Translations under genes and position numbers: made by a program
Assembly: GCA_002841375.1 (NCBI GenBank)
Contig: PGZO01000003.1
Span: forward strand, 62,001 to 126,000
DNA from: Firmicutes bacterium HGW-Firmicutes-7
Lineage (GTDB): Bacteria > Bacillota > Clostridia > Lachnospirales > Vallitaleaceae
DNA: 64,000 nt
Reading direction: 5' to 3'
Part shown: positions 1-64,000 of the stretch, piece after piece
Numbering within the stretch: position 1 is the stretch's first letter
Layout: every line of letters begins with the position of its first letter
Notes under the pieces: model-generated
The model's input: the letters and a program-made list of their open reading frames with translations, nothing else
Databases searched by the model: none
What the model was told of the DNA's origin: nothing

Positions 1-290
1 ATGTAAACCTTTAAACCATAATAAGCTAAAAAAGGAAGCATAATTAAAAAAGCAATATTGTGGTTAATTACGCCAATAATATCCAAGTGGATCAAGTCAT
101 ATGCAGCTCTTCCACTACCACAACCAGGGCAATAAAATCCTGTAAAGAAATTAAAAGGACACTTTAAAATGCTCCCATAGTGATATAAAAAAGCGGTTGC
201 TAAAAGCAATAATAAGGGTACGCATAACCCAATAACCCATCTCAAAACAAAGCTTTTTTTAATGTGGCTACTTAGGGGTGCTTTATTCAT
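1..290 (-). CDS. DUF2752 membrane protein, 3' end cut by window edge
   Basis: Reading leftward from the ATG at 288-290, the frame stays open to the window edge (about 96 codons visible). The protein has a hydrophobic segment near residues 14-32 and then the signature CPGCGSGRA, followed by AAYDLIHLD. This pattern is typical of DUF2752 proteins, small membrane proteins of unknown function. Its ATG lies inside the end of the dynamin-like gene: the shared 8 bases read ATGAATAA, giving the start of this gene and the stop of the upstream one. The two genes are therefore probably translationally coupled. The C-terminus lies outside the window, so total length is unknown. Family assignment rests on the CPGCGSGRA motif and context; the function is not known. 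Confidence 0.8.
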   Translation of the reverse strand, partial: MNKAPLSSHIKKSFVLRWVIGLCVPLLLLLATAFLYHYGSILKCPFNFFTGFYCPGCGSGRAAYDLIHLDIIGVINHNIAFLIMLPFLAYYGLKVY

Positions 291-2061
291 AATTCACCTC
301 AATTAATTCATATATTGCTTTCACATTTTGTCTTATTTCATCGATATTCTTTGTTTTATTCTCGTATAACACACTGAGATTTGCTAATTCGTTTTGTAAT
401 CGTCTTTTTTCAACATTGGCATCTTTTTCTATCTTCAATTGTAACTCAAGTATTTCATTTTCTAATCGCTTCATCCACCACTGAATGACTGCATTAAAAA
501 ATATGTTCCAGTGATTAAAAAATGTTTGAACAGATACGTCTACAGCATGAATAGCATTATTTAATAGATGATAAGATTCATACAAATTCTTTACTGGTAT
601 TGGTGATGCTTGCCAGTGAAACATTGGCGTTCCAAACGACTCAAAGATTTCTTCCAAATCCTTATGAGTATAATCATAAGCCTTTAATAAGTTTGTTTCC
701 ACCTCCGACAAAAATTGAGTATGACTTAATATTATGCTTCTTCTTTCTTCTATCAATTCATTTAATCCTATATATAATTGATTTACAAATAATACACTTA
801 ACACTTTTCCTTGTTGATCAGCTTCATTAGAACAATCCATTGCAACTAATTCCAAAGCGTTCACTGTCGAGTCTTTGTCTGTATTATTATCCAATATATG
901 CGTTAGCCTCTCCAAAAATTTATTTTTATACTTAAATAATTCAGTAGAGGACTTATGAGCAGTCATTTCAATAGCTACGAGTACATCCCTAAACTGTTTC
1001 TTATATCTTATGCTGTTATCTTTTAAACATGAAATCTTATAATCAATGTTTTCTATCTTATTTTGATACGCCATTATCATAGTTGGGCATATCACATCAA
1101 AATGATTACAAGAATTAATAATCGTTTTTATCGATTTTGATAAGGTATTAAGACCTTGCTGAGAAGTTAAATTTTTATATAGTTCTGTTTTAAAGGTTTC
1201 ATACCGGCTTTGTTCAAGTAGATTTCTGTCACCCGTTAAAAATGATTTCAGCGCCATTGTCGAAGATACCCCGAAAATAAAAGTATGACTTAACTCTTTT
1301 TTTGCTAATTCTAATAAATCCTTTTTTGTCTTATCATTTAATAATTTATAAACATTATCACATATCCTTTTGTATATTTTAGAAATAAACTGATCTCTCT
1401 CACTTTCATCTATTTGATCGATATAAGTCACAACAAACATGATATTTTCAATATTATCTTTTTCTATTAAATCAATAACAAACTTACATTCTGTATCCCC
1501 AAAAGGTGATAATGCCGAAATAACTACAATGGCAGCATCAATGTCTTCTAACATATCTAACGTAATTTTACTCATATCATAATGGTCACTTAAACCTGGC
1601 GTATCAATAATATCCACGTGATTCTGGCATAATACTGTTGGATACCGGACCACTGCCTCTTTAATTTGCGCTGCACATTCCTTTGCTTCTTCCGTAAGCA
1701 TGGTAACGTACTGACCAATATCAGAAATGTCCACAATTTTGACTGCACCGTTGTGAAAATGGATTTCTAATGATGGTTCAGTCCCATAGGTAATCCGATT
1801 GATTGTTGCTGTTGTTGGCGTTACATCAGACGGCAAGACCTTCATCCCTAATAACGCATTAATTAAAGAACTTTTCCCTCTTTTAAATTCACCAACTACA
1901 GCCACTTTATATTTTCTTATATGTATCAATTCTATGACATCCGTAATCTTTTGGATTTCTTCGGAATCTAATTTCATACCTTTGAAAATGTCCAGTAACT
2001 GTATCATAAACCCATATAGTTTGAATTCTAATTCTTTATGATTATTCATAGAGCCATACAC
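283..2061 (-). CDS. Dynamin-like GTPase
   Basis: This is a 592-residue protein with an N-terminal large-GTPase domain. The P-loop GEFKRGKSS lies near residues 57-65, the switch motif DTPG at about 153-156, and a TYID segment fits the G4 position. The C-terminal half is rich in charged helices, as in bacterial dynamin-like proteins, which remodel or protect membranes using GTP. The start is a GTG preceded by AGGGG at 5 bases; an in-frame ATG four codons later is the alternative but is badly spaced. It overlaps the following DUF2752 membrane protein by 8 bases, so the two may act together at the membrane. A structured hairpin lies in the presumed leader. The family is clear, but the process it serves is not. 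Confidence 0.9.
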   Translation of the reverse strand: MYGSMNNHKELEFKLYGFMIQLLDIFKGMKLDSEEIQKITDVIELIHIRKYKVAVVGEFKRGKSSLINALLGMKVLPSDVTPTTATINRITYGTEPSLEIHFHNGAVKIVDISDIGQYVTMLTEEAKECAAQIKEAVVRYPTVLCQNHVDIIDTPGLSDHYDMSKITLDMLEDIDAAIVVISALSPFGDTECKFVIDLIEKDNIENIMFVVTYIDQIDESERDQFISKIYKRICDNVYKLLNDKTKKDLLELAKKELSHTFIFGVSSTMALKSFLTGDRNLLEQSRYETFKTELYKNLTSQQGLNTLSKSIKTIINSCNHFDVICPTMIMAYQNKIENIDYKISCLKDNSIRYKKQFRDVLVAIEMTAHKSSTELFKYKNKFLERLTHILDNNTDKDSTVNALELVAMDCSNEADQQGKVLSVLFVNQLYIGLNELIEERRSIILSHTQFLSEVETNLLKAYDYTHKDLEEIFESFGTPMFHWQASPIPVKNLYESYHLLNNAIHAVDVSVQTFFNHWNIFFNAVIQWWMKRLENEILELQLKIEKDANVEKRRLQNELANLSVLYENKTKNIDEIRQNVKAIYELIEVNYE

Positions 2062-2111
2062 GCCATCCCCTAACTATGATTAATTCTTTTCTGTTCTTTA
2101 AGAAAATATAG

Positions 2112-2182
2112 AAAAAACCCTCAGTAAAGCAGTAAAATCACTTGTTGTATTTCAACAAATTTTTTTATCGCTTAACCGAGGG
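2112..2182 (-). terminator. Structured hairpin with U-tract in the dynamin leader
   Basis: On the minus strand, 2182-2170 pairs imperfectly (11 of 13) with 2130-2118, enclosing a second hairpin (TTGTTG at 2142-2147 with CAACAA at 2153-2158). The outer stem is followed by six U residues (2117-2112). No minus-strand gene lies upstream, so this could be a leader attenuator or the end of an unannotated small RNA. The inner hairpin also has a T-run on the plus strand (2159-2166), so orientation is not certain. Confidence 0.45.
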
Positions 2183-2422
2183 CAATTTTATATATATACT
2201 ATAAAAATATATTAATTATTCCCAGTTGTCTTTCTTTTAAATGTCACAAACCCTCTCATCCAATTCACCTATAAATACTCTCTAAAAAAATTATATACTA
2301 TATCTTTTTACTATGCAACATAAAAAACAAACGTTTCTTTTCTACATCTAAGTACTTCCTTTGGTATTTTGTCATGCTTAAAAATTCTTTCAGTTCCCTA
2401 TCCAAATATTATAATTTATTAT

Positions 2423-2451
2423 TTGTAAAAACATGGAATAAGTTGTATAAT
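2423..2451 (+). promoter_or_regulatory. Sigma-A type promoter for the stalk-domain protein
   Basis: TTGTAA at 2423-2428 and TATAAT at 2446-2451 are separated by 17 bases. The start codon follows about 50 bases downstream, with GGAGGGAAG in front of it. Confidence 0.65.
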
Positions 2452-2502
2452 TATTGAAAAGACAAAAGTCTTTTTACTATATTACTAATTGGAGGGAAGA
2501 AA

Positions 2503-3414
2503 ATGAAAAAAATCATTGTTTTTGTTTTATTATTTTTGTTTTGCATGGGATTTGCAGTAAATGCACAGGATTCAATTAATGTTGTTATTGATGGTGAAAC
2601 CGTAATCTTTACTGATGCAGTTCCATTTATTGATGAAAATAATCGAACGCTCGTTCCACTAAGAGCTATAGGAGAAGCAATGGGACTTGCTGTAGAGTGG
2701 GATCCTATTGAAAGCGCCGCGATATTTTCCAAGGAGTATACTTGGGAAAACTCACCTCTTTATCAAGATGATAATTATGATGGTATCTATGACACATACG
2801 TTGGATATGAGAAGGTTCGCTTTATAATTGGAAGTAATACCGCTATATATGATGTTGGCTGGTATGATAAAGAAAGTTCTGTTAAAGAAAACAACCCCGT
2901 AAGCGGTGGATACGCAGAGATTAAAATGGATACTGCAGCAATTAATAAAGATTCACGAGTATACGCGCCTGTAAGATATCTTGCGAATATCTTCAGATTT
3001 GATGTTGCGTGGGATAATATCACAAAACTTGTAGCGCTTAACCAATTAACTACAACCTATCAGCTTGGTATTCGAACAGAACTTGTAGCAGGTTGGGAAA
3101 ACTATCAGGGCTGGATAATGACTGCCGAAAAAGATACGGAAGTAGCTTCAGTCGAAATTATAGAAATCAATATAAACGATAATAGCGTTGACTATAGTGA
3201 ATTGACAGAAGAAGAAAAGCAAACAATATATGATACCTATGACGAAACATTAAACATATACCTCACAGGCTTTTTAGTTAACAATAAATTAGAAAATAAC
3301 ACCTCATATGATTATTCTATCCGTCTTTTAGTGAACATGAAGGATGGTACGCAAAAAAATGTTATTTTAGATATCAACTTATATTATAATGGAGATCAAG
3401 GGGGTATTCTTTAA
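2503..3414 (+). CDS. Secreted stalk-domain (copper amine oxidase N-terminal-like) protein
   Basis: This is a 303-residue protein with a signal peptide (MKKIIVFVLLFLFCMGF, cleavage likely near VNA-QD). The mature N-terminus matches the copper-amine-oxidase N-terminal-like fold: VVIDGETV, a short acidic stretch, then TLVPLRAIGEAMG followed by VEWD. A second half-motif, YAPVRYLANIF followed by FDVAWD, appears near residues 150-170, so the domain is split by an inserted segment. The last 120 residues match nothing I know. Such domains are common in exported Clostridia and Paenibacillus proteins and are thought to mediate wall or surface interactions; no copper oxidase catalytic domain is present. 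GGAGGGAAG lies just before the ATG, and a strong terminator follows. Confidence 0.8.
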   Translation: MKKIIVFVLLFLFCMGFAVNAQDSINVVIDGETVIFTDAVPFIDENNRTLVPLRAIGEAMGLAVEWDPIESAAIFSKEYTWENSPLYQDDNYDGIYDTYVGYEKVRFIIGSNTAIYDVGWYDKESSVKENNPVSGGYAEIKMDTAAINKDSRVYAPVRYLANIFRFDVAWDNITKLVALNQLTTTYQLGIRTELVAGWENYQGWIMTAEKDTEVASVEIIEININDNSVDYSELTEEEKQTIYDTYDETLNIYLTGFLVNNKLENNTSYDYSIRLLVNMKDGTQKNVILDINLYYNGDQGGIL

Positions 3415-3531
3415 TCCTTTATAATCGATATATGTGAATAATTCAAATTAAGAAAAAGCGTAATCTTTATAAACAATAGAATTTACAAAATATTTTAAGA
3501 TCTATTGTAACAACACAAAAATGCAATCTTT

Positions 3532-3568
3532 CCTGCAAGATGTTTCATACAGCTTGCAGGTTTTTTTT
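3532..3568 (+). terminator. Intrinsic terminator after the stalk-domain gene
   Basis: CCTGCAAG at 3532-3539 pairs perfectly with CTTGCAGG at 3553-3560, followed by eight T residues (3561-3568). Confidence 0.9.
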
Positions 3569-3647
3569 AATTTTGCTTACTTCAGAATGAGTTGCTGTTA
3601 TCCAAGTACCTTCTTAATTTTCATCCCACTTTTCAAATTACTATAGA

Positions 3648-5366
3648 CTATTCTGTATACTCCGTGGATGAATCTATTGTGATAGTGCCGGTCTTTCTGT
3701 CATAAGAAACACCATAATCAATAATACCTGCGATATCCCTTAATTTAAAATAATTATTACCAGCGATTTTATACGCAGTAAGCTGAATTACTTTATTATT
3801 TACTAATACTTTTGAGGATGAAGGTATTGCATTCATGGCTGATTCAGAAGCTAACGGTGAAAGTTCTCCACCAACAACAGTATATGCTTTGTTTGTAATT
3901 AAATTAATTGAATTAGAAGCACTATCCCATACGACTTCGAATTGCTTCTCTGTCCCATTAATCACCATTGCTAAATCTCGAAGCTTGAAATAATTATATC
4001 CATTTATTGTATAAGCACCAAATGATACTTTTTCCCCATTTATTAGAATAGGAGAAGCGGTTGGTACTGCTTTAAATATTTTAAACTCCTGCTGACCTGT
4101 GACGCCACCGGACAGTATTTTGGTATAATCGTCTACTTTGTTAGTGTCTCCTGTACCTAACTGTCCATATTCATTATCTCCTTTAACCCATACACTACCG
4201 TCCTTTTTAAGAATTACTGAAGAGTTTCCATAATGAGAGATGTAAGAAAAATCTGCTGTGATTTTGCGAGGAACAGTTTTTTCTGAATCAAGGGGTTTTA
4301 TTATATCAATTTTTTTATTTACTATATATGCTTCTGCAGCAGCTGAATCTCCCCACATCCATAATTGCCCATCTGTTGTAAATGAATACATTTCCAGTGA
4401 TGTAGGGATTACTCGTTCTACATGATCAAGGATTTTTAAAGGAGACCTTTGATATGTGTATAGCTTATAGATACGATCTGCTTCATTTACCCCTGGATTT
4501 GACCATGATTGCCCACCTGGACCTTGATCATATTTTCCCCCGTTTCCAAGCTCTCCTGTATTGTCTATTCCCCACGACCATAGGCTACCGTCCAGCTTTA
4601 CTGCAAAGTTTGAACTATAATAAGAACTAACAAATTTGACGTTTTCCATAACTCTTGTCAGTCCTTCAGGCTTATTAGCATCAATGGTAATTCCGTCACT
4701 TAGGTTATATGGAAATACATTATAGGATCCTGAAACCCATAAGCTGTTATCTTCTTTTATAACAAGACTATCATAACTGAAAGGACCACCATTTGTAGCA
4801 AATATAACATTATCCATAATTTTAGTAGGTACTACTGAAGATGCCCCTACACCAGGACGTCCCCAACTCCACAAGCTGCCATCATTTTTCAGTGCTAGTG
4901 TATGCTCGTTACTTGTAGAGACACTGACAACGTTATCCATAATTTTAATTGGTGTGTCTACCCACTTGACTTCTTCTCCTAGCCCAAGCATACCTTTCTT
5001 TATATTACTGTTCGCGTTATTGAAACCCCACCCCCATAGACTGCCATCTAGTTTTAATGCAAAAACATGCGATGAAGTGCCGGAGGCTGAAACAGCTGCT
5101 ACATTGTCCATTACTTTTTTTAAGGATGTTTGTAATATATCAGGATCTCTTTGTTCAGAATAGGGACTGTCTACGTACTTACCTGCTACACCGCAAACTA
5201 AGAGTTCATTTTTTGAATTTACAATATAGAGATTTTCCTTTGTCAAGACGATTGAAGTTGAAATATCCTCAATGGGTAATCTTTCATTAATCGCATTAAT
5301 ATTATAATCAAATAAAAACAAAAAAATTGTAAGACTAAATATGTAAATGATCACTACCTTTTTCAA
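3648..5366 (-). CDS. Secreted RCC1-repeat protein with two C-terminal stalk domains
   Basis: This is a 572-residue protein with an N-terminal hydrophobic signal segment. Residues from about 60 to 420 contain repeated RCC1-type units of the form ALKxDGSLWxWG, consistent with a beta-propeller. Two copper-amine-oxidase-N-like stalk domains follow, each with a YFKLRDLA or YFKLRDIA signature (about residues 450-510 and 515-572). The start is TTG at 5364-5366: GAGGGGAG lies 9 bases upstream, and the nearest ATG is directly followed by a stop. Extracellular RCC1-like propellers in Firmicutes are presumed binding modules; no catalytic domain is visible. It converges with the stalk-domain gene at 2503 and shares that domain type. 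The ligand is unknown. Confidence 0.85.
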   Translation of the reverse strand: MKKVVIIYIFSLTIFLFLFDYNINAINERLPIEDISTSIVLTKENLYIVNSKNELLVCGVAGKYVDSPYSEQRDPDILQTSLKKVMDNVAAVSASGTSSHVFALKLDGSLWGWGFNNANSNIKKGMLGLGEEVKWVDTPIKIMDNVVSVSTSNEHTLALKNDGSLWSWGRPGVGASSVVPTKIMDNVIFATNGGPFSYDSLVIKEDNSLWVSGSYNVFPYNLSDGITIDANKPEGLTRVMENVKFVSSYYSSNFAVKLDGSLWSWGIDNTGELGNGGKYDQGPGGQSWSNPGVNEADRIYKLYTYQRSPLKILDHVERVIPTSLEMYSFTTDGQLWMWGDSAAAEAYIVNKKIDIIKPLDSEKTVPRKITADFSYISHYGNSSVILKKDGSVWVKGDNEYGQLGTGDTNKVDDYTKILSGGVTGQQEFKIFKAVPTASPILINGEKVSFGAYTINGYNYFKLRDLAMVINGTEKQFEVVWDSASNSINLITNKAYTVVGGELSPLASESAMNAIPSSSKVLVNNKVIQLTAYKIAGNNYFKLRDIAGIIDYGVSYDRKTGTITIDSSTEYTE

Positions 5367-5806
5367 AGTTTACATCTCCCCTCAATAATACTACATTTTG
5401 ACTTGCATATTGTTTATTAAAAAACGATACTTTAATGATAAACTAAATTAAGTATAACAAATTTTTTTTGAGTAAACAACCTTCTTTGAAAAAAAATGGA
5501 ATATCTGGCAAAACAGTTTTTTGCCTTTCATTCATTTGCTCTTTCTTCGGTTCTTACACTAAATTATTCTATATGATGTGCAGTTTGTAATAATACGCCA
5601 AGATCTTGGCCAAGCAAAAAAGATCCTCGATAAAATCGCGAATCTTTTTTAACTTGGTTAGCATAACAATGCCTCATAACTCTTTAATCACCCATATATC
5701 ACTTCATTTGTTGGGACATTATTCTTCATCACTACTATGGTCATAAAGACCATTGTAATATATTCAGGTCCAGTAATTATTCCTTATTCATGTCAATAAT
5801 CTGGCC
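5367..5806. other. Intergenic region after the sugar-acid operon
   Basis: The 440-base gap contains the bidirectional terminator at 5616-5650 and, beside it, a 14-base palindrome GCCAAGATCTTGGC at 5597-5610. A small inverted repeat (ATGGTC/GACCAT) lies near 5737-5754. No ORF with a plausible ribosome binding site was found. Confidence 0.5.
5616..5650 (-). terminator. Bidirectional terminator of the sugar-acid operon
   Basis: AAAAAAGAT at 5616-5624 pairs with ATCTTTTTT at 5642-5650 around a short GC-containing inner stem. A run of six T follows on either strand. It lies downstream of the leftward DeoR-type regulator gene. Confidence 0.75.
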
Positions 5807-6559
5807 CTAAAAAATTATTTTCGTCTTCATCGTTTCAATATATGTTAAATATTTCTCATTAGGTTTCATGTTTGTGAAAATATAATCAAAAAAACTAAAT
5901 TCGCTAAATGAAAATGGAAAGATCTTATCAAATTTTGTATCATCAACTAAAGCAATATTCGTTGAGGTGCGACTCATAATCTTGCGCTTTATGTCGCATT
6001 CAGGGAAAGTTCTGTTTGAGAACCCATTTTCTATGGACACCCCACTCGCAGTAATAAACGATTTGTCAAAATAGATGTCCTCAACAAACCTAATGGCTGC
6101 ACCACCTGTCATCGAAATTGTTTTCTTGTTGACGGACCCTGGAATCATAATTAGTTCTGCTTCAAGGTCAGAATCAATAATTTTAATTGCAAACAATAAA
6201 TTATTCGTTACGATTGTCAAATCTTTCTTTGTTCGGATGCTCTCAGCAAGATGCATATGCGAAGTACCTGAATCCACAAAGATTGTATCACCATTTTCAA
6301 TCATTGAACTTGCTAATTCCGCTATGCGTATCTTCTTGTCTGAAAGATAGGAAATTCTTGCTTTAATATTCACCAAATTGTCCGTTACATTAGCTGTTAC
6401 ATAACCATATTCTTTTATTATGCTATTACTCTTAATAAGCTGATTGATATATCGTCTAACAGTGCTTTCCGATAAATTAAAAACCTCCATCAAATCCTGA
6501 ATTTTAACTTGCTTGTTTTTGAAGATATATGCTTCAACTTCAGATATAATTTTTGCCAT
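5807..6559 (-). CDS. DeoR-family transcriptional regulator of the four-carbon sugar-acid operon
   Basis: This is a 250-residue protein with an N-terminal winged helix (about residues 1-55; LSESTVRRYINQLIK is the recognition-helix region) and a C-terminal DeoR sensor domain with the phosphosugar-binding feature DSGTSHMHLAE. I place the start at the ATG at 6557-6559, preceded by GGGAG at 8 bases. The frame could extend 20 codons to a TTG, but no ribosome binding site is present there. It is the last gene of an operon with a PdxA2-type dehydrogenase, a DUF1537 kinase and a KdgT-type permease, so it most likely controls them in response to a phosphorylated four-carbon acid. The palindrome on the operon promoter (9963-9978) is a candidate operator. 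Family certain; effector inferred. Confidence 0.85.
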   Translation of the reverse strand: MAKIISEVEAYIFKNKQVKIQDLMEVFNLSESTVRRYINQLIKSNSIIKEYGYVTANVTDNLVNIKARISYLSDKKIRIAELASSMIENGDTIFVDSGTSHMHLAESIRTKKDLTIVTNNLLFAIKIIDSDLEAELIMIPGSVNKKTISMTGGAAIRFVEDIYFDKSFITASGVSIENGFSNRTFPECDIKRKIMSRTSTNIALVDDTKFDKIFPFSFSEFSFFDYIFTNMKPNEKYLTYIETMKTKIIF

Positions 6560-6628
6560 ACGTGCATCTCCCGACTTGTTTGCGCTGATGTATATTAAGG
6601 CCATTATACCATTATTCAAATCAATTTT

Positions 6629-7606
6629 CTATGCTAATTTTTCTGCCAGCTTAATTGCATTTTTCAAACTAATATCTTGTGCAATCCCCCTACCAGCGAT
6701 ATCAAACGCCGTGCCATGATCAACAGATGTTCGCAATATTGACAAACCAGCCGATGTATTGACGCCTGTATCAAAAGCAAAAAGTTTGAAAGGTATATGA
6801 CCCTGATCATGATACATGGCAACGACAATGTCAAATTCACCTTTGATACCTCTGTAAAATACGGTATCTGGAGGAATAGGTCCTACCACATTAACTTTTT
6901 TCTTCATCTTTTCAACAGCTGGGATAATATACTTCTCTTCTTGATCACCGAATAGGCCGTTTTCACTTGCATGAGGATTAATTCCAGCAACTGCAATCCG
7001 TGGTTCTCTTCCCAAGATCATCTTCATATTATCATGGGCTAATTCAATAACCTTCTCAATACGTTCACTGCTCAGATTTTTGATTGCATCTGCTAGTGCA
7101 ACATGGGTTGATACGTGTATGATTGAAAGCTTCTCATCGTATAAGTGCATAGCAAAATCATTTGTTTGACAACTGAGCGCAAATATCTCAGTATGTCCTG
7201 GAAATTTATGCCCGGCCATATGCAGTGCTTCTTTATTCAGTGGAGCGGTAGTAACCGCTTTTCCCTTGCCCTTCTTAACATTTTCTATGGATGCAATGAC
7301 ATATTCATATGCCGCTTGCCCACACATCGAACTGATTTTTCCAGGTTCATATTGTGCCATATTAATATTGTCAAAATCGAAAACATTCAAAATCTTTTCA
7401 TTGAATTCTAAGTTGTCAAGGTTTTCAATTTTCTTCAACTCATAATCAAAGTTTCCAATTTTTTCTTTCATGTACTGGAGCACTTTGAAATCTCCAAAAA
7501 CAACCAAAGGAATTCTTTTAATTTCCTGATCTCTATAGCTACTCAGTATAATTTCTGGTCCGACACCTGCAGGATCTCCCATAGTAATAATTATTGGTAT
7601 CTTCAT
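6629..7606 (-). CDS. pdxA2: PdxA2-type D-threonate/D-erythronate 4-phosphate dehydrogenase
   Basis: This 325-residue protein has the full PdxA fold signatures: MGDPAGVGPEI at the N-terminus, the metal-binding histidines in FPGHTEIFA and MYHDQGHIPFK, and the C-terminal segment SVDHGTAFDIAGRG. Classical PdxA oxidises 4-hydroxythreonine 4-phosphate in vitamin B6 synthesis. PdxA2 paralogues beside a DUF1537 kinase instead oxidise and decarboxylate D-threonate or D-erythronate 4-phosphate to dihydroxyacetone phosphate and CO2. The neighbours here favour the second role. The ribosome binding site GGGGAGG lies inside the last codons of the upstream kinase gene (its stop is 2 bases before this start codon), so translation is probably coupled. 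B6 synthesis cannot be fully excluded. Confidence 0.88.
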   Translation of the reverse strand: MKIPIIITMGDPAGVGPEIILSSYRDQEIKRIPLVVFGDFKVLQYMKEKIGNFDYELKKIENLDNLEFNEKILNVFDFDNINMAQYEPGKISSMCGQAAYEYVIASIENVKKGKGKAVTTAPLNKEALHMAGHKFPGHTEIFALSCQTNDFAMHLYDEKLSIIHVSTHVALADAIKNLSSERIEKVIELAHDNMKMILGREPRIAVAGINPHASENGLFGDQEEKYIIPAVEKMKKKVNVVGPIPPDTVFYRGIKGEFDIVVAMYHDQGHIPFKLFAFDTGVNTSAGLSILRTSVDHGTAFDIAGRGIAQDISLKNAIKLAEKLA

Positions 7607-7608
7607 GT

Positions 7609-8865
7609 TTACCTCCCCAAATATTCCAAGATATAATTAAATGTTTCGTCATTACCAAAAGCACCGGCCTTTGTCACAATATCAATATTGTTGTAACGAT
7701 TATGAATGAATCTACCTGCCGGAATAGCCGGCAACACTTCTTCAGTGATTGTCATTCCCTCAATTTTCAGCTGATTGGCAATCTTTATTAGCGTATCTCC
7801 ACCAGTAATAAAAACACCACTTAAATATTGACTTGCCTCACTCAACAGTACACCCGTAACTTCACCTAATGTCTTTGCAATATAATCACTAATCTCATAG
7901 GTGGTCATCCCTTCTTTTTTGGCATATTCATTTGCTGCTTGTATATCTTTTTGTTCACGTGCAGTTCTAATAACAACATGTTCTCCCGCTTTGAGATACT
8001 GAATACACGCCGAGATCATCACTTCTTTCTTTTCTTCATCGAACATATCCTGAACTGTCATATCCATGATTTTCAAGTTATTTCTTTCTTGGGCATAGGT
8101 TATTTGCCTACGGGTTACATCGCTTACACTTCCAATAACCGATAAAACTGCCTTGATCTCTTTTAATTGATACGCTTGAGTTATATATTCCGCCAACCCA
8201 GCGGTTCCGACCATTAAAAATTTATTTCTTAACAATACAAGCATTTCAGAAAGGATCTTCAAATCTTCATCTGTTTCAGCATCTATGACTACAATATTAA
8301 CGTCGCTATTTCTAAACGATTCAATCGCCTTCACCAACTTGTTTGTTTCATAATGGCTTGCACCTTTGCGAACAACCTCAATGGTTTTATTACTTTGATC
8401 AGCTATTATATTAGGAATATATGCTTTTTTTACTGGTGTTTTTGGATCATTGGCAATTTCTGTTTCATCGAGTTTTTGACCATGAAGTATGACATTCCCA
8501 TCAATCGTTTGTCGTCCATTCGAAGGAAGTGCTGGAATAACAATGGCAAAGTCCATTCCCAATCCATCCATACAGCCAGATATCTCCGCACCTATATTTC
8601 CTCGGAAAGTAGAGTCCAATTTCTTGTAAACCAGTTCAGTTCCTGCATTCTTAATGAGCTTTGCAATATCAAAAACTTTTTGATATGCAATATCTTTTTC
8701 ATCAAATCGACTTTCCGTATCAAACACAACAACATCATTTTCAAAAATCTTACCTGATACACTTGTCAAATTGGTCGTAACAACTGTTGAAAGTCCCTTT
8801 TTAGAAAATTGTACCCCTGTATCATTTGCTCCTGTAAAATCATCCGCAATAATTGCTAGCTTCAT
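7609..8865 (-). CDS. dtnK: DUF1537 four-carbon acid sugar kinase
   Basis: This 418-residue protein begins with the family hallmark MKLAIIADDFTGANDTG. It carries the conserved YKKLDSTFRGN and ALPSNGRQT segments and the C-terminal nucleotide-binding part with GVFITGGDT. DUF1537 enzymes phosphorylate D-threonate, L-threonate or D-erythronate at C4 with ATP. The start was moved 7 codons downstream to the ATG at 8863-8865, where AGGAG lies 7 bases upstream and the canonical N-terminus begins. It is followed at once by the PdxA2-type dehydrogenase, the pairing known for D-threonate catabolism. A terminator-like hairpin separates it from the upstream permease gene. The exact four-carbon substrate cannot be told from sequence. 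Confidence 0.88.
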   Translation of the reverse strand: MKLAIIADDFTGANDTGVQFSKKGLSTVVTTNLTSVSGKIFENDVVVFDTESRFDEKDIAYQKVFDIAKLIKNAGTELVYKKLDSTFRGNIGAEISGCMDGLGMDFAIVIPALPSNGRQTIDGNVILHGQKLDETEIANDPKTPVKKAYIPNIIADQSNKTIEVVRKGASHYETNKLVKAIESFRNSDVNIVVIDAETDEDLKILSEMLVLLRNKFLMVGTAGLAEYITQAYQLKEIKAVLSVIGSVSDVTRRQITYAQERNNLKIMDMTVQDMFDEEKKEVMISACIQYLKAGEHVVIRTAREQKDIQAANEYAKKEGMTTYEISDYIAKTLGEVTGVLLSEASQYLSGVFITGGDTLIKIANQLKIEGMTITEEVLPAIPAGRFIHNRYNNIDIVTKAGAFGNDETFNYILEYLGR

Positions 8866-8894
8866 TCTAACACTCCTATCTTTCATATTGATTT

Positions 8895-8929
8895 TAAAAA
8901 AGAACCAAAACCAAATCGTCTTGGTTCTT
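8895..8929 (-). terminator. Intercistronic terminator between permease and kinase
   Basis: On the minus strand, 8929-8921 (AAGAACCAA) pairs with 8908-8900 (TTGGTTCTT), followed by a run of T at 8899-8895. It lies between two co-directional operon genes, so it probably acts as a partial terminator or a processing/stability hairpin. Confidence 0.7.
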
Positions 8930-8956
8930 TCATTTATGTACTTGATCTGATGTAGA

Positions 8957-9901
8957 CTATGCCTTTACTTTATCTTTTTTTGGAAACCTTTTTTTAATGA
9001 ATGATGTAAATAAAGGTGTTAACAACGCTGTTGTAATAACCGACGCCGCCACTTGTGCCGTGGCTACACTGGCTATAACTGCTAATGATGGATCTGCTAT
9101 TGCAACTGCTGCAGGTGTTCCAACAGCATTACCCGCCGTACTTGAAGCTGCCGCTCCAGCTACACCACTACCACCGGAAGCTTTATCTGCAAGGACATTG
9201 AACACACCACCAATGACTGTAGTCATAATGCCAAGCAAAACGCCTGCAAAACCAGCTTTGATAATAGTAGAGAAATTCAATCCTGCGCCTAAAGCAAATG
9301 CAAAAAACGGAATCAAAACAGGTCCACCTTTTGCTAAGAACGCACGCATATCACTGTCCAAGTTACCAATAATCATACCCAGTATAATAGGAATAATAAC
9401 ACCAAGTAACGTTAAAAATGGAATACTGGCTAAACCTGCAGTACCCAGTGCAATCATGGTTAAAAACGGACCATCATTAATGGAAAGTATGGATATTGCT
9501 CCAACATCTGTCTCATCCCCAAATTCTCCCACTAATGCAGCGTAGAGACCGCCATTAGAGTTTGTCATAGCCGCAATAATTGCTATTGACGATATTCCGA
9601 AGAATCCATTTACGGGCAGCAATTTCGCCACAATCAAACCTAAGATAACCCCAATAATAAATTTTGAAAAAGTGATTGCAGACCCTCTAACAATGGCTTT
9701 TGGTGCCGCTTTAAAGTTCAAACCTGCGCCCATACAAAATAGAAACACCCCAATGAGCGGACTTGCGCCAGTGGCAATTGCAGTTGTAAAACCCCCTATT
9801 TTCAATGCCTCTGGAAAAAACGTGTTAATAATTGCACCTAGTAATAGCGGTACAACCATCATACCTCCAGGTATCCTCTCAATACTTTGTTTGATTCTCA
9901 T
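8957..9901 (-). CDS. kdgT: KdgT-type permease (2-keto-3-deoxygluconate transporter family)
   Basis: This 314-residue, very hydrophobic protein has about ten membrane segments. It carries the KdgT-family features [14 protein letters not shown] near the N-terminus, [11 protein letters not shown], and the C-terminal [11 protein letters not shown]. KdgT itself is a proton-coupled importer of 2-keto-3-deoxygluconate. Here no KDG kinase or aldolase is nearby; the next genes are a DUF1537 kinase and a PdxA2-type dehydrogenase. I infer that it imports a four-carbon sugar acid such as threonate or erythronate. The start is the ATG at 9899-9901 with GGAG 5 bases upstream; a TTG five codons earlier lacks a binding site. 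A strong promoter lies about 50 bases upstream, with a palindrome on its -35 box. Confidence 0.87.
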
Positions 9902-9949
9902 ACTTACTCCTTTCAATACTTAGTCAGTTTTTGAACTTATTATGACTTA

Positions 9950-9978
9950 ATATTAAACTATTTTGACAATATTGTCAA
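9950..9978 (-). promoter_or_regulatory. Promoter of the kdgT-dtnK-pdxA2 operon with palindromic operator
   Basis: On the minus strand, TTGACA (9978-9973) and TAATAT (9955-9950) are separated by exactly 17 bases, a near-consensus sigma-A promoter. The -35 box is half of the perfect 16-base palindrome TTGACAATATTGTCAA (9963-9978). A repressor bound there would block polymerase; the DeoR-family gene of the same operon is the obvious candidate. Confidence 0.8.
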
Positions 9979-10046
9979 CTTTTATTTGAATGAAAAACTA
10001 TTTTTTTTAATCACCTAATAAACCCGGAACCAATATTCGTTACTAC

Positions 10047-10099
10047 AAAAAAATCACTTAGCTATGATTGTTTTAGTAACAATCATCTCTAAGTGATTT
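10047..10099 (-). terminator. Strong terminator of the nhaC-mtnK-mtnA-aldolase operon
   Basis: A long two-part stem: 10089-10099 pairs with 10051-10061 and 10078-10086 with 10064-10072. On the minus strand it ends in seven T residues (10053-10047). It lies just after the aldolase gene and isolates that operon from the kdgT operon. Confidence 0.9.
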
Positions 10100-10138
10100 A
10101 GTTATGTACTGTACTCTCTGGGGGGCAAAAAGTACTAT

Positions 10139-10810
10139 TTAGTAACAGCTTTTTTCGTCTGGTTTTTTCACTTGACCATAGCTCTTGAATTCATTCATAA
10201 CATGTTCCATTTCTTTATCACTTAAGATCACTGGTTCTCCAATACACATTGCACGGTATTGTACTTCTGCAATAAATTCCATATTGCATGCAAGCCCATA
10301 GGCACTTTTTAAACTTGAACCACATGTTAACAAGCCATGATTTCCAAGCAAAACTGCATCTCCATCTCCGCATGCTTCAATTGCAGCTTCAGCCAATTCA
10401 ATGCTTCCAAATGTTTTGTATGGTGCACATGGAACCGTTCCTGTTCCTGCATCTCCGATTACATAATGTACTGCTCTAATTGGTTGATTTAGCACTGCAA
10501 ATGTTGTACAGAATCTTGAATGTGCATGAACAACTGCTCTTGCTTCCGACTTTGTCTTATAAAATACTGTATGCAATGCCCATTCACTAGATGGTTTCTT
10601 ATCACCTTCTACGATATTTCCTTCCAAATCAATAACCACAACATCTTCTGGTTTTGTATCAAAATATCCAATTCCAGACGGACTAATTGCCACTAATTTT
10701 TCTTCTGCATTAAAAATGCTAATATTCCCACTCGTTCCTGAACTCAACCCCGCTGAACTCATTATCTTCCCATACGCTACTATTTCTTCTCTCTCTTTTT
10801 GCATTAACAT
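10139..10810 (-). CDS. Class II (fuculose-phosphate type) aldolase, probable 5-deoxyribulose/5-methylthioribulose 1-phosphate aldolase
   Basis: This 223-residue protein has the class II aldolase/adducin fold. SSGTSGNISI forms the phosphate-binding loop, ISPSG and SSEWALH carry the catalytic glutamate, and HAHS together with GNHGLL supply zinc-binding histidines. Relatives include L-fuculose 1-phosphate aldolase and the Ald2/DrdA aldolases that split 5-methylthioribulose or 5-deoxyribulose 1-phosphate into dihydroxyacetone phosphate and an aldehyde. It is the last gene of an operon with MtnA- and MtnK-type proteins, which supports the latter role. GAGAGGA lies before the ATG. MtnB-type dehydratases share this fold, but the rest of the MtnB-MtnX/W methionine salvage branch is not present here. 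Acetaldehyde or methylthioacetaldehyde would be the second product. Confidence 0.8.
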   Translation of the reverse strand: MLMQKEREEIVAYGKIMSSAGLSSGTSGNISIFNAEEKLVAISPSGIGYFDTKPEDVVVIDLEGNIVEGDKKPSSEWALHTVFYKTKSEARAVVHAHSRFCTTFAVLNQPIRAVHYVIGDAGTGTVPCAPYKTFGSIELAEAAIEACGDGDAVLLGNHGLLTCGSSLKSAYGLACNMEFIAEVQYRAMCIGEPVILSDKEMEHVMNEFKSYGQVKKPDEKSCY

Positions 10811-10844
10811 AATGTTCCTCTCTTTCTTGGCTATTAAAGCCTTT

Positions 10845-10876
10845 TGTGTATTTTTTATATTGTGTATTTTTTATAT
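10845..10876. repeat. 16-bp tandem duplication
   Basis: TGTGTATTTTTTATAT occurs twice in direct succession (10845-10860 and 10861-10876), between the aldolase start and the end of the FGGY kinase gene. The second copy touches the kinase stop codon. It looks like a small slippage duplication. Confidence 0.8.
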
Positions 10877-12318
10877 TAACTCTCTGGATTTAACATACTA
10901 CGATTCTTTTCCCATTCTGGATAGTAGGTTTTCACCAAGCTGTCTTTTTGAGGTATATATCGTTTCTCATCTTGATGATTATTTCCATAGTCAATTCTAA
11001 AGTAATCGTTACAAAGATTAACACACCCAATAATGGTTGCATGTTCAAATCCATCGTATATAACTAGATCCTTATCTGTCAAATCTGCAATCATCTGACA
11101 CATTGTAGATGACTGTAACCCACCTCCACATCCTAGCAAATAGGATTTACTATGTGGTACCATTTCACACAAACTTTTATATTGCACATAAATAGAACAT
11201 GCTATATCCGCAACCATTGCCCAAGCAAGATCCGTAACATCACACGCAGCATCCAATGGTGTGCCCATTATAAATCCACCTTTTTTAAAAGATTGTTTCT
11301 TATAAAAATTTAAAGTTGAAAAGGATGCGGTGCATAAAAATCGTTTCTTATCTTGTAATATCTGATCCAATTTCTCATGTGAAATATCTGTGAAAAACAT
11401 CTTTTTTAATCTCTGGTAGTTTAATCCAGTAACGCCCGGATTCGTTTCAACCTGAAATGTTTCTCCTCCTAAATTGCAACCAGTCCAACAACGTTCCTCT
11501 TTATCGTAAAATTTTTCATCTGTAATTGTTACAACTGGTGATGTGGTCCCAGAAACAATAGCAATATCACCTACTTCTATTCCTGTACCTTTTACTGCAA
11601 TTTGTGTATCTGCACCACCTATTATGAACACAGATTCAATGGACAATTGTAATTTTTCACACAATTCTGGTTTTACCTTTGCAAGGCATGTTCCAGCTAT
11701 TTGTATAGGTGGCAATAATTCTGTGTTAATATTATAATATTTGCATATTTTTTCTGACCACTGTCTTTTTTCAATATCAAACAACTGAGTTTCACATGCC
11801 TGCGATGGTTCTATTACAATCTTTCCTGTAAATATTTCAGCAATCCACTCACTTAGGCTTGTGATTTTAAATACTTGGCTATATATTTGTGGGTGTTTTT
11901 TCTGCAATCCTAATAACTTAGCTGCAGGGAAATCTTCTGTTACCCAACGTCCAGTTCTTTCATAGATATACTTTTTGTCAGGAATATCGCTCACCCACGC
12001 TCGTCCACGATTATCTATATTTGGCAATCCATAAAATGCTTTTCCATCTTCATTGTAGAGCACAATGCTCTCTCTCGCTCCTGAGGATATAACTGCAGTG
12101 ATTTCGAGTTTTGGATTTTCTGCAACGATATCTTTACAATAATCCAATATCTGCACTGCCCACTCTTCAGGTATAAAATATAGCGCATCCTCATAAGCTT
12201 CATCCCTATGATAATTATTTTCAAAAGCTTTTACAGCATGAATTGTTCCTGTTGATGATACAACTGCAACTCTGGTATTACCTGTTCCTAAATCTACAAC
12301 CATATAATTTTTTTCCAT
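10876..12318 (-). CDS. FGGY-family carbohydrate kinase
   Basis: This 480-residue protein has the two-domain FGGY fold. The ATP-binding DLGTGNTRVAV lies at residues 9-19, the substrate-side IDNRGRAWV near 126, GGADTQIAVKGTG near 233, and the C-terminal GCGGGLQSS near 395. FGGY kinases phosphorylate pentoses, hexoses, glycerol or the AI-2 precursor; the sugar here cannot be read from the sequence. It sits between the D-2-hydroxyacid dehydrogenase and the class II aldolase of an operon that also encodes MtnA- and MtnK-type enzymes. The known methylthioribose and deoxyribose pathways use only the MtnK-type kinase, so this second kinase suggests an added substrate or side branch. GAGGTGG precedes the ATG at 12316-12318. 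Confidence 0.85.
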   Translation of the reverse strand: MEKNYMVVDLGTGNTRVAVVSSTGTIHAVKAFENNYHRDEAYEDALYFIPEEWAVQILDYCKDIVAENPKLEITAVISSGARESIVLYNEDGKAFYGLPNIDNRGRAWVSDIPDKKYIYERTGRWVTEDFPAAKLLGLQKKHPQIYSQVFKITSLSEWIAEIFTGKIVIEPSQACETQLFDIEKRQWSEKICKYYNINTELLPPIQIAGTCLAKVKPELCEKLQLSIESVFIIGGADTQIAVKGTGIEVGDIAIVSGTTSPVVTITDEKFYDKEERCWTGCNLGGETFQVETNPGVTGLNYQRLKKMFFTDISHEKLDQILQDKKRFLCTASFSTLNFYKKQSFKKGGFIMGTPLDAACDVTDLAWAMVADIACSIYVQYKSLCEMVPHSKSYLLGCGGGLQSSTMCQMIADLTDKDLVIYDGFEHATIIGCVNLCNDYFRIDYGNNHQDEKRYIPQKDSLVKTYYPEWEKNRSMLNPES

Positions 12319-12333
12319 AGGGGCACCACCTCT

Positions 12334-13317
12334 TTACAATACCGATTTATTGTATATAATCTTTTCCATGTCTTCTTTGTTCAGCCATTTGATTAATCGT
12401 TCGGTAATAATATCTGATTGATGATCAGTTACTTCATATGTTGCGCCACAAATATGTGGCGTAAGAAGTACATTTGAAAGTTTTCCAATCGCAAGTGCTT
12501 CTTTGGTTGGTGGCTCTACCTCTAGTACATCTAGGATAGCTCCTTTAATGCATTTATTCTTGAGAACTTTCATTAATGCAGCTTCGTCTACAACTTCGCT
12601 TCTAGCTGTATTCACAAAGATTGCTGTCTCTTTCATTTTAGCAAATAGATCTGCATTAATCATTCCTTTTGTGCTATCCAGCACTGGAAGGTGAATAGAT
12701 ACAATATCACTATTTTTAAATATCTCATCTACACCACATTTTGTATATTCTTCTTTCACAAAGTCTACATAAGGGTCATAGAAATAAATTTTACAGCCAC
12801 ATGCTTCTAGAATTTTAGCTGCTGAACGTCCAACAGCTCCAAAGCCTATAAAGCCGACTTTTTTCCCTTGTAATTCATTTCCCATCCACAGGTAATACGG
12901 TGTTGCTCCTTTTACCCATTCGCCATTTTTAATCCATTCTACAGATGGTAGGATATTTCTCATAAAATTAATTACCAATCCGACAAGCATTTCTGCAACT
13001 GCTTGTGCATTTCTAGCTGGCGTGCAAAGGATTGGAATTCCTGCTTTTTCACACGCAACTACATCAATGTTAGCTGGATTGGCTCTGCAATCCCCAATTA
13101 CTTGTAGCTTATCGTAATTTGCAATAACTTTTTCAGTAATACGATCAAGTTCTGTAATTAGCACATCTGGTTGATGTTTCTTAAGTGCTTCAATCATTTC
13201 ATCTTCATAGTATCTTTCTCCTGTTATAGTCCATGGATCGTATACTACTTCTTCAAAATACATTTCTAGTTCTTTTAATCTTTCCTCAATAATTGGGGCT
13301 CTAACTAATAACTTCAT
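12334..13317 (-). CDS. D-2-hydroxyacid dehydrogenase (phosphoglycerate dehydrogenase-like)
   Basis: This 327-residue protein has the D-isomer-specific 2-hydroxyacid dehydrogenase fold. The NAD-binding GFIGFGAVGRS lies near residues 154-164. The catalytic arginine is in NTARSEVVD, the glutamate in VLEVEPP and the histidine in LTPHICGAT. It lacks the C-terminal ACT domain of biosynthetic SerA, so it is more likely a catabolic enzyme. AGGAGG lies 8 bases before the ATG, with the isomerase stop codon just upstream (12-base gap). Such enzymes are not part of the described MtnA/MtnK routes. It might handle a hydroxyacid produced from the aldehyde product or from a second sugar. Substrate unknown. 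Confidence 0.85.
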   Translation of the reverse strand: MKLLVRAPIIEERLKELEMYFEEVVYDPWTITGERYYEDEMIEALKKHQPDVLITELDRITEKVIANYDKLQVIGDCRANPANIDVVACEKAGIPILCTPARNAQAVAEMLVGLVINFMRNILPSVEWIKNGEWVKGATPYYLWMGNELQGKKVGFIGFGAVGRSAAKILEACGCKIYFYDPYVDFVKEEYTKCGVDEIFKNSDIVSIHLPVLDSTKGMINADLFAKMKETAIFVNTARSEVVDEAALMKVLKNKCIKGAILDVLEVEPPTKEALAIGKLSNVLLTPHICGATYEVTDHQSDIITERLIKWLNKEDMEKIIYNKSVL

Positions 13318-13329
13318 GTATGTTTCCTC

Positions 13330-14382
13330 CTAGTAAAACTCATCTACTTGTGTGTCGAAATAATTGTTTAGAGCATATGGTGCATACACACCCTTATCTG
13401 TAACAATTCCACTAATCAAATGTGGAGGAGTAATATCAAATGATGGATAGATGCCTTTTACTTGAGGTAATGTACTCGGAATTCCTCTGAAACACAATAC
13501 CTGGGAAGGGTCTCTTTCTTCTATAATAATATCACTGCCTGCTTTTTTATCTTCATCTGGAATTCCAGTTACAAAAAAAGGGATACCAAAATGTTTTGCG
13601 AGAATTGCTATTTGAAATGTTCCAATTTTATTGGCAATATGTCCGTCTCTAGCAATTGTATCCGCTGCTGACGTAAATAAATCTATATTCTTATGTTGCA
13701 TTGTATATGCGACCATGTTGTCTGTGATCACAGTCGTATCAAATCCCATCTCTACACAGCAACTAGATGTTAATCTAGCTCCTTGTAGATATGGTCTTGT
13801 CTCTGCGCAATATACCTTTATGTCATTCTTATTCTTACATGCCGCGCGCAACATCATACCAATAATTGTCTCTCCAAAACATTGTGTCATAATAGACCCG
13901 TTTTTAGGGAACAAATCAGCTAGATATACCCCAACCGTCTCCATAATTGAGTATCTTCTATTCAAAGAATCTATGGTTCTATTAAAAATTGCTTCCACAG
14001 GACTTTCGCCCTTTTCCAGTGCCGCCTTTCCAGCTTTCAAACATCCCTCTGTAACAATTCTCATACGGTTAGCTGTTGTTGGTCTTGCATGGGAGATATC
14101 GTAAGATGCCTGTTCTAAGTATGTAATCTGCTCACTTTTCCCTTTTCTTCTAATTTCATACGCTGCTAATGCCATTCCCATACCCGCAGCTGTGTAAGGA
14201 CCTGCACTTTGTGTTACCATATTAGTTATCGCTTGTGCTACTTCTTTGTAGGTTGTACACTCAACAAATTTGATTTCTGTCGGATATATCCTTCTGTCTA
14301 GAATTCTAACCTTTCCATCTTCATACCATGCTACATTCTCATATTGAAGTATAAACGCCAAATCTTGATCAAATCTTTCCAT
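13330..14382 (-). CDS. mtnA: MtnA-family sugar 1-phosphate isomerase
   Basis: This 350-residue protein belongs to the MtnA/eIF2B-related isomerases. GMGMALAAYEI and TTANRMR build the substrate pocket. The catalytic cysteine lies in IMTQCFGE, and the catalytic aspartate in the AADTIARDG region, followed by IANKIGT. MtnA converts 5-methylthioribose 1-phosphate, or 5-deoxyribose 1-phosphate, to the corresponding ribulose 1-phosphate. The start was set at the ATG at 14380-14382, which has AGGAG 5 bases upstream; an ATG five codons earlier overlaps that binding site. It lies between the MtnK-type kinase and the hydroxyacid dehydrogenase. The usual TICN-type cysteine context is altered to TQCFGE, so the substrate may differ from classical methylthioribose phosphate. 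Confidence 0.85.
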   Translation of the reverse strand: MERFDQDLAFILQYENVAWYEDGKVRILDRRIYPTEIKFVECTTYKEVAQAITNMVTQSAGPYTAAGMGMALAAYEIRRKGKSEQITYLEQASYDISHARPTTANRMRIVTEGCLKAGKAALEKGESPVEAIFNRTIDSLNRRYSIMETVGVYLADLFPKNGSIMTQCFGETIIGMMLRAACKNKNDIKVYCAETRPYLQGARLTSSCCVEMGFDTTVITDNMVAYTMQHKNIDLFTSAADTIARDGHIANKIGTFQIAILAKHFGIPFFVTGIPDEDKKAGSDIIIEERDPSQVLCFRGIPSTLPQVKGIYPSFDITPPHLISGIVTDKGVYAPYALNNYFDTQVDEFY

Positions 14383-14458
14383 CTTTACTCCTATCATTCT
14401 TGAGCAAAGCCACTTTATTTAGCTTTGCCCAAGACCATGTTAGCTTTTAGCTTTGCTA

Positions 14459-15667
14459 TTATTTTACTAATAATTTTTTCACAATATTTGTAATTGTTGT
14501 TCCTGTTAATATCTGATCTCTATTTTTGATGAAAGTGATTCCCGCTTTAATCAAAACACGTTCCATAGCAATTCTTTCATTCATATATGTAACACTTGTC
14601 ACTTCTACTACTTTAGAATCACCTACTACACGACGGATTATTTCTGTACCTGCATACCCAATAGAATCAGATAAAACGCGTTCTATATAATACTTTTTAA
14701 ATTCTTCAATTTTATACAAATCAAAAGTGACTTCTTCATCATATTTTCGGGAAAATTTCTTAACAAAAGAGTCCACTACTTCTACGATTGTCTTTTCAAT
14801 CCAGGATAAAAATTCTTGATTATCAGGTTCTACAAAGAATTTATTAATCCACGTAAAGAATAAATTGCCAATTACATTACCAACATCATATCCCATTGGT
14901 CCGTAAAATGCGAACTCAGGATCGATTATTTTAATACCTTCTTCGTTTGCAAAAATAGAACCAGAATGAAGATCTCCATGAATAAGTGCTTGTGCATGAT
15001 TCATAAAACCATCACGTAATATTCCCACTTCAGCTTTCAATTCTTCATCATTGTAAAGCATCTTTTTTACAAATTCTAGATTTCCTTCCGGTATTACATT
15101 TTGCTTTTTATAATCGTTATATGGTTCTGTAAATACCAAATCTTCTGAGATATCACAAAGCTCTGGATTGATAAATAGTTTTACACGTTCCTTCTTCTTT
15201 GCCCTATCAAGAATTAAATCTGTTGTTGGCAATAATGTATTTACCAAAAAGGTGGAAATATTATCGCTAAAGTGATCAAAAATTTTACCCTTCATTAATT
15301 CTGTTCTGAGATTCTTATATGCCGAAATATCTTCCATTGCCATTGCATACATTACTTCATCATAATTATAAACTGTTGGTACATAAGAATGCGCTAACTC
15401 ACGCTCGATACTTAGAATCTCTGCTTCAATTTTATTTCTATGCATATCTAATGGTCTTCCTGAAGATCTTAATAACCTATCTGCTTGTTTAATTATTAAT
15501 GATTTTCCTGTGTCTGAATTCCATATTTTGAACACATAGTTAATATTTCCATCACCTATTTCGCTAGCTTCTAAACGCTCATCCATTTCAAAGTATTTAA
15601 GAACCATTTTGGCGTATTCTTTTACATCTTCTGTATTCATCAAAAAATGTTCTGAATAGTTATTCAT
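14459..15667 (-). CDS. mtnK: MtnK-type 5-methylthioribose / 5-deoxyribose kinase
   Basis: This 402-residue kinase has the aminoglycoside-phosphotransferase/MtnK fold. The N-lobe shows GDGNINYVFKIW and LIIKQADRLLR; the catalytic loop is HGDLHSGSIF near residue 235, and the metal-binding IIDPEFAFYGPMGYDVGN follows. MtnK phosphorylates C1 of 5-methylthioribose, and relatives act on 5-deoxyribose left over from radical SAM enzymes. It overlaps the upstream transporter gene by 8 bases (ATGAATAA), which argues that transporter and kinase work on the same compound. No MTA/SAH nucleosidase gene is in the window, so the free sugar may be taken up directly or made by a nucleosidase encoded elsewhere. 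Confidence 0.88.
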   Translation of the reverse strand: MNNYSEHFLMNTEDVKEYAKMVLKYFEMDERLEASEIGDGNINYVFKIWNSDTGKSLIIKQADRLLRSSGRPLDMHRNKIEAEILSIERELAHSYVPTVYNYDEVMYAMAMEDISAYKNLRTELMKGKIFDHFSDNISTFLVNTLLPTTDLILDRAKKKERVKLFINPELCDISEDLVFTEPYNDYKKQNVIPEGNLEFVKKMLYNDEELKAEVGILRDGFMNHAQALIHGDLHSGSIFANEEGIKIIDPEFAFYGPMGYDVGNVIGNLFFTWINKFFVEPDNQEFLSWIEKTIVEVVDSFVKKFSRKYDEEVTFDLYKIEEFKKYYIERVLSDSIGYAGTEIIRRVVGDSKVVEVTSVTYMNERIAMERVLIKAGITFIKNRDQILTGTTITNIVKKLLVK

Positions 15668-17000
15668 TTGCTACCTCTACCTTTGGTGTGCTATCTTTTT
15701 TCTTGAATTTTGGCCATCCTATAAGAATGAATAAAGTACCAAATACTAGCATTAACATTGAATACCAGTTAAATGGCATAATCTTAACAGGAGAAATCTG
15801 GGCCAAACCTCCTGCAACTAACAACTGTCCTGCATAAGGAAGTAACCCATTAAATGCTGATGAGAATAAGTCTAGAATACTAGCTGTTCTTTGTGGTGCA
15901 ATGTCAAATTCTTCTGATATATCTTTCGCAATTGGACCTGCTGCAATGATAGATATTGTATTGTTTGTTGTTGCAATATCAATCAAACTTACTAATGCTG
16001 CAATGCTTAATTCTGCACCTTTTTTTGTCTTTGTCTTTGCTGAAAGCTTTTCAAGTAACCAATCAATACCACCTAAGTAATTCATTAATGCAACAAGACC
16101 ACCAACAAAGATTGCGATTACTGCCATATCTTCCATCCAAGTCATACCTTCATGAATAACGCCTAGAGATTCAACCCATGTAAAATCTCCATGCATAATT
16201 CCTATTAACATACCCGAAACAACACCAATTGTCATTGTAGGGATAACATGTAAGCCGACTACGGATAAGATAATAACTAATGCATATGGGATTAAATTTA
16301 TTAAGTTAGCAGACCCACCCGTTACTATGTTTGCTGTACTAATTGGTTGGAGGGAAAGAATAATACAATTAATAATTACTGCCGGCAAAACCATTAATGC
16401 ATTTGCTTTAAATTTATCTTTCATTGCTACATTTTGTGTGCGTGTAGCAGCAATTGTTGTATCTGAAATAAATGAAAGATTATCTCCAAACATGGCACCA
16501 CCAACTACAATACCACATACAAGCGCTACGTTAACACCTGTTTTAGAAGCAATATCAATTGCAATAGGTATCAATGCTGAAACTGTTCCCATTGATGTGC
16601 CCATTGAGAAACTAAGTATACATCCAATAAGGAATAATCCAGGTAAAATCATATTAGATGGTAGAATATTAAGACCAATGGTTGTTACCGTATCAACAGC
16701 ATGCATTCCGTTTGCTACGCCATAAAATGCACCTGCTAGAATAAAGATCAATACCATGAGAATTAATGTGTGTTCTCCACCGCCTGTACAAAATATTGTA
16801 ACTTTTTCTTCAAATGATTTCTTTTCTCCATTTGGTTTTTTTATTACAAATGCAACCCCTGTTGCAAACAGTATACCAACCATTAATGGTAGATTATCAA
16901 AGCTTCCTGTTCCTACTCCCATTACAAAATAAATTCCTAGGAATAATAATAATGGAACCAATCCTATAAAACTTCCTTTTTTGTTTGAATTATTATTCAT
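15660..17000 (-). CDS. NhaC-family Na+/H+ antiporter-like transporter
   Basis: This 446-residue membrane protein has about ten to twelve hydrophobic segments and the NhaC-family signature GGAMFGDNLSFISDTTIAAT near residues 165-185, with LDIATTNNT-like polar residues later in a membrane segment. NhaC relatives include Na+/H+ antiporters, the malate/lactate antiporter MleN and the predicted methionine transporter MetT, so sodium-driven uptake of organic solutes is well within the family. It is the first gene of the mtnK-mtnA operon and overlaps mtnK by 8 bases. I infer that it carries the operon's substrate (a 5-deoxy or 5-methylthio sugar or nucleoside). A promoter lies about 210 bases upstream, leaving a long untranslated leader with no riboswitch I recognise. 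Confidence 0.85.
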   Translation of the reverse strand: MNNNSNKKGSFIGLVPLLLFLGIYFVMGVGTGSFDNLPLMVGILFATGVAFVIKKPNGEKKSFEEKVTIFCTGGGEHTLILMVLIFILAGAFYGVANGMHAVDTVTTIGLNILPSNMILPGLFLIGCILSFSMGTSMGTVSALIPIAIDIASKTGVNVALVCGIVVGGAMFGDNLSFISDTTIAATRTQNVAMKDKFKANALMVLPAVIINCIILSLQPISTANIVTGGSANLINLIPYALVIILSVVGLHVIPTMTIGVVSGMLIGIMHGDFTWVESLGVIHEGMTWMEDMAVIAIFVGGLVALMNYLGGIDWLLEKLSAKTKTKKGAELSIAALVSLIDIATTNNTISIIAAGPIAKDISEEFDIAPQRTASILDLFSSAFNGLLPYAGQLLVAGGLAQISPVKIMPFNWYSMLMLVFGTLFILIGWPKFKKKDSTPKVEVANE

Positions 17001-17209
17001 GCCTCTTTCCTTTCACAAATGGCTACAATTCATAAATTCGTTGCCACCGTTTTCCCCTTTCATTTTCTATTGTTTTTATCCCACTGCTTCATCACTTCAT
17101 TCATTTCAAGGGCCCGAAAAATTCCCAAATTTTCTATGCTCCTAAAACATGATACTTCTATACCATTACAACCTTCATGCCTCCTTCATTCGATTTTTGC
17201 TATATCAAC

Positions 17210-17238
17210 AAATTACAACATTATTTGTCATTTGTCAA
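17210..17238 (-). promoter_or_regulatory. Promoter of the nhaC-mtnK-mtnA operon
   Basis: On the minus strand, TTGACA (17238-17233) and TAATTT (17215-17210) are 17 bases apart. The upstream edge of the -35 box is part of a TTGTAGTT box (17244-17237 read on this strand), which also occurs in the divergent promoter. Confidence 0.7.
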
Positions 17239-17263
17239 CTACAATTTGTGGATTTTTGTAGTT
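17237..17263. promoter_or_regulatory. Inverted TTGTAGTT operator pair
   Basis: AACTACAA at 17237-17244 and its exact reverse complement TTGTAGTT at 17256-17263 face each other across 11 bases. A third copy lies at 17318-17325. The copies flank or overlap both divergent promoters. This suits a DeoR-family repressor such as the product of the gene at 17381. Confidence 0.65.
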
Positions 17264-17310
17264 AATTTTATTAAATCGCTCATTTAGTTGTATATTTTTC
17301 TTAATTACTG

Positions 17311-17339
17311 TTGTCATTTGTAGTTTTATGTGATATATT
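17311..17339 (+). promoter_or_regulatory. Promoter of the deoR-adh unit with internal operator box
   Basis: TTGTCA at 17311-17316 and TATATT at 17334-17339 are 17 bases apart. A TTGTAGTT box (17318-17325) sits in the spacer, which would let the regulator repress its own gene. Confidence 0.7.
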
Positions 17340-17380
17340 TTTTTTATCACTTCAATACATTTTAGAGAGGGAACAGAGAT

Positions 17381-18154
17381 ATGTTAAAAATTGACAGACA
17401 AAAAGCTATAGAGGAGGAACTACGCGCTCATGGCAGTGTTCTCATATCCGATATGAGTCAAAAGCTAGATTGTAGCGAAGAAACGATTCGCCGAGATTTA
17501 AAAGAAATGGAAAAAGAAAAGAAATTAGCTCGTATCCATGGAGGCGCATTTTTACCTGAGGAGCACGACAAAAGTGTACCTATTCAATTAAGAGAAACTT
17601 TTTTCTCTACTGAAAAAGAACGCATGGCTTCTCATGTTATGAAAAATTACATTCAAGAAGAAGATATTATTATGTTAGATTGCAGCACCACATGTTTAAC
17701 ACTTGCCAAGCAATTGCTTCTATCAAATATGAAGTTAACGATTATTACTAATTCTCTTTGTATCTGCAATCTTTTTAGCACTGCTTCAACGAATAAGGTA
17801 AAACTCATATGTCTAGGTGGTACCCTACGCCAGAGATCTAGTTCTTATATTGGGTATCAAACCACTCAAGCACTCTCCACATATCTTGCTGATAAGTGTT
17901 TTATTAGCTGTCCTGCAATTGATATGAAACATGGACTAATTGATAATAACATGAATGAGGGACAGATAAGAAAAGGCTATATTCATCAAGCACGTCAACG
18001 TTTTTTAGTTGCAGATCATACCAAGTTTTCCGAAAAATCGGATGTTATAATTACTGGATTAAAAGACTTAGATGTCGTTATTACTAATAAACCACTCTCC
18101 AAGAGTTGGGAGCAAACATTGCAAGATGCAAACCTCTTCATCGATTATTGCTAA
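17381..18154 (+). CDS. DeoR-family transcriptional regulator
   Basis: This 257-residue regulator has an N-terminal winged helix with the DeoR hallmark CSEETIRRDLKEME (about residues 31-44) followed by RIHGGA, and a C-terminal sugar-phosphate-sensing domain (LDCSTTCLTLA, LGGTLR, and VADHTKF near residue 208). GAGAGGGAACAG precedes the ATG. It is co-transcribed with the iron alcohol dehydrogenase downstream and diverges from the nhaC-mtnK-mtnA operon, with TTGTAGTT boxes on both promoters. It is therefore the probable local repressor of the whole unit, responding to a phosphorylated sugar intermediate of the pathway. That regulation is inferred from position and motif, not shown. Confidence 0.9.
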   Translation: MLKIDRQKAIEEELRAHGSVLISDMSQKLDCSEETIRRDLKEMEKEKKLARIHGGAFLPEEHDKSVPIQLRETFFSTEKERMASHVMKNYIQEEDIIMLDCSTTCLTLAKQLLLSNMKLTIITNSLCICNLFSTASTNKVKLICLGGTLRQRSSSYIGYQTTQALSTYLADKCFISCPAIDMKHGLIDNNMNEGQIRKGYIHQARQRFLVADHTKFSEKSDVIITGLKDLDVVITNKPLSKSWEQTLQDANLFIDYC

Positions 18155-18176
18155 CTTATTATATTAGGAGGATTTT

Positions 18177-19343
18177 ATGCAAAACTTTCATTATCATAAC
18201 CCAGCTAGAATTATTTTTGGTGACAATTCCGAAAAAGAACTAAATACACTATTACAAGAATATAAAGTGTCATCGCTTCTATTAGTTTACAGCGGTGATT
18301 TCATTAAAGACTTAGGCATCTGGACTACTATTACAGATGCCTGCAATGAATTGAATATCCATTTTTACGAAAATGCTAACGTAGTTCCTAATCCCAAGGT
18401 TGAATTGGTTCGTGAATTAGTAACGCTTGGAAAAGAGCACGCTGTTGATTTCATACTTGCTGTTGGCGGTGGTAGCTCTATTGATACAGCTAAAGCCATT
18501 TCTCTTGGCATTCCCTATGAAGGCGATGTATGGGATTTCTTTGACGGTTCTGCATCTGCTAGAAGTTCAATACCAATAGGTGTAATTACAACGTTGCCTT
18601 CAAGTGGTTCTGAAACTTCAAACTGCTCTATTATCTCTAATGGCCTATTAAAACTAGGCTTTGAAGATGATATGATTATCCCACAATTTTCTATAATGAA
18701 CCCACGTTTCACCATGGGATTACCTGCTTATCAAACATCTTGTGGATGCGCAGATATTCTTTCTCACTTATTAGAGAGATATTTTACTGATACAACCTAT
18801 GTAGATACAACAGATTTCTTAATCGAAGGTGCTATAAAAGCGTTAATGTTGAATGCTGAACGTTTGATGAAAGATTCTAAAGACTACAATGCTCGTGCAG
18901 AAGTACAATGGTTAGCTTCCATAGCACATAACAATTTATTAGATACTGGTCGTCTTGCAGATTGGGGTTCTCATAGAATTGAACATGAATTAAGTTCACA
19001 GTACGGTATCACACACGGTGAAGGTATGGCTGTAATATTGGTTGCTTGGACAAAGTACATGGCTCAAAAAAAACCCACCAAGCTTGCTCAACTTGCCAAC
19101 CGTATATTCAATGTAGATTATCATGATTATACTGAAACTGAAATGGCATTTAAATTATCGGATCATTTAAAACGCTTCTTTATTTCTTTGAATTTAAAAA
19201 CTACGCTAAGCGAACTCAATATTGATGATTCTGCTTTCGAAGAAATGGCTATGAGAGCAACTGATCATGATACATCAACAGTTGGGCATTATATCCCATT
19301 ACACAAAAAAGAATTTATCGAAATTCTTAAATTAGCATTATAA
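18177..19343 (+). CDS. Iron-containing alcohol dehydrogenase
   Basis: This 388-residue group III alcohol dehydrogenase is of the butanol-dehydrogenase/YqhD type. NAD(P) is bound through GGGSSIDTAKAI near residue 100, and THGEGMAV near 280 carries a metal-binding histidine. The other metal ligands lie in CADILSHLLERYF and SHRIEHEL. Such enzymes reduce aldehydes to alcohols. GGAGG stands before the ATG. The gene follows the DeoR regulator by 22 bases. If the aldolase of the divergent operon releases acetaldehyde (from deoxyribulose phosphate) or methylthioacetaldehyde, this enzyme would detoxify it to ethanol or methylthioethanol. In the described anaerobic ethylene shunt an alcohol dehydrogenase plays this role. 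The exact aldehyde is not known. Confidence 0.88.
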   Translation: MQNFHYHNPARIIFGDNSEKELNTLLQEYKVSSLLLVYSGDFIKDLGIWTTITDACNELNIHFYENANVVPNPKVELVRELVTLGKEHAVDFILAVGGGSSIDTAKAISLGIPYEGDVWDFFDGSASARSSIPIGVITTLPSSGSETSNCSIISNGLLKLGFEDDMIIPQFSIMNPRFTMGLPAYQTSCGCADILSHLLERYFTDTTYVDTTDFLIEGAIKALMLNAERLMKDSKDYNARAEVQWLASIAHNNLLDTGRLADWGSHRIEHELSSQYGITHGEGMAVILVAWTKYMAQKKPTKLAQLANRIFNVDYHDYTETEMAFKLSDHLKRFFISLNLKTTLSELNIDDSAFEEMAMRATDHDTSTVGHYIPLHKKEFIEILKLAL

Positions 19344-19407
19344 TCATAAATTGTATTAAATACGCAAGTTCCTATGAGGGATTATGAAGCGCTATTAAAT
19401 TTATTAT

Positions 19408-19438
19408 AATAAAGGGATCCGATTACGATCCCTTTATT
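19408..19438. terminator. Bidirectional terminator between adh and hydrolase genes
   Basis: A 12-bp perfect stem (19408-19419 with 19427-19438, core AAAGGGATC/GATCCCTTT) with a 7-base loop sits between two convergent genes. The U-tract is weak on both sides. Confidence 0.7.
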
Positions 19439-19439
19439 A

Positions 19440-20270
19440 TTACAATATTCTTTTATCAATCCAGTCCTTTATATCCTCTATAACGACATCTTTTTCTTTT
19501 TCGTTAAGTATTTCATGGAAAAATCCTTCATATAACTTTAACTTTTTATCTATGGATGCAATTTCTCTATAAAGCCATTTCCCGGCTTCTGGAATGACGA
19601 TTCGATCATCCTCACCATGTAAGATTAAACATGGATATGTATATTTCTTGATATTTTCTTCAAGCCATACTGGTCCCTTTACAAAAACTTCACCTAATAG
19701 TTTTTGATTTGTTTCTTTGAGGACAAGTGGATCATTATCATAGGCATTAATCACTTCTTCATCTCTACATATAATGCTTGACAACGAGTTTGGTACTTTG
19801 ATTCTAGGCTCATTATCAAAATCAACTTTTTCCAAGTCTTCAAATATCGGTAGTTGAATGGTACATGGACCAGAAAAAACTTGTCCTGTAAGCTTATCCT
19901 TATATTTTACGCCATACCCTGCTGTAATGAATCCTCCCATGCTATGCCCTAACATAAATACAGGTAGATTAGCATACTCTTCCATGGCTAATTTCACTAT
20001 TTCATCTGCATCATCAATAAAATAAATGAAATTATCGATATACCCTCTTTCCCCTCCTGATTTACCGTGTCCTCTGTTATCAAATCGATAAACTCCATAA
20101 CCAAATTGATTAAACTTTTCCACTAAATAATCATACCTACCTAAGTGTTCACATAAACCATGTACAATTATCACTATGGCCTTTGGATTATTTGGAATAT
20201 CCTTTCTAAAATGCAACTCAGTCTCATCAAATGATTTAATTTGACCTTCAAAATTAATTTTATTCTCCAT
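19440..20270 (-). CDS. Alpha/beta hydrolase, monoacylglycerol lipase-like
   Basis: This 276-residue alpha/beta hydrolase has the oxyanion strand VIIVHGLCEHLGRY, FDNRGHGKSGG, and the nucleophile elbow GHSMGG near residue 112. The acid is in LHGEDDRIVIPEAG and the histidine in GFFHEILNE. This set matches lysophospholipase/monoacylglycerol-lipase proteins, soluble enzymes that cleave monoacyl lipids. The short lid region (VFSGPCTIQLP) is typical. GGAGG is present 8 bases before the ATG. It stands alone, ending at a bidirectional terminator. Carboxylesterase activity on other small esters is equally possible. Confidence 0.85.
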   Translation of the reverse strand: MENKINFEGQIKSFDETELHFRKDIPNNPKAIVIIVHGLCEHLGRYDYLVEKFNQFGYGVYRFDNRGHGKSGGERGYIDNFIYFIDDADEIVKLAMEEYANLPVFMLGHSMGGFITAGYGVKYKDKLTGQVFSGPCTIQLPIFEDLEKVDFDNEPRIKVPNSLSSIICRDEEVINAYDNDPLVLKETNQKLLGEVFVKGPVWLEENIKKYTYPCLILHGEDDRIVIPEAGKWLYREIASIDKKLKLYEGFFHEILNEKEKDVVIEDIKDWIDKRIL

Positions 20271-20429
20271 ACTACATACCTCCTTATATTATTGTTCTTT
20301 AACTATTTTATCATTCTCGTACAATAAAATTTGTCAAACCTAGTAGTTAATAATTGTTAATTAATTTTCTAATACGAATAATGTAGCGTTGTTTATCTAA
20401 TAATAACCATATGAGGAGGAGGTGATATC

Positions 20430-20582
20430 ATGGAAGATTTTAAAAACAATTCTGGCAGAGACAATAACAACAATAATAATAACAATAATAACGATTTGAA
20501 CAACAATAAGAATAACGAAAATAACAAAAATAAAAACAATAGGAATAACAATAATAATAACAATAATAACAACAATAATTAA
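20430..20582 (+). CDS. Asparagine-rich micro-protein
   Basis: The ATG at 20430-20432 follows an unusually strong ribosome binding site (GAGGAGGTGATATC). It opens a 50-residue frame: MEDFKNNSGRD, ten asparagines, DLNNNK, a mixed N/K/E stretch, and a terminal run of twelve asparagines. About two thirds of the residues are asparagine, encoded by mixed AAT and AAC, so it is not a simple trinucleotide repeat. The reverse strand shows only a leucine-rich shadow. A bidirectional terminator lies about 65 bases downstream. Low-complexity Asn/Gln-rich proteins occur in spore coats and as disordered linkers; no function can be assigned. The strong binding site and the mixed codons are the reasons to call it real. 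Confidence 0.7.
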   Translation: MEDFKNNSGRDNNNNNNNNNNDLNNNKNNENNKNKNNRNNNNNNNNNNNN

Positions 20583-20646
20583 TTACAACAAATATTAACA
20601 TGTAGCGTAATTATTAAAAACAAAAGAAAAAGATTCTTACCTAAAC

Positions 20647-20693
20647 AAAAGTGGTATCAACATCAGTATTAAACTGACTTTGGTACCACTTTT
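20647..20693. terminator. Bidirectional terminator after the Asn-rich gene and mrdA
   Basis: AAAAGTGGTA at 20647-20656 pairs with TACCACTTTT at 20684-20693, with an inner CAGT/ACTG stem. It lies between the rightward micro-gene and the leftward PBP2 gene. Confidence 0.8.
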
Positions 20694-20739
20694 ATTATAA
20701 TCTATATATCTATATTCTATAATTATGAAGGATTATCAG

Positions 20740-23499
20740 CTAATCTAAAATGTGATTAAATGATGCTTCATTATTTAATTCTTCTACTTCAAATTGATAA
20801 TAAGCGCTTATAACATCTTTCGCTACTATGGTTGGTACGGAGGAACCATATCCAAACGGAATAACAACAGAAATGCTTATTTCTGGTTTATCAAAAGGCG
20901 CGTAGCCTACAAAAACACCATGGTCAGGCCTTCTATTTGACTGTTGCGCAGTACCCGTCTTTCCTGCAACTTGGATTGGCAAACCTGAAAATATAGCTTT
21001 TGCTGTTCCTTGATTGCCAGATGTGACCTGTAGCATCCCTTGTTGAACTGTTTTCAGATAATGTGAATTGAAGTTAGTACTCCAACTTTTTTCCGATGTT
21101 TTATCAAAAAAAAGAGTTCCATTTGTTTCAGTAATCTTATCAATAACATTGAGCTCATAACTTATGCCACCATTTGCAAGTATTGATACATATCGTGCTA
21201 ATTGTATAGGCGTAAAGCTATTATTGGATTGTCCAATAGAAGAACGTACTGCATCGATATTTGGCAAGGTAGACGCTGCCTCATCTATCTCAATCCCCGT
21301 TTTTGTACCAAGCCCTAATAGATTTGCATATTTATTCAGTGCTCTGACACCTTTTACATCTTGATAGGAACCATCAGAATCAATTGATAGTCGGTAACCC
21401 ATTTCATAATAAAAATCATTGCAAGATACTTCTAATGCATTAGAAACTGTTAAATCTCCATGCGTACGGCCATAGGCATAAATCCAGCATTTTGCAGGTG
21501 GAAATACTTTTTTAAAAATACCTAGGCAGGTAATGTATTCATTTGGTTCAACAACCCCTTCTTCAAGTGCAGCTAGTGCGGCAACCATTTTATAAGTTGA
21601 ACCTGGTGCTGTTTTTCCTTGTGTAGCCATGGGGAATAATGGCTTTGATGGATCCTTAAGCAACTTTAAATAATATTCGTAGTCAAAATTATTAACCAAT
21701 CGATTATTATCGTAACTTGGATAACTAACCATTGCTAACACCTCTCCTGTATTTACGTCTGTTACAACGACTGCACCTGAGTATGGATCAAGTGCTAATT
21801 GTTGTGGCGTAATTTCAAGATTAGTAATTTTTTCTTTCATAAATGCAGTGCTACTCAATCTTCCACTTTTAAGACGCTTCAATTGTTCCTCTGATGCAGA
21901 TACAATGCCTTGCTCTACTAGTGCAACACTTAAATCTATATATGAAAAGCTTTCTTGGTTCGCTAAATAAGTATAGATCTCTCTTTTAAAGGTAACATAA
22001 TTTATGTATTCACTCAAAATAATATCTTTTATCACTTCATAGGTGCTTCTACCTTCCCTGCTTTGGGTCTCAATCACAAGAAAATTCATGGTTATATACT
22101 CTTCAAGTAGTTGCTTAAAGGTAATTTCTCTATTCGTAAACTGGGTATATAAGGGGATATCTTTAAATCCTGCTAAAAGATAACCTTCTTCATTAAGCTT
22201 ATTTAATATGAACTTATAATAATGTATATCTTCTTTTGCTGGGAATACTGAATCATTTAACAAAGAAACTTCTAGTTGACTAATGAGCCTACTATACGCA
22301 TTAAAAAAAGTATTATATAGATTTCTTTGCCTTTGTCCATCAATTGACTCTTCTATCTTTTGAATAGAGTACATATCGTTTACAAACAATGAACCAAAAA
22401 CGTCTCTCATTAACGTAACACCGTCATCTTTGTCTCCATCTGAATAGCCGCTGCTCATGCTTAATGTGCTTTGTAGTAAATAAGCAAGCTTTTGTTCCAG
22501 AATATTATAACTTGCAATTTGCAAATCTCTGTCAATTGTTAAATAGACGTCTTTACCTAACGATGGTTCTATTGTTTCTAAAATATTTCTAGTTCTTCCA
22601 AAATTATCAACTTCAACTTTTTGTATGCCATCTTCTCCTTTTAAATAAATCTCCATTTCCTGTTCAATGCCTATTTTCCCTACTGTATCATTTGCAGAAT
22701 AGCCTAAAGGTTTTAACTTCTCATAAGTATCTATGTCAATTCTATTTGTATAGCCTATAATATGAGAAAAGTACTTGGCATCATTATAAAAACGTTGTGG
22801 ATCCTCAACAATAGATACTCCTGGAAACTTCATAATACTTTCTTCAATATTCGCCAAAGTTCTATCATTAATATTAATTGCTATCGTTTCTAGCTGATAT
22901 TGTGTATATCTATTCATCCATAGAGGATATCTAATATTTAAAATTGCTAAAACATCTTCATTTGAATACGTATCCTTTGGAATCTCAAAAAGTTCATCCC
23001 GTAAATACTTAAACACATCTTGTGCTGACATATTCATTTCTTCATCATTCAGTGTAGAAGTTGTATTGCCAACAAAAATATTTTTTTTAAATTTTATTAT
23101 TTGTGACGCAGTCTGAGTGAATACAAATGTTCCATCTTCACTAATGGTTATTGGTAACTCCTTGACAAGTTCACTGCCGCTTTTTTTAATAATACTACTA
23201 AGCTCATAAATCATTTTATTCATATTGTCAACTCGAATGCTACCATCTAAAAGCACATTATAGGCAAGCATATTTTCTGCTAAAGGATAACCATATCTAT
23301 CATAAATATTGCCTCGTTGTCCTTCTAACTTTCTTTCCTTCAGAATACTCAAACTAAATGCATTGTCAAGCCTTTCGCCTTGAATAACTTGCAACTCAAA
23401 AATTCGATTATATAAAACCATAAACATTACTAATATAATAACTAAACAAATAACTAGTCTATTCGAGATTATTTTACGAACATATTTAATGATTTTCAT
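20740..23499 (-). CDS. mrdA: Penicillin-binding protein 2 with large insertion
   Basis: This 919-residue class B penicillin-binding protein is a cell-wall transpeptidase for the elongation machinery. It has a cytoplasmic N-terminus, one membrane anchor (about residues 13-32), a dimerisation domain with GQRGNIYDRYG, and the transpeptidase motifs SxxK (PGSTYK, about 634-637), SxN (SCN, about 692-694) and KTG (about 847-849). Between TIDRDLQ (about 321) and the QLALDPYSGAVVV strand (about 567) lie roughly 230 extra residues, mostly predicted helical; typical MrdA proteins are 600-750 residues. The start was placed at the ATG at 23497-23499 (AAGGA 6 bases upstream), which overlaps the stop of a histidine-kinase remnant by ATGA. 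It is the last gene of the lgt cluster. Confidence 0.92.
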   Translation of the reverse strand: MKIIKYVRKIISNRLVICLVIILVMFMVLYNRIFELQVIQGERLDNAFSLSILKERKLEGQRGNIYDRYGYPLAENMLAYNVLLDGSIRVDNMNKMIYELSSIIKKSGSELVKELPITISEDGTFVFTQTASQIIKFKKNIFVGNTTSTLNDEEMNMSAQDVFKYLRDELFEIPKDTYSNEDVLAILNIRYPLWMNRYTQYQLETIAININDRTLANIEESIMKFPGVSIVEDPQRFYNDAKYFSHIIGYTNRIDIDTYEKLKPLGYSANDTVGKIGIEQEMEIYLKGEDGIQKVEVDNFGRTRNILETIEPSLGKDVYLTIDRDLQIASYNILEQKLAYLLQSTLSMSSGYSDGDKDDGVTLMRDVFGSLFVNDMYSIQKIEESIDGQRQRNLYNTFFNAYSRLISQLEVSLLNDSVFPAKEDIHYYKFILNKLNEEGYLLAGFKDIPLYTQFTNREITFKQLLEEYITMNFLVIETQSREGRSTYEVIKDIILSEYINYVTFKREIYTYLANQESFSYIDLSVALVEQGIVSASEEQLKRLKSGRLSSTAFMKEKITNLEITPQQLALDPYSGAVVVTDVNTGEVLAMVSYPSYDNNRLVNNFDYEYYLKLLKDPSKPLFPMATQGKTAPGSTYKMVAALAALEEGVVEPNEYITCLGIFKKVFPPAKCWIYAYGRTHGDLTVSNALEVSCNDFYYEMGYRLSIDSDGSYQDVKGVRALNKYANLLGLGTKTGIEIDEAASTLPNIDAVRSSIGQSNNSFTPIQLARYVSILANGGISYELNVIDKITETNGTLFFDKTSEKSWSTNFNSHYLKTVQQGMLQVTSGNQGTAKAIFSGLPIQVAGKTGTAQQSNRRPDHGVFVGYAPFDKPEISISVVIPFGYGSSVPTIVAKDVISAYYQFEVEELNNEASFNHILD

Positions 23500-23783
23500 A
23501 CTATATCCTTGATTTCTTTTTTTTGTAAAATGTACCACTTGTTGCCGAATTGCTTCTTCTTCAATTCTTCTACCACATTATTAAGTAACAGCAAAAGATT
23601 AATGACGTTTTTATCAAGTTTAATTTCATCACTTTCCATTATGGTTAAATCCGAAAGGTCCTTTATTAATTTTGTTAATCTCATAATCTCATCATGAACA
23701 ATAGATAGTTTCTCAGGATTTGGTTGCCATACCCCATCCATACTCCAAATAGTAACGAAGCTACTATAAGCCAAAACGCCCAA
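23496..23783 (-). pseudogene. Sensor histidine kinase remnant (HisKA region only)
   Basis: The 95-codon frame contains a stretch that reads like the dimerisation/phosphoacceptor region of BaeS-type sensor kinases: MDGVWQPNPEKL, then HDEIMRLTKLIKDLSDL and a following helix. The membrane sensor part, the histidine box proper and the whole ATPase domain are missing. The only upstream start is a TTG without a ribosome binding site, five bases from the stop of the NusG-II gene. Its own stop overlaps the PBP2 start as ATGA, so the deletion seems to have left the operon junction intact. I read it as the residue of a decayed kinase gene. A short functional protein is possible but unsupported. Confidence 0.65.
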
Positions 23784-23788
23784 TGGGT

Positions 23789-24184
23789 CTAGAACGCAAT
23801 ACTATCAATCTCTAGAATTTCATCACTTATAAAGCTAATACTAAGACGATTGGGTAAACATACAATTGTTTTGAGGTTACTATCAATCCAACCTGTCTTA
23901 GAACATATGGCTTTGGGACAAATTGCTATATTCATCGGTAGCATTCTAACTTTATCATCTTTTACTTCAAGCTGCCCACTTCCGCCATTGAAATTAAAGT
24001 CATATATGCCATCTTGTTTTAATTCCTCTTGTGTAAGCTGAACTATCAATTCTCCATCTTGTCGTACAACTACAGTATCATTTGGTGATTTTCGTGTATT
24101 AATAACAAGCATCCCATACGATGATATTGAAATAATTAAACTTATTATAATTATGATTTTATCATGAAATGTAATAGATTTCAT
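23789..24184 (-). CDS. NusG domain II-containing membrane-anchored protein
   Basis: This 131-residue protein has an N-terminal membrane segment (about residues 11-28) and a beta-rich extracytoplasmic domain. The domain has the NusG-II signature: CPKAICSKTGWI followed by IVCLPNRLSI, with three conserved cysteines. Proteins of this family are often found beside ApbE, Gx transporters or Lgt in Clostridia and are thought to assist exported-protein assembly. The start chosen is the ATG at 24182-24184, 2 bases after the lgt stop, with AGGGATAAAC upstream; the longer frame would begin inside lgt without a binding site. Coupled to lgt in expression. Confidence 0.82.
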   Translation of the reverse strand: MKSITFHDKIIIIISLIISISSYGMLVINTRKSPNDTVVVRQDGELIVQLTQEELKQDGIYDFNFNGGSGQLEVKDDKVRMLPMNIAICPKAICSKTGWIDSNLKTIVCLPNRLSISFISDEILEIDSIAF

Positions 24185-24186
24185 GT

Positions 24187-25029
24187 TTATCCCTGTATAA
24201 AGTAAAATATTATAATGGAAGCAACCATTAAAGTTAATGTTATTAACCCATCTAGCAACCATCCTTTTATTTTTGTTCTTTTTGATTCAATATTAATAGT
24301 CGGCGTATCTTGTTTCTTTTTCCTTGCCATATACATCACAATAATGGCACCTATTATAAAGAGTACACTCAATAAATGGGATATTGAAAACCAGCCTGCG
24401 ACTGATGGATTATTTCTGAATAGTTCAACCACGCCTCTATTAATTGAAAAAAGTATGATATACCATAGAAAAATCTGTCCATTATATCGAATATTTTTTC
24501 GTTTTCTCCATAAAAAGAAAAAAACCAAATAATTCATCAAGAATTCATATACCTGCGCAGGGTGTAGAAGTTGTCCCTGACGTTCTATGCCCCAAGGAAA
24601 AGGTACTGACATAACTTTACCAAAAACATCACAACCAATTCTGCCAATGCCTTGTCCCAAAATAATTCCTGGAGCAATGGCATCTGCATATTTAAAAAAT
24701 CCCAACTTGTTTTTTCTAAAATAAATAATTCCAAAAACAAAGGCTCCAATTAAGCCTCCATGTATGGACAAACCACCTTCATTGATTTTAAGGATGTCTA
24801 TTGGGTTTTTAAGGTAGTAGGATAAATTATAAAAAAGAATAAAAAACAACCTTGCACCAACCACGGCAGAAATCATCGAATATAATGCAATATCAAACAA
24901 TTTTTCAACTTGAAGCTTTTTTCTTTTAACTTCAAGATATGCAATTAGTAATCCTCCCAGCATTCCTAATGCAATCATCACACCAAAAAAGTGAACTGGA
25001 TAACCGAATATATAAAATAAAACTTTCAT
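24187..25029 (-). CDS. lgt: Prolipoprotein diacylglyceryl transferase
   Basis: This 280-residue integral membrane enzyme transfers diacylglycerol from phosphatidylglycerol to the lipobox cysteine of prolipoproteins. The family landmarks are present: GGLSIHGGLIGA with the catalytic-region histidine, the conserved arginine in GQGIGRIGCDVFG, and LLHPAQVYE. About seven hydrophobic segments are visible, with an extra lysine-rich loop and membrane segment at the C-terminus. GAGGAG stands 5 bases before the ATG. It heads the lgt, NusG-II, kinase-remnant, mrdA series and follows a group of small membrane protein genes in the same direction. A lipoprotein that would need this enzyme is encoded at 55588. 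Confidence 0.93.
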   Translation of the reverse strand: MKVLFYIFGYPVHFFGVMIALGMLGGLLIAYLEVKRKKLQVEKLFDIALYSMISAVVGARLFFILFYNLSYYLKNPIDILKINEGGLSIHGGLIGAFVFGIIYFRKNKLGFFKYADAIAPGIILGQGIGRIGCDVFGKVMSVPFPWGIERQGQLLHPAQVYEFLMNYLVFFFLWRKRKNIRYNGQIFLWYIILFSINRGVVELFRNNPSVAGWFSISHLLSVLFIIGAIIVMYMARKKKQDTPTINIESKRTKIKGWLLDGLITLTLMVASIIIFYFIQG

Positions 25030-25092
25030 AATAGCTCCTCTCTACATTCCTATAGAATCCTAAAAAGGAATGAACTTGTATCAATTAAAAGA

Positions 25093-25413
25093 TTAATCAT
25101 TACCTTGTTTTATGTGCAATTGCTGATCGCCTTGAATGTTGTTGGTGTTACTACCTTTACTGTTTCCACTTTTATCTTTGCGAAACATCATAGGGATCAT
25201 CATAACATGCATCAATGGACAGAGAATCAGTATTGCAAAAGGTAGGATGCTCTTCAGTGCCGGACTGTCTATTTTTAAAATAGGTAACAGCAATAACAGT
25301 ACAATAGGGATTGCACAGCACAACACCATCATCAACATCATGTGCCCACCGTGGCCCTTATGCCTTTTTTTATTGTTGTTTGAATCTTGATTTTTTGACC
25401 CGTGACAATTCAT
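25093..25413 (-). CDS. Small His/Met-rich membrane protein
   Basis: This 106-residue protein starts with a polar, histidine-rich segment (KKRHKGHGGHMM) and continues into two hydrophobic segments (about residues 27-47 and 53-74) separated by a short polar turn. A further MHVMMIPMMF stretch and a polar Asn/Gln-rich tail follow. The clustered His and Met residues suggest binding of copper or another soft metal, but this is only inference. GGAGG stands before the ATG. It is in line with the isoprenylcysteine-methyltransferase-like and spermidine-synthase-like genes, and another Cys/His-rich micro-protein lies at 28872. I do not recognise a named family with confidence. Confidence 0.75.
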   Translation of the reverse strand: MNCHGSKNQDSNNNKKRHKGHGGHMMLMMVLCCAIPIVLLLLLPILKIDSPALKSILPFAILILCPLMHVMMIPMMFRKDKSGNSKGSNTNNIQGDQQLHIKQGND

Positions 25414-25436
25414 ATAACTTTACCTCCAGTTATTAT

Positions 25437-25577
25437 TTTAGACTATCGCCTTCAAATACATGTTCTCTCTGGCTTTCTCCGCCAATGTTTTTTAACACCA
25501 ACCTAAGTCACCCCTATATCAATGTTGCCCTGCTGATTGACTGTCATATACTTTGCAATATCATTTGGCTCATTTCC
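25437..25577 (-). pseudogene. Decayed 3' extension of the small membrane protein gene
   Basis: Directly after the TAG that ends the frame at 25578, the same frame continues as GNEPNDIAKYMTVNQQGN-, then IDIGVT and a second TAG. After a one-base shift it reads KTLAEKARENMYLKAIV before a stop. The protein-like composition suggests that a longer extracytoplasmic domain once followed the membrane anchor and was broken by two stops and a frameshift. There is no ribosome binding site for an independent gene. Confidence 0.45.
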
Positions 25578-25739
25578 CTAGTTAACCGGTACTTCCTTCT
25601 TTGTTTGCAACGGTACTTTTTCATCTGATATCTCTATGTCAACGCCTGTTTTATCTTTGTTACTCATAATAATAGCTATAATCCCAAGAAACAAAAGTAA
25701 CCCAAGCACAAATATTACTACTTTTCTACTGTAACTCAT
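25578..25739 (-). CDS. Small single-pass membrane protein, probably truncated
   Basis: The ATG at 25737-25739, with GAGGTGATGTC just before it, opens a 53-residue frame: a short basic start (MSYSRK), one long membrane segment (VVIFVLGLLLFLGIIAIIM) and a charged tail. It starts 4 bases after the methyltransferase-family gene, so it is translated in the same operon. It ends at an amber codon; beyond that codon the same frame reads like continued protein, so this may be the surviving N-terminal anchor of a longer protein. Function unknown. Confidence 0.6.
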   Translation of the reverse strand: MSYSRKVVIFVLGLLLFLGIIAIIMSNKDKTGVDIEISDEKVPLQTKKEVPVN

Positions 25740-25743
25740 GACA

Positions 25744-26388
25744 TCACCTCATTTTATCTTTTCCCCTACGTATGGGAATAAACGCTGGTACTCGTTTACT
25801 GTATTCCTCATATCTTTCTCCAAAAAATGCTCTTACGTTCTTTTCTTCTTTCTTCGCAAGTTTTGTATACATGATCAACAGAATTGGTGCCATCAGCATT
25901 GTAACAATTGTCGGCCACTGTATAAGAAATCCAACAATCATTAAAACAAAACCACTATATTGTGGATGGCGAACAAATCGATAAATGCCAGTAGTAACCA
26001 GTTCGCCTTGTGCAGAATGAATGCCCTTCCATCCTATAGTAATTATAATAAGTCCACCAAAAATTAGGATATTACTTAAAGGATGTAATATATAATACAA
26101 AACCTTTGACCCACCTGCTAAAGTCACCCATAAGTGGCCATTAGCATGAGATAACGGATCAAGCACAGGATATCTTTTTCCAAAAATTGAAGTTAAAATA
26201 TAAATAGTAAGCGGATATCCAAACATTTCACTAAATAATGCCACAATAAATGCAAAAAATGCACCTAATGTTCTCCAATCTCTTTTCGTTGTTGGTTTAA
26301 ATGCCGAGTAGGCAAATAAGCCAAAAATAACTATGTTAATTAATACAATGAGCCACAATCCATAACCATATTGGTTAATACCATGCAC
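25744..26388 (-). CDS. Isoprenylcysteine carboxyl methyltransferase-family membrane protein
   Basis: This protein of about 214 residues has five to six membrane segments. The C-terminal motif set is that of the ICMT/PEMT phospholipid methyltransferase families: LVTTGIYRFVRHPQYSGF, then a hydrophobic stretch, and EEKNVRAFFGERYEEY near the end. These are S-adenosylmethionine-dependent enzymes acting on membrane-embedded substrates; bacterial substrates are mostly unknown. The start is uncertain: GGAGGAGGG lies 7 bases before a GTG at 26386-26388, which I prefer, whereas an ATG six codons earlier contains that same purine run. It follows the spermidine-synthase-like gene by 53 bases and leads into two small membrane protein genes. 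Confidence 0.8.
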   Translation of the reverse strand: MHGINQYGYGLWLIVLINIVIFGLFAYSAFKPTTKRDWRTLGAFFAFIVALFSEMFGYPLTIYILTSIFGKRYPVLDPLSHANGHLWVTLAGGSKVLYYILHPLSNILIFGGLIIITIGWKGIHSAQGELVTTGIYRFVRHPQYSGFVLMIVGFLIQWPTIVTMLMAPILLIMYTKLAKKEEKNVRAFFGERYEEYSKRVPAFIPIRRGKDKMR

Positions 26389-26441
26389 TGTACATCCCTC
26401 CTCCATTCAAATGATGCTAGATTAAAATTCCATATTTAGTC

Positions 26442-28766
26442 TTATAAAGTCTTAAAAAAGCTCACTACCAAGTAGATTATCGCTCCTGCAACCATTGCTC
26501 CCGAAAAACCGTACAACATAGATAATATAATGGATAAAACTGAACCAATGACAGACATTACGCCATTTATGCCCCACATTACAGGAACAATCTCCCCTCT
26601 CCCTCTTTCGCTAATTAGCTTAAGTCCTCTAGGGAAAGGCATTCCCATGAAAAATCCTTGAATCATCACAAGTACTGATGCAATAACAATTCTGATTGAA
26701 AGGTCGAACTCTATAGTATTTTTGAAAATATAATTAAGTGACAGCAATATAGCCATATTAACAATTACAACCATAATAGGTGCTAGGTAAACAGCTTTCA
26801 CAGTTCGATTGAATAATCTATTATTACTCAAGTAACCTCCTAATCCTCCTCCAATCAGTAGTGCCGCGAGAACATATGTGAAGGCCAACGCTGGATGTCC
26901 CAAATACAACGTGAATTTCTGTATCAGCGGAACTTCTATCATCATGAAGCCTACACCAAGTAAACTAAAGTACATCGACGGCTTCAAATTACCAGCCTTA
27001 ACTACAAAAGGAGCAAACAATATAACACTTCCTATGATCACCACTAACAAAATTAAAAGCAATGTTGATGGAATCCCTTTTCCAAAATTGTAGAAATATG
27101 GACTGTCATCTATAGCTGGAGTTACATTGGTACTAAATGCATTAAGGAAATCTGCCATAGATATATGTGCTTCTTCAATATGATATAATGGACCTTCTTC
27201 AAAAACCACGGGTGTATACATAGGAGCAATCTGATTTTTCTGAGCTATTTCCAGTAATCCTTGACTTTCCTCCTCACTGAAGGGTTTATTCTTAATAATA
27301 ATCACTGGATTGTGCACTCTTACACCACCATTCCCCATAGACATGTATCTGGTATATAGCGCAATATGTTTAGGCGCTTCTTTTATCGGAATCCCTTTAT
27401 TTTCTAAAGCAGTAAGAGCCGTTGCCACTATTTTACTGAGATCATCTTGGTCGTGTGCTAAAAAAGCAACCTTCCCTTTATCATTAAGGTGTTCTAAATA
27501 ATCCTCCATTGCTTCGACAGTATAAATATAGTTTTCAGATAGAGCATAGCCCATCCCCTGAGAAGTATTTGTCATAACTAACGATAAAAAGATTAGATCG
27601 AATTTGTCTTGTGTTCTTCTCACAAAACTTCTCCCATCCTCTCCGTATACTTTCACTTCAGGACGGTTATAGATATTCCCGTTATATGCTCCCATAGACT
27701 TAACTGCATCAATACTGGATGTATTGATTTCCACAGCTGTAATATCCGTACTTCCTCCTGCAAGCGCATATAATACATCTCGTCCGCCACCTGGACCAAT
27801 CAACAATGTCTTCTCGTTATTTCCAAGCATAAAAGGAAGAAACCCAGTATCTTTTTTAAATTCGTCAAGACTTTCTACTTGTCCATCGAATTTAAACATT
27901 GGCGCATTTGCTGATCCATCTATAGTCAAAATCATTTCATCTGGTGATTCCGGAAGTTTAATGACATCCGTTCGAGAAAATGCATTCCATTTAGAATATA
28001 TTATTTCCGGGGACATCCCCGATCTTTTCATATTCCCATAAGTTTTACTGGTATTATTTATTATCCCAACAAAGTTTTGTTCAATTGAGTTCACATATTG
28101 TCCAGGCATAAGAAGGCTTGCTATGAAAACAATTGACAGTATATATCCAACAACTCTCATTTTTACCATGCTTGCTTGTACAATCAGTGAGGGTATTAAT
28201 GCAATAATACTGACTAATACAATTGTTTTGAACATCCCAGCATTATTAATAAGGTAAATTACAACTATACTTCCCATACCAGAACCAATAAGGTCCGCAA
28301 AATATAATTTTCCACTAATTTCTGTAAACTCTGTAAACAAAACAGAAAATAAGTAACCTCCAATAATAAATGGTATCGTCCCGAGAATAATATATAGAAG
28401 TGTACTGTTTACAAACGGAATTGCGTAGCTTAAAATAAACACAGCAATATAGCTAATTGCAAGAATAATGGACCCTTTGTTTATCTGATTTTTTATATTA
28501 TCTTTGCTTATTGATTTTTTCTTTTGCCTCTTGTTTGTAGACATAAAATCTTTACCATTATCTCTCGCTCTTAATTTATAGGTAATAATACTTCCTATAC
28601 CAAGACCTAGAATTGCAAATGAAGTTATCAAAAACACATAATGATATGAGAAAATTGCTGAATACACTCTCGTTAATACGACCTGATATACAAATAAAGA
28701 AATTGATATAAAGAAAATACTCAACAATATTGTTATTTTACTTTCCTGGTTATTAGTTTCAGTCAC
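26442..28766 (-). CDS. Membrane-fused spermidine/spermine synthase-like protein
   Basis: This 774-residue protein has three parts: six to seven membrane segments (about residues 10-240), a soluble Rossmann methyltransferase/aminopropyltransferase-like domain (LLIGPGGGRDVLYAL near 320, AVEINTSSIDAV, EDGRSFVRR), and five to seven more membrane segments to the end. Such fusions occur in many bacteria and are annotated as spermidine synthase-like, but few have proven activity. The usual catalytic aspartate context of SpeE (GxxDG.IVD) is replaced by FLSLVMTNTSQG, so polyamine synthesis is doubtful. The start is GTG with AGGA at 9 bases. It follows a Cys/His-rich micro-protein gene and precedes the ICMT-like gene. 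The substrate is unknown. Confidence 0.8.
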   Translation of the reverse strand: MTETNNQESKITILLSIFFISISLFVYQVVLTRVYSAIFSYHYVFLITSFAILGLGIGSIITYKLRARDNGKDFMSTNKRQKKKSISKDNIKNQINKGSIILAISYIAVFILSYAIPFVNSTLLYIILGTIPFIIGGYLFSVLFTEFTEISGKLYFADLIGSGMGSIVVIYLINNAGMFKTIVLVSIIALIPSLIVQASMVKMRVVGYILSIVFIASLLMPGQYVNSIEQNFVGIINNTSKTYGNMKRSGMSPEIIYSKWNAFSRTDVIKLPESPDEMILTIDGSANAPMFKFDGQVESLDEFKKDTGFLPFMLGNNEKTLLIGPGGGRDVLYALAGGSTDITAVEINTSSIDAVKSMGAYNGNIYNRPEVKVYGEDGRSFVRRTQDKFDLIFLSLVMTNTSQGMGYALSENYIYTVEAMEDYLEHLNDKGKVAFLAHDQDDLSKIVATALTALENKGIPIKEAPKHIALYTRYMSMGNGGVRVHNPVIIIKNKPFSEEESQGLLEIAQKNQIAPMYTPVVFEEGPLYHIEEAHISMADFLNAFSTNVTPAIDDSPYFYNFGKGIPSTLLLILLVVIIGSVILFAPFVVKAGNLKPSMYFSLLGVGFMMIEVPLIQKFTLYLGHPALAFTYVLAALLIGGGLGGYLSNNRLFNRTVKAVYLAPIMVVIVNMAILLSLNYIFKNTIEFDLSIRIVIASVLVMIQGFFMGMPFPRGLKLISERGRGEIVPVMWGINGVMSVIGSVLSIILSMLYGFSGAMVAGAIIYLVVSFFKTL

Positions 28767-28871
28767 CTTAAATTTTCCTCTCTTTCAAAAATTCTTTATT
28801 TTTTATTATTTAAAATCTATAATAGCAAAAAGATTTGAAGAAATTGTGTAGAAAGCATATTTACTCATCCT

Positions 28872-29060
28872 TTAATTGATTATTTGATTGTCCATATGGT
28901 CAGCTGTATCATTAATTTCATTATGTCCCCGATATCCCTGTCCACTGTGATTATATCCCTCATTAGTGTGTCCCCCACAGCAACCACCACCTTTAAACAT
29001 CATGTATGCAAATGCCGCAATTAAAAGCAAATACCACCAATTATTTAATAAAAATGCCAA
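28872..29060 (-). CDS. Small membrane protein with CCGGH motif
   Basis: This 62-residue protein has one membrane segment (WWYLLLIAAFAYMMF) followed by GGGCCGGH and a polar tail rich in His, Asn and Gly. The paired cysteines and nearby histidines suggest metal or redox binding at the membrane surface. The start is TTG, with a perfect GGAGG 8 bases upstream, and no alternative ATG exists. It lies at the head of the leftward envelope cluster, 105 bases before the spermidine-synthase-like gene. Similar short DUF2933-type proteins accompany metal-transport genes, but I cannot assign the family firmly. Confidence 0.72.
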   Translation of the reverse strand: MAFLLNNWWYLLLIAAFAYMMFKGGGCCGGHTNEGYNHSGQGYRGHNEINDTADHMDNQIIN

Positions 29061-29150
29061 TATAATTACCTCCTTTTTCTTCGATTATTTATTTTATTTG
29101 CTGTAAGTTGAATTATATCAATCTATTATGAAGTTCTTATGAAGAAAATC

Positions 29151-29200
29151 GAATAAACAGAAATGGGTGACAATTATTTGTCACCCATTTCTGTTTATTC
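29151..29200 (-). terminator. 23-bp perfect hairpin after the export operon
   Basis: 29151-29173 and 29178-29200 are perfect inverted copies around a TTAT loop. It lies downstream of the leftward MacB-like gene and upstream of the envelope cluster. Its T-tract is weak (TTTATTC then GATTTTC). It most likely acts as a terminator; its length is unusual. Confidence 0.65.
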
Positions 29201-29251
29201 AACGTGGATAGCCTTATTCAATTTGAAATAACTATTATTTCTGCAGATAAT

Positions 29252-30427
29252 TCATTCATATCTTAATGCATCAATAGGCTTAAGCTTAGAAGCTTTATTT
29301 GCAGGGAATAAGCCAAAAACGACACCAACCAGTAACGAGATCCCAAATGCCAACACCATCCATTCTACAGAATAAACTGATGGTACAACATCAAACTTTC
29401 CAATGAGAAAAGTCGCTAGATTACCAAGGATGATTCCAAGAATTCCACCAATGCCCGTCACCATTAATGCTTCAATTAAAAACTGTAACAGGATATTGCG
29501 TCTTTTAGCACCAATGGCCATACGGATACCTATTTCACGGGTACGCTCTGAAACAGATACAAGCATAATATTCATAATTCCTATGCCTCCAACAAGCAAT
29601 GAAATTGCTGCGATACCTCCGAGTACAGTCATCATCGTACCCGTCATAGAATCTAAAGTATCTAACATCTCAGACATGTTTGTTACACGATAAGCGTCTG
29701 TGGACTTATACGTTTTAAAAAGGTAGTTTTCAATTGTCGTTCCAGCCAGCTCAGATACTTCGGCAGAAGTAGCCATAAATTGGTAACTATTTATTCGTGA
29801 GCTTTTGAGAAGTCGTTGAGCCGTTGTTATTGGTATAAAAATACGATCGTCATTAGAACCTTTCTCACTACTTGCTGTTTCTTCCATAACGCCAACGATC
29901 TTAAATACATTGCCATTAATCTTAATATTTTTACCAATAGGATTCTGTCCTTTGTAGAGCTCTTTTACGATTGTAGACCCTAAAACGACAATTTTTTGCC
30001 GATAGGTATTGTCTATGTCAATCAGAAAACGCCCAGAGGAGATTCCTTTTTTGTTTATCTTTGAGTAATCCTCGGTTGTACCAATCAGACTTGAAGACCA
30101 GGTGACATCCGAATTTTTTAGCGTTACACTACCCGTTACTTGTGGTGCCATGGCAGCCAAAAGTTCAGCATTCTGCTCAGTAAATTCCTCAAGATCAGTA
30201 TAATTAACATCTCGATTGCTATTACGCATTGAAATATTAACAGTAATCAGTTCAGTACCAAGTTCTGAAAGTTGGTCTGTTATGGATTTGGTACTGCCCT
30301 TAGCAAATGCAACAGCCGTAATAACAGAACCTACACCAATTATGACACCGAGCATCGTGAGAAATGAGCGAACTTTATTATTCATGATTGACTTAATGGC
30401 CATTTTATACGCTTGTAGTAAGCTCAT
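29252..30427 (-). CDS. MacB-like ABC transporter permease
   Basis: This 391-residue protein has the FtsX/MacB architecture. The first membrane segment is near residues 19-40 (SFLTMLGVIIGVGSV), followed by a large extracytoplasmic domain (about 45-265) and three C-terminal membrane segments. The conserved GIGIMNIMLVSVSERTREIG precedes the C-terminal half. It works with the ATPase and the adaptor encoded just upstream as an export or mechanotransmission system for peptides, antibiotics or lipids. The start overlaps the ATPase gene by 23 bases; GGAGG is present 9 bases before the ATG. A long hairpin follows the gene. The cargo is unknown. Confidence 0.92.
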   Translation of the reverse strand: MSLLQAYKMAIKSIMNNKVRSFLTMLGVIIGVGSVITAVAFAKGSTKSITDQLSELGTELITVNISMRNSNRDVNYTDLEEFTEQNAELLAAMAPQVTGSVTLKNSDVTWSSSLIGTTEDYSKINKKGISSGRFLIDIDNTYRQKIVVLGSTIVKELYKGQNPIGKNIKINGNVFKIVGVMEETASSEKGSNDDRIFIPITTAQRLLKSSRINSYQFMATSAEVSELAGTTIENYLFKTYKSTDAYRVTNMSEMLDTLDSMTGTMMTVLGGIAAISLLVGGIGIMNIMLVSVSERTREIGIRMAIGAKRRNILLQFLIEALMVTGIGGILGIILGNLATFLIGKFDVVPSVYSVEWMVLAFGISLLVGVVFGLFPANKASKLKPIDALRYE

Positions 30428-31106
30428 CCTCTATTACCTCCGATTCTTGCTCTAGTTTTCCGTCTTTTAATCGAATGATTCGATTGGCGATCTTAGCAAC
30501 AGAATCATCATGGGTGATTACTACTATTGTATTGCCTTTTGCATTAAGCTCTTTGAAAATATTTAGTATCTCAACTTCTGACTTACTGTCTAAGTTTCCA
30601 GTGGGTTCATCTGCTAATAAAAGAGGTGGATCTAACACTAATGCTCTTGCAATAGCAACACGTTGCTGTTGCCCCCCTGAGAGCTCTGACGGCATATGAT
30701 GCAATCGCTCTGACAGACCTACACTTTCAAGGGCCGCCTTTGCACGCACATGGCGCTCTTTAGCATGAATACCAGCATATATAAGCGGAAGTTCAACATT
30801 TTCTAAGGCCGTTAATTTCTTTACTAAGTTATAACCTTGAAAAATAAAACCAATCTGAAAATTACGAATTTCAGCCAATTCATTTCCATTAAATTTACTT
30901 ACTTCGATGTTATTCAGCGAATACTTGCCTTCAGATGGAGAATCTAAACACCCTATGATATTCATTAATGTTGACTTTCCCGAACCAGACGGTCCAATAA
31001 TTGCAACAAATTCATGCTCTTTAATATGTATGCTTAAATGATCTAGTGCATATAGAACATTATCCCCCATCTCATATTTTTTTGATAGTTCATTAATACG
31101 TATCAT
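30405..31106 (-). CDS. MacB-type ABC transporter ATP-binding protein
   Basis: This 233-residue ATPase has Walker A GPSGSGKST (about residues 38-46), the Q-loop in GFIFQGYNLV, the signature LSGGQQQRVAIARAL near 140, Walker B LLLADEPTGNLD and the switch histidine in VVITHDDSV. This is the LolD/MacB-type subfamily that drives four-helix permeases. Its ATG overlaps the stop of the adaptor gene (ATGA, 31103-31106), and its own end overlaps the permease gene, so the three proteins are made together. Confidence 0.94.
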   Translation of the reverse strand: MIRINELSKKYEMGDNVLYALDHLSIHIKEHEFVAIIGPSGSGKSTLMNIIGCLDSPSEGKYSLNNIEVSKFNGNELAEIRNFQIGFIFQGYNLVKKLTALENVELPLIYAGIHAKERHVRAKAALESVGLSERLHHMPSELSGGQQQRVAIARALVLDPPLLLADEPTGNLDSKSEVEILNIFKELNAKGNTIVVITHDDSVAKIANRIIRLKDGKLEQESEVIEDELTTSV

Positions 31107-32968
31107 CTCATATTACCTCCTGGAATACCTCCAGCTGGCATTCCTCCACCGCCCATGCCACCAAATTGACTAGATTGACTTGTTGATGTGGATTCACTGG
31201 TTTGTGGTAAGATCACTTCATCTCCTTCTGAAAGTCCACTAATAATTTCTATATAGAGTTCGTTATTAATTCCCGTTTCTACCGGTACCATGACACTACC
31301 CTCATAATAATTTAAAGTATTGTCCCCACCCCCACCTTTTAATTTGTTTACAAATTTAGAGAAAAAATTATCACTAGAAGAAGCTTGGGAATTTGGTGCT
31401 TCCACTGATTTTTCACGATTCCTTTGTGTCATAGTCCTTTCAGCGCCAAAATCAGATGAAGAAGGGATATTGCTTTGCTCTGTTGTACCTAGATTTTTTT
31501 CATTTGGTTTCAAGTTACCTGTGTCAGTACTACTAGCATCTGAACTAGCGCCATCTTTCAAGTAAACAAAACTACGATTCCCTTTCGTTGTAACGGCTTC
31601 AATAGGTACGTAAAGGGTATCGACTTTCTCTTCTAATAGTATTTCACCATCGGCGTTCATACCGCCAAGTATGCCATCTTCACTACTAAAGGATACGGTA
31701 ACAGGATAAGTTGTCACACCATTTTCAGAACTCGAATCAATTGCTATGTTTGTAACCATACCTTCAATTGGCGCTTCTATAGTTGATTCAATTGCATCTA
31801 AAGTAATATGAACGATTTGCCCAATTGACACTTTTGAAATATCCAGCTCATCTACCGAAATATCAAAGGTGAAGGAATCTGTTTTAATTATTTCTGCAAT
31901 ACGGCTACCTGACTTTAATTCTGATCCAACTGTTAATGTTTCAGAATTTATTACATAGCCATCAATGGGTGCATAAATGGTGTACTTCTGTAAATTACTC
32001 TGCGAAACCTGAAGTTGATATTCTTGGTTCTTAAGCTTCAAATTTGCAGAATCATACTCGCGTTCGAGAGAGTTATTCGTAAGTTGAATCATTTCACTTC
32101 CAGCAGCAATCGTTTGATTTTTTTTTACAAAAATTTGTGAAACATCTCCATCTTCATTGGACGTTATAATTTTACTATTATAATAAAGTAGTGAGCTGGG
32201 GTTAATGCTACTAAATGTACGCCCATTATTCGACCATTCACCCGTTACCTCCATACCTTCTTTTAAAAGTCCAGGATTGTTTATAAGTATTTCAACATCA
32301 TTAAGTTGACTTCCAACCGATGCAAAATAAGGATTTTCATTAATTGATATAATCGTACCTACAATGGCCACCATATAGTAATCTGAAGTCTGTAAGTTGA
32401 TTGTATCACCTACTTTCATTTCAGTAATTGCACTTGAAATAAAAGGTAAGCTGGTTGTGAGCTGTGATTGATTGCTAATCGTAAAGAGAATTGAATCAGC
32501 TTTGATTTTATCGCCTATTTTCACATGAATATCGGTAACTGTCCCATCAAAGGGTGCTAAAACATTTAAAGCAGCAATACTGTCCTGCTGCTCTTGTAAA
32601 GAAAGCTGTTTGTCTAGCAAATTATTCTCAGCATCTTCTAAGTTCATAAGAATATCTGTCTTATCAAGTTCAATAAGAATATCTCCCTGATTGTAGTATT
32701 TTCCATCTTCTATGTTATTCGTAATAATTGTACCTTCCACACTCGAGGACAAGGTTTCCCTAGAACTAGGTGAAATCGCACCAGAACCAGATAAATTTAC
32801 AGACAAATCTCCTTTTACTACTGCCTCCGTAGATTGAACAAGAATGGTACTGCTTTTAGAAGTTGCTACTACCTTAGAAATTATTAAAGCACCAACTATA
32901 ACACACAAAAAGATGGCAAGACCTATAGACCATTTCTTAAATTTAATCTTTTTACTATCCATTTTCAT
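31103..32968 (-). CDS. MacA/HlyD-like efflux adaptor protein
   Basis: This 621-residue protein has one N-terminal membrane anchor (about residues 13-33) and a membrane-fusion-protein body: a lipoyl/hairpin region with LAPFDGTVTDIHVKIGDKI and a second similar unit YAPIDGYVINSETLTVG. Beta-barrel segments follow, then a Ser/Gly-rich insertion near residues 480-545 and a Gly/Met-rich C-terminus. In Gram-positives such adaptors bridge an ABC exporter and the wall. I set the start at the ATG at 32966-32968, preceded by GGAGG at 7 bases; the longer frame adds ten codons without one. It is the first gene of the adaptor, ATPase, permease operon. Longer than most family members (350-450 residues), with duplicated adaptor segments. 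Confidence 0.9.
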   Translation of the reverse strand: MKMDSKKIKFKKWSIGLAIFLCVIVGALIISKVVATSKSSTILVQSTEAVVKGDLSVNLSGSGAISPSSRETLSSSVEGTIITNNIEDGKYYNQGDILIELDKTDILMNLEDAENNLLDKQLSLQEQQDSIAALNVLAPFDGTVTDIHVKIGDKIKADSILFTISNQSQLTTSLPFISSAITEMKVGDTINLQTSDYYMVAIVGTIISINENPYFASVGSQLNDVEILINNPGLLKEGMEVTGEWSNNGRTFSSINPSSLLYYNSKIITSNEDGDVSQIFVKKNQTIAAGSEMIQLTNNSLEREYDSANLKLKNQEYQLQVSQSNLQKYTIYAPIDGYVINSETLTVGSELKSGSRIAEIIKTDSFTFDISVDELDISKVSIGQIVHITLDAIESTIEAPIEGMVTNIAIDSSSENGVTTYPVTVSFSSEDGILGGMNADGEILLEEKVDTLYVPIEAVTTKGNRSFVYLKDGASSDASSTDTGNLKPNEKNLGTTEQSNIPSSSDFGAERTMTQRNREKSVEAPNSQASSSDNFFSKFVNKLKGGGGDNTLNYYEGSVMVPVETGINNELYIEIISGLSEGDEVILPQTSESTSTSQSSQFGGMGGGGMPAGGIPGGNMR

Positions 32969-33253
32969 TATTTTTCCTCCATTTTCCACTGATAACAAAC
33001 ACTATAATTTAGTTCATTATAGTATAAAAATGAAGCCTTTTCGTGACAATAATGTGGCAAAACTGTAAGATTCAAGGTCAATTCAAAGGAGCGTCGCCCT
33101 TCATTTCTAAGGTGCTTTATAACCTCCATTATATGATAAAAAGCTACAAATAAAACGTTATTAACTATTCTTGTTTTATGAGTAATATGATTTTTATTCA
33201 TAGTTTCGAATCTTGACTCATAAAATATTATGAATAGAATTAGGAGTGCTTAT

Positions 33254-33457
33254 ATGAGCGATATGAATGCTAGTATGTTTCCAGCAGGCGACGGAGCAGA
33301 TAACTCAATGATGTTTTTACTTTTCTTCTTACTACTTTTTAGTGGAGGTTCAGGTTTTGGCGGGTTAGGTGGTCCAGGTCATGGTCCAGGTGGTGTCGGT
33401 GGTTTTGGCGATAATAACATGCTCTTGTTATTATTAATGTTAATGTTATTTAACTAA
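33254..33457 (+). CDS. Small Gly-rich hydrophobic protein
   Basis: This 67-residue protein has a polar start (MSDMNASMFPAGDGAD), a hydrophobic stretch (MMFLLFFLLLF), a glycine-rich middle with Gly-Pro-Gly-His, and a second hydrophobic end (MLLLLLMLMLF). GGAG lies 7 bases before the ATG at 33254-33256; the longer frame from 33230 has no such site. The pattern resembles short spore or coat-associated proteins of the YjcZ kind, but I cannot claim membership. A GC-rich terminator follows, shared with the convergent micro-gene. Function unknown. Confidence 0.65.
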   Translation: MSDMNASMFPAGDGADNSMMFLLFFLLLFSGGSGFGGLGGPGHGPGGVGGFGDNNMLLLLLMLMLFN

Positions 33458-33500
33458 TTGCCAGAATGATTTTCAGTACTTATTTTTTACTAAAGCCAAT

Positions 33501-33535
33501 GGTGGGGTGTCAAGGGTCTTACCCTAAGCCCCACC
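33501..33535. terminator. Terminator between two convergent micro-genes
   Basis: GGTGGGG (33501-33507) pairs with CCCCACC (33529-33535), and an inner AGGGT/ACCCT stem extends it. It separates the Gly-rich gene from the leftward 48-residue gene. Confidence 0.75.
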
Positions 33536-33544
33536 TAATAATTA

Positions 33545-33691
33545 TTACATAATTAAAGACAGCAGTATCATCAATTGAAACAGTGTTTCATTATTGTTAC
33601 GTATATCTGTTGTTTGCATTTTGTTTTTGCAATTGTCATCTATTTCATAGACAGCATTACCATCAATTATTACTTCATCTTTAATTTCCAT
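33545..33691 (-). CDS. 48-residue hypothetical protein
   Basis: The ATG at 33689-33691 follows AAAGGTGATTAA and opens a 48-residue frame. The first half is acidic (MEIKDEVIIDGNAVYEIDDN), the middle polar, and the last 13 residues hydrophobic (FQLMILLSLIM), so it could be a small tail-anchored protein. The ribosome binding site and the clean stop before a terminator support it. It is short, so chance cannot be ruled out. No family recognised. Confidence 0.5.
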   Translation of the reverse strand: MEIKDEVIIDGNAVYEIDDNCKNKMQTTDIRNNNETLFQLMILLSLIM

Positions 33692-33815
33692 TTAATCACC
33701 TTTTTATAATTCAAGCTGTTTTTAATTTAATATATGTAATTAACTATACAAAGTAGTCAAAATTTCAAAACCTATTACATAGACTGTTATATATCCCATT
33801 ATGAAAGGAAATTTT

Positions 33816-34343
33816 ATGAATGAACATAATTCCAATATAGATTTTACTGAAATGTTGAAAATGGCTCAAACCATGTCGAAAAACAATGATGTTATATCAA
33901 CACCTGCGTTATCACCTATTGATAAAATGATTAACAGTCAAGATATGCGTATTATGAAAGCTACCTTACCATATTTTGATTATCCTTATCAAAAAAACTT
34001 TGCAATGCTAATAAAACTTTTAGAATTTAGAAAGACAATGGAAGTATTTAATTCATCTTCTACAATACATACTACTTTACAAGAAAAAAAAGAGCTAAAT
34101 AAACTGGATTTTTTAAGTGATATTAGAAATTGTTGTGATGAACCACATCAAAAAAAACTAAATATGCTCATCTCAATTTTAAATATGCAAACAACCCTAG
34201 AAAAATACAAGAATAATCCTAAGTTACTACAGTCTCATGGCGAGGAACCTATTGCTCCTGAAAAAGAATCCTCTGATGATGATGGATATAGTCAATTCAT
34301 GAAAATGGTAAATAAAATTATTGATGAAAAGGATGGTGATTAA
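33816..34343 (+). CDS. Hypothetical protein with internal helical duplication
   Basis: This 175-residue soluble, mostly helical protein is of no family known to me. Two segments resemble each other: PYFDYPYQKNFAMLIKLLEF (about residues 53-72) and CCDEPHQKKLNMLISIL (about 108-124). Each is followed by a short amphipathic helix ending in -TMEVF or -TLEKY, which suggests an ancient duplication. The C-terminus is acidic. AAAGGA precedes the ATG at 33816-33818; an ATG five codons earlier overlaps that site. The 3' end overlaps the next ORF, with which it is likely coupled. Confidence 0.7.
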   Translation: MNEHNSNIDFTEMLKMAQTMSKNNDVISTPALSPIDKMINSQDMRIMKATLPYFDYPYQKNFAMLIKLLEFRKTMEVFNSSSTIHTTLQEKKELNKLDFLSDIRNCCDEPHQKKLNMLISILNMQTTLEKYKNNPKLLQSHGEEPIAPEKESSDDDGYSQFMKMVNKIIDEKDGD

Positions 34344-34620
34344 CATAGATATATACACAAAGATGTTTGACGAAGAGGCCTTTAGAAAAATAGACAAACA
34401 AAAACTAGAAATCATCTCAAAGCTGTTTAATGATATGCATAAAAAAAATGCAGATGAACGATTACAAATTTTATTTACTTATGGGATGGAAATGCGAAGT
34501 AAAGGACTATCCTTTACAAAAGAAGAGTCTACCTTACTTATTGATCTTCTTAAGGTAAACCTAAACGAACAAGAAAAAAGCAAAATTGATATGATATCTA
34601 ATATGCTTAAAAGTATGTAA
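34324..34620 (+). CDS. Hypothetical helical protein coupled to upstream ORF
   Basis: This short frame (about 98 residues from the first ATG) is rich in Lys, Met and Glu and looks entirely helical, ending in KIDMISNMLKSM. It overlaps the end of the preceding gene by about 20 bases. The true start is unclear: ATG codons at 34324 and 34333, a GTG at 34336 and an ATT at 34339 all lie near the AAAAGG motif, which fits the last ones best. Its composition resembles that of the upstream protein, so the pair may form one small module. A stem-loop terminator follows. No function assigned. Confidence 0.65.
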   Translation: MKRMVINIDIYTKMFDEEAFRKIDKQKLEIISKLFNDMHKKNADERLQILFTYGMEMRSKGLSFTKEESTLLIDLLKVNLNEQEKSKIDMISNMLKSM

Positions 34621-34634
34621 AATAGTTTAAAATA

Positions 34635-34667
34635 ATAAGGCGTGAAGAAATATCCTTCATGCCTTAT
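34635..34667. terminator. Bidirectional terminator between the hypothetical pair and aguB
   Basis: ATAAGGC at 34635-34641 pairs with GCCTTAT at 34661-34667, continued by a G-U pair and TGAAG/CTTCA, giving a 13-bp stem with a 7-base loop between convergent genes. Confidence 0.75.
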
Positions 34668-34671
34668 AGTT

Positions 34672-35538
34672 CTATTCTCCGTCTTTCGTTAATAAACTTG
34701 AATACATCGATGGTCTTCGGTCACGAAAAAATCCCCAGAAGCTTCTTAGTTCAGCAATTTGGTCTAAATCAAAGGTTGAAGTTATGACCCCTTCTTCTGT
34801 TCTTCCTAGCTCAGCAATTTTTTCTCCAATTGCATTTGTTATAAATGATGATCCATAAAATGTAATTTCTGAGTCTTCAATTTTCTCAGCACCTACTCTA
34901 TTTGAAGCAATTATTGGTATAATATTAGCCGCTGAGTGTCCTTGCATTACCCTTTGCCAATGATCCTTTGAATCATATTCCGGCTTTGAAGGCTCTGTAC
35001 CTATTGCTGTTGGATATAACAATATTTCTGCGCCCTGAAGCGTTAAGGCTCTAGCGGTTTCCGGAAACCATTGATCCCAACAAATACCAATGCCAATCGT
35101 TGCAACCTTTGTCTTAAATACTTTAATACCGCTATCCCCTGGAGTAAAATAAAACTTCTCACAATAACCGGGACCATCTGGAATATGGGTTTTTCTATAC
35201 GTCCCAAGATATTCTCCATCCGCATCAATAACCGCTACGGCATTATAAAATGCATTGTTTTTTCTTTCAAAAAAACTTATAGGAAGCACTACTTGCAATT
35301 CAATTGCTAATTTTTTAAAATGATGTATTGCCGCATCGTCTTCCAATGTTTTTGCTAGCTTGAAGTATTCTTCAACTTGTACCTGACAAAAATAAAGATT
35401 TTGAAAAAGCTCTTGTACAAGGATTATTTGAGCGCCTTTTATTGCTGCTTCCCTTATTAACTTTTCTGCCTTTACTATATTTTCACTCACTACATCCGAA
35501 CAGCTCATTTGTGTAGCCGCTACTATAACTTCTCTCAT
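34672..35538 (-). CDS. aguB: N-carbamoylputrescine amidase
   Basis: This 288-residue nitrilase-superfamily amidase has the catalytic glutamate in LVQELFQN, the lysine in YRKTHIPDG and the cysteine in GICWDQWFPE. The nearby AEILLYPTAIG and HSAANIIPIIASNR match AguB closely. It hydrolyses N-carbamoylputrescine to putrescine, CO2 and ammonia, the second step of putrescine synthesis from agmatine. The start is the ATG at 35536-35538 with GGGAG 8 bases upstream; the open frame extends 30 codons further into aguA without a site. It follows aguA by 13 bases and ends at a bidirectional terminator. Confidence 0.93.
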   Translation of the reverse strand: MREVIVAATQMSCSDVVSENIVKAEKLIREAAIKGAQIILVQELFQNLYFCQVQVEEYFKLAKTLEDDAAIHHFKKLAIELQVVLPISFFERKNNAFYNAVAVIDADGEYLGTYRKTHIPDGPGYCEKFYFTPGDSGIKVFKTKVATIGIGICWDQWFPETARALTLQGAEILLYPTAIGTEPSKPEYDSKDHWQRVMQGHSAANIIPIIASNRVGAEKIEDSEITFYGSSFITNAIGEKIAELGRTEEGVITSTFDLDQIAELRSFWGFFRDRRPSMYSSLLTKDGE

Positions 35539-35551
35539 AATTGCATCTCCC

Positions 35552-36637
35552 TTATTTAGGTTGTTGTTGTGATATACAGTGAATATTTCCTCCACCCAAA
35601 ATAATCTCTCTAGAGTATATCGGCACAATTTCTCTTTCCGGAAATATATTCTTCAATGTTTGAAGCGCTAGTTCATCTTTAGGATCGTTAAATATTGGTA
35701 CAATAATTGAATTGTTGCAAAACAAAAAATTTACATAAGATGCTGGAAGTGGTTCATCAATAGAGAATCTTTTCGCATCTTTAGAATAAATGATGCCATC
35801 ATCTTCTTCCTTCGTAATAAATATCGGTTGTGGTAATTCTAGCTTATGCACCTTAATTGTTCTTCCTTTTGCATCTATTGAACCTTTTAAAACCTCATAA
35901 GCACTTCTGCAAATATGGTAATTATCATTATTTACATCATCTGTCCAAGATAAAATCACTTCACCTGGACGTGCAAAACAGCAAATATTATCAATGTGTC
36001 CATCCGTTTCATCATTAAAAAGACCTCTATCAAGCCAAATAATCTTTTCAACACTTAAATATGATCTTAAGTAATCCTCAATCTCAACTTGTGTAAGATG
36101 TGGATTCCGGTTATTATTCAGCAAACATTCTTTTGTTGTTAAAAGCGTTCCTTCACCATCAACATGAATTGAGCCTCCTTCAAGTACAAAATCCTCGGTA
36201 TGATACCCTTTAACACCCTCTAAAGCAATAATACTAGATGCAACACGTTCGTCTTTATCCCATGGATAATATGCACCTTCATCTATGCCACCCCAAGCAT
36301 TAAATTTCCAATCAATCCCTCTTGTTTCGCCTCGATCATTAATAACAAAAGTAGGCCCTACATCTCTAGTCCATACATCATCATGAGGCATTATTATAGT
36401 ACGTACCTTTGAACCTAGTTTATTTAAAGCATCTTCATAATGTTCTTCTGAAACACCCACTGTGACTTCTTCAAACTTCCCAATGGCATGTGCTACTTCT
36501 ACAAAAACTTTTTGCGCCTTTTGGGCAGAATGATGCCAAACATCTTTTCTTTCTGGCCAAAGGAGAAAAACCTGTTTTTGCACCTCAAATTCGGCTGGCA
36601 TTCTAAATCCATCTTTTTTAGGAGTTGAATTAATCAT
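35552..36637 (-). CDS. aguA: Agmatine deiminase
   Basis: This 361-residue guanidino-modifying enzyme starts with the characteristic RMPAEFEVQKQVFLLWPER. It holds the acidic/His pocket motifs (MPHDDVWTRDVGPTF, FVLEGGSIHVDGEGT, DETDGHIDN) and ends in GGGNIHCISQQQP, with the catalytic cysteine at about residue 354. It converts agmatine to N-carbamoylputrescine and ammonia, and AguB acts next. AAGGGA precedes the ATG. No arginine decarboxylase is in the window, so agmatine must come from elsewhere. The pair makes putrescine by the deiminase/amidase route, without transcarbamylase. Confidence 0.95.
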   Translation of the reverse strand: MINSTPKKDGFRMPAEFEVQKQVFLLWPERKDVWHHSAQKAQKVFVEVAHAIGKFEEVTVGVSEEHYEDALNKLGSKVRTIIMPHDDVWTRDVGPTFVINDRGETRGIDWKFNAWGGIDEGAYYPWDKDERVASSIIALEGVKGYHTEDFVLEGGSIHVDGEGTLLTTKECLLNNNRNPHLTQVEIEDYLRSYLSVEKIIWLDRGLFNDETDGHIDNICCFARPGEVILSWTDDVNNDNYHICRSAYEVLKGSIDAKGRTIKVHKLELPQPIFITKEEDDGIIYSKDAKRFSIDEPLPASYVNFLFCNNSIIVPIFNDPKDELALQTLKNIFPEREIVPIYSREIILGGGNIHCISQQQPK

Positions 36638-36659
36638 TTATTGTTCCCTTCTAAAGTTA

Positions 36660-37121
36660 CTACTTGTTTTTCAACCTATGGGCTTTTCTTCCAATAGCTT
36701 TTTCCCATTCTTCTTTTTCTTCCTCAGTTTCTATCATTAGTCCTGGTACTTCAACCGGTTTTCTGAAGCGATCCAAGGAAACAAAAACAACGAACGCTTC
36801 ATTCGTTAATATTTTCTCTCCTGTAAATAAATTCTCTGAATAAACAGAAATCTTTACTTCCATTGATGTTCTTCCAACCCACGTTAGCTTTGCATATAAT
36901 TCAACCATATCCCCTCTTTTAATGGGATTTTTAAAGTCAATGCTATCAACCTGTACAGTAGCAACAACATTACGGCAATGGCGTGAAGCAGCTAGCGCAC
37001 CTACAATGTCAACCCAGTACATAAGTCGTCCACCTAACAAATTGCCAATTAAATTCGTATCATTTGGAAGAACCAGTTCAGTCATTCGTGTTTCACTTTC
37101 TTGTGGTGACTTTTTCTCCAT
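36660..37121 (-). CDS. Acyl-CoA thioesterase (hotdog fold)
   Basis: This 153-residue hotdog-fold protein shows the YciA/acyl-CoA hydrolase features: LPNDTNLIGNLLGGRLMYWVD, containing the active-site asparagine and aspartate, and VATVQVDSIDFKNPIKRGD. It would hydrolyse short or medium acyl-CoA thioesters. The ribosome binding site is GAGGAAGCG. It is placed between the carboxypeptidase and aguA genes, with gaps of 31 and 22 bases, so it is likely co-transcribed. No functional link to polyamine synthesis is obvious. Confidence 0.88.
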   Translation of the reverse strand: MEKKSPQESETRMTELVLPNDTNLIGNLLGGRLMYWVDIVGALAASRHCRNVVATVQVDSIDFKNPIKRGDMVELYAKLTWVGRTSMEVKISVYSENLFTGEKILTNEAFVVFVSLDRFRKPVEVPGLMIETEEEKEEWEKAIGRKAHRLKNK

Positions 37122-37152
37122 ACGCTTCCTCTTTCGTTATATCTATAAATTA

Positions 37153-38058
37153 TTAGCTAATTTGCTCATAAAATTCATCTAATGTTAATTTATTGTTATA
37201 TAAGTATGCTGCAAGTTCTTTTCCAACATACCTTACGTGCCAAGGTTCATAGTTATACCCTGTAATACTTGTTTTGTCTTTCGGATACCTGATTATAAAT
37301 CCATATTCATGTGCATGACTTACAAGCCATTTTCCTTCAGGCAAATCACCTAGCGTTTCTTCAAGTGAATACCCAATACCCTCACTGCTTACATCCATTG
37401 CTAGACCTGATTGATGTTCACTTTGACCAGGTTTAGCACTTACTTTATTCGCTGCTTCTTCACCCATTCGATCTACATTGCCTGCATAAATTGTCTTTTG
37501 TCTACTGTAAGATCTATACCCTGAGACTGCAACCAATCTAAATCCACCCTGACTTGCCCCTTGCAATAATTCTTCTAATGCATCTGCAGCAACTGCCCTC
37601 ATTTGTTTCTTTGGGTCGTTTCCTGAAAACGAAAATTCAACATTTGGAACCACAAGATCATTTGGTTCATAATTTGAATCAAGTTCATTCAGCTTGTTTA
37701 CAAGTGCGTATAAAGAATCCTGATTCCCTATTACCAGCGCCTTTTGTGGATCAAAATTATACACCTGGTCACCTACTATTTCTATAATTCTTTCTATGCT
37801 ATTATTATGTATATCTTCTTCATTAATGTCTATATTTTCGTTATTTTCTTGCGTATCTAGATCGTCAATTTCATTATCATTATTTTCATTCAAATTATCT
37901 TGCTGATCTTCTTCGACACCAGCATTGCTATTATTTGACTGCTGTACCTCATCAGCACGTGCGGCCTGCTCTAATCGATTATTTATCAAAATAGTTATAC
38001 CGACAATACCAATACAAATAAGCGACAAAATAATAGTTATTCTTACAAGTCTTTTCAT
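37153..38058 (-). CDS. D-alanyl-D-alanine carboxypeptidase (VanY/M15 family)
   Basis: This 301-residue exported protein has one N-terminal membrane anchor or signal (about residues 7-26) and a very acidic Asn/Glu-rich linker (about 38-95). The M15B peptidase domain has SGYRSYSRQKTIY, the zinc-binding SEHQSGLAMDV, and the second zinc site EPWHVRYVG. Such enzymes remove the terminal D-alanine from peptidoglycan stems. AGGAAGTGAC precedes the ATG. It is the first gene of the series leading to aguA and aguB. Housekeeping wall trimming is more likely than vancomycin resistance, because no VanHAX-like genes are nearby. Confidence 0.9.
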   Translation of the reverse strand: MKRLVRITIILSLICIGIVGITILINNRLEQAARADEVQQSNNSNAGVEEDQQDNLNENNDNEIDDLDTQENNENIDINEEDIHNNSIERIIEIVGDQVYNFDPQKALVIGNQDSLYALVNKLNELDSNYEPNDLVVPNVEFSFSGNDPKKQMRAVAADALEELLQGASQGGFRLVAVSGYRSYSRQKTIYAGNVDRMGEEAANKVSAKPGQSEHQSGLAMDVSSEGIGYSLEETLGDLPEGKWLVSHAHEYGFIIRYPKDKTSITGYNYEPWHVRYVGKELAAYLYNNKLTLDEFYEQIS

Positions 38059-38150
38059 AAGTCACTTCCTTTTTCTATTATTCGTTGTACCATGTATCAT
38101 CATAGTATATAATTCGAGAAATTTCAATAGGAAATAAGTTATTGTAACAT

Positions 38151-39503
38151 TTATTGCATATTCAATTCTTCTTTCTTTAATTTTTTAATAATGTTCATTG
38201 CAAAGGCAGTACACACTATAAGCGTTAAGAAATCCGCCACAAGTTGCGAAAAAATAATACCATCTATTCCAAAAAATCTGGGCAAAATTAACACGGTAGG
38301 AATCAAAAATATACCCTGTCTGGAAAGTGATAATACCGCAGCCCCTATTGCATGGCCTAACGCTTGATATAAACCTGTTATCATTAAAATAAAACCCATA
38401 AAAGGCAATAGTATAGAAAATACTCTTAATCCTTTTGTAGCAATACTTAGTACAGCAGGATCATCTGAAAATGCCCCAACTATAGGTGTCGCAAAAGCTG
38501 TAAATATTATAGTTATGATAATACAGTAGAGTGATGCCCAAATAATGGCAATTCTAATCGCTTCATTTAATCTTTTATAATTTTTTGCGCCATAATTATA
38601 TCCTGCGAGTGGTTGAAATCCTTGATTAAAACCAAATAGCACATAAAAGGCCATCAAAAAAATAATATTTACAATACCAATCGCAGCTAGTGCACTGTCA
38701 CCAAATGATTTAGCCGCATGATTCACAATTACAAGCGATAAGCTCGCTAACACTTGACGCAAAAAGGTTGGTGTTCCAATTTTCATTATTTGACCATACA
38801 AGGCTAAAGAAAAAGTAACAAACTTAAAATGAATACGTAGCGCACTTTTACCTCTTAAATAATAAGAAAGTAGCAATAATGTCGAGATCATTTGAGAAAT
38901 AACGGTTGCAATTGCAGCACCAGAAATACCCAGCTTTAGTCCAAAGATAAAAATTGGATCAAGAATTATATTCATTATTGCACCTGTTAGCATAGAGAGC
39001 ATTGCAATCATTGGGCTACCTTCAGAACGCAACAAGTTATTCATCGTCATGTTCATCATTGTAAAAATTGCACCCATTGTAAGATACTTCCCATAGTCTA
39101 CTGCATAAGCCATAGCCGTTTCAGATGCACCAAAAAACTTTAATATGGGTACAATAAAAAACAGGCCAATTAAGGTGTACCCTAACCCACATGCCATACT
39201 TGAAAAAATTGCTGTTGAAGCCGTTCTTTGTGCAAGTTCTTTATTACCTTGTCCTAATAGTCTAGATACATATGATCCAGCTCCTAAACCAAAAGTTAAT
39301 CCTACCGCTCCTATTAATGCAAATAAAGGAAATACAACATTAGTAGCTGCTAATGCTTCTGTCCCCAACTTACCTACATAAATCCTATCAACAACATTGT
39401 ATACTGCATTGATTAGCATACCTATTATAGCCGGTATAGCTAATTTAAATAATGACTTCTTAATATCCATTGAGCCTAATATTTCAGTACGTTTATCTGA
39501 CAT
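38151..39503 (-). CDS. MATE-family efflux transporter
   Basis: This 450-residue protein has about twelve membrane segments and the two-fold MatE arrangement. Telling segments are YNVVDRIYVGKLGTEALAA near the N-terminus and FGFNQGFQPLAGYNYGAKNY in the second half, both typical of DinF/NorM-like drug/Na+ exporters in Clostridia. The start is the ATG at 39501-39503 with AGGAGG 9 bases upstream; the longer frame adds 16 residues within the leuS intergenic gap. It lies 61 bases after leuS and may be transcribed from it. Cargo unknown. Confidence 0.9.
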   Translation of the reverse strand: MSDKRTEILGSMDIKKSLFKLAIPAIIGMLINAVYNVVDRIYVGKLGTEALAATNVVFPLFALIGAVGLTFGLGAGSYVSRLLGQGNKELAQRTASTAIFSSMACGLGYTLIGLFFIVPILKFFGASETAMAYAVDYGKYLTMGAIFTMMNMTMNNLLRSEGSPMIAMLSMLTGAIMNIILDPIFIFGLKLGISGAAIATVISQMISTLLLLSYYLRGKSALRIHFKFVTFSLALYGQIMKIGTPTFLRQVLASLSLVIVNHAAKSFGDSALAAIGIVNIIFLMAFYVLFGFNQGFQPLAGYNYGAKNYKRLNEAIRIAIIWASLYCIIITIIFTAFATPIVGAFSDDPAVLSIATKGLRVFSILLPFMGFILMITGLYQALGHAIGAAVLSLSRQGIFLIPTVLILPRFFGIDGIIFSQLVADFLTLIVCTAFAMNIIKKLKKEELNMQ

Positions 39504-39564
39504 TTGAAACAACCTCCTAAGCTGGCCTTTAAAAAAACAGGGGAGAACCATGTCTCCCCCATCA

Positions 39565-41976
39565 CTATTTTACAACAATATTAATTATTTTATTAGGGAT
39601 ATAAATTTCTTTTACTATCGTACAACCCTCAATTTTTGATAAAACCAATTCTCTTGCCTTAGAAAGCACCGAATCTTTTGTTTCCTCTAAGCCAATAATA
39701 ATGGTTCCCTTTACCTTACCATTAACCTGTACAGGCATTTCTATTTCATCTTCCTGCATTTTTTCTTCATCATAAATCGGCCAACTGTTTTCAAATACAC
39801 TATTGGTTTTGCCAAGCTTTTCCCACATTTCCGCTGCCATATGTGGTGCAAAAGGTGAAAGTAATATAGCAAATACTTCTAATGTTTGATGATCTACGCC
39901 ACCATGATTTTTCGAAATATCCACTAGCTTGTTCGCATATTCCATAAAGGCACTTATAACTGTATTAAAATGGAAACTATTTAATCTAGTAGTTATATCA
40001 TAAATCATTTGATTTTTTATTTTTTCAAGCGCTTTGGTGGTTGCAACACTTTTATTAATATTATCATTTAGCAAGTTCCACACTTTATTGATAAATCGAT
40101 ATACTCCCTCAATTCCTCTGTCATCCCATTCAGAATCTAATTCTGGTGGACCAACAAACAGTTCATATATTCTCAAGGAATCACATCCATATCTAGCAAC
40201 CAATTCATCAGGTGACACTACATTGCCTTTCGACTTACTCATCTTAGCACCATTTTTACAGATCATCCCTTGATTAAACAATCGTGTAAAGGGTTCTGAA
40301 AACTCCACAACGCCGATGTCATATAAAAACTTTGTATAAAATCTAGAATAAAGTAAATGTAGCACAGCATGTTCAATACCGCCAACATACATATCAACCG
40401 GTACCCATTCTTTTGCTTTTTCTTTAGAAATTAATTCCTGATCATTATTAACATCCACATATCTTAAAAAGTACCAGGAAGATCCTGCCCATTGAGGCAT
40501 TGTATTGGTTTCTCTTTTTGCTGGGCCATGACATTCGGGACAGGTGGTATTAACCCATTCTGTTATAGCTGCAAGTGGAGATTCCCCTGTTCCGGTCGGC
40601 TGATAGGTTTCAACCTCCGGTAATAGAACTGGGAGCTCTTCTTCTGGCACTGCTACAGCACCGCACTTTTGACAATGTACTATTGGAATTGGCTCACCCC
40701 AATAACGTTGTCTGGAAAATACCCAATCTCTTAATTTATAGTTCGTTGTTTTATTGCCAATCTCATGTTCTTCTAAATATCTTGCAACGGCTTCCTTTGC
40801 CTGAGTTGCCTTCAATCCATCAAACAACTCAGAATTCACCATTACGCCATCCCCAATATAAGCTTCTTCAAGCTCTTTAAGCTCTTGGCCTTCAGGAATA
40901 ATTACTTGTATAATTGGCAATTCAAACTTTTTGGCAAAAGCAAAGTCTCTTTCATCATGAGCAGGAACACACATTATTGCACCAGTTCCATAATCAGCCA
41001 ACACATAATCTGAAACCCATACTGGAATTTTAGCACCGTTTAAAGGATTTATTGCATAGCTACCTGTAAAAACACCTGTTTTCTCTTTATCCTGCAAACG
41101 ATCTACTGAGGATTTCATTGATGCCATAAACACATAGTCTTCTACTTCAGCACGCCTGTCATCCGATGTAATTGCTTTGATAGCTTCATGCTCTGGGGCT
41201 AACACCATAAAGGTCGCACCGTATAATGTATCCGGTCTTGTTGTAAATACCTTAATTTTTTCATCAACACCATCTATAGGAAAATCGATTTCTGCACCAT
41301 AGGACTTACCAATCCAATCTGTTTGCATTTTTTTAACTTTTTCTGGCCATTCCAAAGGAATAAGATCTTCTAAAAGCCTTTCAGCATATGCAGTAATTTT
41401 CAACATCCATTGACGTAAATTCTTTTTTGTAACCTTTGAACCACAACGATCACATTCTCCATTTACAACTTCTTCATTTGCTAAGCCAGTTTTGCAATCA
41501 GGACACCAGTTAATTGGCATTTGCTTCTCATATGCTAAGCCTTCCTTAAACATCTTAACAAAAATCCATTGGGTCCATTTATAAAAATTAGGATCTGTCG
41601 TACTTACCTCTTTATCCCAATCATAAACTGCACTAATTTCTTTTAATTGTTTTTTAAAATTCTCAACATTTTCAGCTGTTGCTTTTGCTGGGTGCACACC
41701 CATCTTAATTGCATAATTTTCAGCTGGTAAGCCAAAGGCATCCCAACCCATTGGATGCAATACATAATATCCTTGTAATATCTTATATCTGCTCCAAACA
41801 TCACTTAATACATAGCCTCTCCAATGTCCAACATGAAGACCACTGCCAGATGGATAAGGAAACATATCTAAACAATAGTAGTTTTTTTTATCTTTTGATG
41901 GCATGTTAACGGGATCTCTATCCCAAACAGCCTTCCACTTTCTTTCGACTTCTTTATGGTTGTAAATAATAGCCAT
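39565..41976 (-). CDS. leuS: Leucyl-tRNA synthetase
   Basis: This 803-residue class I synthetase charges tRNA-Leu. The HIGH-type motif is in PYPSGSGLHVGHWRG near residue 37, the editing domain contains TTRPDTLYGATFMVLAPEH, and KMSKSKGNVVSPDE lies near residue 575. Zinc-ribbon cysteines appear as CPDCKTGLANEEVVNGECDR-, among others. The length fits the bacterial type. GGAGG lies 7 bases before the ATG. No T-box leader motif was seen in the 196 bases upstream, in contrast to many Clostridia, so leucine control by T-box is unlikely here. Confidence 0.97.
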   Translation of the reverse strand: MAIIYNHKEVERKWKAVWDRDPVNMPSKDKKNYYCLDMFPYPSGSGLHVGHWRGYVLSDVWSRYKILQGYYVLHPMGWDAFGLPAENYAIKMGVHPAKATAENVENFKKQLKEISAVYDWDKEVSTTDPNFYKWTQWIFVKMFKEGLAYEKQMPINWCPDCKTGLANEEVVNGECDRCGSKVTKKNLRQWMLKITAYAERLLEDLIPLEWPEKVKKMQTDWIGKSYGAEIDFPIDGVDEKIKVFTTRPDTLYGATFMVLAPEHEAIKAITSDDRRAEVEDYVFMASMKSSVDRLQDKEKTGVFTGSYAINPLNGAKIPVWVSDYVLADYGTGAIMCVPAHDERDFAFAKKFELPIIQVIIPEGQELKELEEAYIGDGVMVNSELFDGLKATQAKEAVARYLEEHEIGNKTTNYKLRDWVFSRQRYWGEPIPIVHCQKCGAVAVPEEELPVLLPEVETYQPTGTGESPLAAITEWVNTTCPECHGPAKRETNTMPQWAGSSWYFLRYVDVNNDQELISKEKAKEWVPVDMYVGGIEHAVLHLLYSRFYTKFLYDIGVVEFSEPFTRLFNQGMICKNGAKMSKSKGNVVSPDELVARYGCDSLRIYELFVGPPELDSEWDDRGIEGVYRFINKVWNLLNDNINKSVATTKALEKIKNQMIYDITTRLNSFHFNTVISAFMEYANKLVDISKNHGGVDHQTLEVFAILLSPFAPHMAAEMWEKLGKTNSVFENSWPIYDEEKMQEDEIEMPVQVNGKVKGTIIIGLEETKDSVLSKARELVLSKIEGCTIVKEIYIPNKIINIVVK

Positions 41977-42026
41977 GAAAGAACCTCCTTATATTTTAGT
42001 CTGATTATATCGCCTTAAACAACAAA

Positions 42027-42049
42027 GTCTCTATGCTAAGCATAGAGAC
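42027..42049 (-). terminator. Hairpin between the EamA gene and leuS
   Basis: GTCTCTATGC and GCATAGAGAC (42027-42036 and 42040-42049) form a perfect 10-bp stem. On the minus strand TTTGTTGTTT follows. It probably terminates the EamA transporter gene before leuS. Confidence 0.65.
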
Positions 42050-42172
42050 GATTATGACCACAATTCAACTCAATTTATTCTCTATTATTCTTACAATCTT
42101 TCATTTATTCAATTACTTATATTAGCATAATGTGTAATAATTAGCAAGTCCAATGTTGATATAGTACCCAAG

Positions 42173-43084
42173 TCAAGTTATATTCATAACAAGCTCCTGT
42201 TTTTGTGTAAAATAAACCCCTATTATAATCATAATTGCCCCAATTAACTGTTGCCACATAAATATTTCATTCATTATAACTACTCCTGCAAAAATCGAAA
42301 CAACGGTTGTAAAATTAGCAAATACCGCTACTTTTGAAGCTTCTGCTTTAGATAAAATATAATTTAAAACAAAAAAAGCAACAATTGATGACAAAATACT
42401 TAAGTATAAAAATCCTATGATTGCTTGTGGGCTTGTTAAGGGTTTGAAGTAATCTAATAAAACCTCTTTGTTAATATGTATCCCCAAGCTCAACCCATTA
42501 AATACAATTGCCCCAAATCCCATCATTAGGTAAGTAATTTCTATAGCTGAAAATTCCAAATGGAGTTTACGTGATAGTATGTTATATATTGCACCAGCTA
42601 AAACAGCAATAAACAAAAACAACAACCCCCTTATACTCCCTCCTGAAAAATTATTCACATTAATGATGATTGCTCCAAATACTGAAAGCATGATAAAAAC
42701 AAGTCTTTTAAGGGTTATCTTTTCATTTAGAAATATAAATGCAAAAATCATTACGATGATTGGAATGCATGCAATCATAATTCCAGCCTGCGAAGATGGT
42801 AGCAATTCAATCCCTTTTGTCTCAAATACAAAATAGATGATTGGTTGAAATAATCCTAGCAGAAAAAGCATTCGAAGTTTTTTACCACGGTAATTCACCT
42901 TTATTATTTTAAATAACAATAAAATTGTCATGACTACAAAAGCAATCAAAAATCTAAAAGCCAACATATGATAGATATCTAGTACATAGGCTAACGTAAG
43001 CTTAGTAAACATAAAAGAAAATCCAAATATTGTAGAATATAAAAATCCTAAATAAATAACATTATTATTCGTTTTCAAGTTCAT
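42173..43084 (-). CDS. EamA-family (DMT) transporter
   Basis: This 303-residue protein has ten hydrophobic segments in two EamA repeats. The second repeat ends with LSKAEASKVAVFANFTTVVSI and AGVVIMNEIFMWQQLIGA, a pattern seen in drug/metabolite exporters. The start is ambiguous: GGAGG lies only 2 bases from the ATG at 43082-43084 but 8 bases from a TTG at 43076-43078, which may be the real start. A GTG at 43091-43093 overlaps the purine run. The substrate is unknown. A second unrelated EamA protein is encoded at 58740. Confidence 0.85.
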   Translation of the reverse strand: MNLKTNNNVIYLGFLYSTIFGFSFMFTKLTLAYVLDIYHMLAFRFLIAFVVMTILLLFKIIKVNYRGKKLRMLFLLGLFQPIIYFVFETKGIELLPSSQAGIMIACIPIIVMIFAFIFLNEKITLKRLVFIMLSVFGAIIINVNNFSGGSIRGLLFLFIAVLAGAIYNILSRKLHLEFSAIEITYLMMGFGAIVFNGLSLGIHINKEVLLDYFKPLTSPQAIIGFLYLSILSSIVAFFVLNYILSKAEASKVAVFANFTTVVSIFAGVVIMNEIFMWQQLIGAIMIIIGVYFTQKQELVMNIT

Positions 43085-43158
43085 TTCCTCCACAATTTGA
43101 CAGCACTTAATTATAGCACCCTCTGGAAATATTTTCTATAATAAATATATTAGGATAC

Positions 43159-43205
43159 AAAAAAATCTTTTACAATAGGATTCTTAATCCTATTGTAAAA
43201 GATTT
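43159..43205 (-). terminator. Terminator of the ADP-forming acyl-CoA synthetase gene
   Basis: An 18-bp perfect stem (43188-43205 with 43163-43180) with a 7-base loop is followed on the minus strand by a run of seven T ending at 43159. Confidence 0.92.
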
Positions 43206-43268
43206 ATATTCATTAATTTATATGCCTACCAGCGTCCTAGTACTTCACAAGCCAGCATCATGCATTGT

Positions 43269-45509
43269 TTAGTTTTGTAGATGATATTTGACAAAACGTT
43301 CTAATGATTTTACCGCTGATCGGATATCTGCATATACCGGAATTCCTGCTCTCTCCATGATATCGACAAAATCACCGTAGTATTCACCACCATTTACTGA
43401 TACAACCAATGGCTTATCATATTTCTTATTCAACGCAACAATAAGATTTGCTAAACTATTTTCATCATTACAAGTGTTCGGCGTAGCTTTTATATTTTCT
43501 ACATGTGGTACAATTCCTACAAATACACAGTCAACTGCATCATCAAGTAAGGCTGCTTCAATGAATTCCTTAAACAAAATATCATTCGTCATAGGTGTAA
43601 CATCTAAAATTGACATACTCGTATTAACAAGGCCATGACTATTAATACTATCAATATAATCTTGGGTACCCGTTGAGAAAATGGCCGGTTCTAGTATACC
43701 TAATTCATCCGAAGCGACAGTCGCTTCAAATCCAGCATTTAATACACCCGCTACTTTATTTCCCGTAACCTTTTTATTAGCTAGTAGAGCAAAAGCTTTA
43801 ACGCTATCATGATAAGCTTCTGTATCCTCTATTAGAAGAACCTTCGACTGGCTACATGCAGCTTCAAAAACATCATAATCTCCTGTCATTGCTGCAGTAT
43901 GGGAAGCGGCTGCTTTTGCACCTACATCTGTTCTTCCAGATTTGTATACAAGCACTGGCTTATGTACTTCACGCATTAGATCATAGAACACTCTTCCTTC
44001 ACCAGGAGCAAAGCCTTCAATATAAAGTGCTATTACTTTGATTTGGGAATCTTGATTAAAATATTTAATTAAATCAGTAATCTTAATATCATATTTATTT
44101 CCAAAGCTCACAATTGATTTAAATATCGGTGCATTCGGCATTTTGTCTATTAATGTTATTGCCATACCTCCACTCTGTGTAAGCAATGCTGTATTGCTAT
44201 GTTCTGAAACCGCTAAATGAAGCCTTTCCTCATCAATAAAAAGTGTATTTACGCCTTTTTGATTTTCATCTTCTCCATAAAATACACCCATACAATTAGG
44301 ACCGATAATTCGAACATCTTTAGGTATGACTTTGTTTAATTCATTTGTAAATGTAACATAATCTAAATCTTGAGATATCCCTGGTATAAGAACAATTGAC
44401 TTTGGTCCATTGCTTTTCAATTTAGAAATGAATGATGTAATGTGCTTTGCCGGTGCTGCATACACAACCATTTCGATATCATATGGAATATCTTCTATTG
44501 ATTCATATAAGGTATACGTTTTATTTCCAAGTACTGCTTCTCCACCTCTTACATTAACGCAGTAAAGGTCATCTCTTCTTAAATCGTGTAGTAATCTTGC
44601 GATTTCTCTTCCCATACTATATTTAGTTGGATCTGATGATACACCAATTACAGCTATACCCTTTGGATTAAAAAACGTCTTAATATTGGTTGTATTCACA
44701 TTTGGTAAATATTTATTGCTATCAATTGCTTTTTCAAATTCGATATAACCATCTACAGCAATAAATCTATTATCCTTAGTAATTACAAACGGATTAATAT
44801 CCATTGTTTTTATAAAATAGGCAGATCTTTCTGCACAAATATAAGAGTAATTGTATGCCAGTGCGCTTATAACCGAAGCCGCTTCAGCTATGAAATCGAG
44901 GTATTCTTCATGTCCGATACTTTTAAATTTGTGTTTAATATTCAATTTATTAATAATCTGTTTTGCCTCAGTCAAACTTAGCTGTGGCATAAGTAGGTTC
45001 GCCTTGTCATAATATTTCGCAAAAAATTCTGCATCGTCCCCACCTTTACTCAACGTAACAATTGGGCCAAAGGATGGATCATCTTTAACCCCTATTAAGA
45101 TTTCATATCCGATACTTTGTTTAAATTCCACTAACTCAACAATAAGAAATCCATTAATCTTAGGCTTGTTATCTTCATCATAATGAGACAACACTTCTTG
45201 CTTCATTTTTTCCAGCACATATTGAACAAATAATGGTTCGTAGTTCTTAACCTTCTTTACCCCACCAACCTTTTGCTTATGGGCTATATCTGATGAAACA
45301 ATTTTGACAATAACCTCATCACCAAAACCCGAAAGAATTTCTGATGTTACTTCCTCCGATACTTCCAAATAATGGTACTTAGGCGTATCTAAGCCTATTC
45401 CATTAAGAATTTGATAAACTTCGTGCTCAAACAATATATTTCTTTCTTCTTTATTTGCTTGTTCAAAAACATTGTCTACAATGGTTCGATTATCAGTTGT
45501 AATGTTCAC
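43269..45509 (-). CDS. Acetate--CoA ligase (ADP-forming) family protein
   Basis: This 746-residue enzyme is of the ADP-forming acyl-CoA synthetase type, which converts acyl-CoA, ADP and phosphate to the acid and ATP. An ATP-grasp domain comes first (about residues 15-230, with VIVKIVSSDIAHKQKVGGV). A CoA-binding Rossmann domain follows (about 240-370, FNPKGIAVIGVSSDPTKY). The ligase domains come last, with SHTAAMTGDYDVFEAA near residue 540. The ATP-grasp domain is therefore N-terminal; in many fused relatives the CoA-binding part leads. The start is GTG with GGAGG 7 bases upstream. It would give substrate-level ATP in fermentation. Whether acetate or branched/aryl acids are preferred is unknown. 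Confidence 0.88.
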   Translation of the reverse strand: MNITTDNRTIVDNVFEQANKEERNILFEHEVYQILNGIGLDTPKYHYLEVSEEVTSEILSGFGDEVIVKIVSSDIAHKQKVGGVKKVKNYEPLFVQYVLEKMKQEVLSHYDEDNKPKINGFLIVELVEFKQSIGYEILIGVKDDPSFGPIVTLSKGGDDAEFFAKYYDKANLLMPQLSLTEAKQIINKLNIKHKFKSIGHEEYLDFIAEAASVISALAYNYSYICAERSAYFIKTMDINPFVITKDNRFIAVDGYIEFEKAIDSNKYLPNVNTTNIKTFFNPKGIAVIGVSSDPTKYSMGREIARLLHDLRRDDLYCVNVRGGEAVLGNKTYTLYESIEDIPYDIEMVVYAAPAKHITSFISKLKSNGPKSIVLIPGISQDLDYVTFTNELNKVIPKDVRIIGPNCMGVFYGEDENQKGVNTLFIDEERLHLAVSEHSNTALLTQSGGMAITLIDKMPNAPIFKSIVSFGNKYDIKITDLIKYFNQDSQIKVIALYIEGFAPGEGRVFYDLMREVHKPVLVYKSGRTDVGAKAAASHTAAMTGDYDVFEAACSQSKVLLIEDTEAYHDSVKAFALLANKKVTGNKVAGVLNAGFEATVASDELGILEPAIFSTGTQDYIDSINSHGLVNTSMSILDVTPMTNDILFKEFIEAALLDDAVDCVFVGIVPHVENIKATPNTCNDENSLANLIVALNKKYDKPLVVSVNGGEYYGDFVDIMERAGIPVYADIRSAVKSLERFVKYHLQN

Positions 45510-45596
45510 CGAATATCCTCCTAGATTAATTTTTACTTTACTACAAATATTATACCATCATCAAGTAATTAAATGTTAAGTAATCTTATTAATTTC

Positions 45597-46454
45597 CTAG
45601 TATTCTTCAATATAAGAATGCTTCTGCCCATCTTTCTTCCAGCCTACAATACAGTTCAAATTGACATTATGGGCTGCCTTCAGTATACATTTATCAACAT
45701 CCTCTGATTTTTCCTTAAGTTGTTTGATCAATTCCTTAATCTCTTTACGTTTACTTGATGTCTTTTTAGCAGCAACAATACAACCACAATTCATTGGAGA
45801 TAATCCAGCATTAACGGTGAAATTCTTAATGTGTTCCTCTTCAATGTAGTACATTGGCCTTATAAGCTCAAGTCCTTCAAAATTAGCTGATTTTAGCTTC
45901 GGCAACATTGTTTGAAAAGAACCAGCATATAGAATATTCATTAACGTTGTCTCTATAACGTCATTAAAATGATGTCCAAGCGCAAGCTTATTGCACTTTA
46001 GTTCCTGGGCTTTGGCATACAATGCACCCCTTCGCATTTTAGCACACATATAACACGGATAATCTTTAGCGATTTCATCAACTACTTTAAAAATTCCAGA
46101 TTCAAAAATATGAATTGGAATGTTTAAATAGTCACAGTTACTTTGAAGCATTTCTTTATTTGTGCTATAATACCCAGGATCCATCGCAATAAATTCTAGT
46201 TCAAAGGTAATCTTACCATACTTTTGAATTTCTTGAAATAATTTTGCCATAAGCAAGCTGTCTTTTCCTCCAGAAATCCCTACCGCTACGCGATCTCCTT
46301 CTTCAATCAAATTAAACTCTTTAATTGCCTTCACAAATTTCGTCCATATTTGAGATCTATAGGTTTTAATGATACTTCTTTCTATTTCCATTAGTGGTTT
46401 TCTTTCACTAAGTGGGATAAGAAGTTCACAACCACTTCCGCTAATTGTACTCAT
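45597..46454 (-). CDS. TtcA/TtuA-family tRNA thiolation ATPase
   Basis: This 285-residue PP-loop ATPase has the SGGKDS loop (GISGGKDSLLMA, about residues 62-73), the iron-sulfur-type CxxC in CYMCAKMRRG, LGHHFNDVIETTLMN, and a late MNCGCIV cysteine pair. Relatives make 2-thiocytidine or 2-thio-ribothymidine in tRNA with an iron-sulfur cluster. The start is the ATG at 46452-46454 with GGAGG 8 bases upstream, seven codons inside the open frame. It is the last gene of a HydE and uridine-kinase operon. Which tRNA position is modified cannot be told. Confidence 0.85.
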   Translation of the reverse strand: MSTISGSGCELLIPLSERKPLMEIERSIIKTYRSQIWTKFVKAIKEFNLIEEGDRVAVGISGGKDSLLMAKLFQEIQKYGKITFELEFIAMDPGYYSTNKEMLQSNCDYLNIPIHIFESGIFKVVDEIAKDYPCYMCAKMRRGALYAKAQELKCNKLALGHHFNDVIETTLMNILYAGSFQTMLPKLKSANFEGLELIRPMYYIEEEHIKNFTVNAGLSPMNCGCIVAAKKTSSKRKEIKELIKQLKEKSEDVDKCILKAAHNVNLNCIVGWKKDGQKHSYIEEY

Positions 46455-46481
46455 CACTTTCACCTCCATATTCATATGTAC

Positions 46482-47102
46482 CTATTCATTAATTAATAAC
46501 ACTCTAATTCTATCTAATAACATGGCGCATGCTACTTTATTATATCCACCTTGTGGAATAATAATATCAGCATACTTTTTGGACGGTTCAACAAATTCCT
46601 CATGCATTATCTTTACAGTATTTAAGTACTGGCTTACTACTGAATCCAGTTCTCTGCCTCTTTCTTTTACATCTCTAAGAAGTCTTCTAATAATGCGAAC
46701 ATCTGCATCGGTATCAACAAAAACTTTAATGTCAAACAAATTTCTTAATTCAATATTTTCAAAAATTAAAATACCCTCAACGATAATAACCTTTTTAGGT
46801 ATTTCTATTACTGTTTCTTTAGATCTCGTATGCCTTGAAAAATCATAACAAGGTCTTTCAATGGAAATACCTTCTTTTAGCTTTATTAGATCTTGTACGA
46901 AGCTTTCTGTATCGAATGCATTAGGATGGTCGTAATTTAATAACGCCCTTTCTTCAAAGGGTAAATGACTATAAGCTTTATAATAGTAGTCATGTGTTAA
47001 AGTTAAAACCTCATCTCCTAATGCTTCGTTAAGCTTATTCACTAAAGTCGTCTTACCTGAACCTGTACCACCTGCAATTCCAATAATTATCGTATTACTC
47101 AT
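46482..47102 (-). CDS. udk: Uridine kinase
   Basis: This 206-residue P-loop kinase has GIAGGTGSGKTTLVN at residues 8-22, HDYYYK, the NYDHPNAFD substrate segment, YDFSRHTR and IVEGILIFEN. It phosphorylates uridine and cytidine with ATP or GTP in pyrimidine salvage, and the length is normal. GGAGG precedes the ATG by 10 bases. It lies 46 bases after hydE and 27 bases before the TtcA-like gene in the same direction. It could act on another nucleoside. Confidence 0.92.
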   Translation of the reverse strand: MSNTIIIGIAGGTGSGKTTLVNKLNEALGDEVLTLTHDYYYKAYSHLPFEERALLNYDHPNAFDTESFVQDLIKLKEGISIERPCYDFSRHTRSKETVIEIPKKVIIVEGILIFENIELRNLFDIKVFVDTDADVRIIRRLLRDVKERGRELDSVVSQYLNTVKIMHEEFVEPSKKYADIIIPQGGYNKVACAMLLDRIRVLLINE

Positions 47103-47148
47103 ACATTTTATTCCTCCACGAGCTTTTTGATATATTTTTTAGCTTAAA

Positions 47149-48192
47149 TTATTTATTGTAATCCGTATGATCTCCTCGACTCATGTCAACTTCAAATCCT
47201 ACAGAACGAATTCGTCCTTCGATGCAATTTCTGCAATGTGCAGCTTCATCACCTGTACAAATTTTCCCATCATATAGCGCATATTTGTCTCGAACATTCG
47301 TAGGTGATAAATTGGGCATTACTACGTTTGCACCTGACTTAAGTCCAAGTTCTCTTCCCTTCTTATCAATTGAACCAAGTGCTGTAGTAGCAGGAAGTAA
47401 TACTTTTGGAAGTAACAGGCGAATAATAGATAACAATATACAGGTCATATGAGCAGTACCTGACTTTTCATTACTTAATGGTGTATCTTTTTGTGAAATA
47501 AAAGGGCCAATACCAACCATTTCAGGTTCTAATTCTTTTAAATATAATAAATCATCTGCAAAGTCTTCATTGGTCTGACCGGGTAATCCTACCATAAAGC
47601 CCGCTCCTACTTGAAATCCTATCTTCTTTAAATCATTTAGACATCTAATACGGTTTTCATAAGACATATCCGGATGAAGTGTTTCATATAAATGCTTGGA
47701 ATTCGTTTCATGCCTAAGCAAATAACGATCTGCACCAGCATCATAAAATTTCTTATAGCTTTCATAAGTTTTTTCTCCTATAGAAAGCGTAATCGCACAT
47801 TCTGGATATGTTGATTTAATGGTTTTAATCAAATCTACTATTTTCTCATCTGTATAATATGGGTCTTCTCCACCTTGAAGTACATATGTCTTATACCCTA
47901 AGTCATGCCCTATCTGGCAACATTCTAGAATCTGTTCTTTTGAGAGTCTATAACGTTCTGCTGATTTATTTGATTTTCTAATTCCACAATAAATACAATC
48001 CCTAGCGCAGAAGTTGCTAAACTCAATTAATCCTCGCATAAATACTTTGCTACCATAATGGGTTTTTCTTGTTTCTGTTGCTTTGTGTTGTAAATAGACA
48101 ATATCCGCTTCTTTACTATTATTAAGAAGAAACAGCAATTCATCTTTTGTTAAAGAATTATTTTCATACAGTTTATCTATTAGTTCTTTCAT
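47149..48192 (-). CDS. hydE: [FeFe] hydrogenase H-cluster radical SAM maturase HydE
   Basis: This 347-residue radical SAM enzyme has the cluster motif CARDCIYC (CxxxCxxC) near residue 50, YVLQGGEDPYYTDE and the GLPGQTNEDF pattern. A C-terminal cysteine group (CTGDEAAHCRNC) fits the accessory cluster of HydE. HydE acts with HydF and HydG to build the diiron subsite of [FeFe] hydrogenase, so the organism is presumably a hydrogen-metabolising anaerobe. No hydF, hydG or hydrogenase gene is in the window. AGAGG lies 9 bases before the ATG at 48190-48192; earlier in-frame starts overlap it. The related PylB/BioB radical SAM proteins lack this exact pattern. Confidence 0.9.
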   Translation of the reverse strand: MKELIDKLYENNSLTKDELLFLLNNSKEADIVYLQHKATETRKTHYGSKVFMRGLIEFSNFCARDCIYCGIRKSNKSAERYRLSKEQILECCQIGHDLGYKTYVLQGGEDPYYTDEKIVDLIKTIKSTYPECAITLSIGEKTYESYKKFYDAGADRYLLRHETNSKHLYETLHPDMSYENRIRCLNDLKKIGFQVGAGFMVGLPGQTNEDFADDLLYLKELEPEMVGIGPFISQKDTPLSNEKSGTAHMTCILLSIIRLLLPKVLLPATTALGSIDKKGRELGLKSGANVVMPNLSPTNVRDKYALYDGKICTGDEAAHCRNCIEGRIRSVGFEVDMSRGDHTDYNK

Positions 48193-48255
48193 TAACATCA
48201 ACCTCTTTCTTTCAATCTATTAATAATACGTATTTTCAACATCTATTTCAAACAT

Positions 48256-48284
48256 AGTATACCGATTTAATGGTAGGTTTTCAA
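48256..48284 (-). promoter_or_regulatory. Promoter of the hydE-udk-ttcA-like operon
   Basis: On the minus strand, TTGAAA (48284-48279) and TATACT (48261-48256) are separated by 17 bases, about 60 bases upstream of the hydE start. Confidence 0.65.
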
Positions 48285-48333
48285 GTGCTATAGCAACAAA
48301 AGATAAAATAATTATCTAATTTTGTTATAATGC

Positions 48334-48362
48334 TTGACTTTTTTATGTCATTTTATTATAAT
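48334..48362 (+). promoter_or_regulatory. Promoter of the NlpC/P60 gene
   Basis: TTGACT at 48334-48339 and TATAAT at 48357-48362, 17 bases apart, about 60 bases before the start codon. Confidence 0.75.
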
Positions 48363-48424
48363 AATTTTGTAACAATTTATTAATAATATCACAACAATTG
48401 ACATCAACTGTACAGGGGGTTCAA

Positions 48425-49126
48425 ATGAACAACAAAATGTATCTAAAGATTTTTTTACTAACAGTCGTATTTAGTCTTTTTTCAAGCACTTATGTACTAG
48501 CAAACACTGAAGGAATAGTTACTGGTGACCGCGTAAATGTAAGAAGTGGTCCAAGTACTTCGTCCACCATTTTAGATAAATATAATACTGGTTACAAGAT
48601 TGCCATTGTTTCTAAAGAAGGTGACTGGTATAAAATTACCTTAGCAAATAATCAGACAGCATTTATATTCGGTGAATTTGTTAAGCCCGCTGATACTACC
48701 GCGGTTGGAATAACAGAAACGCCAAAAATCGAACCAACTGAAAATACATCATCTACAGCGCTTCGTGCAGAGCTCGTAACATATGCTAAGCAGTTCATAG
48801 GTAATCCATATAGATATGGTGGTACGAGCTTAACAAATGGTGCTGATTGTTCTGGATTTACTCAATCAATTTACAAAAACTTTGGATACTCAATAAATAG
48901 AAGTTCTTATACACAATATAATAATGGCCAAGCTGTTAAATCAAGCGAGTTATTACCTGGAGATTTAGTATTCTTCGGATATAGCGGTTCAATTTCTCAC
49001 GTAGGAATATACATAGGCGATGGCCAAATAATTCATGCAAGTACTTCCTCCACTGGAATTATCATTAGCGGGCTCTACGATAAGGGTAATAAGCCTTATA
49101 TCGGAAGCAGAAGAATTATCTCATAA
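48425..49126 (+). CDS. Secreted SH3b-NlpC/P60 peptidoglycan hydrolase
   Basis: This 233-residue protein has a signal peptide (about residues 1-26, ending VLANTEG), one SH3b domain (RVNVRSGPSTSSTILDKY, about 33-90), a short linker, and a C-terminal NlpC/P60 domain. The catalytic cysteine is in ADCSGFTQS (near residue 142), the first histidine in SHVGIYIGDG and the third residue in IIHAS. It should cleave the gamma-D-Glu-diamino acid bond in wall peptides. GGGGG lies 5 bases before the ATG at 48425-48427; the frame extends nine codons further without benefit. It has its own strong promoter and terminator, so it is monocistronic. Confidence 0.93.
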   Translation: MNNKMYLKIFLLTVVFSLFSSTYVLANTEGIVTGDRVNVRSGPSTSSTILDKYNTGYKIAIVSKEGDWYKITLANNQTAFIFGEFVKPADTTAVGITETPKIEPTENTSSTALRAELVTYAKQFIGNPYRYGGTSLTNGADCSGFTQSIYKNFGYSINRSSYTQYNNGQAVKSSELLPGDLVFFGYSGSISHVGIYIGDGQIIHASTSSTGIIISGLYDKGNKPYIGSRRIIS

Positions 49127-49141
49127 CACCTTCATAAACTT

Positions 49142-49171
49142 AAAGCCAACTTCTCACGAGGTTGGCTTTTT
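49142..49171 (+). terminator. Terminator of the NlpC/P60 gene
   Basis: AAAGCCAAC at 49142-49150 pairs with GTTGGCTTT at 49161-49169, followed by more T residues. Confidence 0.9.
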
Positions 49172-49210
49172 TAATTTATATTCTATAACGCAATAATTTT
49201 ATATGCTTAA

Positions 49211-50833
49211 TTACTCGTACATTGTGTCAATTGTATTTTGAATTTCATCATCTTCCAAAAATACATCAAAGTCGATTACTTTATCAAAAAGACCGTTAGG
49301 TGTAATTTCAATTACTCTATTTGCAATGGTTTCAATAAAACTGTGGTCATGCGAAGCAAACAGCATTGTACCAGCAAAAGCTACTAACCCATTATTAACA
49401 GCTTGAATAGATTCTAAATCTAAGTGATTTGTTGGTTCGTCTAAAACAACTACATTCGGATAAGACAGCATAAGTTTAGAAAACATGCAACGCACCTTTT
49501 CCCCACCTGATAAAACAGAAGCCATCTTCAATGCCTCTTCACCTGAAAATAACATTTTACCCAAAAAACCTCTAATGAAAGTTTCTGTTTGGTTTTGTTC
49601 ATCTGAGTACTGTCTAAGCCAATCTACTAATGATAGCTCAACACCCTCAAAAAATTCCGAATTATCTTTTGGTAAATAAGCTTGTTTTGTAGTTATTCCC
49701 CATTTAAAAGAACCTTCATCTGGTTCTATTTCACCCATCAATATTTTAAATAAAATTGTTTTTGCATTTTCATTTCTACCGAGGATAATAATCTTGTCGC
49801 CTTTATTAACCGTAAAGGTTACGTTGTCTAACACCTTTACCCCATCAATAGTTTTTGATAAGCCTTCTACACTTAGAATATCCTTACCTGCTTCTCTTTC
49901 CTGTACAAAGCCTACAAATGGATATTTTCTTGAAGAAGGTTCAATATCTTCTAACACAATCTTATCTAAGGATTTCTTTCTAGAAGTAGCCTGCTTTGCT
50001 TTTGATGCATTAGAACTAAATCTTGCAATGAAATTCTGTAGTTCTTTAATCTTTTCTTCACTTTTCTTGTTTTGATCCTTCATCAATCTCAAAACCAACT
50101 GACTAGACTCATACCAAAAATCGTAGTTTCCAACAAAAAGCTTCGCTTTTCCAAAATCAATATCAACCATATGTGTACAAACCTTATTCAAGAAATGCCT
50201 ATCATGGGAAACTACAAGCACAGTGTTATCATAGTTCAACAAGAACTCTTCCAACCAAGTAATTGCCCTAAAATCTAAATGGTTTGTAGGCTCATCTAAT
50301 AGAAGAATATCCGGATTACCGAAAAGTGCTTGAGCAAGCAATACTTTAACCTTCTGACCACCTTCTAATTCTTCCATTCGTTTATAATGAAGGTCTTTCT
50401 TAATACCAAGACCCATTAGTAATCTTTCTGCATTCGTTTCTGCATCCCAGCCACCTAACTCAGCAAATTCCGCTTCTAAATGAGATGCTTTTTCGCCATC
50501 TTCTTCTGAAAAATCTTCTTTTGAATATAATGCATCCTTTTCATGACTAATTTCATAAAGTCTTTTATGACCAATAATAACTGCATCTATTACATTATAC
50601 TCATCAAATTCAAAGTGATCTTGTTTAAGTACAGCCATTCTTTTTCCTGGTAATACCGAAATCACTCCTTGATTAGGTTCAATTTCGCCAGAAAGTATTT
50701 TCAAAAACGTACTTTTTCCTGACCCATTTGCCCCAATAATGCCATAACAGTTACCTACAGTAAACTTTAAATTTACTGCTTCAAATAATTTTTTATCGCC
50801 GTACCTAAGTCCAATATCTGATACTGTAATCAA
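49211..50833 (-). CDS. ABC-F family ATPase
   Basis: This 540-residue protein has two ABC domains and no membrane segments, so it is a ribosome-associated ABC-F factor rather than a transporter. Domain one has Walker A GANGSGKST (about residues 34-42), the signature LEGGQKVKV and LLLDEPTNHLD. A basic linker (about 235-300) precedes domain two, with a degenerate Walker A (GRNENAKT), the signature LSGGEKVRC and VVLDEPTNHLD. The degenerate second P-loop is common in this YkpA-like subgroup. The start is TTG, with GGAGG 9 bases upstream and the canonical N-terminus MITVSDIGLRYG. It may affect translation or antibiotic tolerance; no resistance role can be read from sequence. Confidence 0.9.
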   Translation of the reverse strand: MITVSDIGLRYGDKKLFEAVNLKFTVGNCYGIIGANGSGKSTFLKILSGEIEPNQGVISVLPGKRMAVLKQDHFEFDEYNVIDAVIIGHKRLYEISHEKDALYSKEDFSEEDGEKASHLEAEFAELGGWDAETNAERLLMGLGIKKDLHYKRMEELEGGQKVKVLLAQALFGNPDILLLDEPTNHLDFRAITWLEEFLLNYDNTVLVVSHDRHFLNKVCTHMVDIDFGKAKLFVGNYDFWYESSQLVLRLMKDQNKKSEEKIKELQNFIARFSSNASKAKQATSRKKSLDKIVLEDIEPSSRKYPFVGFVQEREAGKDILSVEGLSKTIDGVKVLDNVTFTVNKGDKIIILGRNENAKTILFKILMGEIEPDEGSFKWGITTKQAYLPKDNSEFFEGVELSLVDWLRQYSDEQNQTETFIRGFLGKMLFSGEEALKMASVLSGGEKVRCMFSKLMLSYPNVVVLDEPTNHLDLESIQAVNNGLVAFAGTMLFASHDHSFIETIANRVIEITPNGLFDKVIDFDVFLEDDEIQNTIDTMYE

Positions 50834-50927
50834 TATTCAAATCCTCCAAGTCAAATAATACTCGCTCTTCGTATGTTATAAATCTTTGAACCAAAACTAA
50901 ATTTGCATTATATCATTCCTAATCAAC

Positions 50928-50956
50928 AAAAAAATACCCACAACAAAACAAGGGTA
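50928..50956 (-). terminator. Weak terminator downstream of the UPF0316 gene
   Basis: On the minus strand, a short TACCC/GGGTA stem (50956-50952 with 50939-50935) with a 12-base loop is followed by a run of seven T (50934-50928). Confidence 0.5.
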
Positions 50957-51111
50957 CATGATTAAATGTTGATACAAGTTCATATTAGATCTATAGTAAT
51001 GACACACATAAATTCCCTAATATAATTCATCCTACCACGAATTACTACCTCTGTCAATAGTATCTGAATTTTTCTTACCGATTTCCCAATTGCTTATACA
51101 GAACTTTCCTT

Positions 51112-51636
51112 CTATTTTTTTATTACGCCATACCCACCATAGATAGGTTTAACCTCGTTTATAGTGATAACCACATTCTCTTGTAACCCTTTAATTAGAC
51201 TGACTACTTCATTGGTTCTTTTCCGTTTAATATGCATAATCAAAACGTGTCGCTTATCACTCATACCCTCACCTTCAATTACTGTTACCGCAAACCCACT
51301 ATCTCTTAAAATACTCACTAGGTGGTCACCATCGCCTTGTTTAACGATTGCTTCCACTCTCACTGTACCCACACCAAGCATTTGTTCAAAAGAAGTCCCG
51401 ACATAATTACCTATTGCAAATCCTAATGCATATACCAATATTTTAATTGGATCAGACGTAATATCATCAAGCACGGTTGAGACTAACGCAATCCATATTA
51501 TTACTTCGAAAAATCCAATAATCGCCCCTTTTACTTTTTCGCCCTTTGTAATTAGCACAATTCTTGTTGTTGCTAATGTAACTTCAAAGATTTTTACTAT
51601 TAAAATAAGAAAATAAAACCCTATTGATGTAAGCAT
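51112..51636 (-). CDS. UPF0316 (DUF2179/DUF5698) membrane protein
   Basis: This 174-residue protein has three hydrophobic segments at the N-terminus (about residues 3-22, 37-56, 61-80; TTRIVLITKGEKVKGAIIGF is characteristic). A soluble C-terminal DUF2179 domain follows, with ILRDSGFAVTVIEGEG and LIMHIKRKR. The family is widespread in Firmicutes and its role is unknown; the DUF2179 part resembles a small ligand-binding domain. AGGGGA precedes the ATG. No neighbours in the same operon. Confidence 0.88.
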   Translation of the reverse strand: MLTSIGFYFLILIVKIFEVTLATTRIVLITKGEKVKGAIIGFFEVIIWIALVSTVLDDITSDPIKILVYALGFAIGNYVGTSFEQMLGVGTVRVEAIVKQGDGDHLVSILRDSGFAVTVIEGEGMSDKRHVLIMHIKRKRTNEVVSLIKGLQENVVITINEVKPIYGGYGVIKK

Positions 51637-51719
51637 AAATCAATTCCCCTTCCACTACTACTATAGTATATCATTGTACCTCTACACGCTTTTGATTACA
51701 AGACCTTTAATAAATTAAT

Positions 51720-51753
51720 AAAAGAACAAAGCTATGGGAAAGTTTGTCCTTTT
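51720..51753 (-). terminator. Hairpin after the 69-residue hypothetical gene
   Basis: 51743-51753 pairs with 51720-51730 (one mismatch) around a loop of 12 bases. There is no strong T-run, so its efficiency is uncertain. Confidence 0.4.
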
Positions 51754-51793
51754 AATTTTATGTTGATATTAATGAAGTTAAAAAAACAAATTG

Positions 51794-52003
51794 CTATTTC
51801 TTACTTTTAGCTTTCTGCTCAAACAATTCATATTCTACATCTTCAAACGACTGTAAATCTTGGATATCTAAGTCTTTAAGAACTTTATTATACATTTGGT
51901 TTGTTTTAATAGTGTCTTTTTTTACCTTTAACTTAGTTTCAAGCTTCTTACTCTTGTCCTCTGCATATGTACCGTTCGATGACTTCTTAACGTTCTTGTT
52001 CAC
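51794..52003 (-). CDS. Small basic hypothetical protein
   Basis: This 69-residue protein is rich in Lys and Asp/Glu. Its N-terminal half is strongly basic and probably disordered (KKSSNGTYAEDKSKK); its C-terminal half is helical (MYNKVLKDLDIQDLQSF). The start is GTG with GGAGG 11 bases upstream, a long spacing. There are no cysteines and no membrane segment. I do not recognise the family. It stands alone between the UPF0316 gene and the Crp/Fnr regulator gene, all leftward. Confidence 0.6.
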   Translation of the reverse strand: MNKNVKKSSNGTYAEDKSKKLETKLKVKKDTIKTNQMYNKVLKDLDIQDLQSFEDVEYELFEQKAKSKK

Positions 52004-52187
52004 TTTCTACTATACCTCCATAAGAAATAGTTGATTATTGTTTGCTATTTAGAATATACTTAACCATTTTCGAAAATGTAGTATGATATATCCTATACAT
52101 GTATATTATCAACTTATAAGTTATTTTTCAATCCCTAAATAAAAAAATAACTAAAAATAATTAGTTTCTTTGGCACGAAAACACATA

Positions 52188-52880
52188 TTATCCAATACAA
52201 TCTTTTAATAATTCCATGTTAATTATTTTAAACGTTGATTTATAATAATCAAGTATTCCCTCATCTTTCATTTTTGCTATTTCTCTCGACATCGAAGGTC
52301 TTGATACATTCAAAAAATCTGCAAGCTCATTCCTATTTAAAGCGATCATAAATGTGTTCTTCTCAGCAATATTGAATTGCTCCAATAAAAATGTACTAAT
52401 TTTTTCTCTCATACTCTTTATCGCCAAATACTCTACCTTCCTATTAAGAACCAACGCCTTTTTCGAAATTATTCTCAACATATTTAAAATTAATGTTGTA
52501 TGGCTATTACACGATTGCTCACAACTTCCGACAATTTTATTTGATTCAATAAACATTATGCTACAATCCTCAAGAACAACTACTGTTGCTGGCCAAGTAT
52601 TCATATGAGAAAACGCAATCATTTCACCAAATATGCTCTCTTTTTGAAGCTTAGTTAAAATCACTCTATTGCCTGCTGCATTTTCTTTGGTAATCATTAC
52701 CTCTCCTAAAAGAACAATGCCAATCCCTTCAAATGGATCACCTGCAATGGCTATGGTTTCCCCTTTTTTATAATGGCTAATTTTAGGTTTAAGGCAAGTT
52801 AACATCCCATTCAATTCTAACTCATTAATATTTCGAAATAATTCTACTTTTAATAATGTTGACGTCCACTTTTTATACAT
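52188..52880 (-). CDS. Crp/Fnr-family transcriptional regulator
   Basis: This 230-residue protein has a cyclic-nucleotide-binding-like beta domain (about residues 10-125, GIGIVLLGEVMITKENAAGN), a long dimerisation helix and a C-terminal winged helix (LNRNELADFLNVSRPSMSREI, about 175-195). Two cysteines (CEQSC near residue 121) could hold a metal or sense redox, but the full FNR-type N-terminal cysteine set is missing. It is divergent from a 4Fe-4S ferredoxin gene. In Clostridia such regulators are often linked with nitrosative or oxygen stress genes. AAGGAG precedes the ATG. The inducing signal is unknown. Confidence 0.88.
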   Translation of the reverse strand: MYKKWTSTLLKVELFRNINELELNGMLTCLKPKISHYKKGETIAIAGDPFEGIGIVLLGEVMITKENAAGNRVILTKLQKESIFGEMIAFSHMNTWPATVVVLEDCSIMFIESNKIVGSCEQSCNSHTTLILNMLRIISKKALVLNRKVEYLAIKSMREKISTFLLEQFNIAEKNTFMIALNRNELADFLNVSRPSMSREIAKMKDEGILDYYKSTFKIINMELLKDCIG

Positions 52881-52931
52881 GGCTTTCTCCTTATTGTAGT
52901 TTGTATCTATGGCTACCGATTAATATTTTTA

Positions 52932-52960
52932 ATTATAATATAATTCAATACATAAGACAA
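52932..52960 (-). promoter_or_regulatory. Promoter of the Crp/Fnr-family gene, with palindrome
   Basis: On the minus strand, TTGTCT (52960-52955) and TATAAT (52937-52932) are 17 bases apart. The -10 region lies inside the perfect palindrome AATTATAATATAATT (52931-52945, central T/A excepted), a possible autoregulatory site that would also sit upstream of the ferredoxin gene. Confidence 0.6.
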
Positions 52961-52998
52961 CTAAAAATTGAAAACTTGAACTAAAGGAGACAATAATC

Positions 52999-53715
52999 AT
53001 GAAAAGAAAAATGGTTATGATAAATGAAGATAAATGTAATGGATGTGGGCTTTGTATTACGGGATGTCATGAAGGCGCTCTTCAACTTATAAATGGGAAG
53101 GCTAAATTAGTTTCGGATTCATATTGCGATGGACTAGGCGCTTGCTTACCTGCTTGCCCAATGGATGCAATTAGCTTAGAGGAAAGAGAGGCTGATCCGT
53201 TTGATGAGGAAGCAGTTAAAATCCGTATGGAAGAAATGGCAAAGAATAAACCTAATAATACATTTACTTGCCCAGGTACAGCAGCAAAAAAACTTACTAA
53301 AAGAGAACCTTCAACTTTACCTATACAAACAAATACGACTATACCTCAATCGGAGCTTCGCCAATGGCCCTGTCAGATTAAACTTGTTCCTATAAATGCA
53401 CCTTATTTTCAAGAAGCACACTTACTGATTGCTGCAGATTGCACTTCATATGCTTATGCTAACTTTCATCAAGAATTCATGAGAAACAAAATTACATTAA
53501 TTGGATGTCCTAAGCTTGATGCAATCGATTATGCAGAAAAGCTAACTGCAATTATTTCTCAAAACGAACTTAAGAGCGTGACAGTTGTAAGAATGGAAGT
53601 TCCTTGTTGCTCAGGTCTTGAAAATGCAGCTAAACAAGCAATAAGAGATAGCTGTAAAATGATTCCATGGAATATCGTTACAATTAGTACTGATGGCGTA
53701 ATATTAGAAAACTAA
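52999..53715 (+). CDS. 4Fe-4S dicluster ferredoxin-domain protein
   Basis: This 238-residue protein begins with a two-cluster ferredoxin domain: CNGCGLCITGC and CDGLGACLPACP within the first 55 residues. A linker and a C-terminal domain of about 130 residues follow, with ADCTSYAYANFHQEFM, TLIGCPKLD and MEVPCCSGLE, giving extra conserved cysteines. It matches a family of ferredoxin-like proteins found beside Crp/Fnr regulators and hydroxylamine reductase genes in anaerobes, presumed electron carriers or redox sensors. AAAGGAGACAATA precedes the ATG. It ends at a terminator shared with the convergent GGDEF gene. Confidence 0.88.
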   Translation: MKRKMVMINEDKCNGCGLCITGCHEGALQLINGKAKLVSDSYCDGLGACLPACPMDAISLEEREADPFDEEAVKIRMEEMAKNKPNNTFTCPGTAAKKLTKREPSTLPIQTNTTIPQSELRQWPCQIKLVPINAPYFQEAHLLIAADCTSYAYANFHQEFMRNKITLIGCPKLDAIDYAEKLTAIISQNELKSVTVVRMEVPCCSGLENAAKQAIRDSCKMIPWNIVTISTDGVILEN

Positions 53716-53729
53716 GTTCATTAAAACGC

Positions 53730-53766
53730 AAGAGCCCTTGCTTCATTCATTGAAGAGAGGGTTCTT
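53730..53766. terminator. Terminator between ferredoxin and GGDEF genes
   Basis: AAGAGCCCT (53730-53738) pairs with AGGGTTCTT (53758-53766, one G-U), with an inner CTTCA/TGAAG stem; it serves two convergent genes. Confidence 0.8.
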
Positions 53767-53794
53767 GGTTTTTGTATTTATCTTTCGTACATAA

Positions 53795-55399
53795 TTATTT
53801 TAACGGATTGAATGATCGATCAATATCTATATCAATATCTGAATATAAAGCATAGCCGTTTTGACTGTTTTTCGCTTGATACATTGCATAATCGGCATTA
53901 TCTATAAGACTATCAATGCTAATACCGTGCTTTGGATACAAGCTTATTCCTATACTTGGCAAAGAATAAAGCTCATGATCATACACAACTATAGGATTTT
54001 TCAAAATAGCTAATATTGTTTTTGCAAATTCTTCAACTTCTTCAATCGTATTATATCCGTCTCTCCAAATTACAAATTCATCTCCACCAAGACGACATAT
54101 AATATCTTTTTCTGTAAGAATTTCTTGGACTGCACTTGCAAACTTCTTCAAAAATTCATCTCCTACACCATGCCCATACGTATCGTTAATTTCTTTAAAT
54201 TTGTCCAAATCCATAAAAAACACTGCCGAAGAGTTATTGCCACCTAATTTAATTCTTTCATTAACAAGGCTATAGAAATAATGCCTATTCGGTAGTTCTG
54301 TTAATTGATCCACATGGGCTCTAAAATATAGCTGCTGGTTTAATGCTTCAATTGTATCTAGCATTTTGTTAAATCTTGTTCCAAGCACTGAAAATTCATC
54401 ATTGGAATTAATGTTAACCCGAGTAGAAGTATTTTGATTTTTAATTATAGCACCAATATTATGCAAAATATTATTAAGCCGTTTTATAATTATTTTATTG
54501 ACAAACAAAAAAACACTCAATATATTTATGATAAAAATTATTATTATTATTCCGACATAATACTGAATTGTTCTTTTACTTTCACCATAAAAGCTCATTT
54601 CTTTTTGGTAGCTTAACTTTTTGGCTTCACTACCTCCAATACTATACAGTACTGCATGTCCTGTAATCCAATTACGCTCCTCTATCGTCGTCCATAATTT
54701 CACTTTGTTAATATTTGGCAATAGAAGGGTTCTTTCATTTTGCGAAGTCTCTTGTTCCTCGCATATGCTAATGTCATATTTTGTAAGATTACTTAGTTCC
54801 TCCAAAAACAATTGATCTATATATCTACCTGTAAGAAAAAATCCATTTACTGGACCTTTTTGATAGCTTGATAATATGGGCTGTATCGTAATCATCATGA
54901 CCCCATCTTCCACTATTATTATACCTGCTGTATAGTCATCTTCAGTTTTAATACTGTCAAATAAATTAGAACTGCGTATTTGGTCAAATAATATTTGGTC
55001 AATTTGCACTTCAATTTCATTTTCTAAATCATACCCTTTTTGGTATGCCACTTGCCCTTCTAAATCAAATAATATGATTACATTCCAAAGATTACTTGCA
55101 AAGGTTTCATCCATAAAGTTTTCTTCAATCAATTGTGGATATTTCCCTGCTATATAATCGCTCGTATTATCCCAACTTGAATAATCTTTATTAGTAGCAT
55201 GCATTTGTGAAATGTTATTTTCTATAAAATTAACGGCTCTTTCCATATCTTGATACATTAACTGAGTTTCAAGCCATATTACTTTTTTAACCAACGCGTT
55301 ACTAACACCCCAAATAGAGGTGAGTGTAAGAAATGTTACAACCAAAGAATAGATAATAATCTTCTTATTTAATGAAAAGTATTTCTTTTTAAATGTCAT
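53795..55399 (-). CDS. CHASE4-like membrane sensor diguanylate cyclase
   Basis: This 534-residue protein has a first membrane segment (about residues 13-34), an extracytoplasmic CHASE4-type sensor (about 35-275, with NISQMHATNKDYSSWDNT), a second membrane segment (about 285-307), a HAMP-like stretch, and a C-terminal GGDEF domain with the intact active site RLGGDEFVIW near residue 447. It should make cyclic di-GMP. The usual inhibitory RxxD site upstream of GGDEF reads TEKD, so product feedback is probably lost. The ATG follows an in-frame stop; the nearest GGGAGG is 14 bases away, so initiation may be weak. No effector domain is fused. Confidence 0.9.
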   Translation of the reverse strand: MTFKKKYFSLNKKIIIYSLVVTFLTLTSIWGVSNALVKKVIWLETQLMYQDMERAVNFIENNISQMHATNKDYSSWDNTSDYIAGKYPQLIEENFMDETFASNLWNVIILFDLEGQVAYQKGYDLENEIEVQIDQILFDQIRSSNLFDSIKTEDDYTAGIIIVEDGVMMITIQPILSSYQKGPVNGFFLTGRYIDQLFLEELSNLTKYDISICEEQETSQNERTLLLPNINKVKLWTTIEERNWITGHAVLYSIGGSEAKKLSYQKEMSFYGESKRTIQYYVGIIIIIFIINILSVFLFVNKIIIKRLNNILHNIGAIIKNQNTSTRVNINSNDEFSVLGTRFNKMLDTIEALNQQLYFRAHVDQLTELPNRHYFYSLVNERIKLGGNNSSAVFFMDLDKFKEINDTYGHGVGDEFLKKFASAVQEILTEKDIICRLGGDEFVIWRDGYNTIEEVEEFAKTILAILKNPIVVYDHELYSLPSIGISLYPKHGISIDSLIDNADYAMYQAKNSQNGYALYSDIDIDIDRSFNPLK

Positions 55400-55587
55400 T
55401 TAATTCTTTGTTGCCTCCCGTCATTTATTAAAAAAATAAATATTTTTAAATTTATCAGTAATATTTTACCATGTAATCTTGAACAGGTAAAGCTTAATTA
55501 TATTTTTTCAAAACAATTAATACCAGTATATTTGTTCTCACAAGAAAGAATACTATTAACGACTTTAAAATTGAAAGGAGACTTTAT

Positions 55588-56172
55588 ATGAAGAAATTAC
55601 TGGCTTTATTTATAATATTTGGTTTAGTTCTTGTTCTAAATGGTTGCGCACGAGATTTAAATGATGATACTGTTCCTGAAGGTACGCCGAATGATAACTC
55701 ATTAATCCCTAACGGTACTGATAATAATACTCAAAATTTATCAAATACAAATACGCCGATGGGTGGTACAAATCTAACACCTTATACAACTTCTTTACAA
55801 GAACTAGATGGCACCTTGAGAAGTTCTGTTACAGATTTAGATGGAATGAAGGTAGATACGAATGATAAAGATTATTTAACAAAACAATCTGACTATTATT
55901 CAAAAAGAGCTGATGCTTACAGAACCGCATTAAATGGCGTTAATAGATTAAGCTATACCGGTAATAACCGTCAAGATCATGATGCAATTGTTTCGTATTA
56001 TCAAAATGGCTATGATACCTACAACAAACTTTCTAATCAATATCGACGTTTTACAACTATTGATGATGAAAGAAGCTATAGAAACGGTATTGGTAGAAAT
56101 GCATACGATCTAGCACCAGATGTAAGCGATACCTATGAAAGAGCGTTGCGTTCAGTAGGCATTAAATATTAA
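55588..56172 (+). CDS. Putative lipoprotein
   Basis: This 194-residue protein has a lipoprotein signal peptide: a basic start (MKKLL), a hydrophobic core and the lipobox LNGC with the cysteine at about residue 20. A Thr/Asn/Pro-rich low-complexity linker follows (about 25-70), then a helical domain rich in Tyr, Asp and Arg (residues 75-194; KQSDYYSKRADAYRTALNGV). AAAGGAG precedes the ATG and a clear terminator follows. Lgt, encoded in this window, would process it. I do not recognise a family for the C-terminal domain. Confidence 0.8.
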   Translation: MKKLLALFIIFGLVLVLNGCARDLNDDTVPEGTPNDNSLIPNGTDNNTQNLSNTNTPMGGTNLTPYTTSLQELDGTLRSSVTDLDGMKVDTNDKDYLTKQSDYYSKRADAYRTALNGVNRLSYTGNNRQDHDAIVSYYQNGYDTYNKLSNQYRRFTTIDDERSYRNGIGRNAYDLAPDVSDTYERALRSVGIKY

Positions 56173-56179
56173 TAATAAG

Positions 56180-56205
56180 CACCCGTTTAAGCGGGTGTTT
56201 TATTT
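56180..56205 (+). terminator. Terminator of the lipoprotein gene
   Basis: CACCCG at 56180-56185 pairs with CGGGTG at 56192-56197, followed by a T-rich run. Confidence 0.88.
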
Positions 56206-56308
56206 TGGATAGTTTAGTTAAATTCATTTTTGCGAATTGACTACTATGATAGGTTGATGTATACTATTTTGCAATGGAGCACATTATTACTGAAAGAGAG
56301 TATCGTCT

Positions 56309-56584
56309 ATGGAACAATTTAAAATTATACTTTACATATATACTTGTATTAATCTATTAACCTTTATGGTTTATGGAATAGACAAATATAAAGCCATACA
56401 GCATAAATGGCGCATTCCTGAAAAGACACTATTATTATTGTCTTGCATTGGCCCTGTGGGATCTTTTTTGAGTATGCTATTGTTTAGACATAAAATAAAA
56501 AAACTTAAATTCATTTTACTCGTCCCAATTTTAATATTGATACATTTAATCATTGGTTATAGTGTCATTGGTTTCTTACAATAA
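56309..56584 (+). CDS. DUF1294 membrane protein
   Basis: This 91-residue protein has three hydrophobic segments and the DUF1294 signature: MVYGIDKYKAIQHKWRIPEKT, LLSCIGPVGSFLSMLLFRHK and KKLKF. The family is common in bacteria, often attached to cold-shock domains; its function is unknown. GAGAG precedes the ATG by 8 bases. The HAD phosphatase gene follows with 29 bases between, so the two may be transcribed together. Confidence 0.9.
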   Translation: MEQFKIILYIYTCINLLTFMVYGIDKYKAIQHKWRIPEKTLLLLSCIGPVGSFLSMLLFRHKIKKLKFILLVPILILIHLIIGYSVIGFLQ

Positions 56585-56613
56585 GATTTTACATATAAAA
56601 TGAGGTGTTTAAC

Positions 56614-57345
56614 ATGAGTACTATCGCTGCATTCTTTGATATTGATGGAACATTATATAGAGAAGGCCTAATAACTGAAACTTTTAAAAAACTAGTTAAA
56701 TCTGATATCATAGATAGTCAAAGATGGTATAACGAAGTAAGAGAAAAATACCTAAGCTGGGATAAGCGCATCGGTGATTATGATGATTATTTATTGAAAA
56801 TGGCTGAGATCTATACTGAAGCAATTAAAGGTCTCCATAAAAGCCAAATTGAATTCATTGCAAAAAAAGTCGTAGAACAAAAAGGTGATCGTGTATATAC
56901 TTATACAAGAAATAAAATAAAATGGCATATAGATCAAGGACATAAAGTACTTACTATTTCTGGATCACCACTTGAATTGGTTAAAGAAATGGCAATAAAA
57001 TACAGCTTTATGGATTATATCGGTTCAGAATATGTAACGGATAAAAACCACTTATATACAGGTGAAGTTAAACCAATGTGGGATAGCACCAACAAACAAA
57101 TAGCAATTGATTTTTTTGTTGGTAAATATAATATCGATCTATCGAACTCCTATGCATATGGCGATACTACTGGAGACTTTACTATGCTTAAATCCGTTGG
57201 AAATCCAATTGCAATGAACCCAACTCGCGAGCTATTGAACAGAGTTATTAACGACCCCGAAACAAATAATAAGGTAAGTATTATTGTTGAACGCAAGGAT
57301 ATGATTTATCAACTAAAGCCTGAGTGCTTTTCTTGCTTAAATTAA
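56614..57345 (+). CDS. HAD-superfamily phosphatase (SerB-like)
   Basis: This 243-residue HAD hydrolase of the HAD-IB (SerB-like) group has the nucleophile motif FFDIDGTLY (about residues 8-16), motif II TISGSP near 110 and motif III/IV YGDTTGDFTML near 185. A cap region of about 80 residues follows motif I. Relatives include phosphoserine phosphatases and enzymes removing phosphate from lipids or nucleotides. The start is the ATG at 56614-56616 with GAGGTG upstream; three extra codons are possible. Substrate unknown. Confidence 0.88.
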   Translation: MSTIAAFFDIDGTLYREGLITETFKKLVKSDIIDSQRWYNEVREKYLSWDKRIGDYDDYLLKMAEIYTEAIKGLHKSQIEFIAKKVVEQKGDRVYTYTRNKIKWHIDQGHKVLTISGSPLELVKEMAIKYSFMDYIGSEYVTDKNHLYTGEVKPMWDSTNKQIAIDFFVGKYNIDLSNSYAYGDTTGDFTMLKSVGNPIAMNPTRELLNRVINDPETNNKVSIIVERKDMIYQLKPECFSCLN

Positions 57346-57383
57346 TTTACCTAATTACTGACTGACCATAATACATATGGTTT

Positions 57384-58058
57384 TCACACTTCAATAGATT
57401 GAACAACCTCGATTCCATTACCGATCATTGTATATAGCGACATTACTTGCATTAAATCACCATTATGCATCGCAACATCATATGTTTCCACTGCATTAAT
57501 TGGAACGATAATCCTTGATTTCTTATCAATCATATTGAAATACGTTTTTAGGGTAATTGCAAATTGTTGAATACAAATATCGGTACAATCACCTGTAATG
57601 ATATAATGATCTATCTCATGATTATTATTTAACCATTTTTGAAATTCTCCTTCTAAAAAACCATTGGTGGAGTTTTTGTTTATTAATTTATATCCACCAA
57701 TCGCCTTTAGCTCATCTACAATTTCACTTTCGTTTGTTCCTTCTAAACAATGTTCCGGATAAGAACCAAACTCTGGCGAAATTATTGAGTGACTATCTGC
57801 AAATGCTATTTTAACAATGCCAAATTCACTACATTCCTTAGAAAGCATCGAAATCTCTGGAATAATGGCCTCTATCCTTGAGCTTTTCAATACACCATTC
57901 CTCGCAAAACCATTAACCATATCAATCATTACAAAGGCCGTATTTTGAGCTGGCAAATCACGTAGCGCAATGGTTGGTTGGTTCAATAACATATCAAATA
58001 TTTCTTCAACAACGATAACACTATTATTTACAAAGTTCTTCTTGTTTTTTCTTTTCAT
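57384..58058 (-). CDS. Isochorismatase-family cysteine hydrolase
   Basis: This 224-residue protein has the cysteine-hydrolase fold. The catalytic aspartate is in FVMIDMVNGFAR, the lysine region in NKNSTNGFLEGEF and the cysteine in TGDCTDICIQQFA. It resembles nicotinamidases and related amide hydrolases. A basic N-terminal extension of about 35 residues (MKRKNKKNF) precedes the domain. I placed the start at the ATG at 58056-58058 with GGAG 7 bases upstream; the open frame runs 25 codons further without a site. Nicotinamide salvage would fit, but the substrate is not proven. Confidence 0.86.
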   Translation of the reverse strand: MKRKNKKNFVNNSVIVVEEIFDMLLNQPTIALRDLPAQNTAFVMIDMVNGFARNGVLKSSRIEAIIPEISMLSKECSEFGIVKIAFADSHSIISPEFGSYPEHCLEGTNESEIVDELKAIGGYKLINKNSTNGFLEGEFQKWLNNNHEIDHYIITGDCTDICIQQFAITLKTYFNMIDKKSRIIVPINAVETYDVAMHNGDLMQVMSLYTMIGNGIEVVQSIEV

Positions 58059-58131
58059 GGAATTTCTCCTTTTGTTTATATCCTTTGTCTTATTATATGA
58101 TTTGATATTTTTTTTGTAAAGCACCGTATAC

Positions 58132-58168
58132 AAAAAAAGCTTACACCAATTTCAAAGTATAAGCTTTT
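58132..58168 (-). terminator. Second tandem terminator of the Gln-rich small gene
   Basis: On the minus strand AAAAGCTTA (58168-58160) pairs with TAAGCTTTT (58143-58135), followed by more T residues. It backs up the terminator at 58185-58212. Confidence 0.8.
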
Positions 58169-58184
58169 GTTATTAACCTAAAAT

Positions 58185-58212
58185 AAAAGCTAGCTTTATG
58201 CCGCCAGCTTTT
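58185..58212 (-). terminator. First terminator of the Gln-rich small gene
   Basis: AAAAGCTGGC/GCTAGCTTTT (58212-58203 with 58194-58185, one G-U) with an 8-base loop, just downstream of the stop at 58226. Confidence 0.8.
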
Positions 58213-58225
58213 GTTAAAACTTGTA

Positions 58226-58507
58226 TTATTGTAACTTATTTAATATCTCATAGACATCTTGTAACCGATTTGCAGCATCTGTATAAGCTTGATTATTTGC
58301 ACCTGAATTTTGCACTTGACGAAGTTGACCTTCTAATGTCTGTACTTGTTGTCTAATTTGTTGTACATTTTGAGTTCCAGCATTAACGCCTACTGATGCA
58401 TTTGTTACACCAGAAGTCATATTTGAATTGACACCAGCTGCTCCAGTATTAGATGTAGCATTATTTAAACCTGCTTGATTTTGATTGTTTCCAAGATTTT
58501 GATTCAT
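58226..58507 (-). CDS. Small Asn/Gln-rich protein with C-terminal coiled coil
   Basis: This 93-residue protein has an N-terminal half of almost only Asn, Gly, Thr, Val, Ala and Ser (low complexity) and a C-terminal half that reads as one amphipathic helix (QQIRQQVQTLEGQLRQVQ, then YTDAANRLQDVYEILNKL). AGGAGG precedes the ATG at 7 bases, and two terminators follow. Together with the Asn-rich micro-protein at 20430 it suggests small disordered proteins, possibly spore-associated, but no family is recognised. Confidence 0.75.
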   Translation of the reverse strand: MNQNLGNNQNQAGLNNATSNTGAAGVNSNMTSGVTNASVGVNAGTQNVQQIRQQVQTLEGQLRQVQNSGANNQAYTDAANRLQDVYEILNKLQ

Positions 58508-58739
58508 TAATTAACCTCCTGTTATTTTGTTTTTTAACCTTTCATAGTATTTGCAGATATGGACTCTAAATATTCATAATTTTAAAATAAACGCAGAAAA
58601 CAATTATTCTACTTATCTTCTCTTCATCATTTACTCATTATCATTTCTATTACCTAATTTAACACTTCCCCATCTATCCTTTAAATGTTATAATTCTATA
58701 ACATTCTAAATTCAATACATAAATTTCATGAGGTGAACT

Positions 58740-59618
58740 ATGCAAAAAAATACAAAAAGCTACTTTGGTGATTTAATCTTATTATCTGTTGCAATAATGT
58801 GGGGGTTTGGATTTATTGCTGTAAAGATTGGATTAAACAACGGAATGAGTCCATTTTATTTAATGTTCTTACGATTTTCAGTTGCCGCTTTAGCGTTCTT
58901 ACCTTTTCAAATAACAAAAATTAAAAATATATCATTAAAAACCTTGAAAAGAGGTGTCATTTTAGGTACCTTTCTTTTTTTTGGCTTTGCATTTCAAACT
59001 GTAGGTCTTTATTACACAACAACTTCAAAAAACGCCTTTTTAACTGGTGTTAATGTTATCATAGTACCTTTCTTAACTTGGTGGCTAACCAAAAAAAAGG
59101 TAGATATTTATTCTATTATTGCCGCCTTTATGTGCTTAATTGGAATAGGCTTATTAACGTTGCACGATTCATTAAATATAAACATTGGTGATTTATTAAC
59201 ACTTATATGCGCAATCATGTTTGCGGCTCATATTTCAATTACCTCAATAATCGCCAATGAAGAAGCTTCCGGCACATTAGTTTGGATTCAAATGATGGTA
59301 GGTGGCGTTCTTTCCTTTATATTCGCTATGCTCTTTAACGAAACGTTAGTAATTAGTCTTTCTTCATCAATAGCAATTCTCTACTTAGGTTTATTTAGTA
59401 CCTTTCTTGCCTTCTTTCTACAAACTGTCGGGCAAAAATATGCCCATGCCGCCAAAGCTGCAATACTATTATCCACCGAATCTTTATTTGGTGCATTGTT
59501 GGCAGTAATATTTTTCAAGGACGCTTTTGCTTTAAATATGCTACTTGGTTGCATACTAATCTTTGCCTCCATAATAGTTTCGGAGACAAAATTATCTTTT
59601 ATGATCCGAAAAGCATAA
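58740..59618 (+). CDS. EamA-family (DMT) transporter
   Basis: This 292-residue protein has ten membrane segments in two EamA repeats: ILLSVAIMWGFGFIAVKIGL near the start, YYTTTSKNAFLTGVNVIIVP, and in the second repeat VGQKYAHAAKAAILLSTESL, a common signature for this exporter group. AGGTG precedes the ATG. It is a probable exporter of amino acids or metabolites. It is flanked by a short AT-rich gap on both sides and appears monocistronic. Confidence 0.9.
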   Translation: MQKNTKSYFGDLILLSVAIMWGFGFIAVKIGLNNGMSPFYLMFLRFSVAALAFLPFQITKIKNISLKTLKRGVILGTFLFFGFAFQTVGLYYTTTSKNAFLTGVNVIIVPFLTWWLTKKKVDIYSIIAAFMCLIGIGLLTLHDSLNINIGDLLTLICAIMFAAHISITSIIANEEASGTLVWIQMMVGGVLSFIFAMLFNETLVISLSSSIAILYLGLFSTFLAFFLQTVGQKYAHAAKAAILLSTESLFGALLAVIFFKDAFALNMLLGCILIFASIIVSETKLSFMIRKA

Positions 59619-59803
59619 AAAAGGCCTTCGATTAACTTATTTAGCACAAATTATCTGTAGCTCAAGCTACCTTTTTACTATTAATCAATTAATTATTGGG
59701 TTTATTTTCTTTAGAGTGTTATAATAAGGGCATGTATAATAATGATTCATTTTAATAAAAAAGAAAGGGTAATGCATTTTCTTGCATTAATCAGGTGATA
59801 AAA

Positions 59804-60865
59804 ATGAAACAAATAAACGTTGGCTTGTTAGGTTTTGGTTTTTCAGGTAGATTTTTTCATGCGCCAATTTTTACGAGTGTTGAAGGTTTTAATTTAAGTA
59901 AGATCTTTACGCGAAGCGCGGAAAAAAAAGAGCTAGCAAATCTTCTATACCCTGATGCTATAGTGGTCGACGACGTAGAGTCAATTATTGATGATCCAAA
60001 CATTGACTTAATCATTGTTGCTTTACCAAATACTTCTCATTATGAAATGGCAGAACGCGCTCTGATTGCAGGAAAGCATGTTGTTGTGGAAAAACCATTT
60101 ACTAATACTCTAGAGGAAGCAACTGCGCTAATTAATACAAGTATTGAAGAAGGAAAACTGTTGTCAGTATTTCAAAACAGACGATATGATGGTGATTTCT
60201 TAACTTTAAAAAATATAATTGAAAATAATACACTTGGTGAAATTAAAGAATTCGAATCTCATTTTGATCGTTTTAGACCTGAAACCAATTCTAAAGTATG
60301 GAGAGAATCCATATTGCCAGGTTCTGGAATCCTATTTGATCTAGGCGCCCATCTGATTGATCAAGCAATACAACTCTTTGGTATGCCAAATGAAGTATAT
60401 GCTGATGTAAGAACACAGAGAGCCAATGTCTTAGTAGATGATAACTTTGAAATCATTTTATATTATACTGACTTAAAAGTAACCTTAAAGTCTGGTATGT
60501 TAGTAAAAGAACCCCTGCCAAGATTTATTTTGCTAGGAGATAAAGGAAGCTATGTAAAATACGGCCTTGATCCACAAGAAGCTGAATTAAAACAAAACTT
60601 CAGACCTGATGAATGGGACGATTGGGGTTTAGAAGACCCTAAAAACTATGGCAATATAAATTATCTTGAAAATGGTTTGAATATTAGAGGAGTTGTTGAA
60701 ACGCTCGCTGGTAATTATACTACTTATTACCAAAATATTTATAATGCGATTGTTAATGGTGCACCTCTAGAGGTAACTAGCGAACAAGCTAGAGATGTTA
60801 TACGCATAATAGAAATTGCAAAAGAAAGTAATGTTGAAAAAAGAAGAATCGCTTTATCTGAATAA
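59804..60865 (+). CDS. Gfo/Idh/MocA-family oxidoreductase (YvaA-like)
   Basis: This 353-residue NAD(P)-dependent oxidoreductase has the Rossmann loop GLLGFGFSGRFFHAP, the conserved EKPF segment (VVVEKPFTNTLEEA, near residue 95) and the C-terminal domain with LFDLGAHLIDQAI containing a likely catalytic His. It is closest in pattern to the YvaA/IolX-like scyllo-inositol dehydrogenases, but the sugar is not determined. The start is the ATG at 59804-59806 with AGGTGAT upstream; the frame could begin three codons earlier at a GTG that overlaps this site. A strong bidirectional terminator follows. Confidence 0.9.
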   Translation: MKQINVGLLGFGFSGRFFHAPIFTSVEGFNLSKIFTRSAEKKELANLLYPDAIVVDDVESIIDDPNIDLIIVALPNTSHYEMAERALIAGKHVVVEKPFTNTLEEATALINTSIEEGKLLSVFQNRRYDGDFLTLKNIIENNTLGEIKEFESHFDRFRPETNSKVWRESILPGSGILFDLGAHLIDQAIQLFGMPNEVYADVRTQRANVLVDDNFEIILYYTDLKVTLKSGMLVKEPLPRFILLGDKGSYVKYGLDPQEAELKQNFRPDEWDDWGLEDPKNYGNINYLENGLNIRGVVETLAGNYTTYYQNIYNAIVNGAPLEVTSEQARDVIRIIEIAKESNVEKRRIALSE

Positions 60866-60912
60866 CTTACTTTTTAATATGTTGCTTTCAGAACACTTTT
60901 AAGTTCATAATC

Positions 60913-60946
60913 AAAAGCCAATCCTGCTTTGTTGGATTGGCTTTTT
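60913..60946. terminator. Bidirectional terminator between the Gfo/Idh gene and the Glu-rich gene
   Basis: AAAAGCCAATCC (60913-60924) pairs perfectly with GGATTGGCTTTT (60934-60945), followed by a further T. Confidence 0.92.
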
Positions 60947-60953
60947 GTCAATA

Positions 60954-61124
60954 CTACGGTGATTCTTCACCTGTTTGTTCTTCTACTTCTTCTATTTCTT
61001 TTTCTTCAACTTCTTCTATTTCTTCTACTTCAATTTCTTCTATTTCTTTGTTGTCACCATTAATTTGTCCATTTGAGTTTAATGTATCACCAAAAATTAT
61101 TTCTCTAAAAAAACTATCTTTCAT
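60954..61124 (-). CDS. Glu-rich micro-protein
   Basis: The ATG at 61122-61124 has AGGAGG 5 bases upstream and opens a 56-residue frame. It has a hydrophobic start (MKDSFFREIIFGD), a short Asn/Gly turn, and a run of EIEE/EVEE repeats ending in QTGEESP. The tail is almost entirely Glu with Ile/Val, forming a likely acidic helix. It lies 34 bases downstream of the ferritin-like gene on the same strand and ends at a bidirectional terminator. The opposite strand shows only a serine-rich shadow. The strong site and position favour a real gene that may be made together with the ferritin-like protein. Confidence 0.7.
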   Translation of the reverse strand: MKDSFFREIIFGDTLNSNGQINGDNKEIEEIEVEEIEEVEEKEIEEVEEQTGEESP

Positions 61125-61158
61125 AAGTACCTCCTGTTAATGATAAACAATTTGACTA

Positions 61159-62106
61159 TTAGTTAATATTAAATACATAATTATATAAAGATCCATGTTT
61201 AAGTTCATCCGTAATTATTTCAAATAAAAGGTCTCTAAAATATTTATTAGGCATTGCATTATAGATTACCCTATATTTCTCAACTGCACCTAATTCTCCT
61301 AATAGCGCTTTTTTTATTCCTTCTAAATATGTTTCTGGTTTTTCATAAGAAACATCTGTTAACGGTTCAACTACCTCACCGGTCAAATCTTCATATATAT
61401 CCCTGAAATAAACATTATGTTTGCTTTCATCATCTCTAATCGCTGTAATCATATCTTTTTGTTCTTGATCTGGTGCGAGTGCAATGAGGTCATTATAAAA
61501 AAGTTCATCTTCTCTTTCACCCTCTATTGCATCTTTAATGAGCACAAGTGCTTCTCTTAATTCTTCCGGATTATATTCATCAATAAGATATGGTTGATTA
61601 TAATCCATTTGTGGTTGATAGAAATCGTTCATTGGCGCACTAGGGTCCATCGGTTGTCTGAAATCCAGTGGCGTCCTTGGATCCACTGGCTGGTTAATAT
61701 CCATTGGGCGTCTATTATTTAGTGGCTGATTATTGTCCATGGGCCTTCTGATGTTCAACGGTTCATTGTCCATCGGTCTTCTGTTGTTCAACGGTTCATT
61801 GTCCATCGGTCTTCTGTTGTTCAACGGCTCATTGTCCATGGGCCTTCTGTTGTTCAACGGCTCATTGTCCATGGGCCTTCTGTTGTTCAACGGCTCATTG
61901 TCCATGGGCCTTCTGTTGTTCAACGGTTCATTGTCCATGGGCCTTCTGTTGTTCAACGGCTCATTGTCCATGGGCCTTCTATTGTTCATTGGTTGGTCAT
62001 CGTCCATCGGATAATTAATCTGTCTATTATTATTATATTGGTTTATATACGCTTTAGGATAGCTATTTCCATAGTCCTTCCGCATTGATCTAGGAAAATA
62101 AAACAT
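61159..62106 (-). CDS. Ferritin-like protein with tandem-repeat N-terminal extension
   Basis: This 315-residue protein has two parts. The first 165 residues are a polar low-complexity extension, including seven near-exact copies of an 11-residue unit (RRPMDNEPLNN) followed by looser variants. The C-terminal 150 residues form a ferritin/rubrerythrin-like four-helix domain: IEGEREDELFYNDL, DDESKHNVYFRD, LLGELGAVEKYR and DELKHGSLY. Each carries a Glu or the E-x-x-H motif expected for a diiron centre. Such domains store iron or act on peroxide. AGGTATTTTT lies before the ATG. The repeat region is charged and likely disordered, perhaps for anchoring. It is followed by the Glu-rich micro-protein gene. 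Confidence 0.82.
   Translation of the reverse strand: MFYFPRSMRKDYGNSYPKAYINQYNNNRQINYPMDDDQPMNNRRPMDNEPLNNRRPMDNEPLNNRRPMDNEPLNNRRPMDNEPLNNRRPMDNEPLNNRRPMDNEPLNNRRPMDNEPLNIRRPMDNNQPLNNRRPMDINQPVDPRTPLDFRQPMDPSAPMNDFYQPQMDYNQPYLIDEYNPEELREALVLIKDAIEGEREDELFYNDLIALAPDQEQKDMITAIRDDESKHNVYFRDIYEDLTGEVVEPLTDVSYEKPETYLEGIKKALLGELGAVEKYRVIYNAMPNKYFRDLLFEIITDELKHGSLYNYVFNIN
61761..61991. repeat. Seven 33-bp tandem repeats in the ferritin-like gene
   Basis: Seven consecutive 33-base units (61761-61793, 61794-61826, and so on to 61991) encode the 11-residue unit of the ferritin-like protein. The units fall into two sub-types (CATCGGTC and CATGGGCC in the middle), which shows stepwise duplication. A diverged eighth unit lies at 61725-61760. 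The array keeps the reading frame. Confidence 0.92.
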
Positions 62107-62176
62107 AAAAATACCTGACTTATCGTTTTACTCCATCATATGGTTAAGCTATTATTTTGGTGCTTGTCTAAAGGTT

Positions 62177-62848
62177 TTAACCTCCTAAAGTAACATCAGA
62201 TGTTTGATACCATCTTAGTGCTTCATAGAATTGATCCTTATTAAAATCGGGCCAATAATCTTCAACAACATAAAAGTCAGAATAAACTGACTGAATAGGC
62301 AAAAACCCGCTAAGTCTTCTTCTACCACCCCATCTGATTATTAAGTCAACTCTTGAAATATCACATGAAGCTATACTAGCGTATAAATCAATCTTTTTTT
62401 GTTCTTCATTATTTGAACGATATGCATGATTTAAATCCCATTGCCAATCATAATTCACTAAAAAATTAATATTTATTAACCCATGTCCAAAGTGCACGCG
62501 TTTATTAACATATTTAATAAGTTGTTTAGGAAAAACGGTTGAATTCTCATTTCCTATCACTAATAAATTTGCATCTCGATTAGCAAGAATCTCTACTGCA
62601 TCAACACATGCCTTTACAAACGCCTTCGTCTGTACCGAGGTCCTTTTTGTATTATCCATGGTAAAGCCATAAAAAGTTGCTTCCTTTACTCCTAACTGGA
62701 GCATTAATTCATATAACTCAAACCCTGGCATTATTCCATGTTCATAGCCTTGTTGTTTTTCATAATTATTAGATTCTGCCCATCTTCTATTTCCATCAGG
62801 GATAATGCCAATATGATTTGGAATTCTAGTAAATAAATTTTTTTCCAC
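62177..62848 (-). CDS. UppS-family prenyltransferase, divergent
   Basis: This 223-residue protein belongs to the cis-prenyltransferase (UppS) family: HIGIIPDGNRRWAES at residues 11-25, FYGFTMDNTKR, and the conserved C-terminal RVDLIIRWGGRRRLSGF then SVYSDFYVVEDYWPDF. UppS makes undecaprenyl diphosphate for wall synthesis. This copy differs at the usual IRTxGExRLSNF (here IRWGGRRRLSGF), so it may be a paralogue making another chain or substrate. GTG at 62846-62848 is preceded by GGAG at 7 bases; a TTG one codon earlier is less well spaced. It follows the Gfo/Idh gene by 22 bases, so the two are probably co-transcribed. Confidence 0.82.
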   Translation of the reverse strand: MEKNLFTRIPNHIGIIPDGNRRWAESNNYEKQQGYEHGIMPGFELYELMLQLGVKEATFYGFTMDNTKRTSVQTKAFVKACVDAVEILANRDANLLVIGNENSTVFPKQLIKYVNKRVHFGHGLININFLVNYDWQWDLNHAYRSNNEEQKKIDLYASIASCDISRVDLIIRWGGRRRLSGFLPIQSVYSDFYVVEDYWPDFNKDQFYEALRWYQTSDVTLGG

Positions 62849-62870
62849 CAATGTTCTCCTTAATCACCTG

Positions 62871-63896
62871 TTAATCCACTGTTAATGATTTCTTTTTATT
62901 GGCTGATTTTAAAATTGTAAATAAAATCCTTTCATCTTGAACTTCAACATTTGGTGTAACTGCAATATCTTCTTCACCAATAAGGGCATTATAAAAATTT
63001 TTAAATTCATTGTAATATCCTCTATCTGGTGTATAATAATATATCTCGTGACTGTCGTCTTCTTTATACATAACATTAATCGCACCACACATACTATCTT
63101 CTAAATAAATCGTTCCCTCGGTTCCAAAAATTCTAAAACCAACCAATGGATATTGGAGTTCTTTTCCTTTGAGACAGTAATTATATGAGCCGACTAACCC
63201 ATTTTTAAATAGCAAAATTGAATTGATTACAGAATAAGGAGCATAATCCTCTTTTAATGGAATACCAAATGCAGAAACAGACTCTACTTCTCCAAAAATA
63301 TACTCTAAAGTAGCAATATCATGAACACCTGCATCTAAAATCACGCCTCCCTTGAATTCTGGGTGTTGACGCCATTCCTTCGCTGCAAATGTATCCTTCG
63401 TCATTGAATCTTCAAAATTGGATATATTATTTTTAATAAAATATAGTACATCTCCAATTTTATTTTCTTCAATAATATTTTTTATCATATTATTTTCTTC
63501 ATTATAGCGAAAATTTTCTGCAATTAATATTTTAACGTCATATTTAGATTGCAACCTCAAATAATCCTCTGCTTGATCTAAACTAGGTGCTAATGGTTTT
63601 TCACAAATAATATTAAACCCTGCTTTCGCAACTTCTTCGGAAACAAGGTAGTTTAACTCTATAGGGACCGCAATATTAACAACATCAATTTCTTCACCAT
63701 TAAGCATATCATGATAATCCGTATAAATATGGTCCGTCGTTAATCCAACTTCATTTGCAGCTTGTACCAATCTATCTTCGTTATCATTAGAAAGTGCCAC
63801 AATTTCATAATAATCTTTTAATTCTTTTAGTGCTGGCAAATGAAGTCTTTCCCATGCCATTCCCGTACCAATTACTGCTAATCTTAATTTTGTCAT
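62871..63896 (-). CDS. Gfo/Idh/MocA-family oxidoreductase
   Basis: This 341-residue oxidoreductase has the N-terminal Rossmann loop AVIGTGMAWERLHLPAL, the EKPL segment (NIICEKPLAPSLDQ, near residue 97) and a C-terminal domain with GGVILDAGVHDIATLEY holding a candidate catalytic His. The sugar substrate is unknown; it shares only the general family with the protein at 59804. Its ATG is preceded by AAGGTGG at 12 bases. It is the first gene of the short leftward unit with the UppS-like gene. This pairing with a prenyltransferase hints at glycolipid or polyprenyl-sugar chemistry, which is inference only. Confidence 0.87.
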   Translation of the reverse strand: MTKLRLAVIGTGMAWERLHLPALKELKDYYEIVALSNDNEDRLVQAANEVGLTTDHIYTDYHDMLNGEEIDVVNIAVPIELNYLVSEEVAKAGFNIICEKPLAPSLDQAEDYLRLQSKYDVKILIAENFRYNEENNMIKNIIEENKIGDVLYFIKNNISNFEDSMTKDTFAAKEWRQHPEFKGGVILDAGVHDIATLEYIFGEVESVSAFGIPLKEDYAPYSVINSILLFKNGLVGSYNYCLKGKELQYPLVGFRIFGTEGTIYLEDSMCGAINVMYKEDDSHEIYYYTPDRGYYNEFKNFYNALIGEEDIAVTPNVEVQDERILFTILKSANKKKSLTVD

Positions 63897-64000
63897 AATA
63901 AATAAAAACCACCTTTTAATGTTATAATTTCTCTTTTAGTATTTGCGGTTTTTATATAATTATTCGGCATTCTAATAGACTATTTTTAGTTCATATCCAT

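Follow-up and report, generated by a model that had tools for sequence, protein, structure and literature searches.

Eight open reading frames were located between positions 10139 and 19343 of the window, which is the whole stretch of 64,000 nucleotides that was analysed. The sequence-only reading had described here a leftward operon divergent from genes for a DeoR regulator and an iron alcohol dehydrogenase; all eight frames were found at those positions, and the gene families, assigned with NCBIfam and Pfam, agreed with it. The features are the following:

10051..10099, minus strand, likely transcription terminator (22-nt hairpin followed by a T-run, 3' of the aldolase gene)
10139..10810, minus strand, class II aldolase of the DrdA/FucA type (PRK06833, 276 bits, above the cut-off of 264)
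10876..12318, minus strand, FGGY carbohydrate kinase (Pfam FGGY_N, 107.5 bits; FGGY_C, 26.5 bits against a cut-off of 27)
12334..13317, minus strand, D-2-hydroxyacid dehydrogenase family oxidoreductase, HADH (Pfam 2-Hacid_dh_C, 180 bits)
13330..14397, minus strand, MtnA-family (IF-2B) isomerase of a divergent subfamily (PRK05720, 356 bits, above 271; TIGR00512, 218.6 bits, below 279)
14459..15667, minus strand, MtnK, S-methyl-5-thioribose / 5-deoxyribose kinase (TIGR01767, 382.2 bits, above the cut-off of 275)
15660..17000, minus strand, NhaC-family transporter and presumed importer, encoded at the head of the operon (Pfam Na_H_antiporter, 72.8 bits)
17001..17380, no strand assigned, divergent promoter region with the repeats TTGTCATTTGT and TTTGTAGTT, possible operators
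17381..18154, plus strand, DeoR-family transcriptional regulator (DeoRC, 136.7 bits; HTH_DeoR, 58.1 bits)
18177..19343, plus strand, iron-containing alcohol dehydrogenase, Fe-ADH, presumed reductase of the aldehyde product (Fe-ADH, 129 bits)

According to the open-frame coordinates the leftward genes were tightly packed, from an 8-base overlap up to gaps of 65 bases. Whether the D-threonate-type genes at 5807-9916 belong to the operon was considered too, and the idea was rejected: the hairpin and T-run just past the aldolase gene, which a G+C-based terminator scan did not return, make them look like a separate unit, and as BLAST queries they had no match up to eight genes away from the isomerase at 80 loci. 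The two repeats of the divergent promoter were missing from the 10 other intergenic regions compared. An Rfam search of the window gave 0 families at the gathering score, so no known riboswitch was found in it.

The three central enzymes were studied against characterised structures. MtnK aligned with PDB 2olc across HGDLHSGS and DPE. The aldolase, which contains PSSEW, HAHS and NHG motifs, had DrdA as its best PDB match (6btd, 234 bits), followed by two L-fuculose phosphate aldolases (4c24, 191 bits; 1fua, 149 bits), and would break a ketose 1-phosphate down into DHAP plus an aldehyde. The isomerase, which was also aligned to PDB 2yrf, fails the canonical MtnA equivalog and in our alignments has QSAGPYT where canonical MtnA has RGAPAIG; its residues C173 and D246, which we take to be the two catalytic ones, were invariant in 18 aligned sequences, that of the window included. 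Another contig of the same genome carries a second, canonical MtnK-MtnA-aldolase operon, whose MtnA passes TIGR00512 (423 bits, cut-off 279). Since MtnK exceeds its family cut-off, the isomerase is a divergent member of the MtnA family and the aldolase is nearest DrdA, the operon core matches, as far as sequence can tell and as had been claimed, the known DHAP shunt of kinase, isomerase and aldolase, in a variant form with predicted substrates.

The same three families make up the 5-deoxyribose disposal genes drdK-drdI-drdA of Bacillus thuringiensis (PMC6079011), to which the window adds HADH, the FGGY kinase, NhaC, DeoR and Fe-ADH. The same core steps are also described for mtnK-mtnA-ald2 of E. 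coli ExPEC and for the DHAP shunt of Rhodospirillum rubrum (PMC12632272). The E. coli operon includes a putative permease, has MtnR (YjhU) and CRP as regulators and, in the available part of its description, contains neither an HADH nor an FGGY kinase, unlike the window (PMC12632272).

The gene neighbourhood of the divergent isomerase was analysed at 84 loci, which were 80 of its 262 relatives and four records of a plasmid search. That search gave 13 records; H1, H4, H5 and the H2 region were added, and H3, from a second E. raffinosus, was left out together with eight records whose identity did not exceed about 40%. The 20 canonical MtnA loci that served as controls were high-ranking matches and not a random draw, three of them being short (9 to 14 kb). 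Neighbours were labelled by BLAST with thresholds chosen for this analysis, the one for DeoR being low (60 bits).

HADH and the FGGY kinase were both present at 11 of the 84 loci and both absent from the remaining 73, never occurring singly, and neither was found in any of the 20 canonical MtnA loci. The second kinase and the hydroxyacid dehydrogenase, which had been singled out as additions to the known route, are real additions and beside this isomerase are seen only as a pair. MtnK and the aldolase accompany the pair at all 11 loci, where it always sits between isomerase and aldolase or directly before the aldolase; Fe-ADH was found at 10 of them, and NhaC also at 10, versus 7 of the 26 other MtnK loci. 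Fisher tests, in which relatedness was ignored, gave 5e-14 for HADH with FGGY and 7e-4 for the pair with NhaC.

Conservation of the eight-gene order had been suggested as a check. Among the 80 of 262 relatives examined, four other loci (L033, L036, L037 and L042) had the same eight genes in identical order and orientation, so the arrangement is not due to chance. At other loci the genes were rearranged, and E. raffinosus has all eight in a different order, which speaks for selection on their linkage. The proposal of a complete unit from uptake to aldehyde reduction was supported in that transporter and Fe-ADH occur together and the set is met again in different genera, though the eight genes may not all serve one linear pathway. 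In Treponema, MtnK-MtnA of L035 and L036 are 95% identical in DNA, and L035 is devoid both of the HADH-FGGY stretch and of the FeADH-DeoR-NhaC stretch of L036; this difference marks the pair as an optional module. On the isomerase tree the pair had a patchy distribution with 10 changes, and 50 of 500 shuffles gave a number as low. In an even phylum sample, 8 other genomes with an at least 54% identical isomerase had no HADH or FGGY gene beside it, two of these eight stretches being shorter than 4 kb, so the pair is rare. The expanded operon form is rare as well.

HADH, FGGY kinase and aldolase genes were also found together with no adjoining MtnK or MtnA at L121, L122 and L173, of which the last two are short stretches. 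The L121 cluster additionally has an Fe-ADH and a ribose/allose-type ABC importer. With the window's aldolase, those of L121 and L122 share only 32-34% identity, so that a common specificity is not assured. Plasmids of Klebsiella, Streptomyces, Sagittula and Cereibacter have the three genes side by side, as in the window. However, their kinases lie towards the xylulokinases in the tree, unlike the window's, and no MtnK or MtnA is annotated beside them; no function for these plasmid modules was found in the literature searched.

MtnK was not the only partner of the divergent isomerase. A purine nucleoside phosphorylase (PNP) and/or a TRZ/ATZ deaminase stood near it in place of MtnK at 29 of the 84 loci; a substrate of the ribose-1-phosphate type would thus be supplied by either of two gene sets, and the isomerase may, judging by context alone, follow a ribose 1-phosphate route. 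The deaminase was also near canonical MtnA at 14 of the 20 control loci and is therefore not diagnostic of the divergent subfamily. Neither MtnK nor PNP/deaminase lay within 8 kb in 18 of the 85 isomerase rows of the subfamily; 10 of these rows have less than 4 kb of contig on one side, and all 18 were kept in all counts. A glycerate kinase just before MtnK at L059 was followed as a lead and dropped, since at L066, L067 and L072 MtnK directly follows a 117-aa PTS-type gene.

The two extra enzymes were then compared with their families. The FGGY kinase had LsrK (PRK10939) as its best NCBIfam model, at 144.1 bits far under the cut-off of 528, and shares with LsrK of the lsr system the motif R-(E/Q)-(G/A/S/T) at residue 82. 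It appears to group with LsrK, although not robustly: support was 99/95 in a tree of 27 rows with XylB, FucK, RhaB and GlpK as alternatives, which did not include L037, nearly a copy of L036, and 93/96 with 19 rows, where the alternative FucK grouping had a p-AU of 0.041. Without L121 and L122 support fell to 88/84, and the FucK alternative was not rejected (p-AU 0.137). The AlphaFold2 model of the kinase (mean pLDDT 90.9) has the FGGY fold along its whole length; structure comparison could not tell xylulose, glycerol and AI-2 kinases apart, and glycerol kinases ranked top by VIA-align. In HADH, residues R239, E268 and H288, presumably catalytic, were invariant among relatives in the alignments, and the CRxxP loop is unusual, reading RANP versus AGVG in 1wwk and AVG in 2dbq. 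HADH misses both equivalogs (PGDH, 200 against 454; glyoxylate reductase, 184 against 455); glyoxylate/hydroxypyruvate reductases and PGDH were nearest in a fold search, and its moderate AlphaFold2 model (mean pLDDT 83, pTM 0.63) shows the family fold only.

The explanation that we favour, and to which we give an even chance of being right, is an expanded, transporter-linked DHAP shunt in which two entry branches share one aldolase. Along the first, NhaC would import 5-deoxyribose or a 5-substituted ribose, MtnK would phosphorylate it at C1 and the MtnA-type isomerase would yield a ketose 1-phosphate, from which the DrdA-like aldolase would release DHAP and an aldehyde to be reduced by Fe-ADH. 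Along the second, the optional HADH-FGGY pair would convert another C5 compound to a ketose phosphate for the same aldolase. We infer all the substrates, the direction and order in which HADH and the FGGY kinase act, and the transport specificity. Given that the pair is optional and is found with an aldolase in places without MtnK and MtnA, a converging second branch fits better than a lengthened route, and the pair probably feeds a second substrate into the shared final cleavage step. The suggestion of an undescribed variant pathway was thus modified: a shunt variant it would be, and neither a paper with HADH and FGGY in such an operon nor an earlier description of the expanded form was found in the open literature searched, but a single longer route is the poorer fit. 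The usual substrates of enzymes of the HADH family are 2-oxo or 2-hydroxy acids, a preference that fits poorly with a plain ketose and argues against two branches.

Through such a recurring two-enzyme branch, the one cleavage enzyme would be supplied with a further metabolite. Several of the bacteria with the extra branch live, we presume, in the gut or mouth, and naming this metabolite would be naming a substrate available in these communities. 5-Deoxyribose itself arises almost universally as a by-product of radical SAM enzymes and inhibits growth if it is not removed; the route by which it is salvaged was first worked out in 2018 (PMC6079011).

Alternatively, the pair might act downstream: HADH would take over an oxo- or hydroxy-product that the aldolase releases, reducing for example glyoxylate or a related oxo acid to a hydroxy acid, and the FGGY kinase would phosphorylate a related compound, so that a single pathway would treat a 5-carboxylated or otherwise acidic pentose. 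The nearest HADH structures and the retained putative catalytic residues agree with this, as does the frequent company of NhaC, since transporters of this family often carry organic anions. However, NhaC is also found without the pair, the stand-alone L121 cluster has an importer of sugar type and the HADH loop differs from those of 1wwk and 2dbq, and we regard a downstream role as doubtful. It is unlikely, too, that the whole operon serves an ordinary pentose, with ribose 1-phosphate going through ribulose 1-phosphate to DHAP and glycolaldehyde, and not 5-deoxy sugars. The PNP-linked relatives, which would free ribose 1-phosphate from inosine, the absence of the RGAPAIG motif and the canonical shunt already present in the genome point that way; against it, MtnK exceeds the methylthioribose kinase cut-off, the aldolase is nearest DrdA, and 13 of the 20 genomes that were searched have no IF-2B homologue other than the divergent isomerase, as suits a general shunt enzyme. 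In addition, the characterised DrdK is reported as inactive on ribose in the available part of its description (PMC6079011).

That HADH and the FGGY kinase are passengers of an unrelated pathway, sharing only regulation and the importer, would explain their optional and scattered presence, but is very unlikely in view of their constant position between isomerase and aldolase or just ahead of the aldolase, and because the pair adjoins a class II aldolase also where MtnK and MtnA are missing. The grouping of the kinase with LsrK, though not robust, permits another reading, the disposal of an AI-2-like sugar. One operon would then dispose of all three SAM ribosyl leftovers. 5-Methylthioribose and 5-deoxyribose would go through MtnK and the isomerase; the AI-2 precursor DPD, or else a closely similar 1-deoxy-dicarbonyl sugar, would be handled by the LsrK-like kinase and by HADH, whose reduction of it would give the shared aldolase a 5-deoxypentulose phosphate, a reductive AI-2 breakdown without LsrF or LsrG. 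We consider this quite unlikely. By NCBIfam none of the eight operon genes is LsrB, LsrF or LsrG, and, as its intergenic gaps do not exceed 65 bases, the operon has no space for lsr partner genes inside it. The lack of an LsrG-like isomerase speaks against it, and so does the binding protein of L121, which is ribose/allose-like and not LsrB-like. If AI-2 were the substrate, this would be a new way to remove a quorum-sensing signal. Also against this reading, LuxS was found in the genome of the window but in only one of the 7 other searched genomes with the pair, so that elsewhere the AI-2 substrate would have to come from neighbours.

The eight genes at positions 10139-19343 lie within bases 62001-126000 of contig 30, in a genome of 4.08 Mb, and are arranged as follows:

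10139-17000, minus strand: six leftward genes encoding an NhaC-family transporter, MtnK, an MtnA-family isomerase, a D-2-hydroxyacid dehydrogenase (HADH), an FGGY kinase and a class II aldolase
17381-19343, plus strand: two rightward genes encoding a DeoR regulator and an iron alcohol dehydrogenase (Fe-ADH), starting from the intergenic region common to the leftward genes

This divergent layout, proposed by the sequence-only reading, was borne out by reading frames and family matches. The spacing of the six leftward genes ranges from an 8-base overlap to a 65-base gap, and a 22-nt hairpin with a T-run is located directly 3' of the aldolase gene. Directly downstream, positions 5807-9916 hold a D-threonate-type catabolic unit, which is probably a separate operon. 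Its PdxA-family dehydrogenase scored above the TIGR00557 cut-off, its D-threonate-kinase-like protein and KdgT-type permease were both under their equivalog cut-offs, and its DeoR was assigned by eye.

The MtnK/MtnA/aldolase core was also upheld, and on sequence grounds it is a predicted dihydroxyacetone-phosphate (DHAP) shunt. MtnK exceeded the methylthioribose kinase equivalog cut-off (382 vs 275 bits) and the aldolase that of PRK06833 (276 vs 264 bits). The top PDB-chain match of the aldolase was Bacillus thuringiensis DrdA (6btd, 234 bits), with 149 bits for 1fua, which we take to be Escherichia coli FucA. The isomerase passed the subfamily model PRK05720 (356 vs 271 bits) and failed the MtnA equivalog TIGR00512 (219 vs 279 bits). 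It retains residues at the positions of the catalytic Cys and Asp, and in the alignment QSAGPYT replaces the RGAPAIG of canonical MtnA, with Q63-P67 unchanged across 18 aligned sequences. PMC6079011 describes DrdK, DrdI and DrdA as jointly converting 5-deoxyribose to DHAP and acetaldehyde, the substrates of DrdK including 5-methylthioribose and excluding ribose.

The gene content around relatives of this divergent isomerase was then compared. An isomerase-alignment scan of genome contigs gave 262 relatives; the best 80, together with four plasmid-collection loci, were scored within 8 kb of the isomerase. HADH and FGGY kinase were both found in 11 of these 84 loci and neither in 73, and no locus had a single one. 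The 11 belong to a Lachnospiraceae bacterium, two Treponema socranskii, Proteiniclasticum, three Oscillospiraceae, Anaerosphaera, two Lactobacillus and an Enterococcus raffinosus megaplasmid. All 11 have MtnK, aldolase and a DeoR-type match, and NhaC and Fe-ADH are each present in 10. At equal thresholds, HADH, FGGY and NhaC were absent from all 20 canonical MtnA control loci. Four pair loci (L033, L036, L037 and L042) match the window in all eight genes, their order and their direction; Fe-ADH lies downstream in L039 and L064, and E. raffinosus is rearranged (NhaC-HADH-FGGY-aldolase-FeADH-MtnK-MtnA, with DeoR divergent).

On the isomerase tree the pair calls for 10 events of gain or loss, against a mean of 11.5 after shuffling, with 50 of 500 shuffles as low. 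In contrast with this scatter, the 11 cluster kinases (window plus 10) formed a single clade in the kinase tree (100/100). The Treponema sp. locus L035 shares 95% DNA identity with T. socranskii L036 across MtnK-MtnA, and the match is 92% once the aldolase begins. It lacks the 2.5 kb between MtnK-MtnA and aldolase that correspond to HADH and FGGY, and also 3.7 kb with Fe-ADH, DeoR and NhaC, an unrelated 436-aa gene preceding MtnK instead. This difference, and the absence of loci with one gene alone, indicate a pair that is optional and, within this sample, never split.

Few genomes have the expanded form. Of 398 sampled from all over the phylum, a close kinase relative (E <= 1e-45) was present in that of the window alone; two further matches, L121 and L122, showed 30-31% identity. 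In a 299-genome draw, eight other genomes had an isomerase of at least 54% identity, and HADH or FGGY was found in none of the stretches around it, two of which were shorter than 4 kb.

L121 and L122 (the latter from a 4.7 kb contig) are HADH-FGGY-aldolase clusters without adjoining MtnK or MtnA, and L173 is a third of the same family. L121 further encodes an Fe-ADH, an ABC importer whose binding protein is of ribose/allose-like type, and a regulator akin to the DeoR/LsrR models. From 55 plasmid records matching the L121 HADH, six regions were examined; Klebsiella, Streptomyces, Sagittula and Cereibacter carried the full triad, with kinases on the xylulokinase side of the tree, and Mesorhizobium and Halapricum did not. 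The four triad regions have ABC or MFS transporters, three include an annotated molybdopterin oxidoreductase, and no function for them was found in the literature searched. These clusters and triads show that the pair can, on its own, go with a class II aldolase. In the window, the gene arrangement suggests an aldolase common to the pair and the MtnK/isomerase branch, and the pair most likely constitutes a second branch that would feed it.

The expanded operon is real and recurs, though rarely, as an optional addition to the known salvage pathway. An undescribed variant pathway had been suggested; the pair is real, and no description of an FGGY kinase, hydroxyacid dehydrogenase and aldolase combination was found in the article texts of the open-access PMC literature, but its optional nature and probable role as a second branch modify that proposal. 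"FGGY" and "2-hydroxyacid dehydrogenase" are absent from the article texts of six papers compared, which include PMC6079011, PMC10986504, PMC12632272 and PMC6302742.

Regarding the substrate of the pair, the AlphaFold2 model of the kinase (pLDDT 90.9) has the full FGGY fold, which does not tell it. A 27-row tree placed the kinase with the autoinducer-2 kinase LsrK and L121/L122 (99/95), and a tree of 19 rows gave 93/96 for the LsrK grouping. Without L121/L122 this fell to 88/84, and a grouping with FucK was then not rejected (p-AU 0.137). At residue 82 the kinase has an R-(E/Q)-(G/A/S/T) motif that it has in common with the aligned LsrKs and that is absent in XylB, FucK and RhaB. LuxS was present in the window's genome and in 2 of 20 others, including one of the seven pair-bearing ones among these. 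HADH retains R239, E268 and H288, and in fold it comes closest to glyoxylate/hydroxypyruvate reductases and phosphoglycerate dehydrogenases. Its invariant R78 is part of a CRxxP loop that reads AGVG or AVG in structurally solved relatives, pointing to a changed substrate site without naming the substrate.

Among the same 84 loci, 37 had MtnK, 29 had purine nucleoside phosphorylase (PNP) and/or TRZ/ATZ deaminase in place of MtnK (L062, L068, L107 and 26 more), and 18 had neither set. Each set would supply the isomerase with ribose 1-phosphate or 5-modified ribose 1-phosphate, and the PNP/deaminase loci may be read as a form of the shunt fed by nucleoside phosphorolysis. The L062 and L107 phosphorylases are PNP by family models, above cut-off; the L068 and L107 deaminases fall among N-ethylammeline chlorohydrolase-type, 5'-deoxyadenosine and MTA/SAH deaminases, under those cut-offs. 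TRZ/ATZ deaminase was also near canonical MtnA in 14 of the 20 control loci. L107 has an ABC ATPase upstream. Between isomerase and aldolase, L111 (1917-3125) encodes a methionine gamma-lyase-like PLP enzyme (546 bits vs a cut-off of 666), hinting at sulfur salvage from methylthioribose. Glycerate kinase matches lie beside the isomerase cluster in Enterococcus (L059, 7599-8720) and, under the cut-off, in Oscillibacter (L050, 8596-10080).

Finally, the window's genome has two shunts. Contig 22 (8000-27000) has a second operon with MtnK (TIGR01767, 459 bits), canonical MtnA (TIGR00512, 423 bits; 28% identity with the window isomerase) and a class II aldolase homologue, near which lie the ATPase and permease of a sugar ABC importer, an Fe-ADH and a DeoR-type regulator. 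As a rule the divergent isomerase is no additional copy, since 13 of 20 other genomes searched hold a single IF-2B homologue (E <= 0.001). Two aldo/keto-reductase-like genes, recognized by eye, are also located near the contig 22 shunt.
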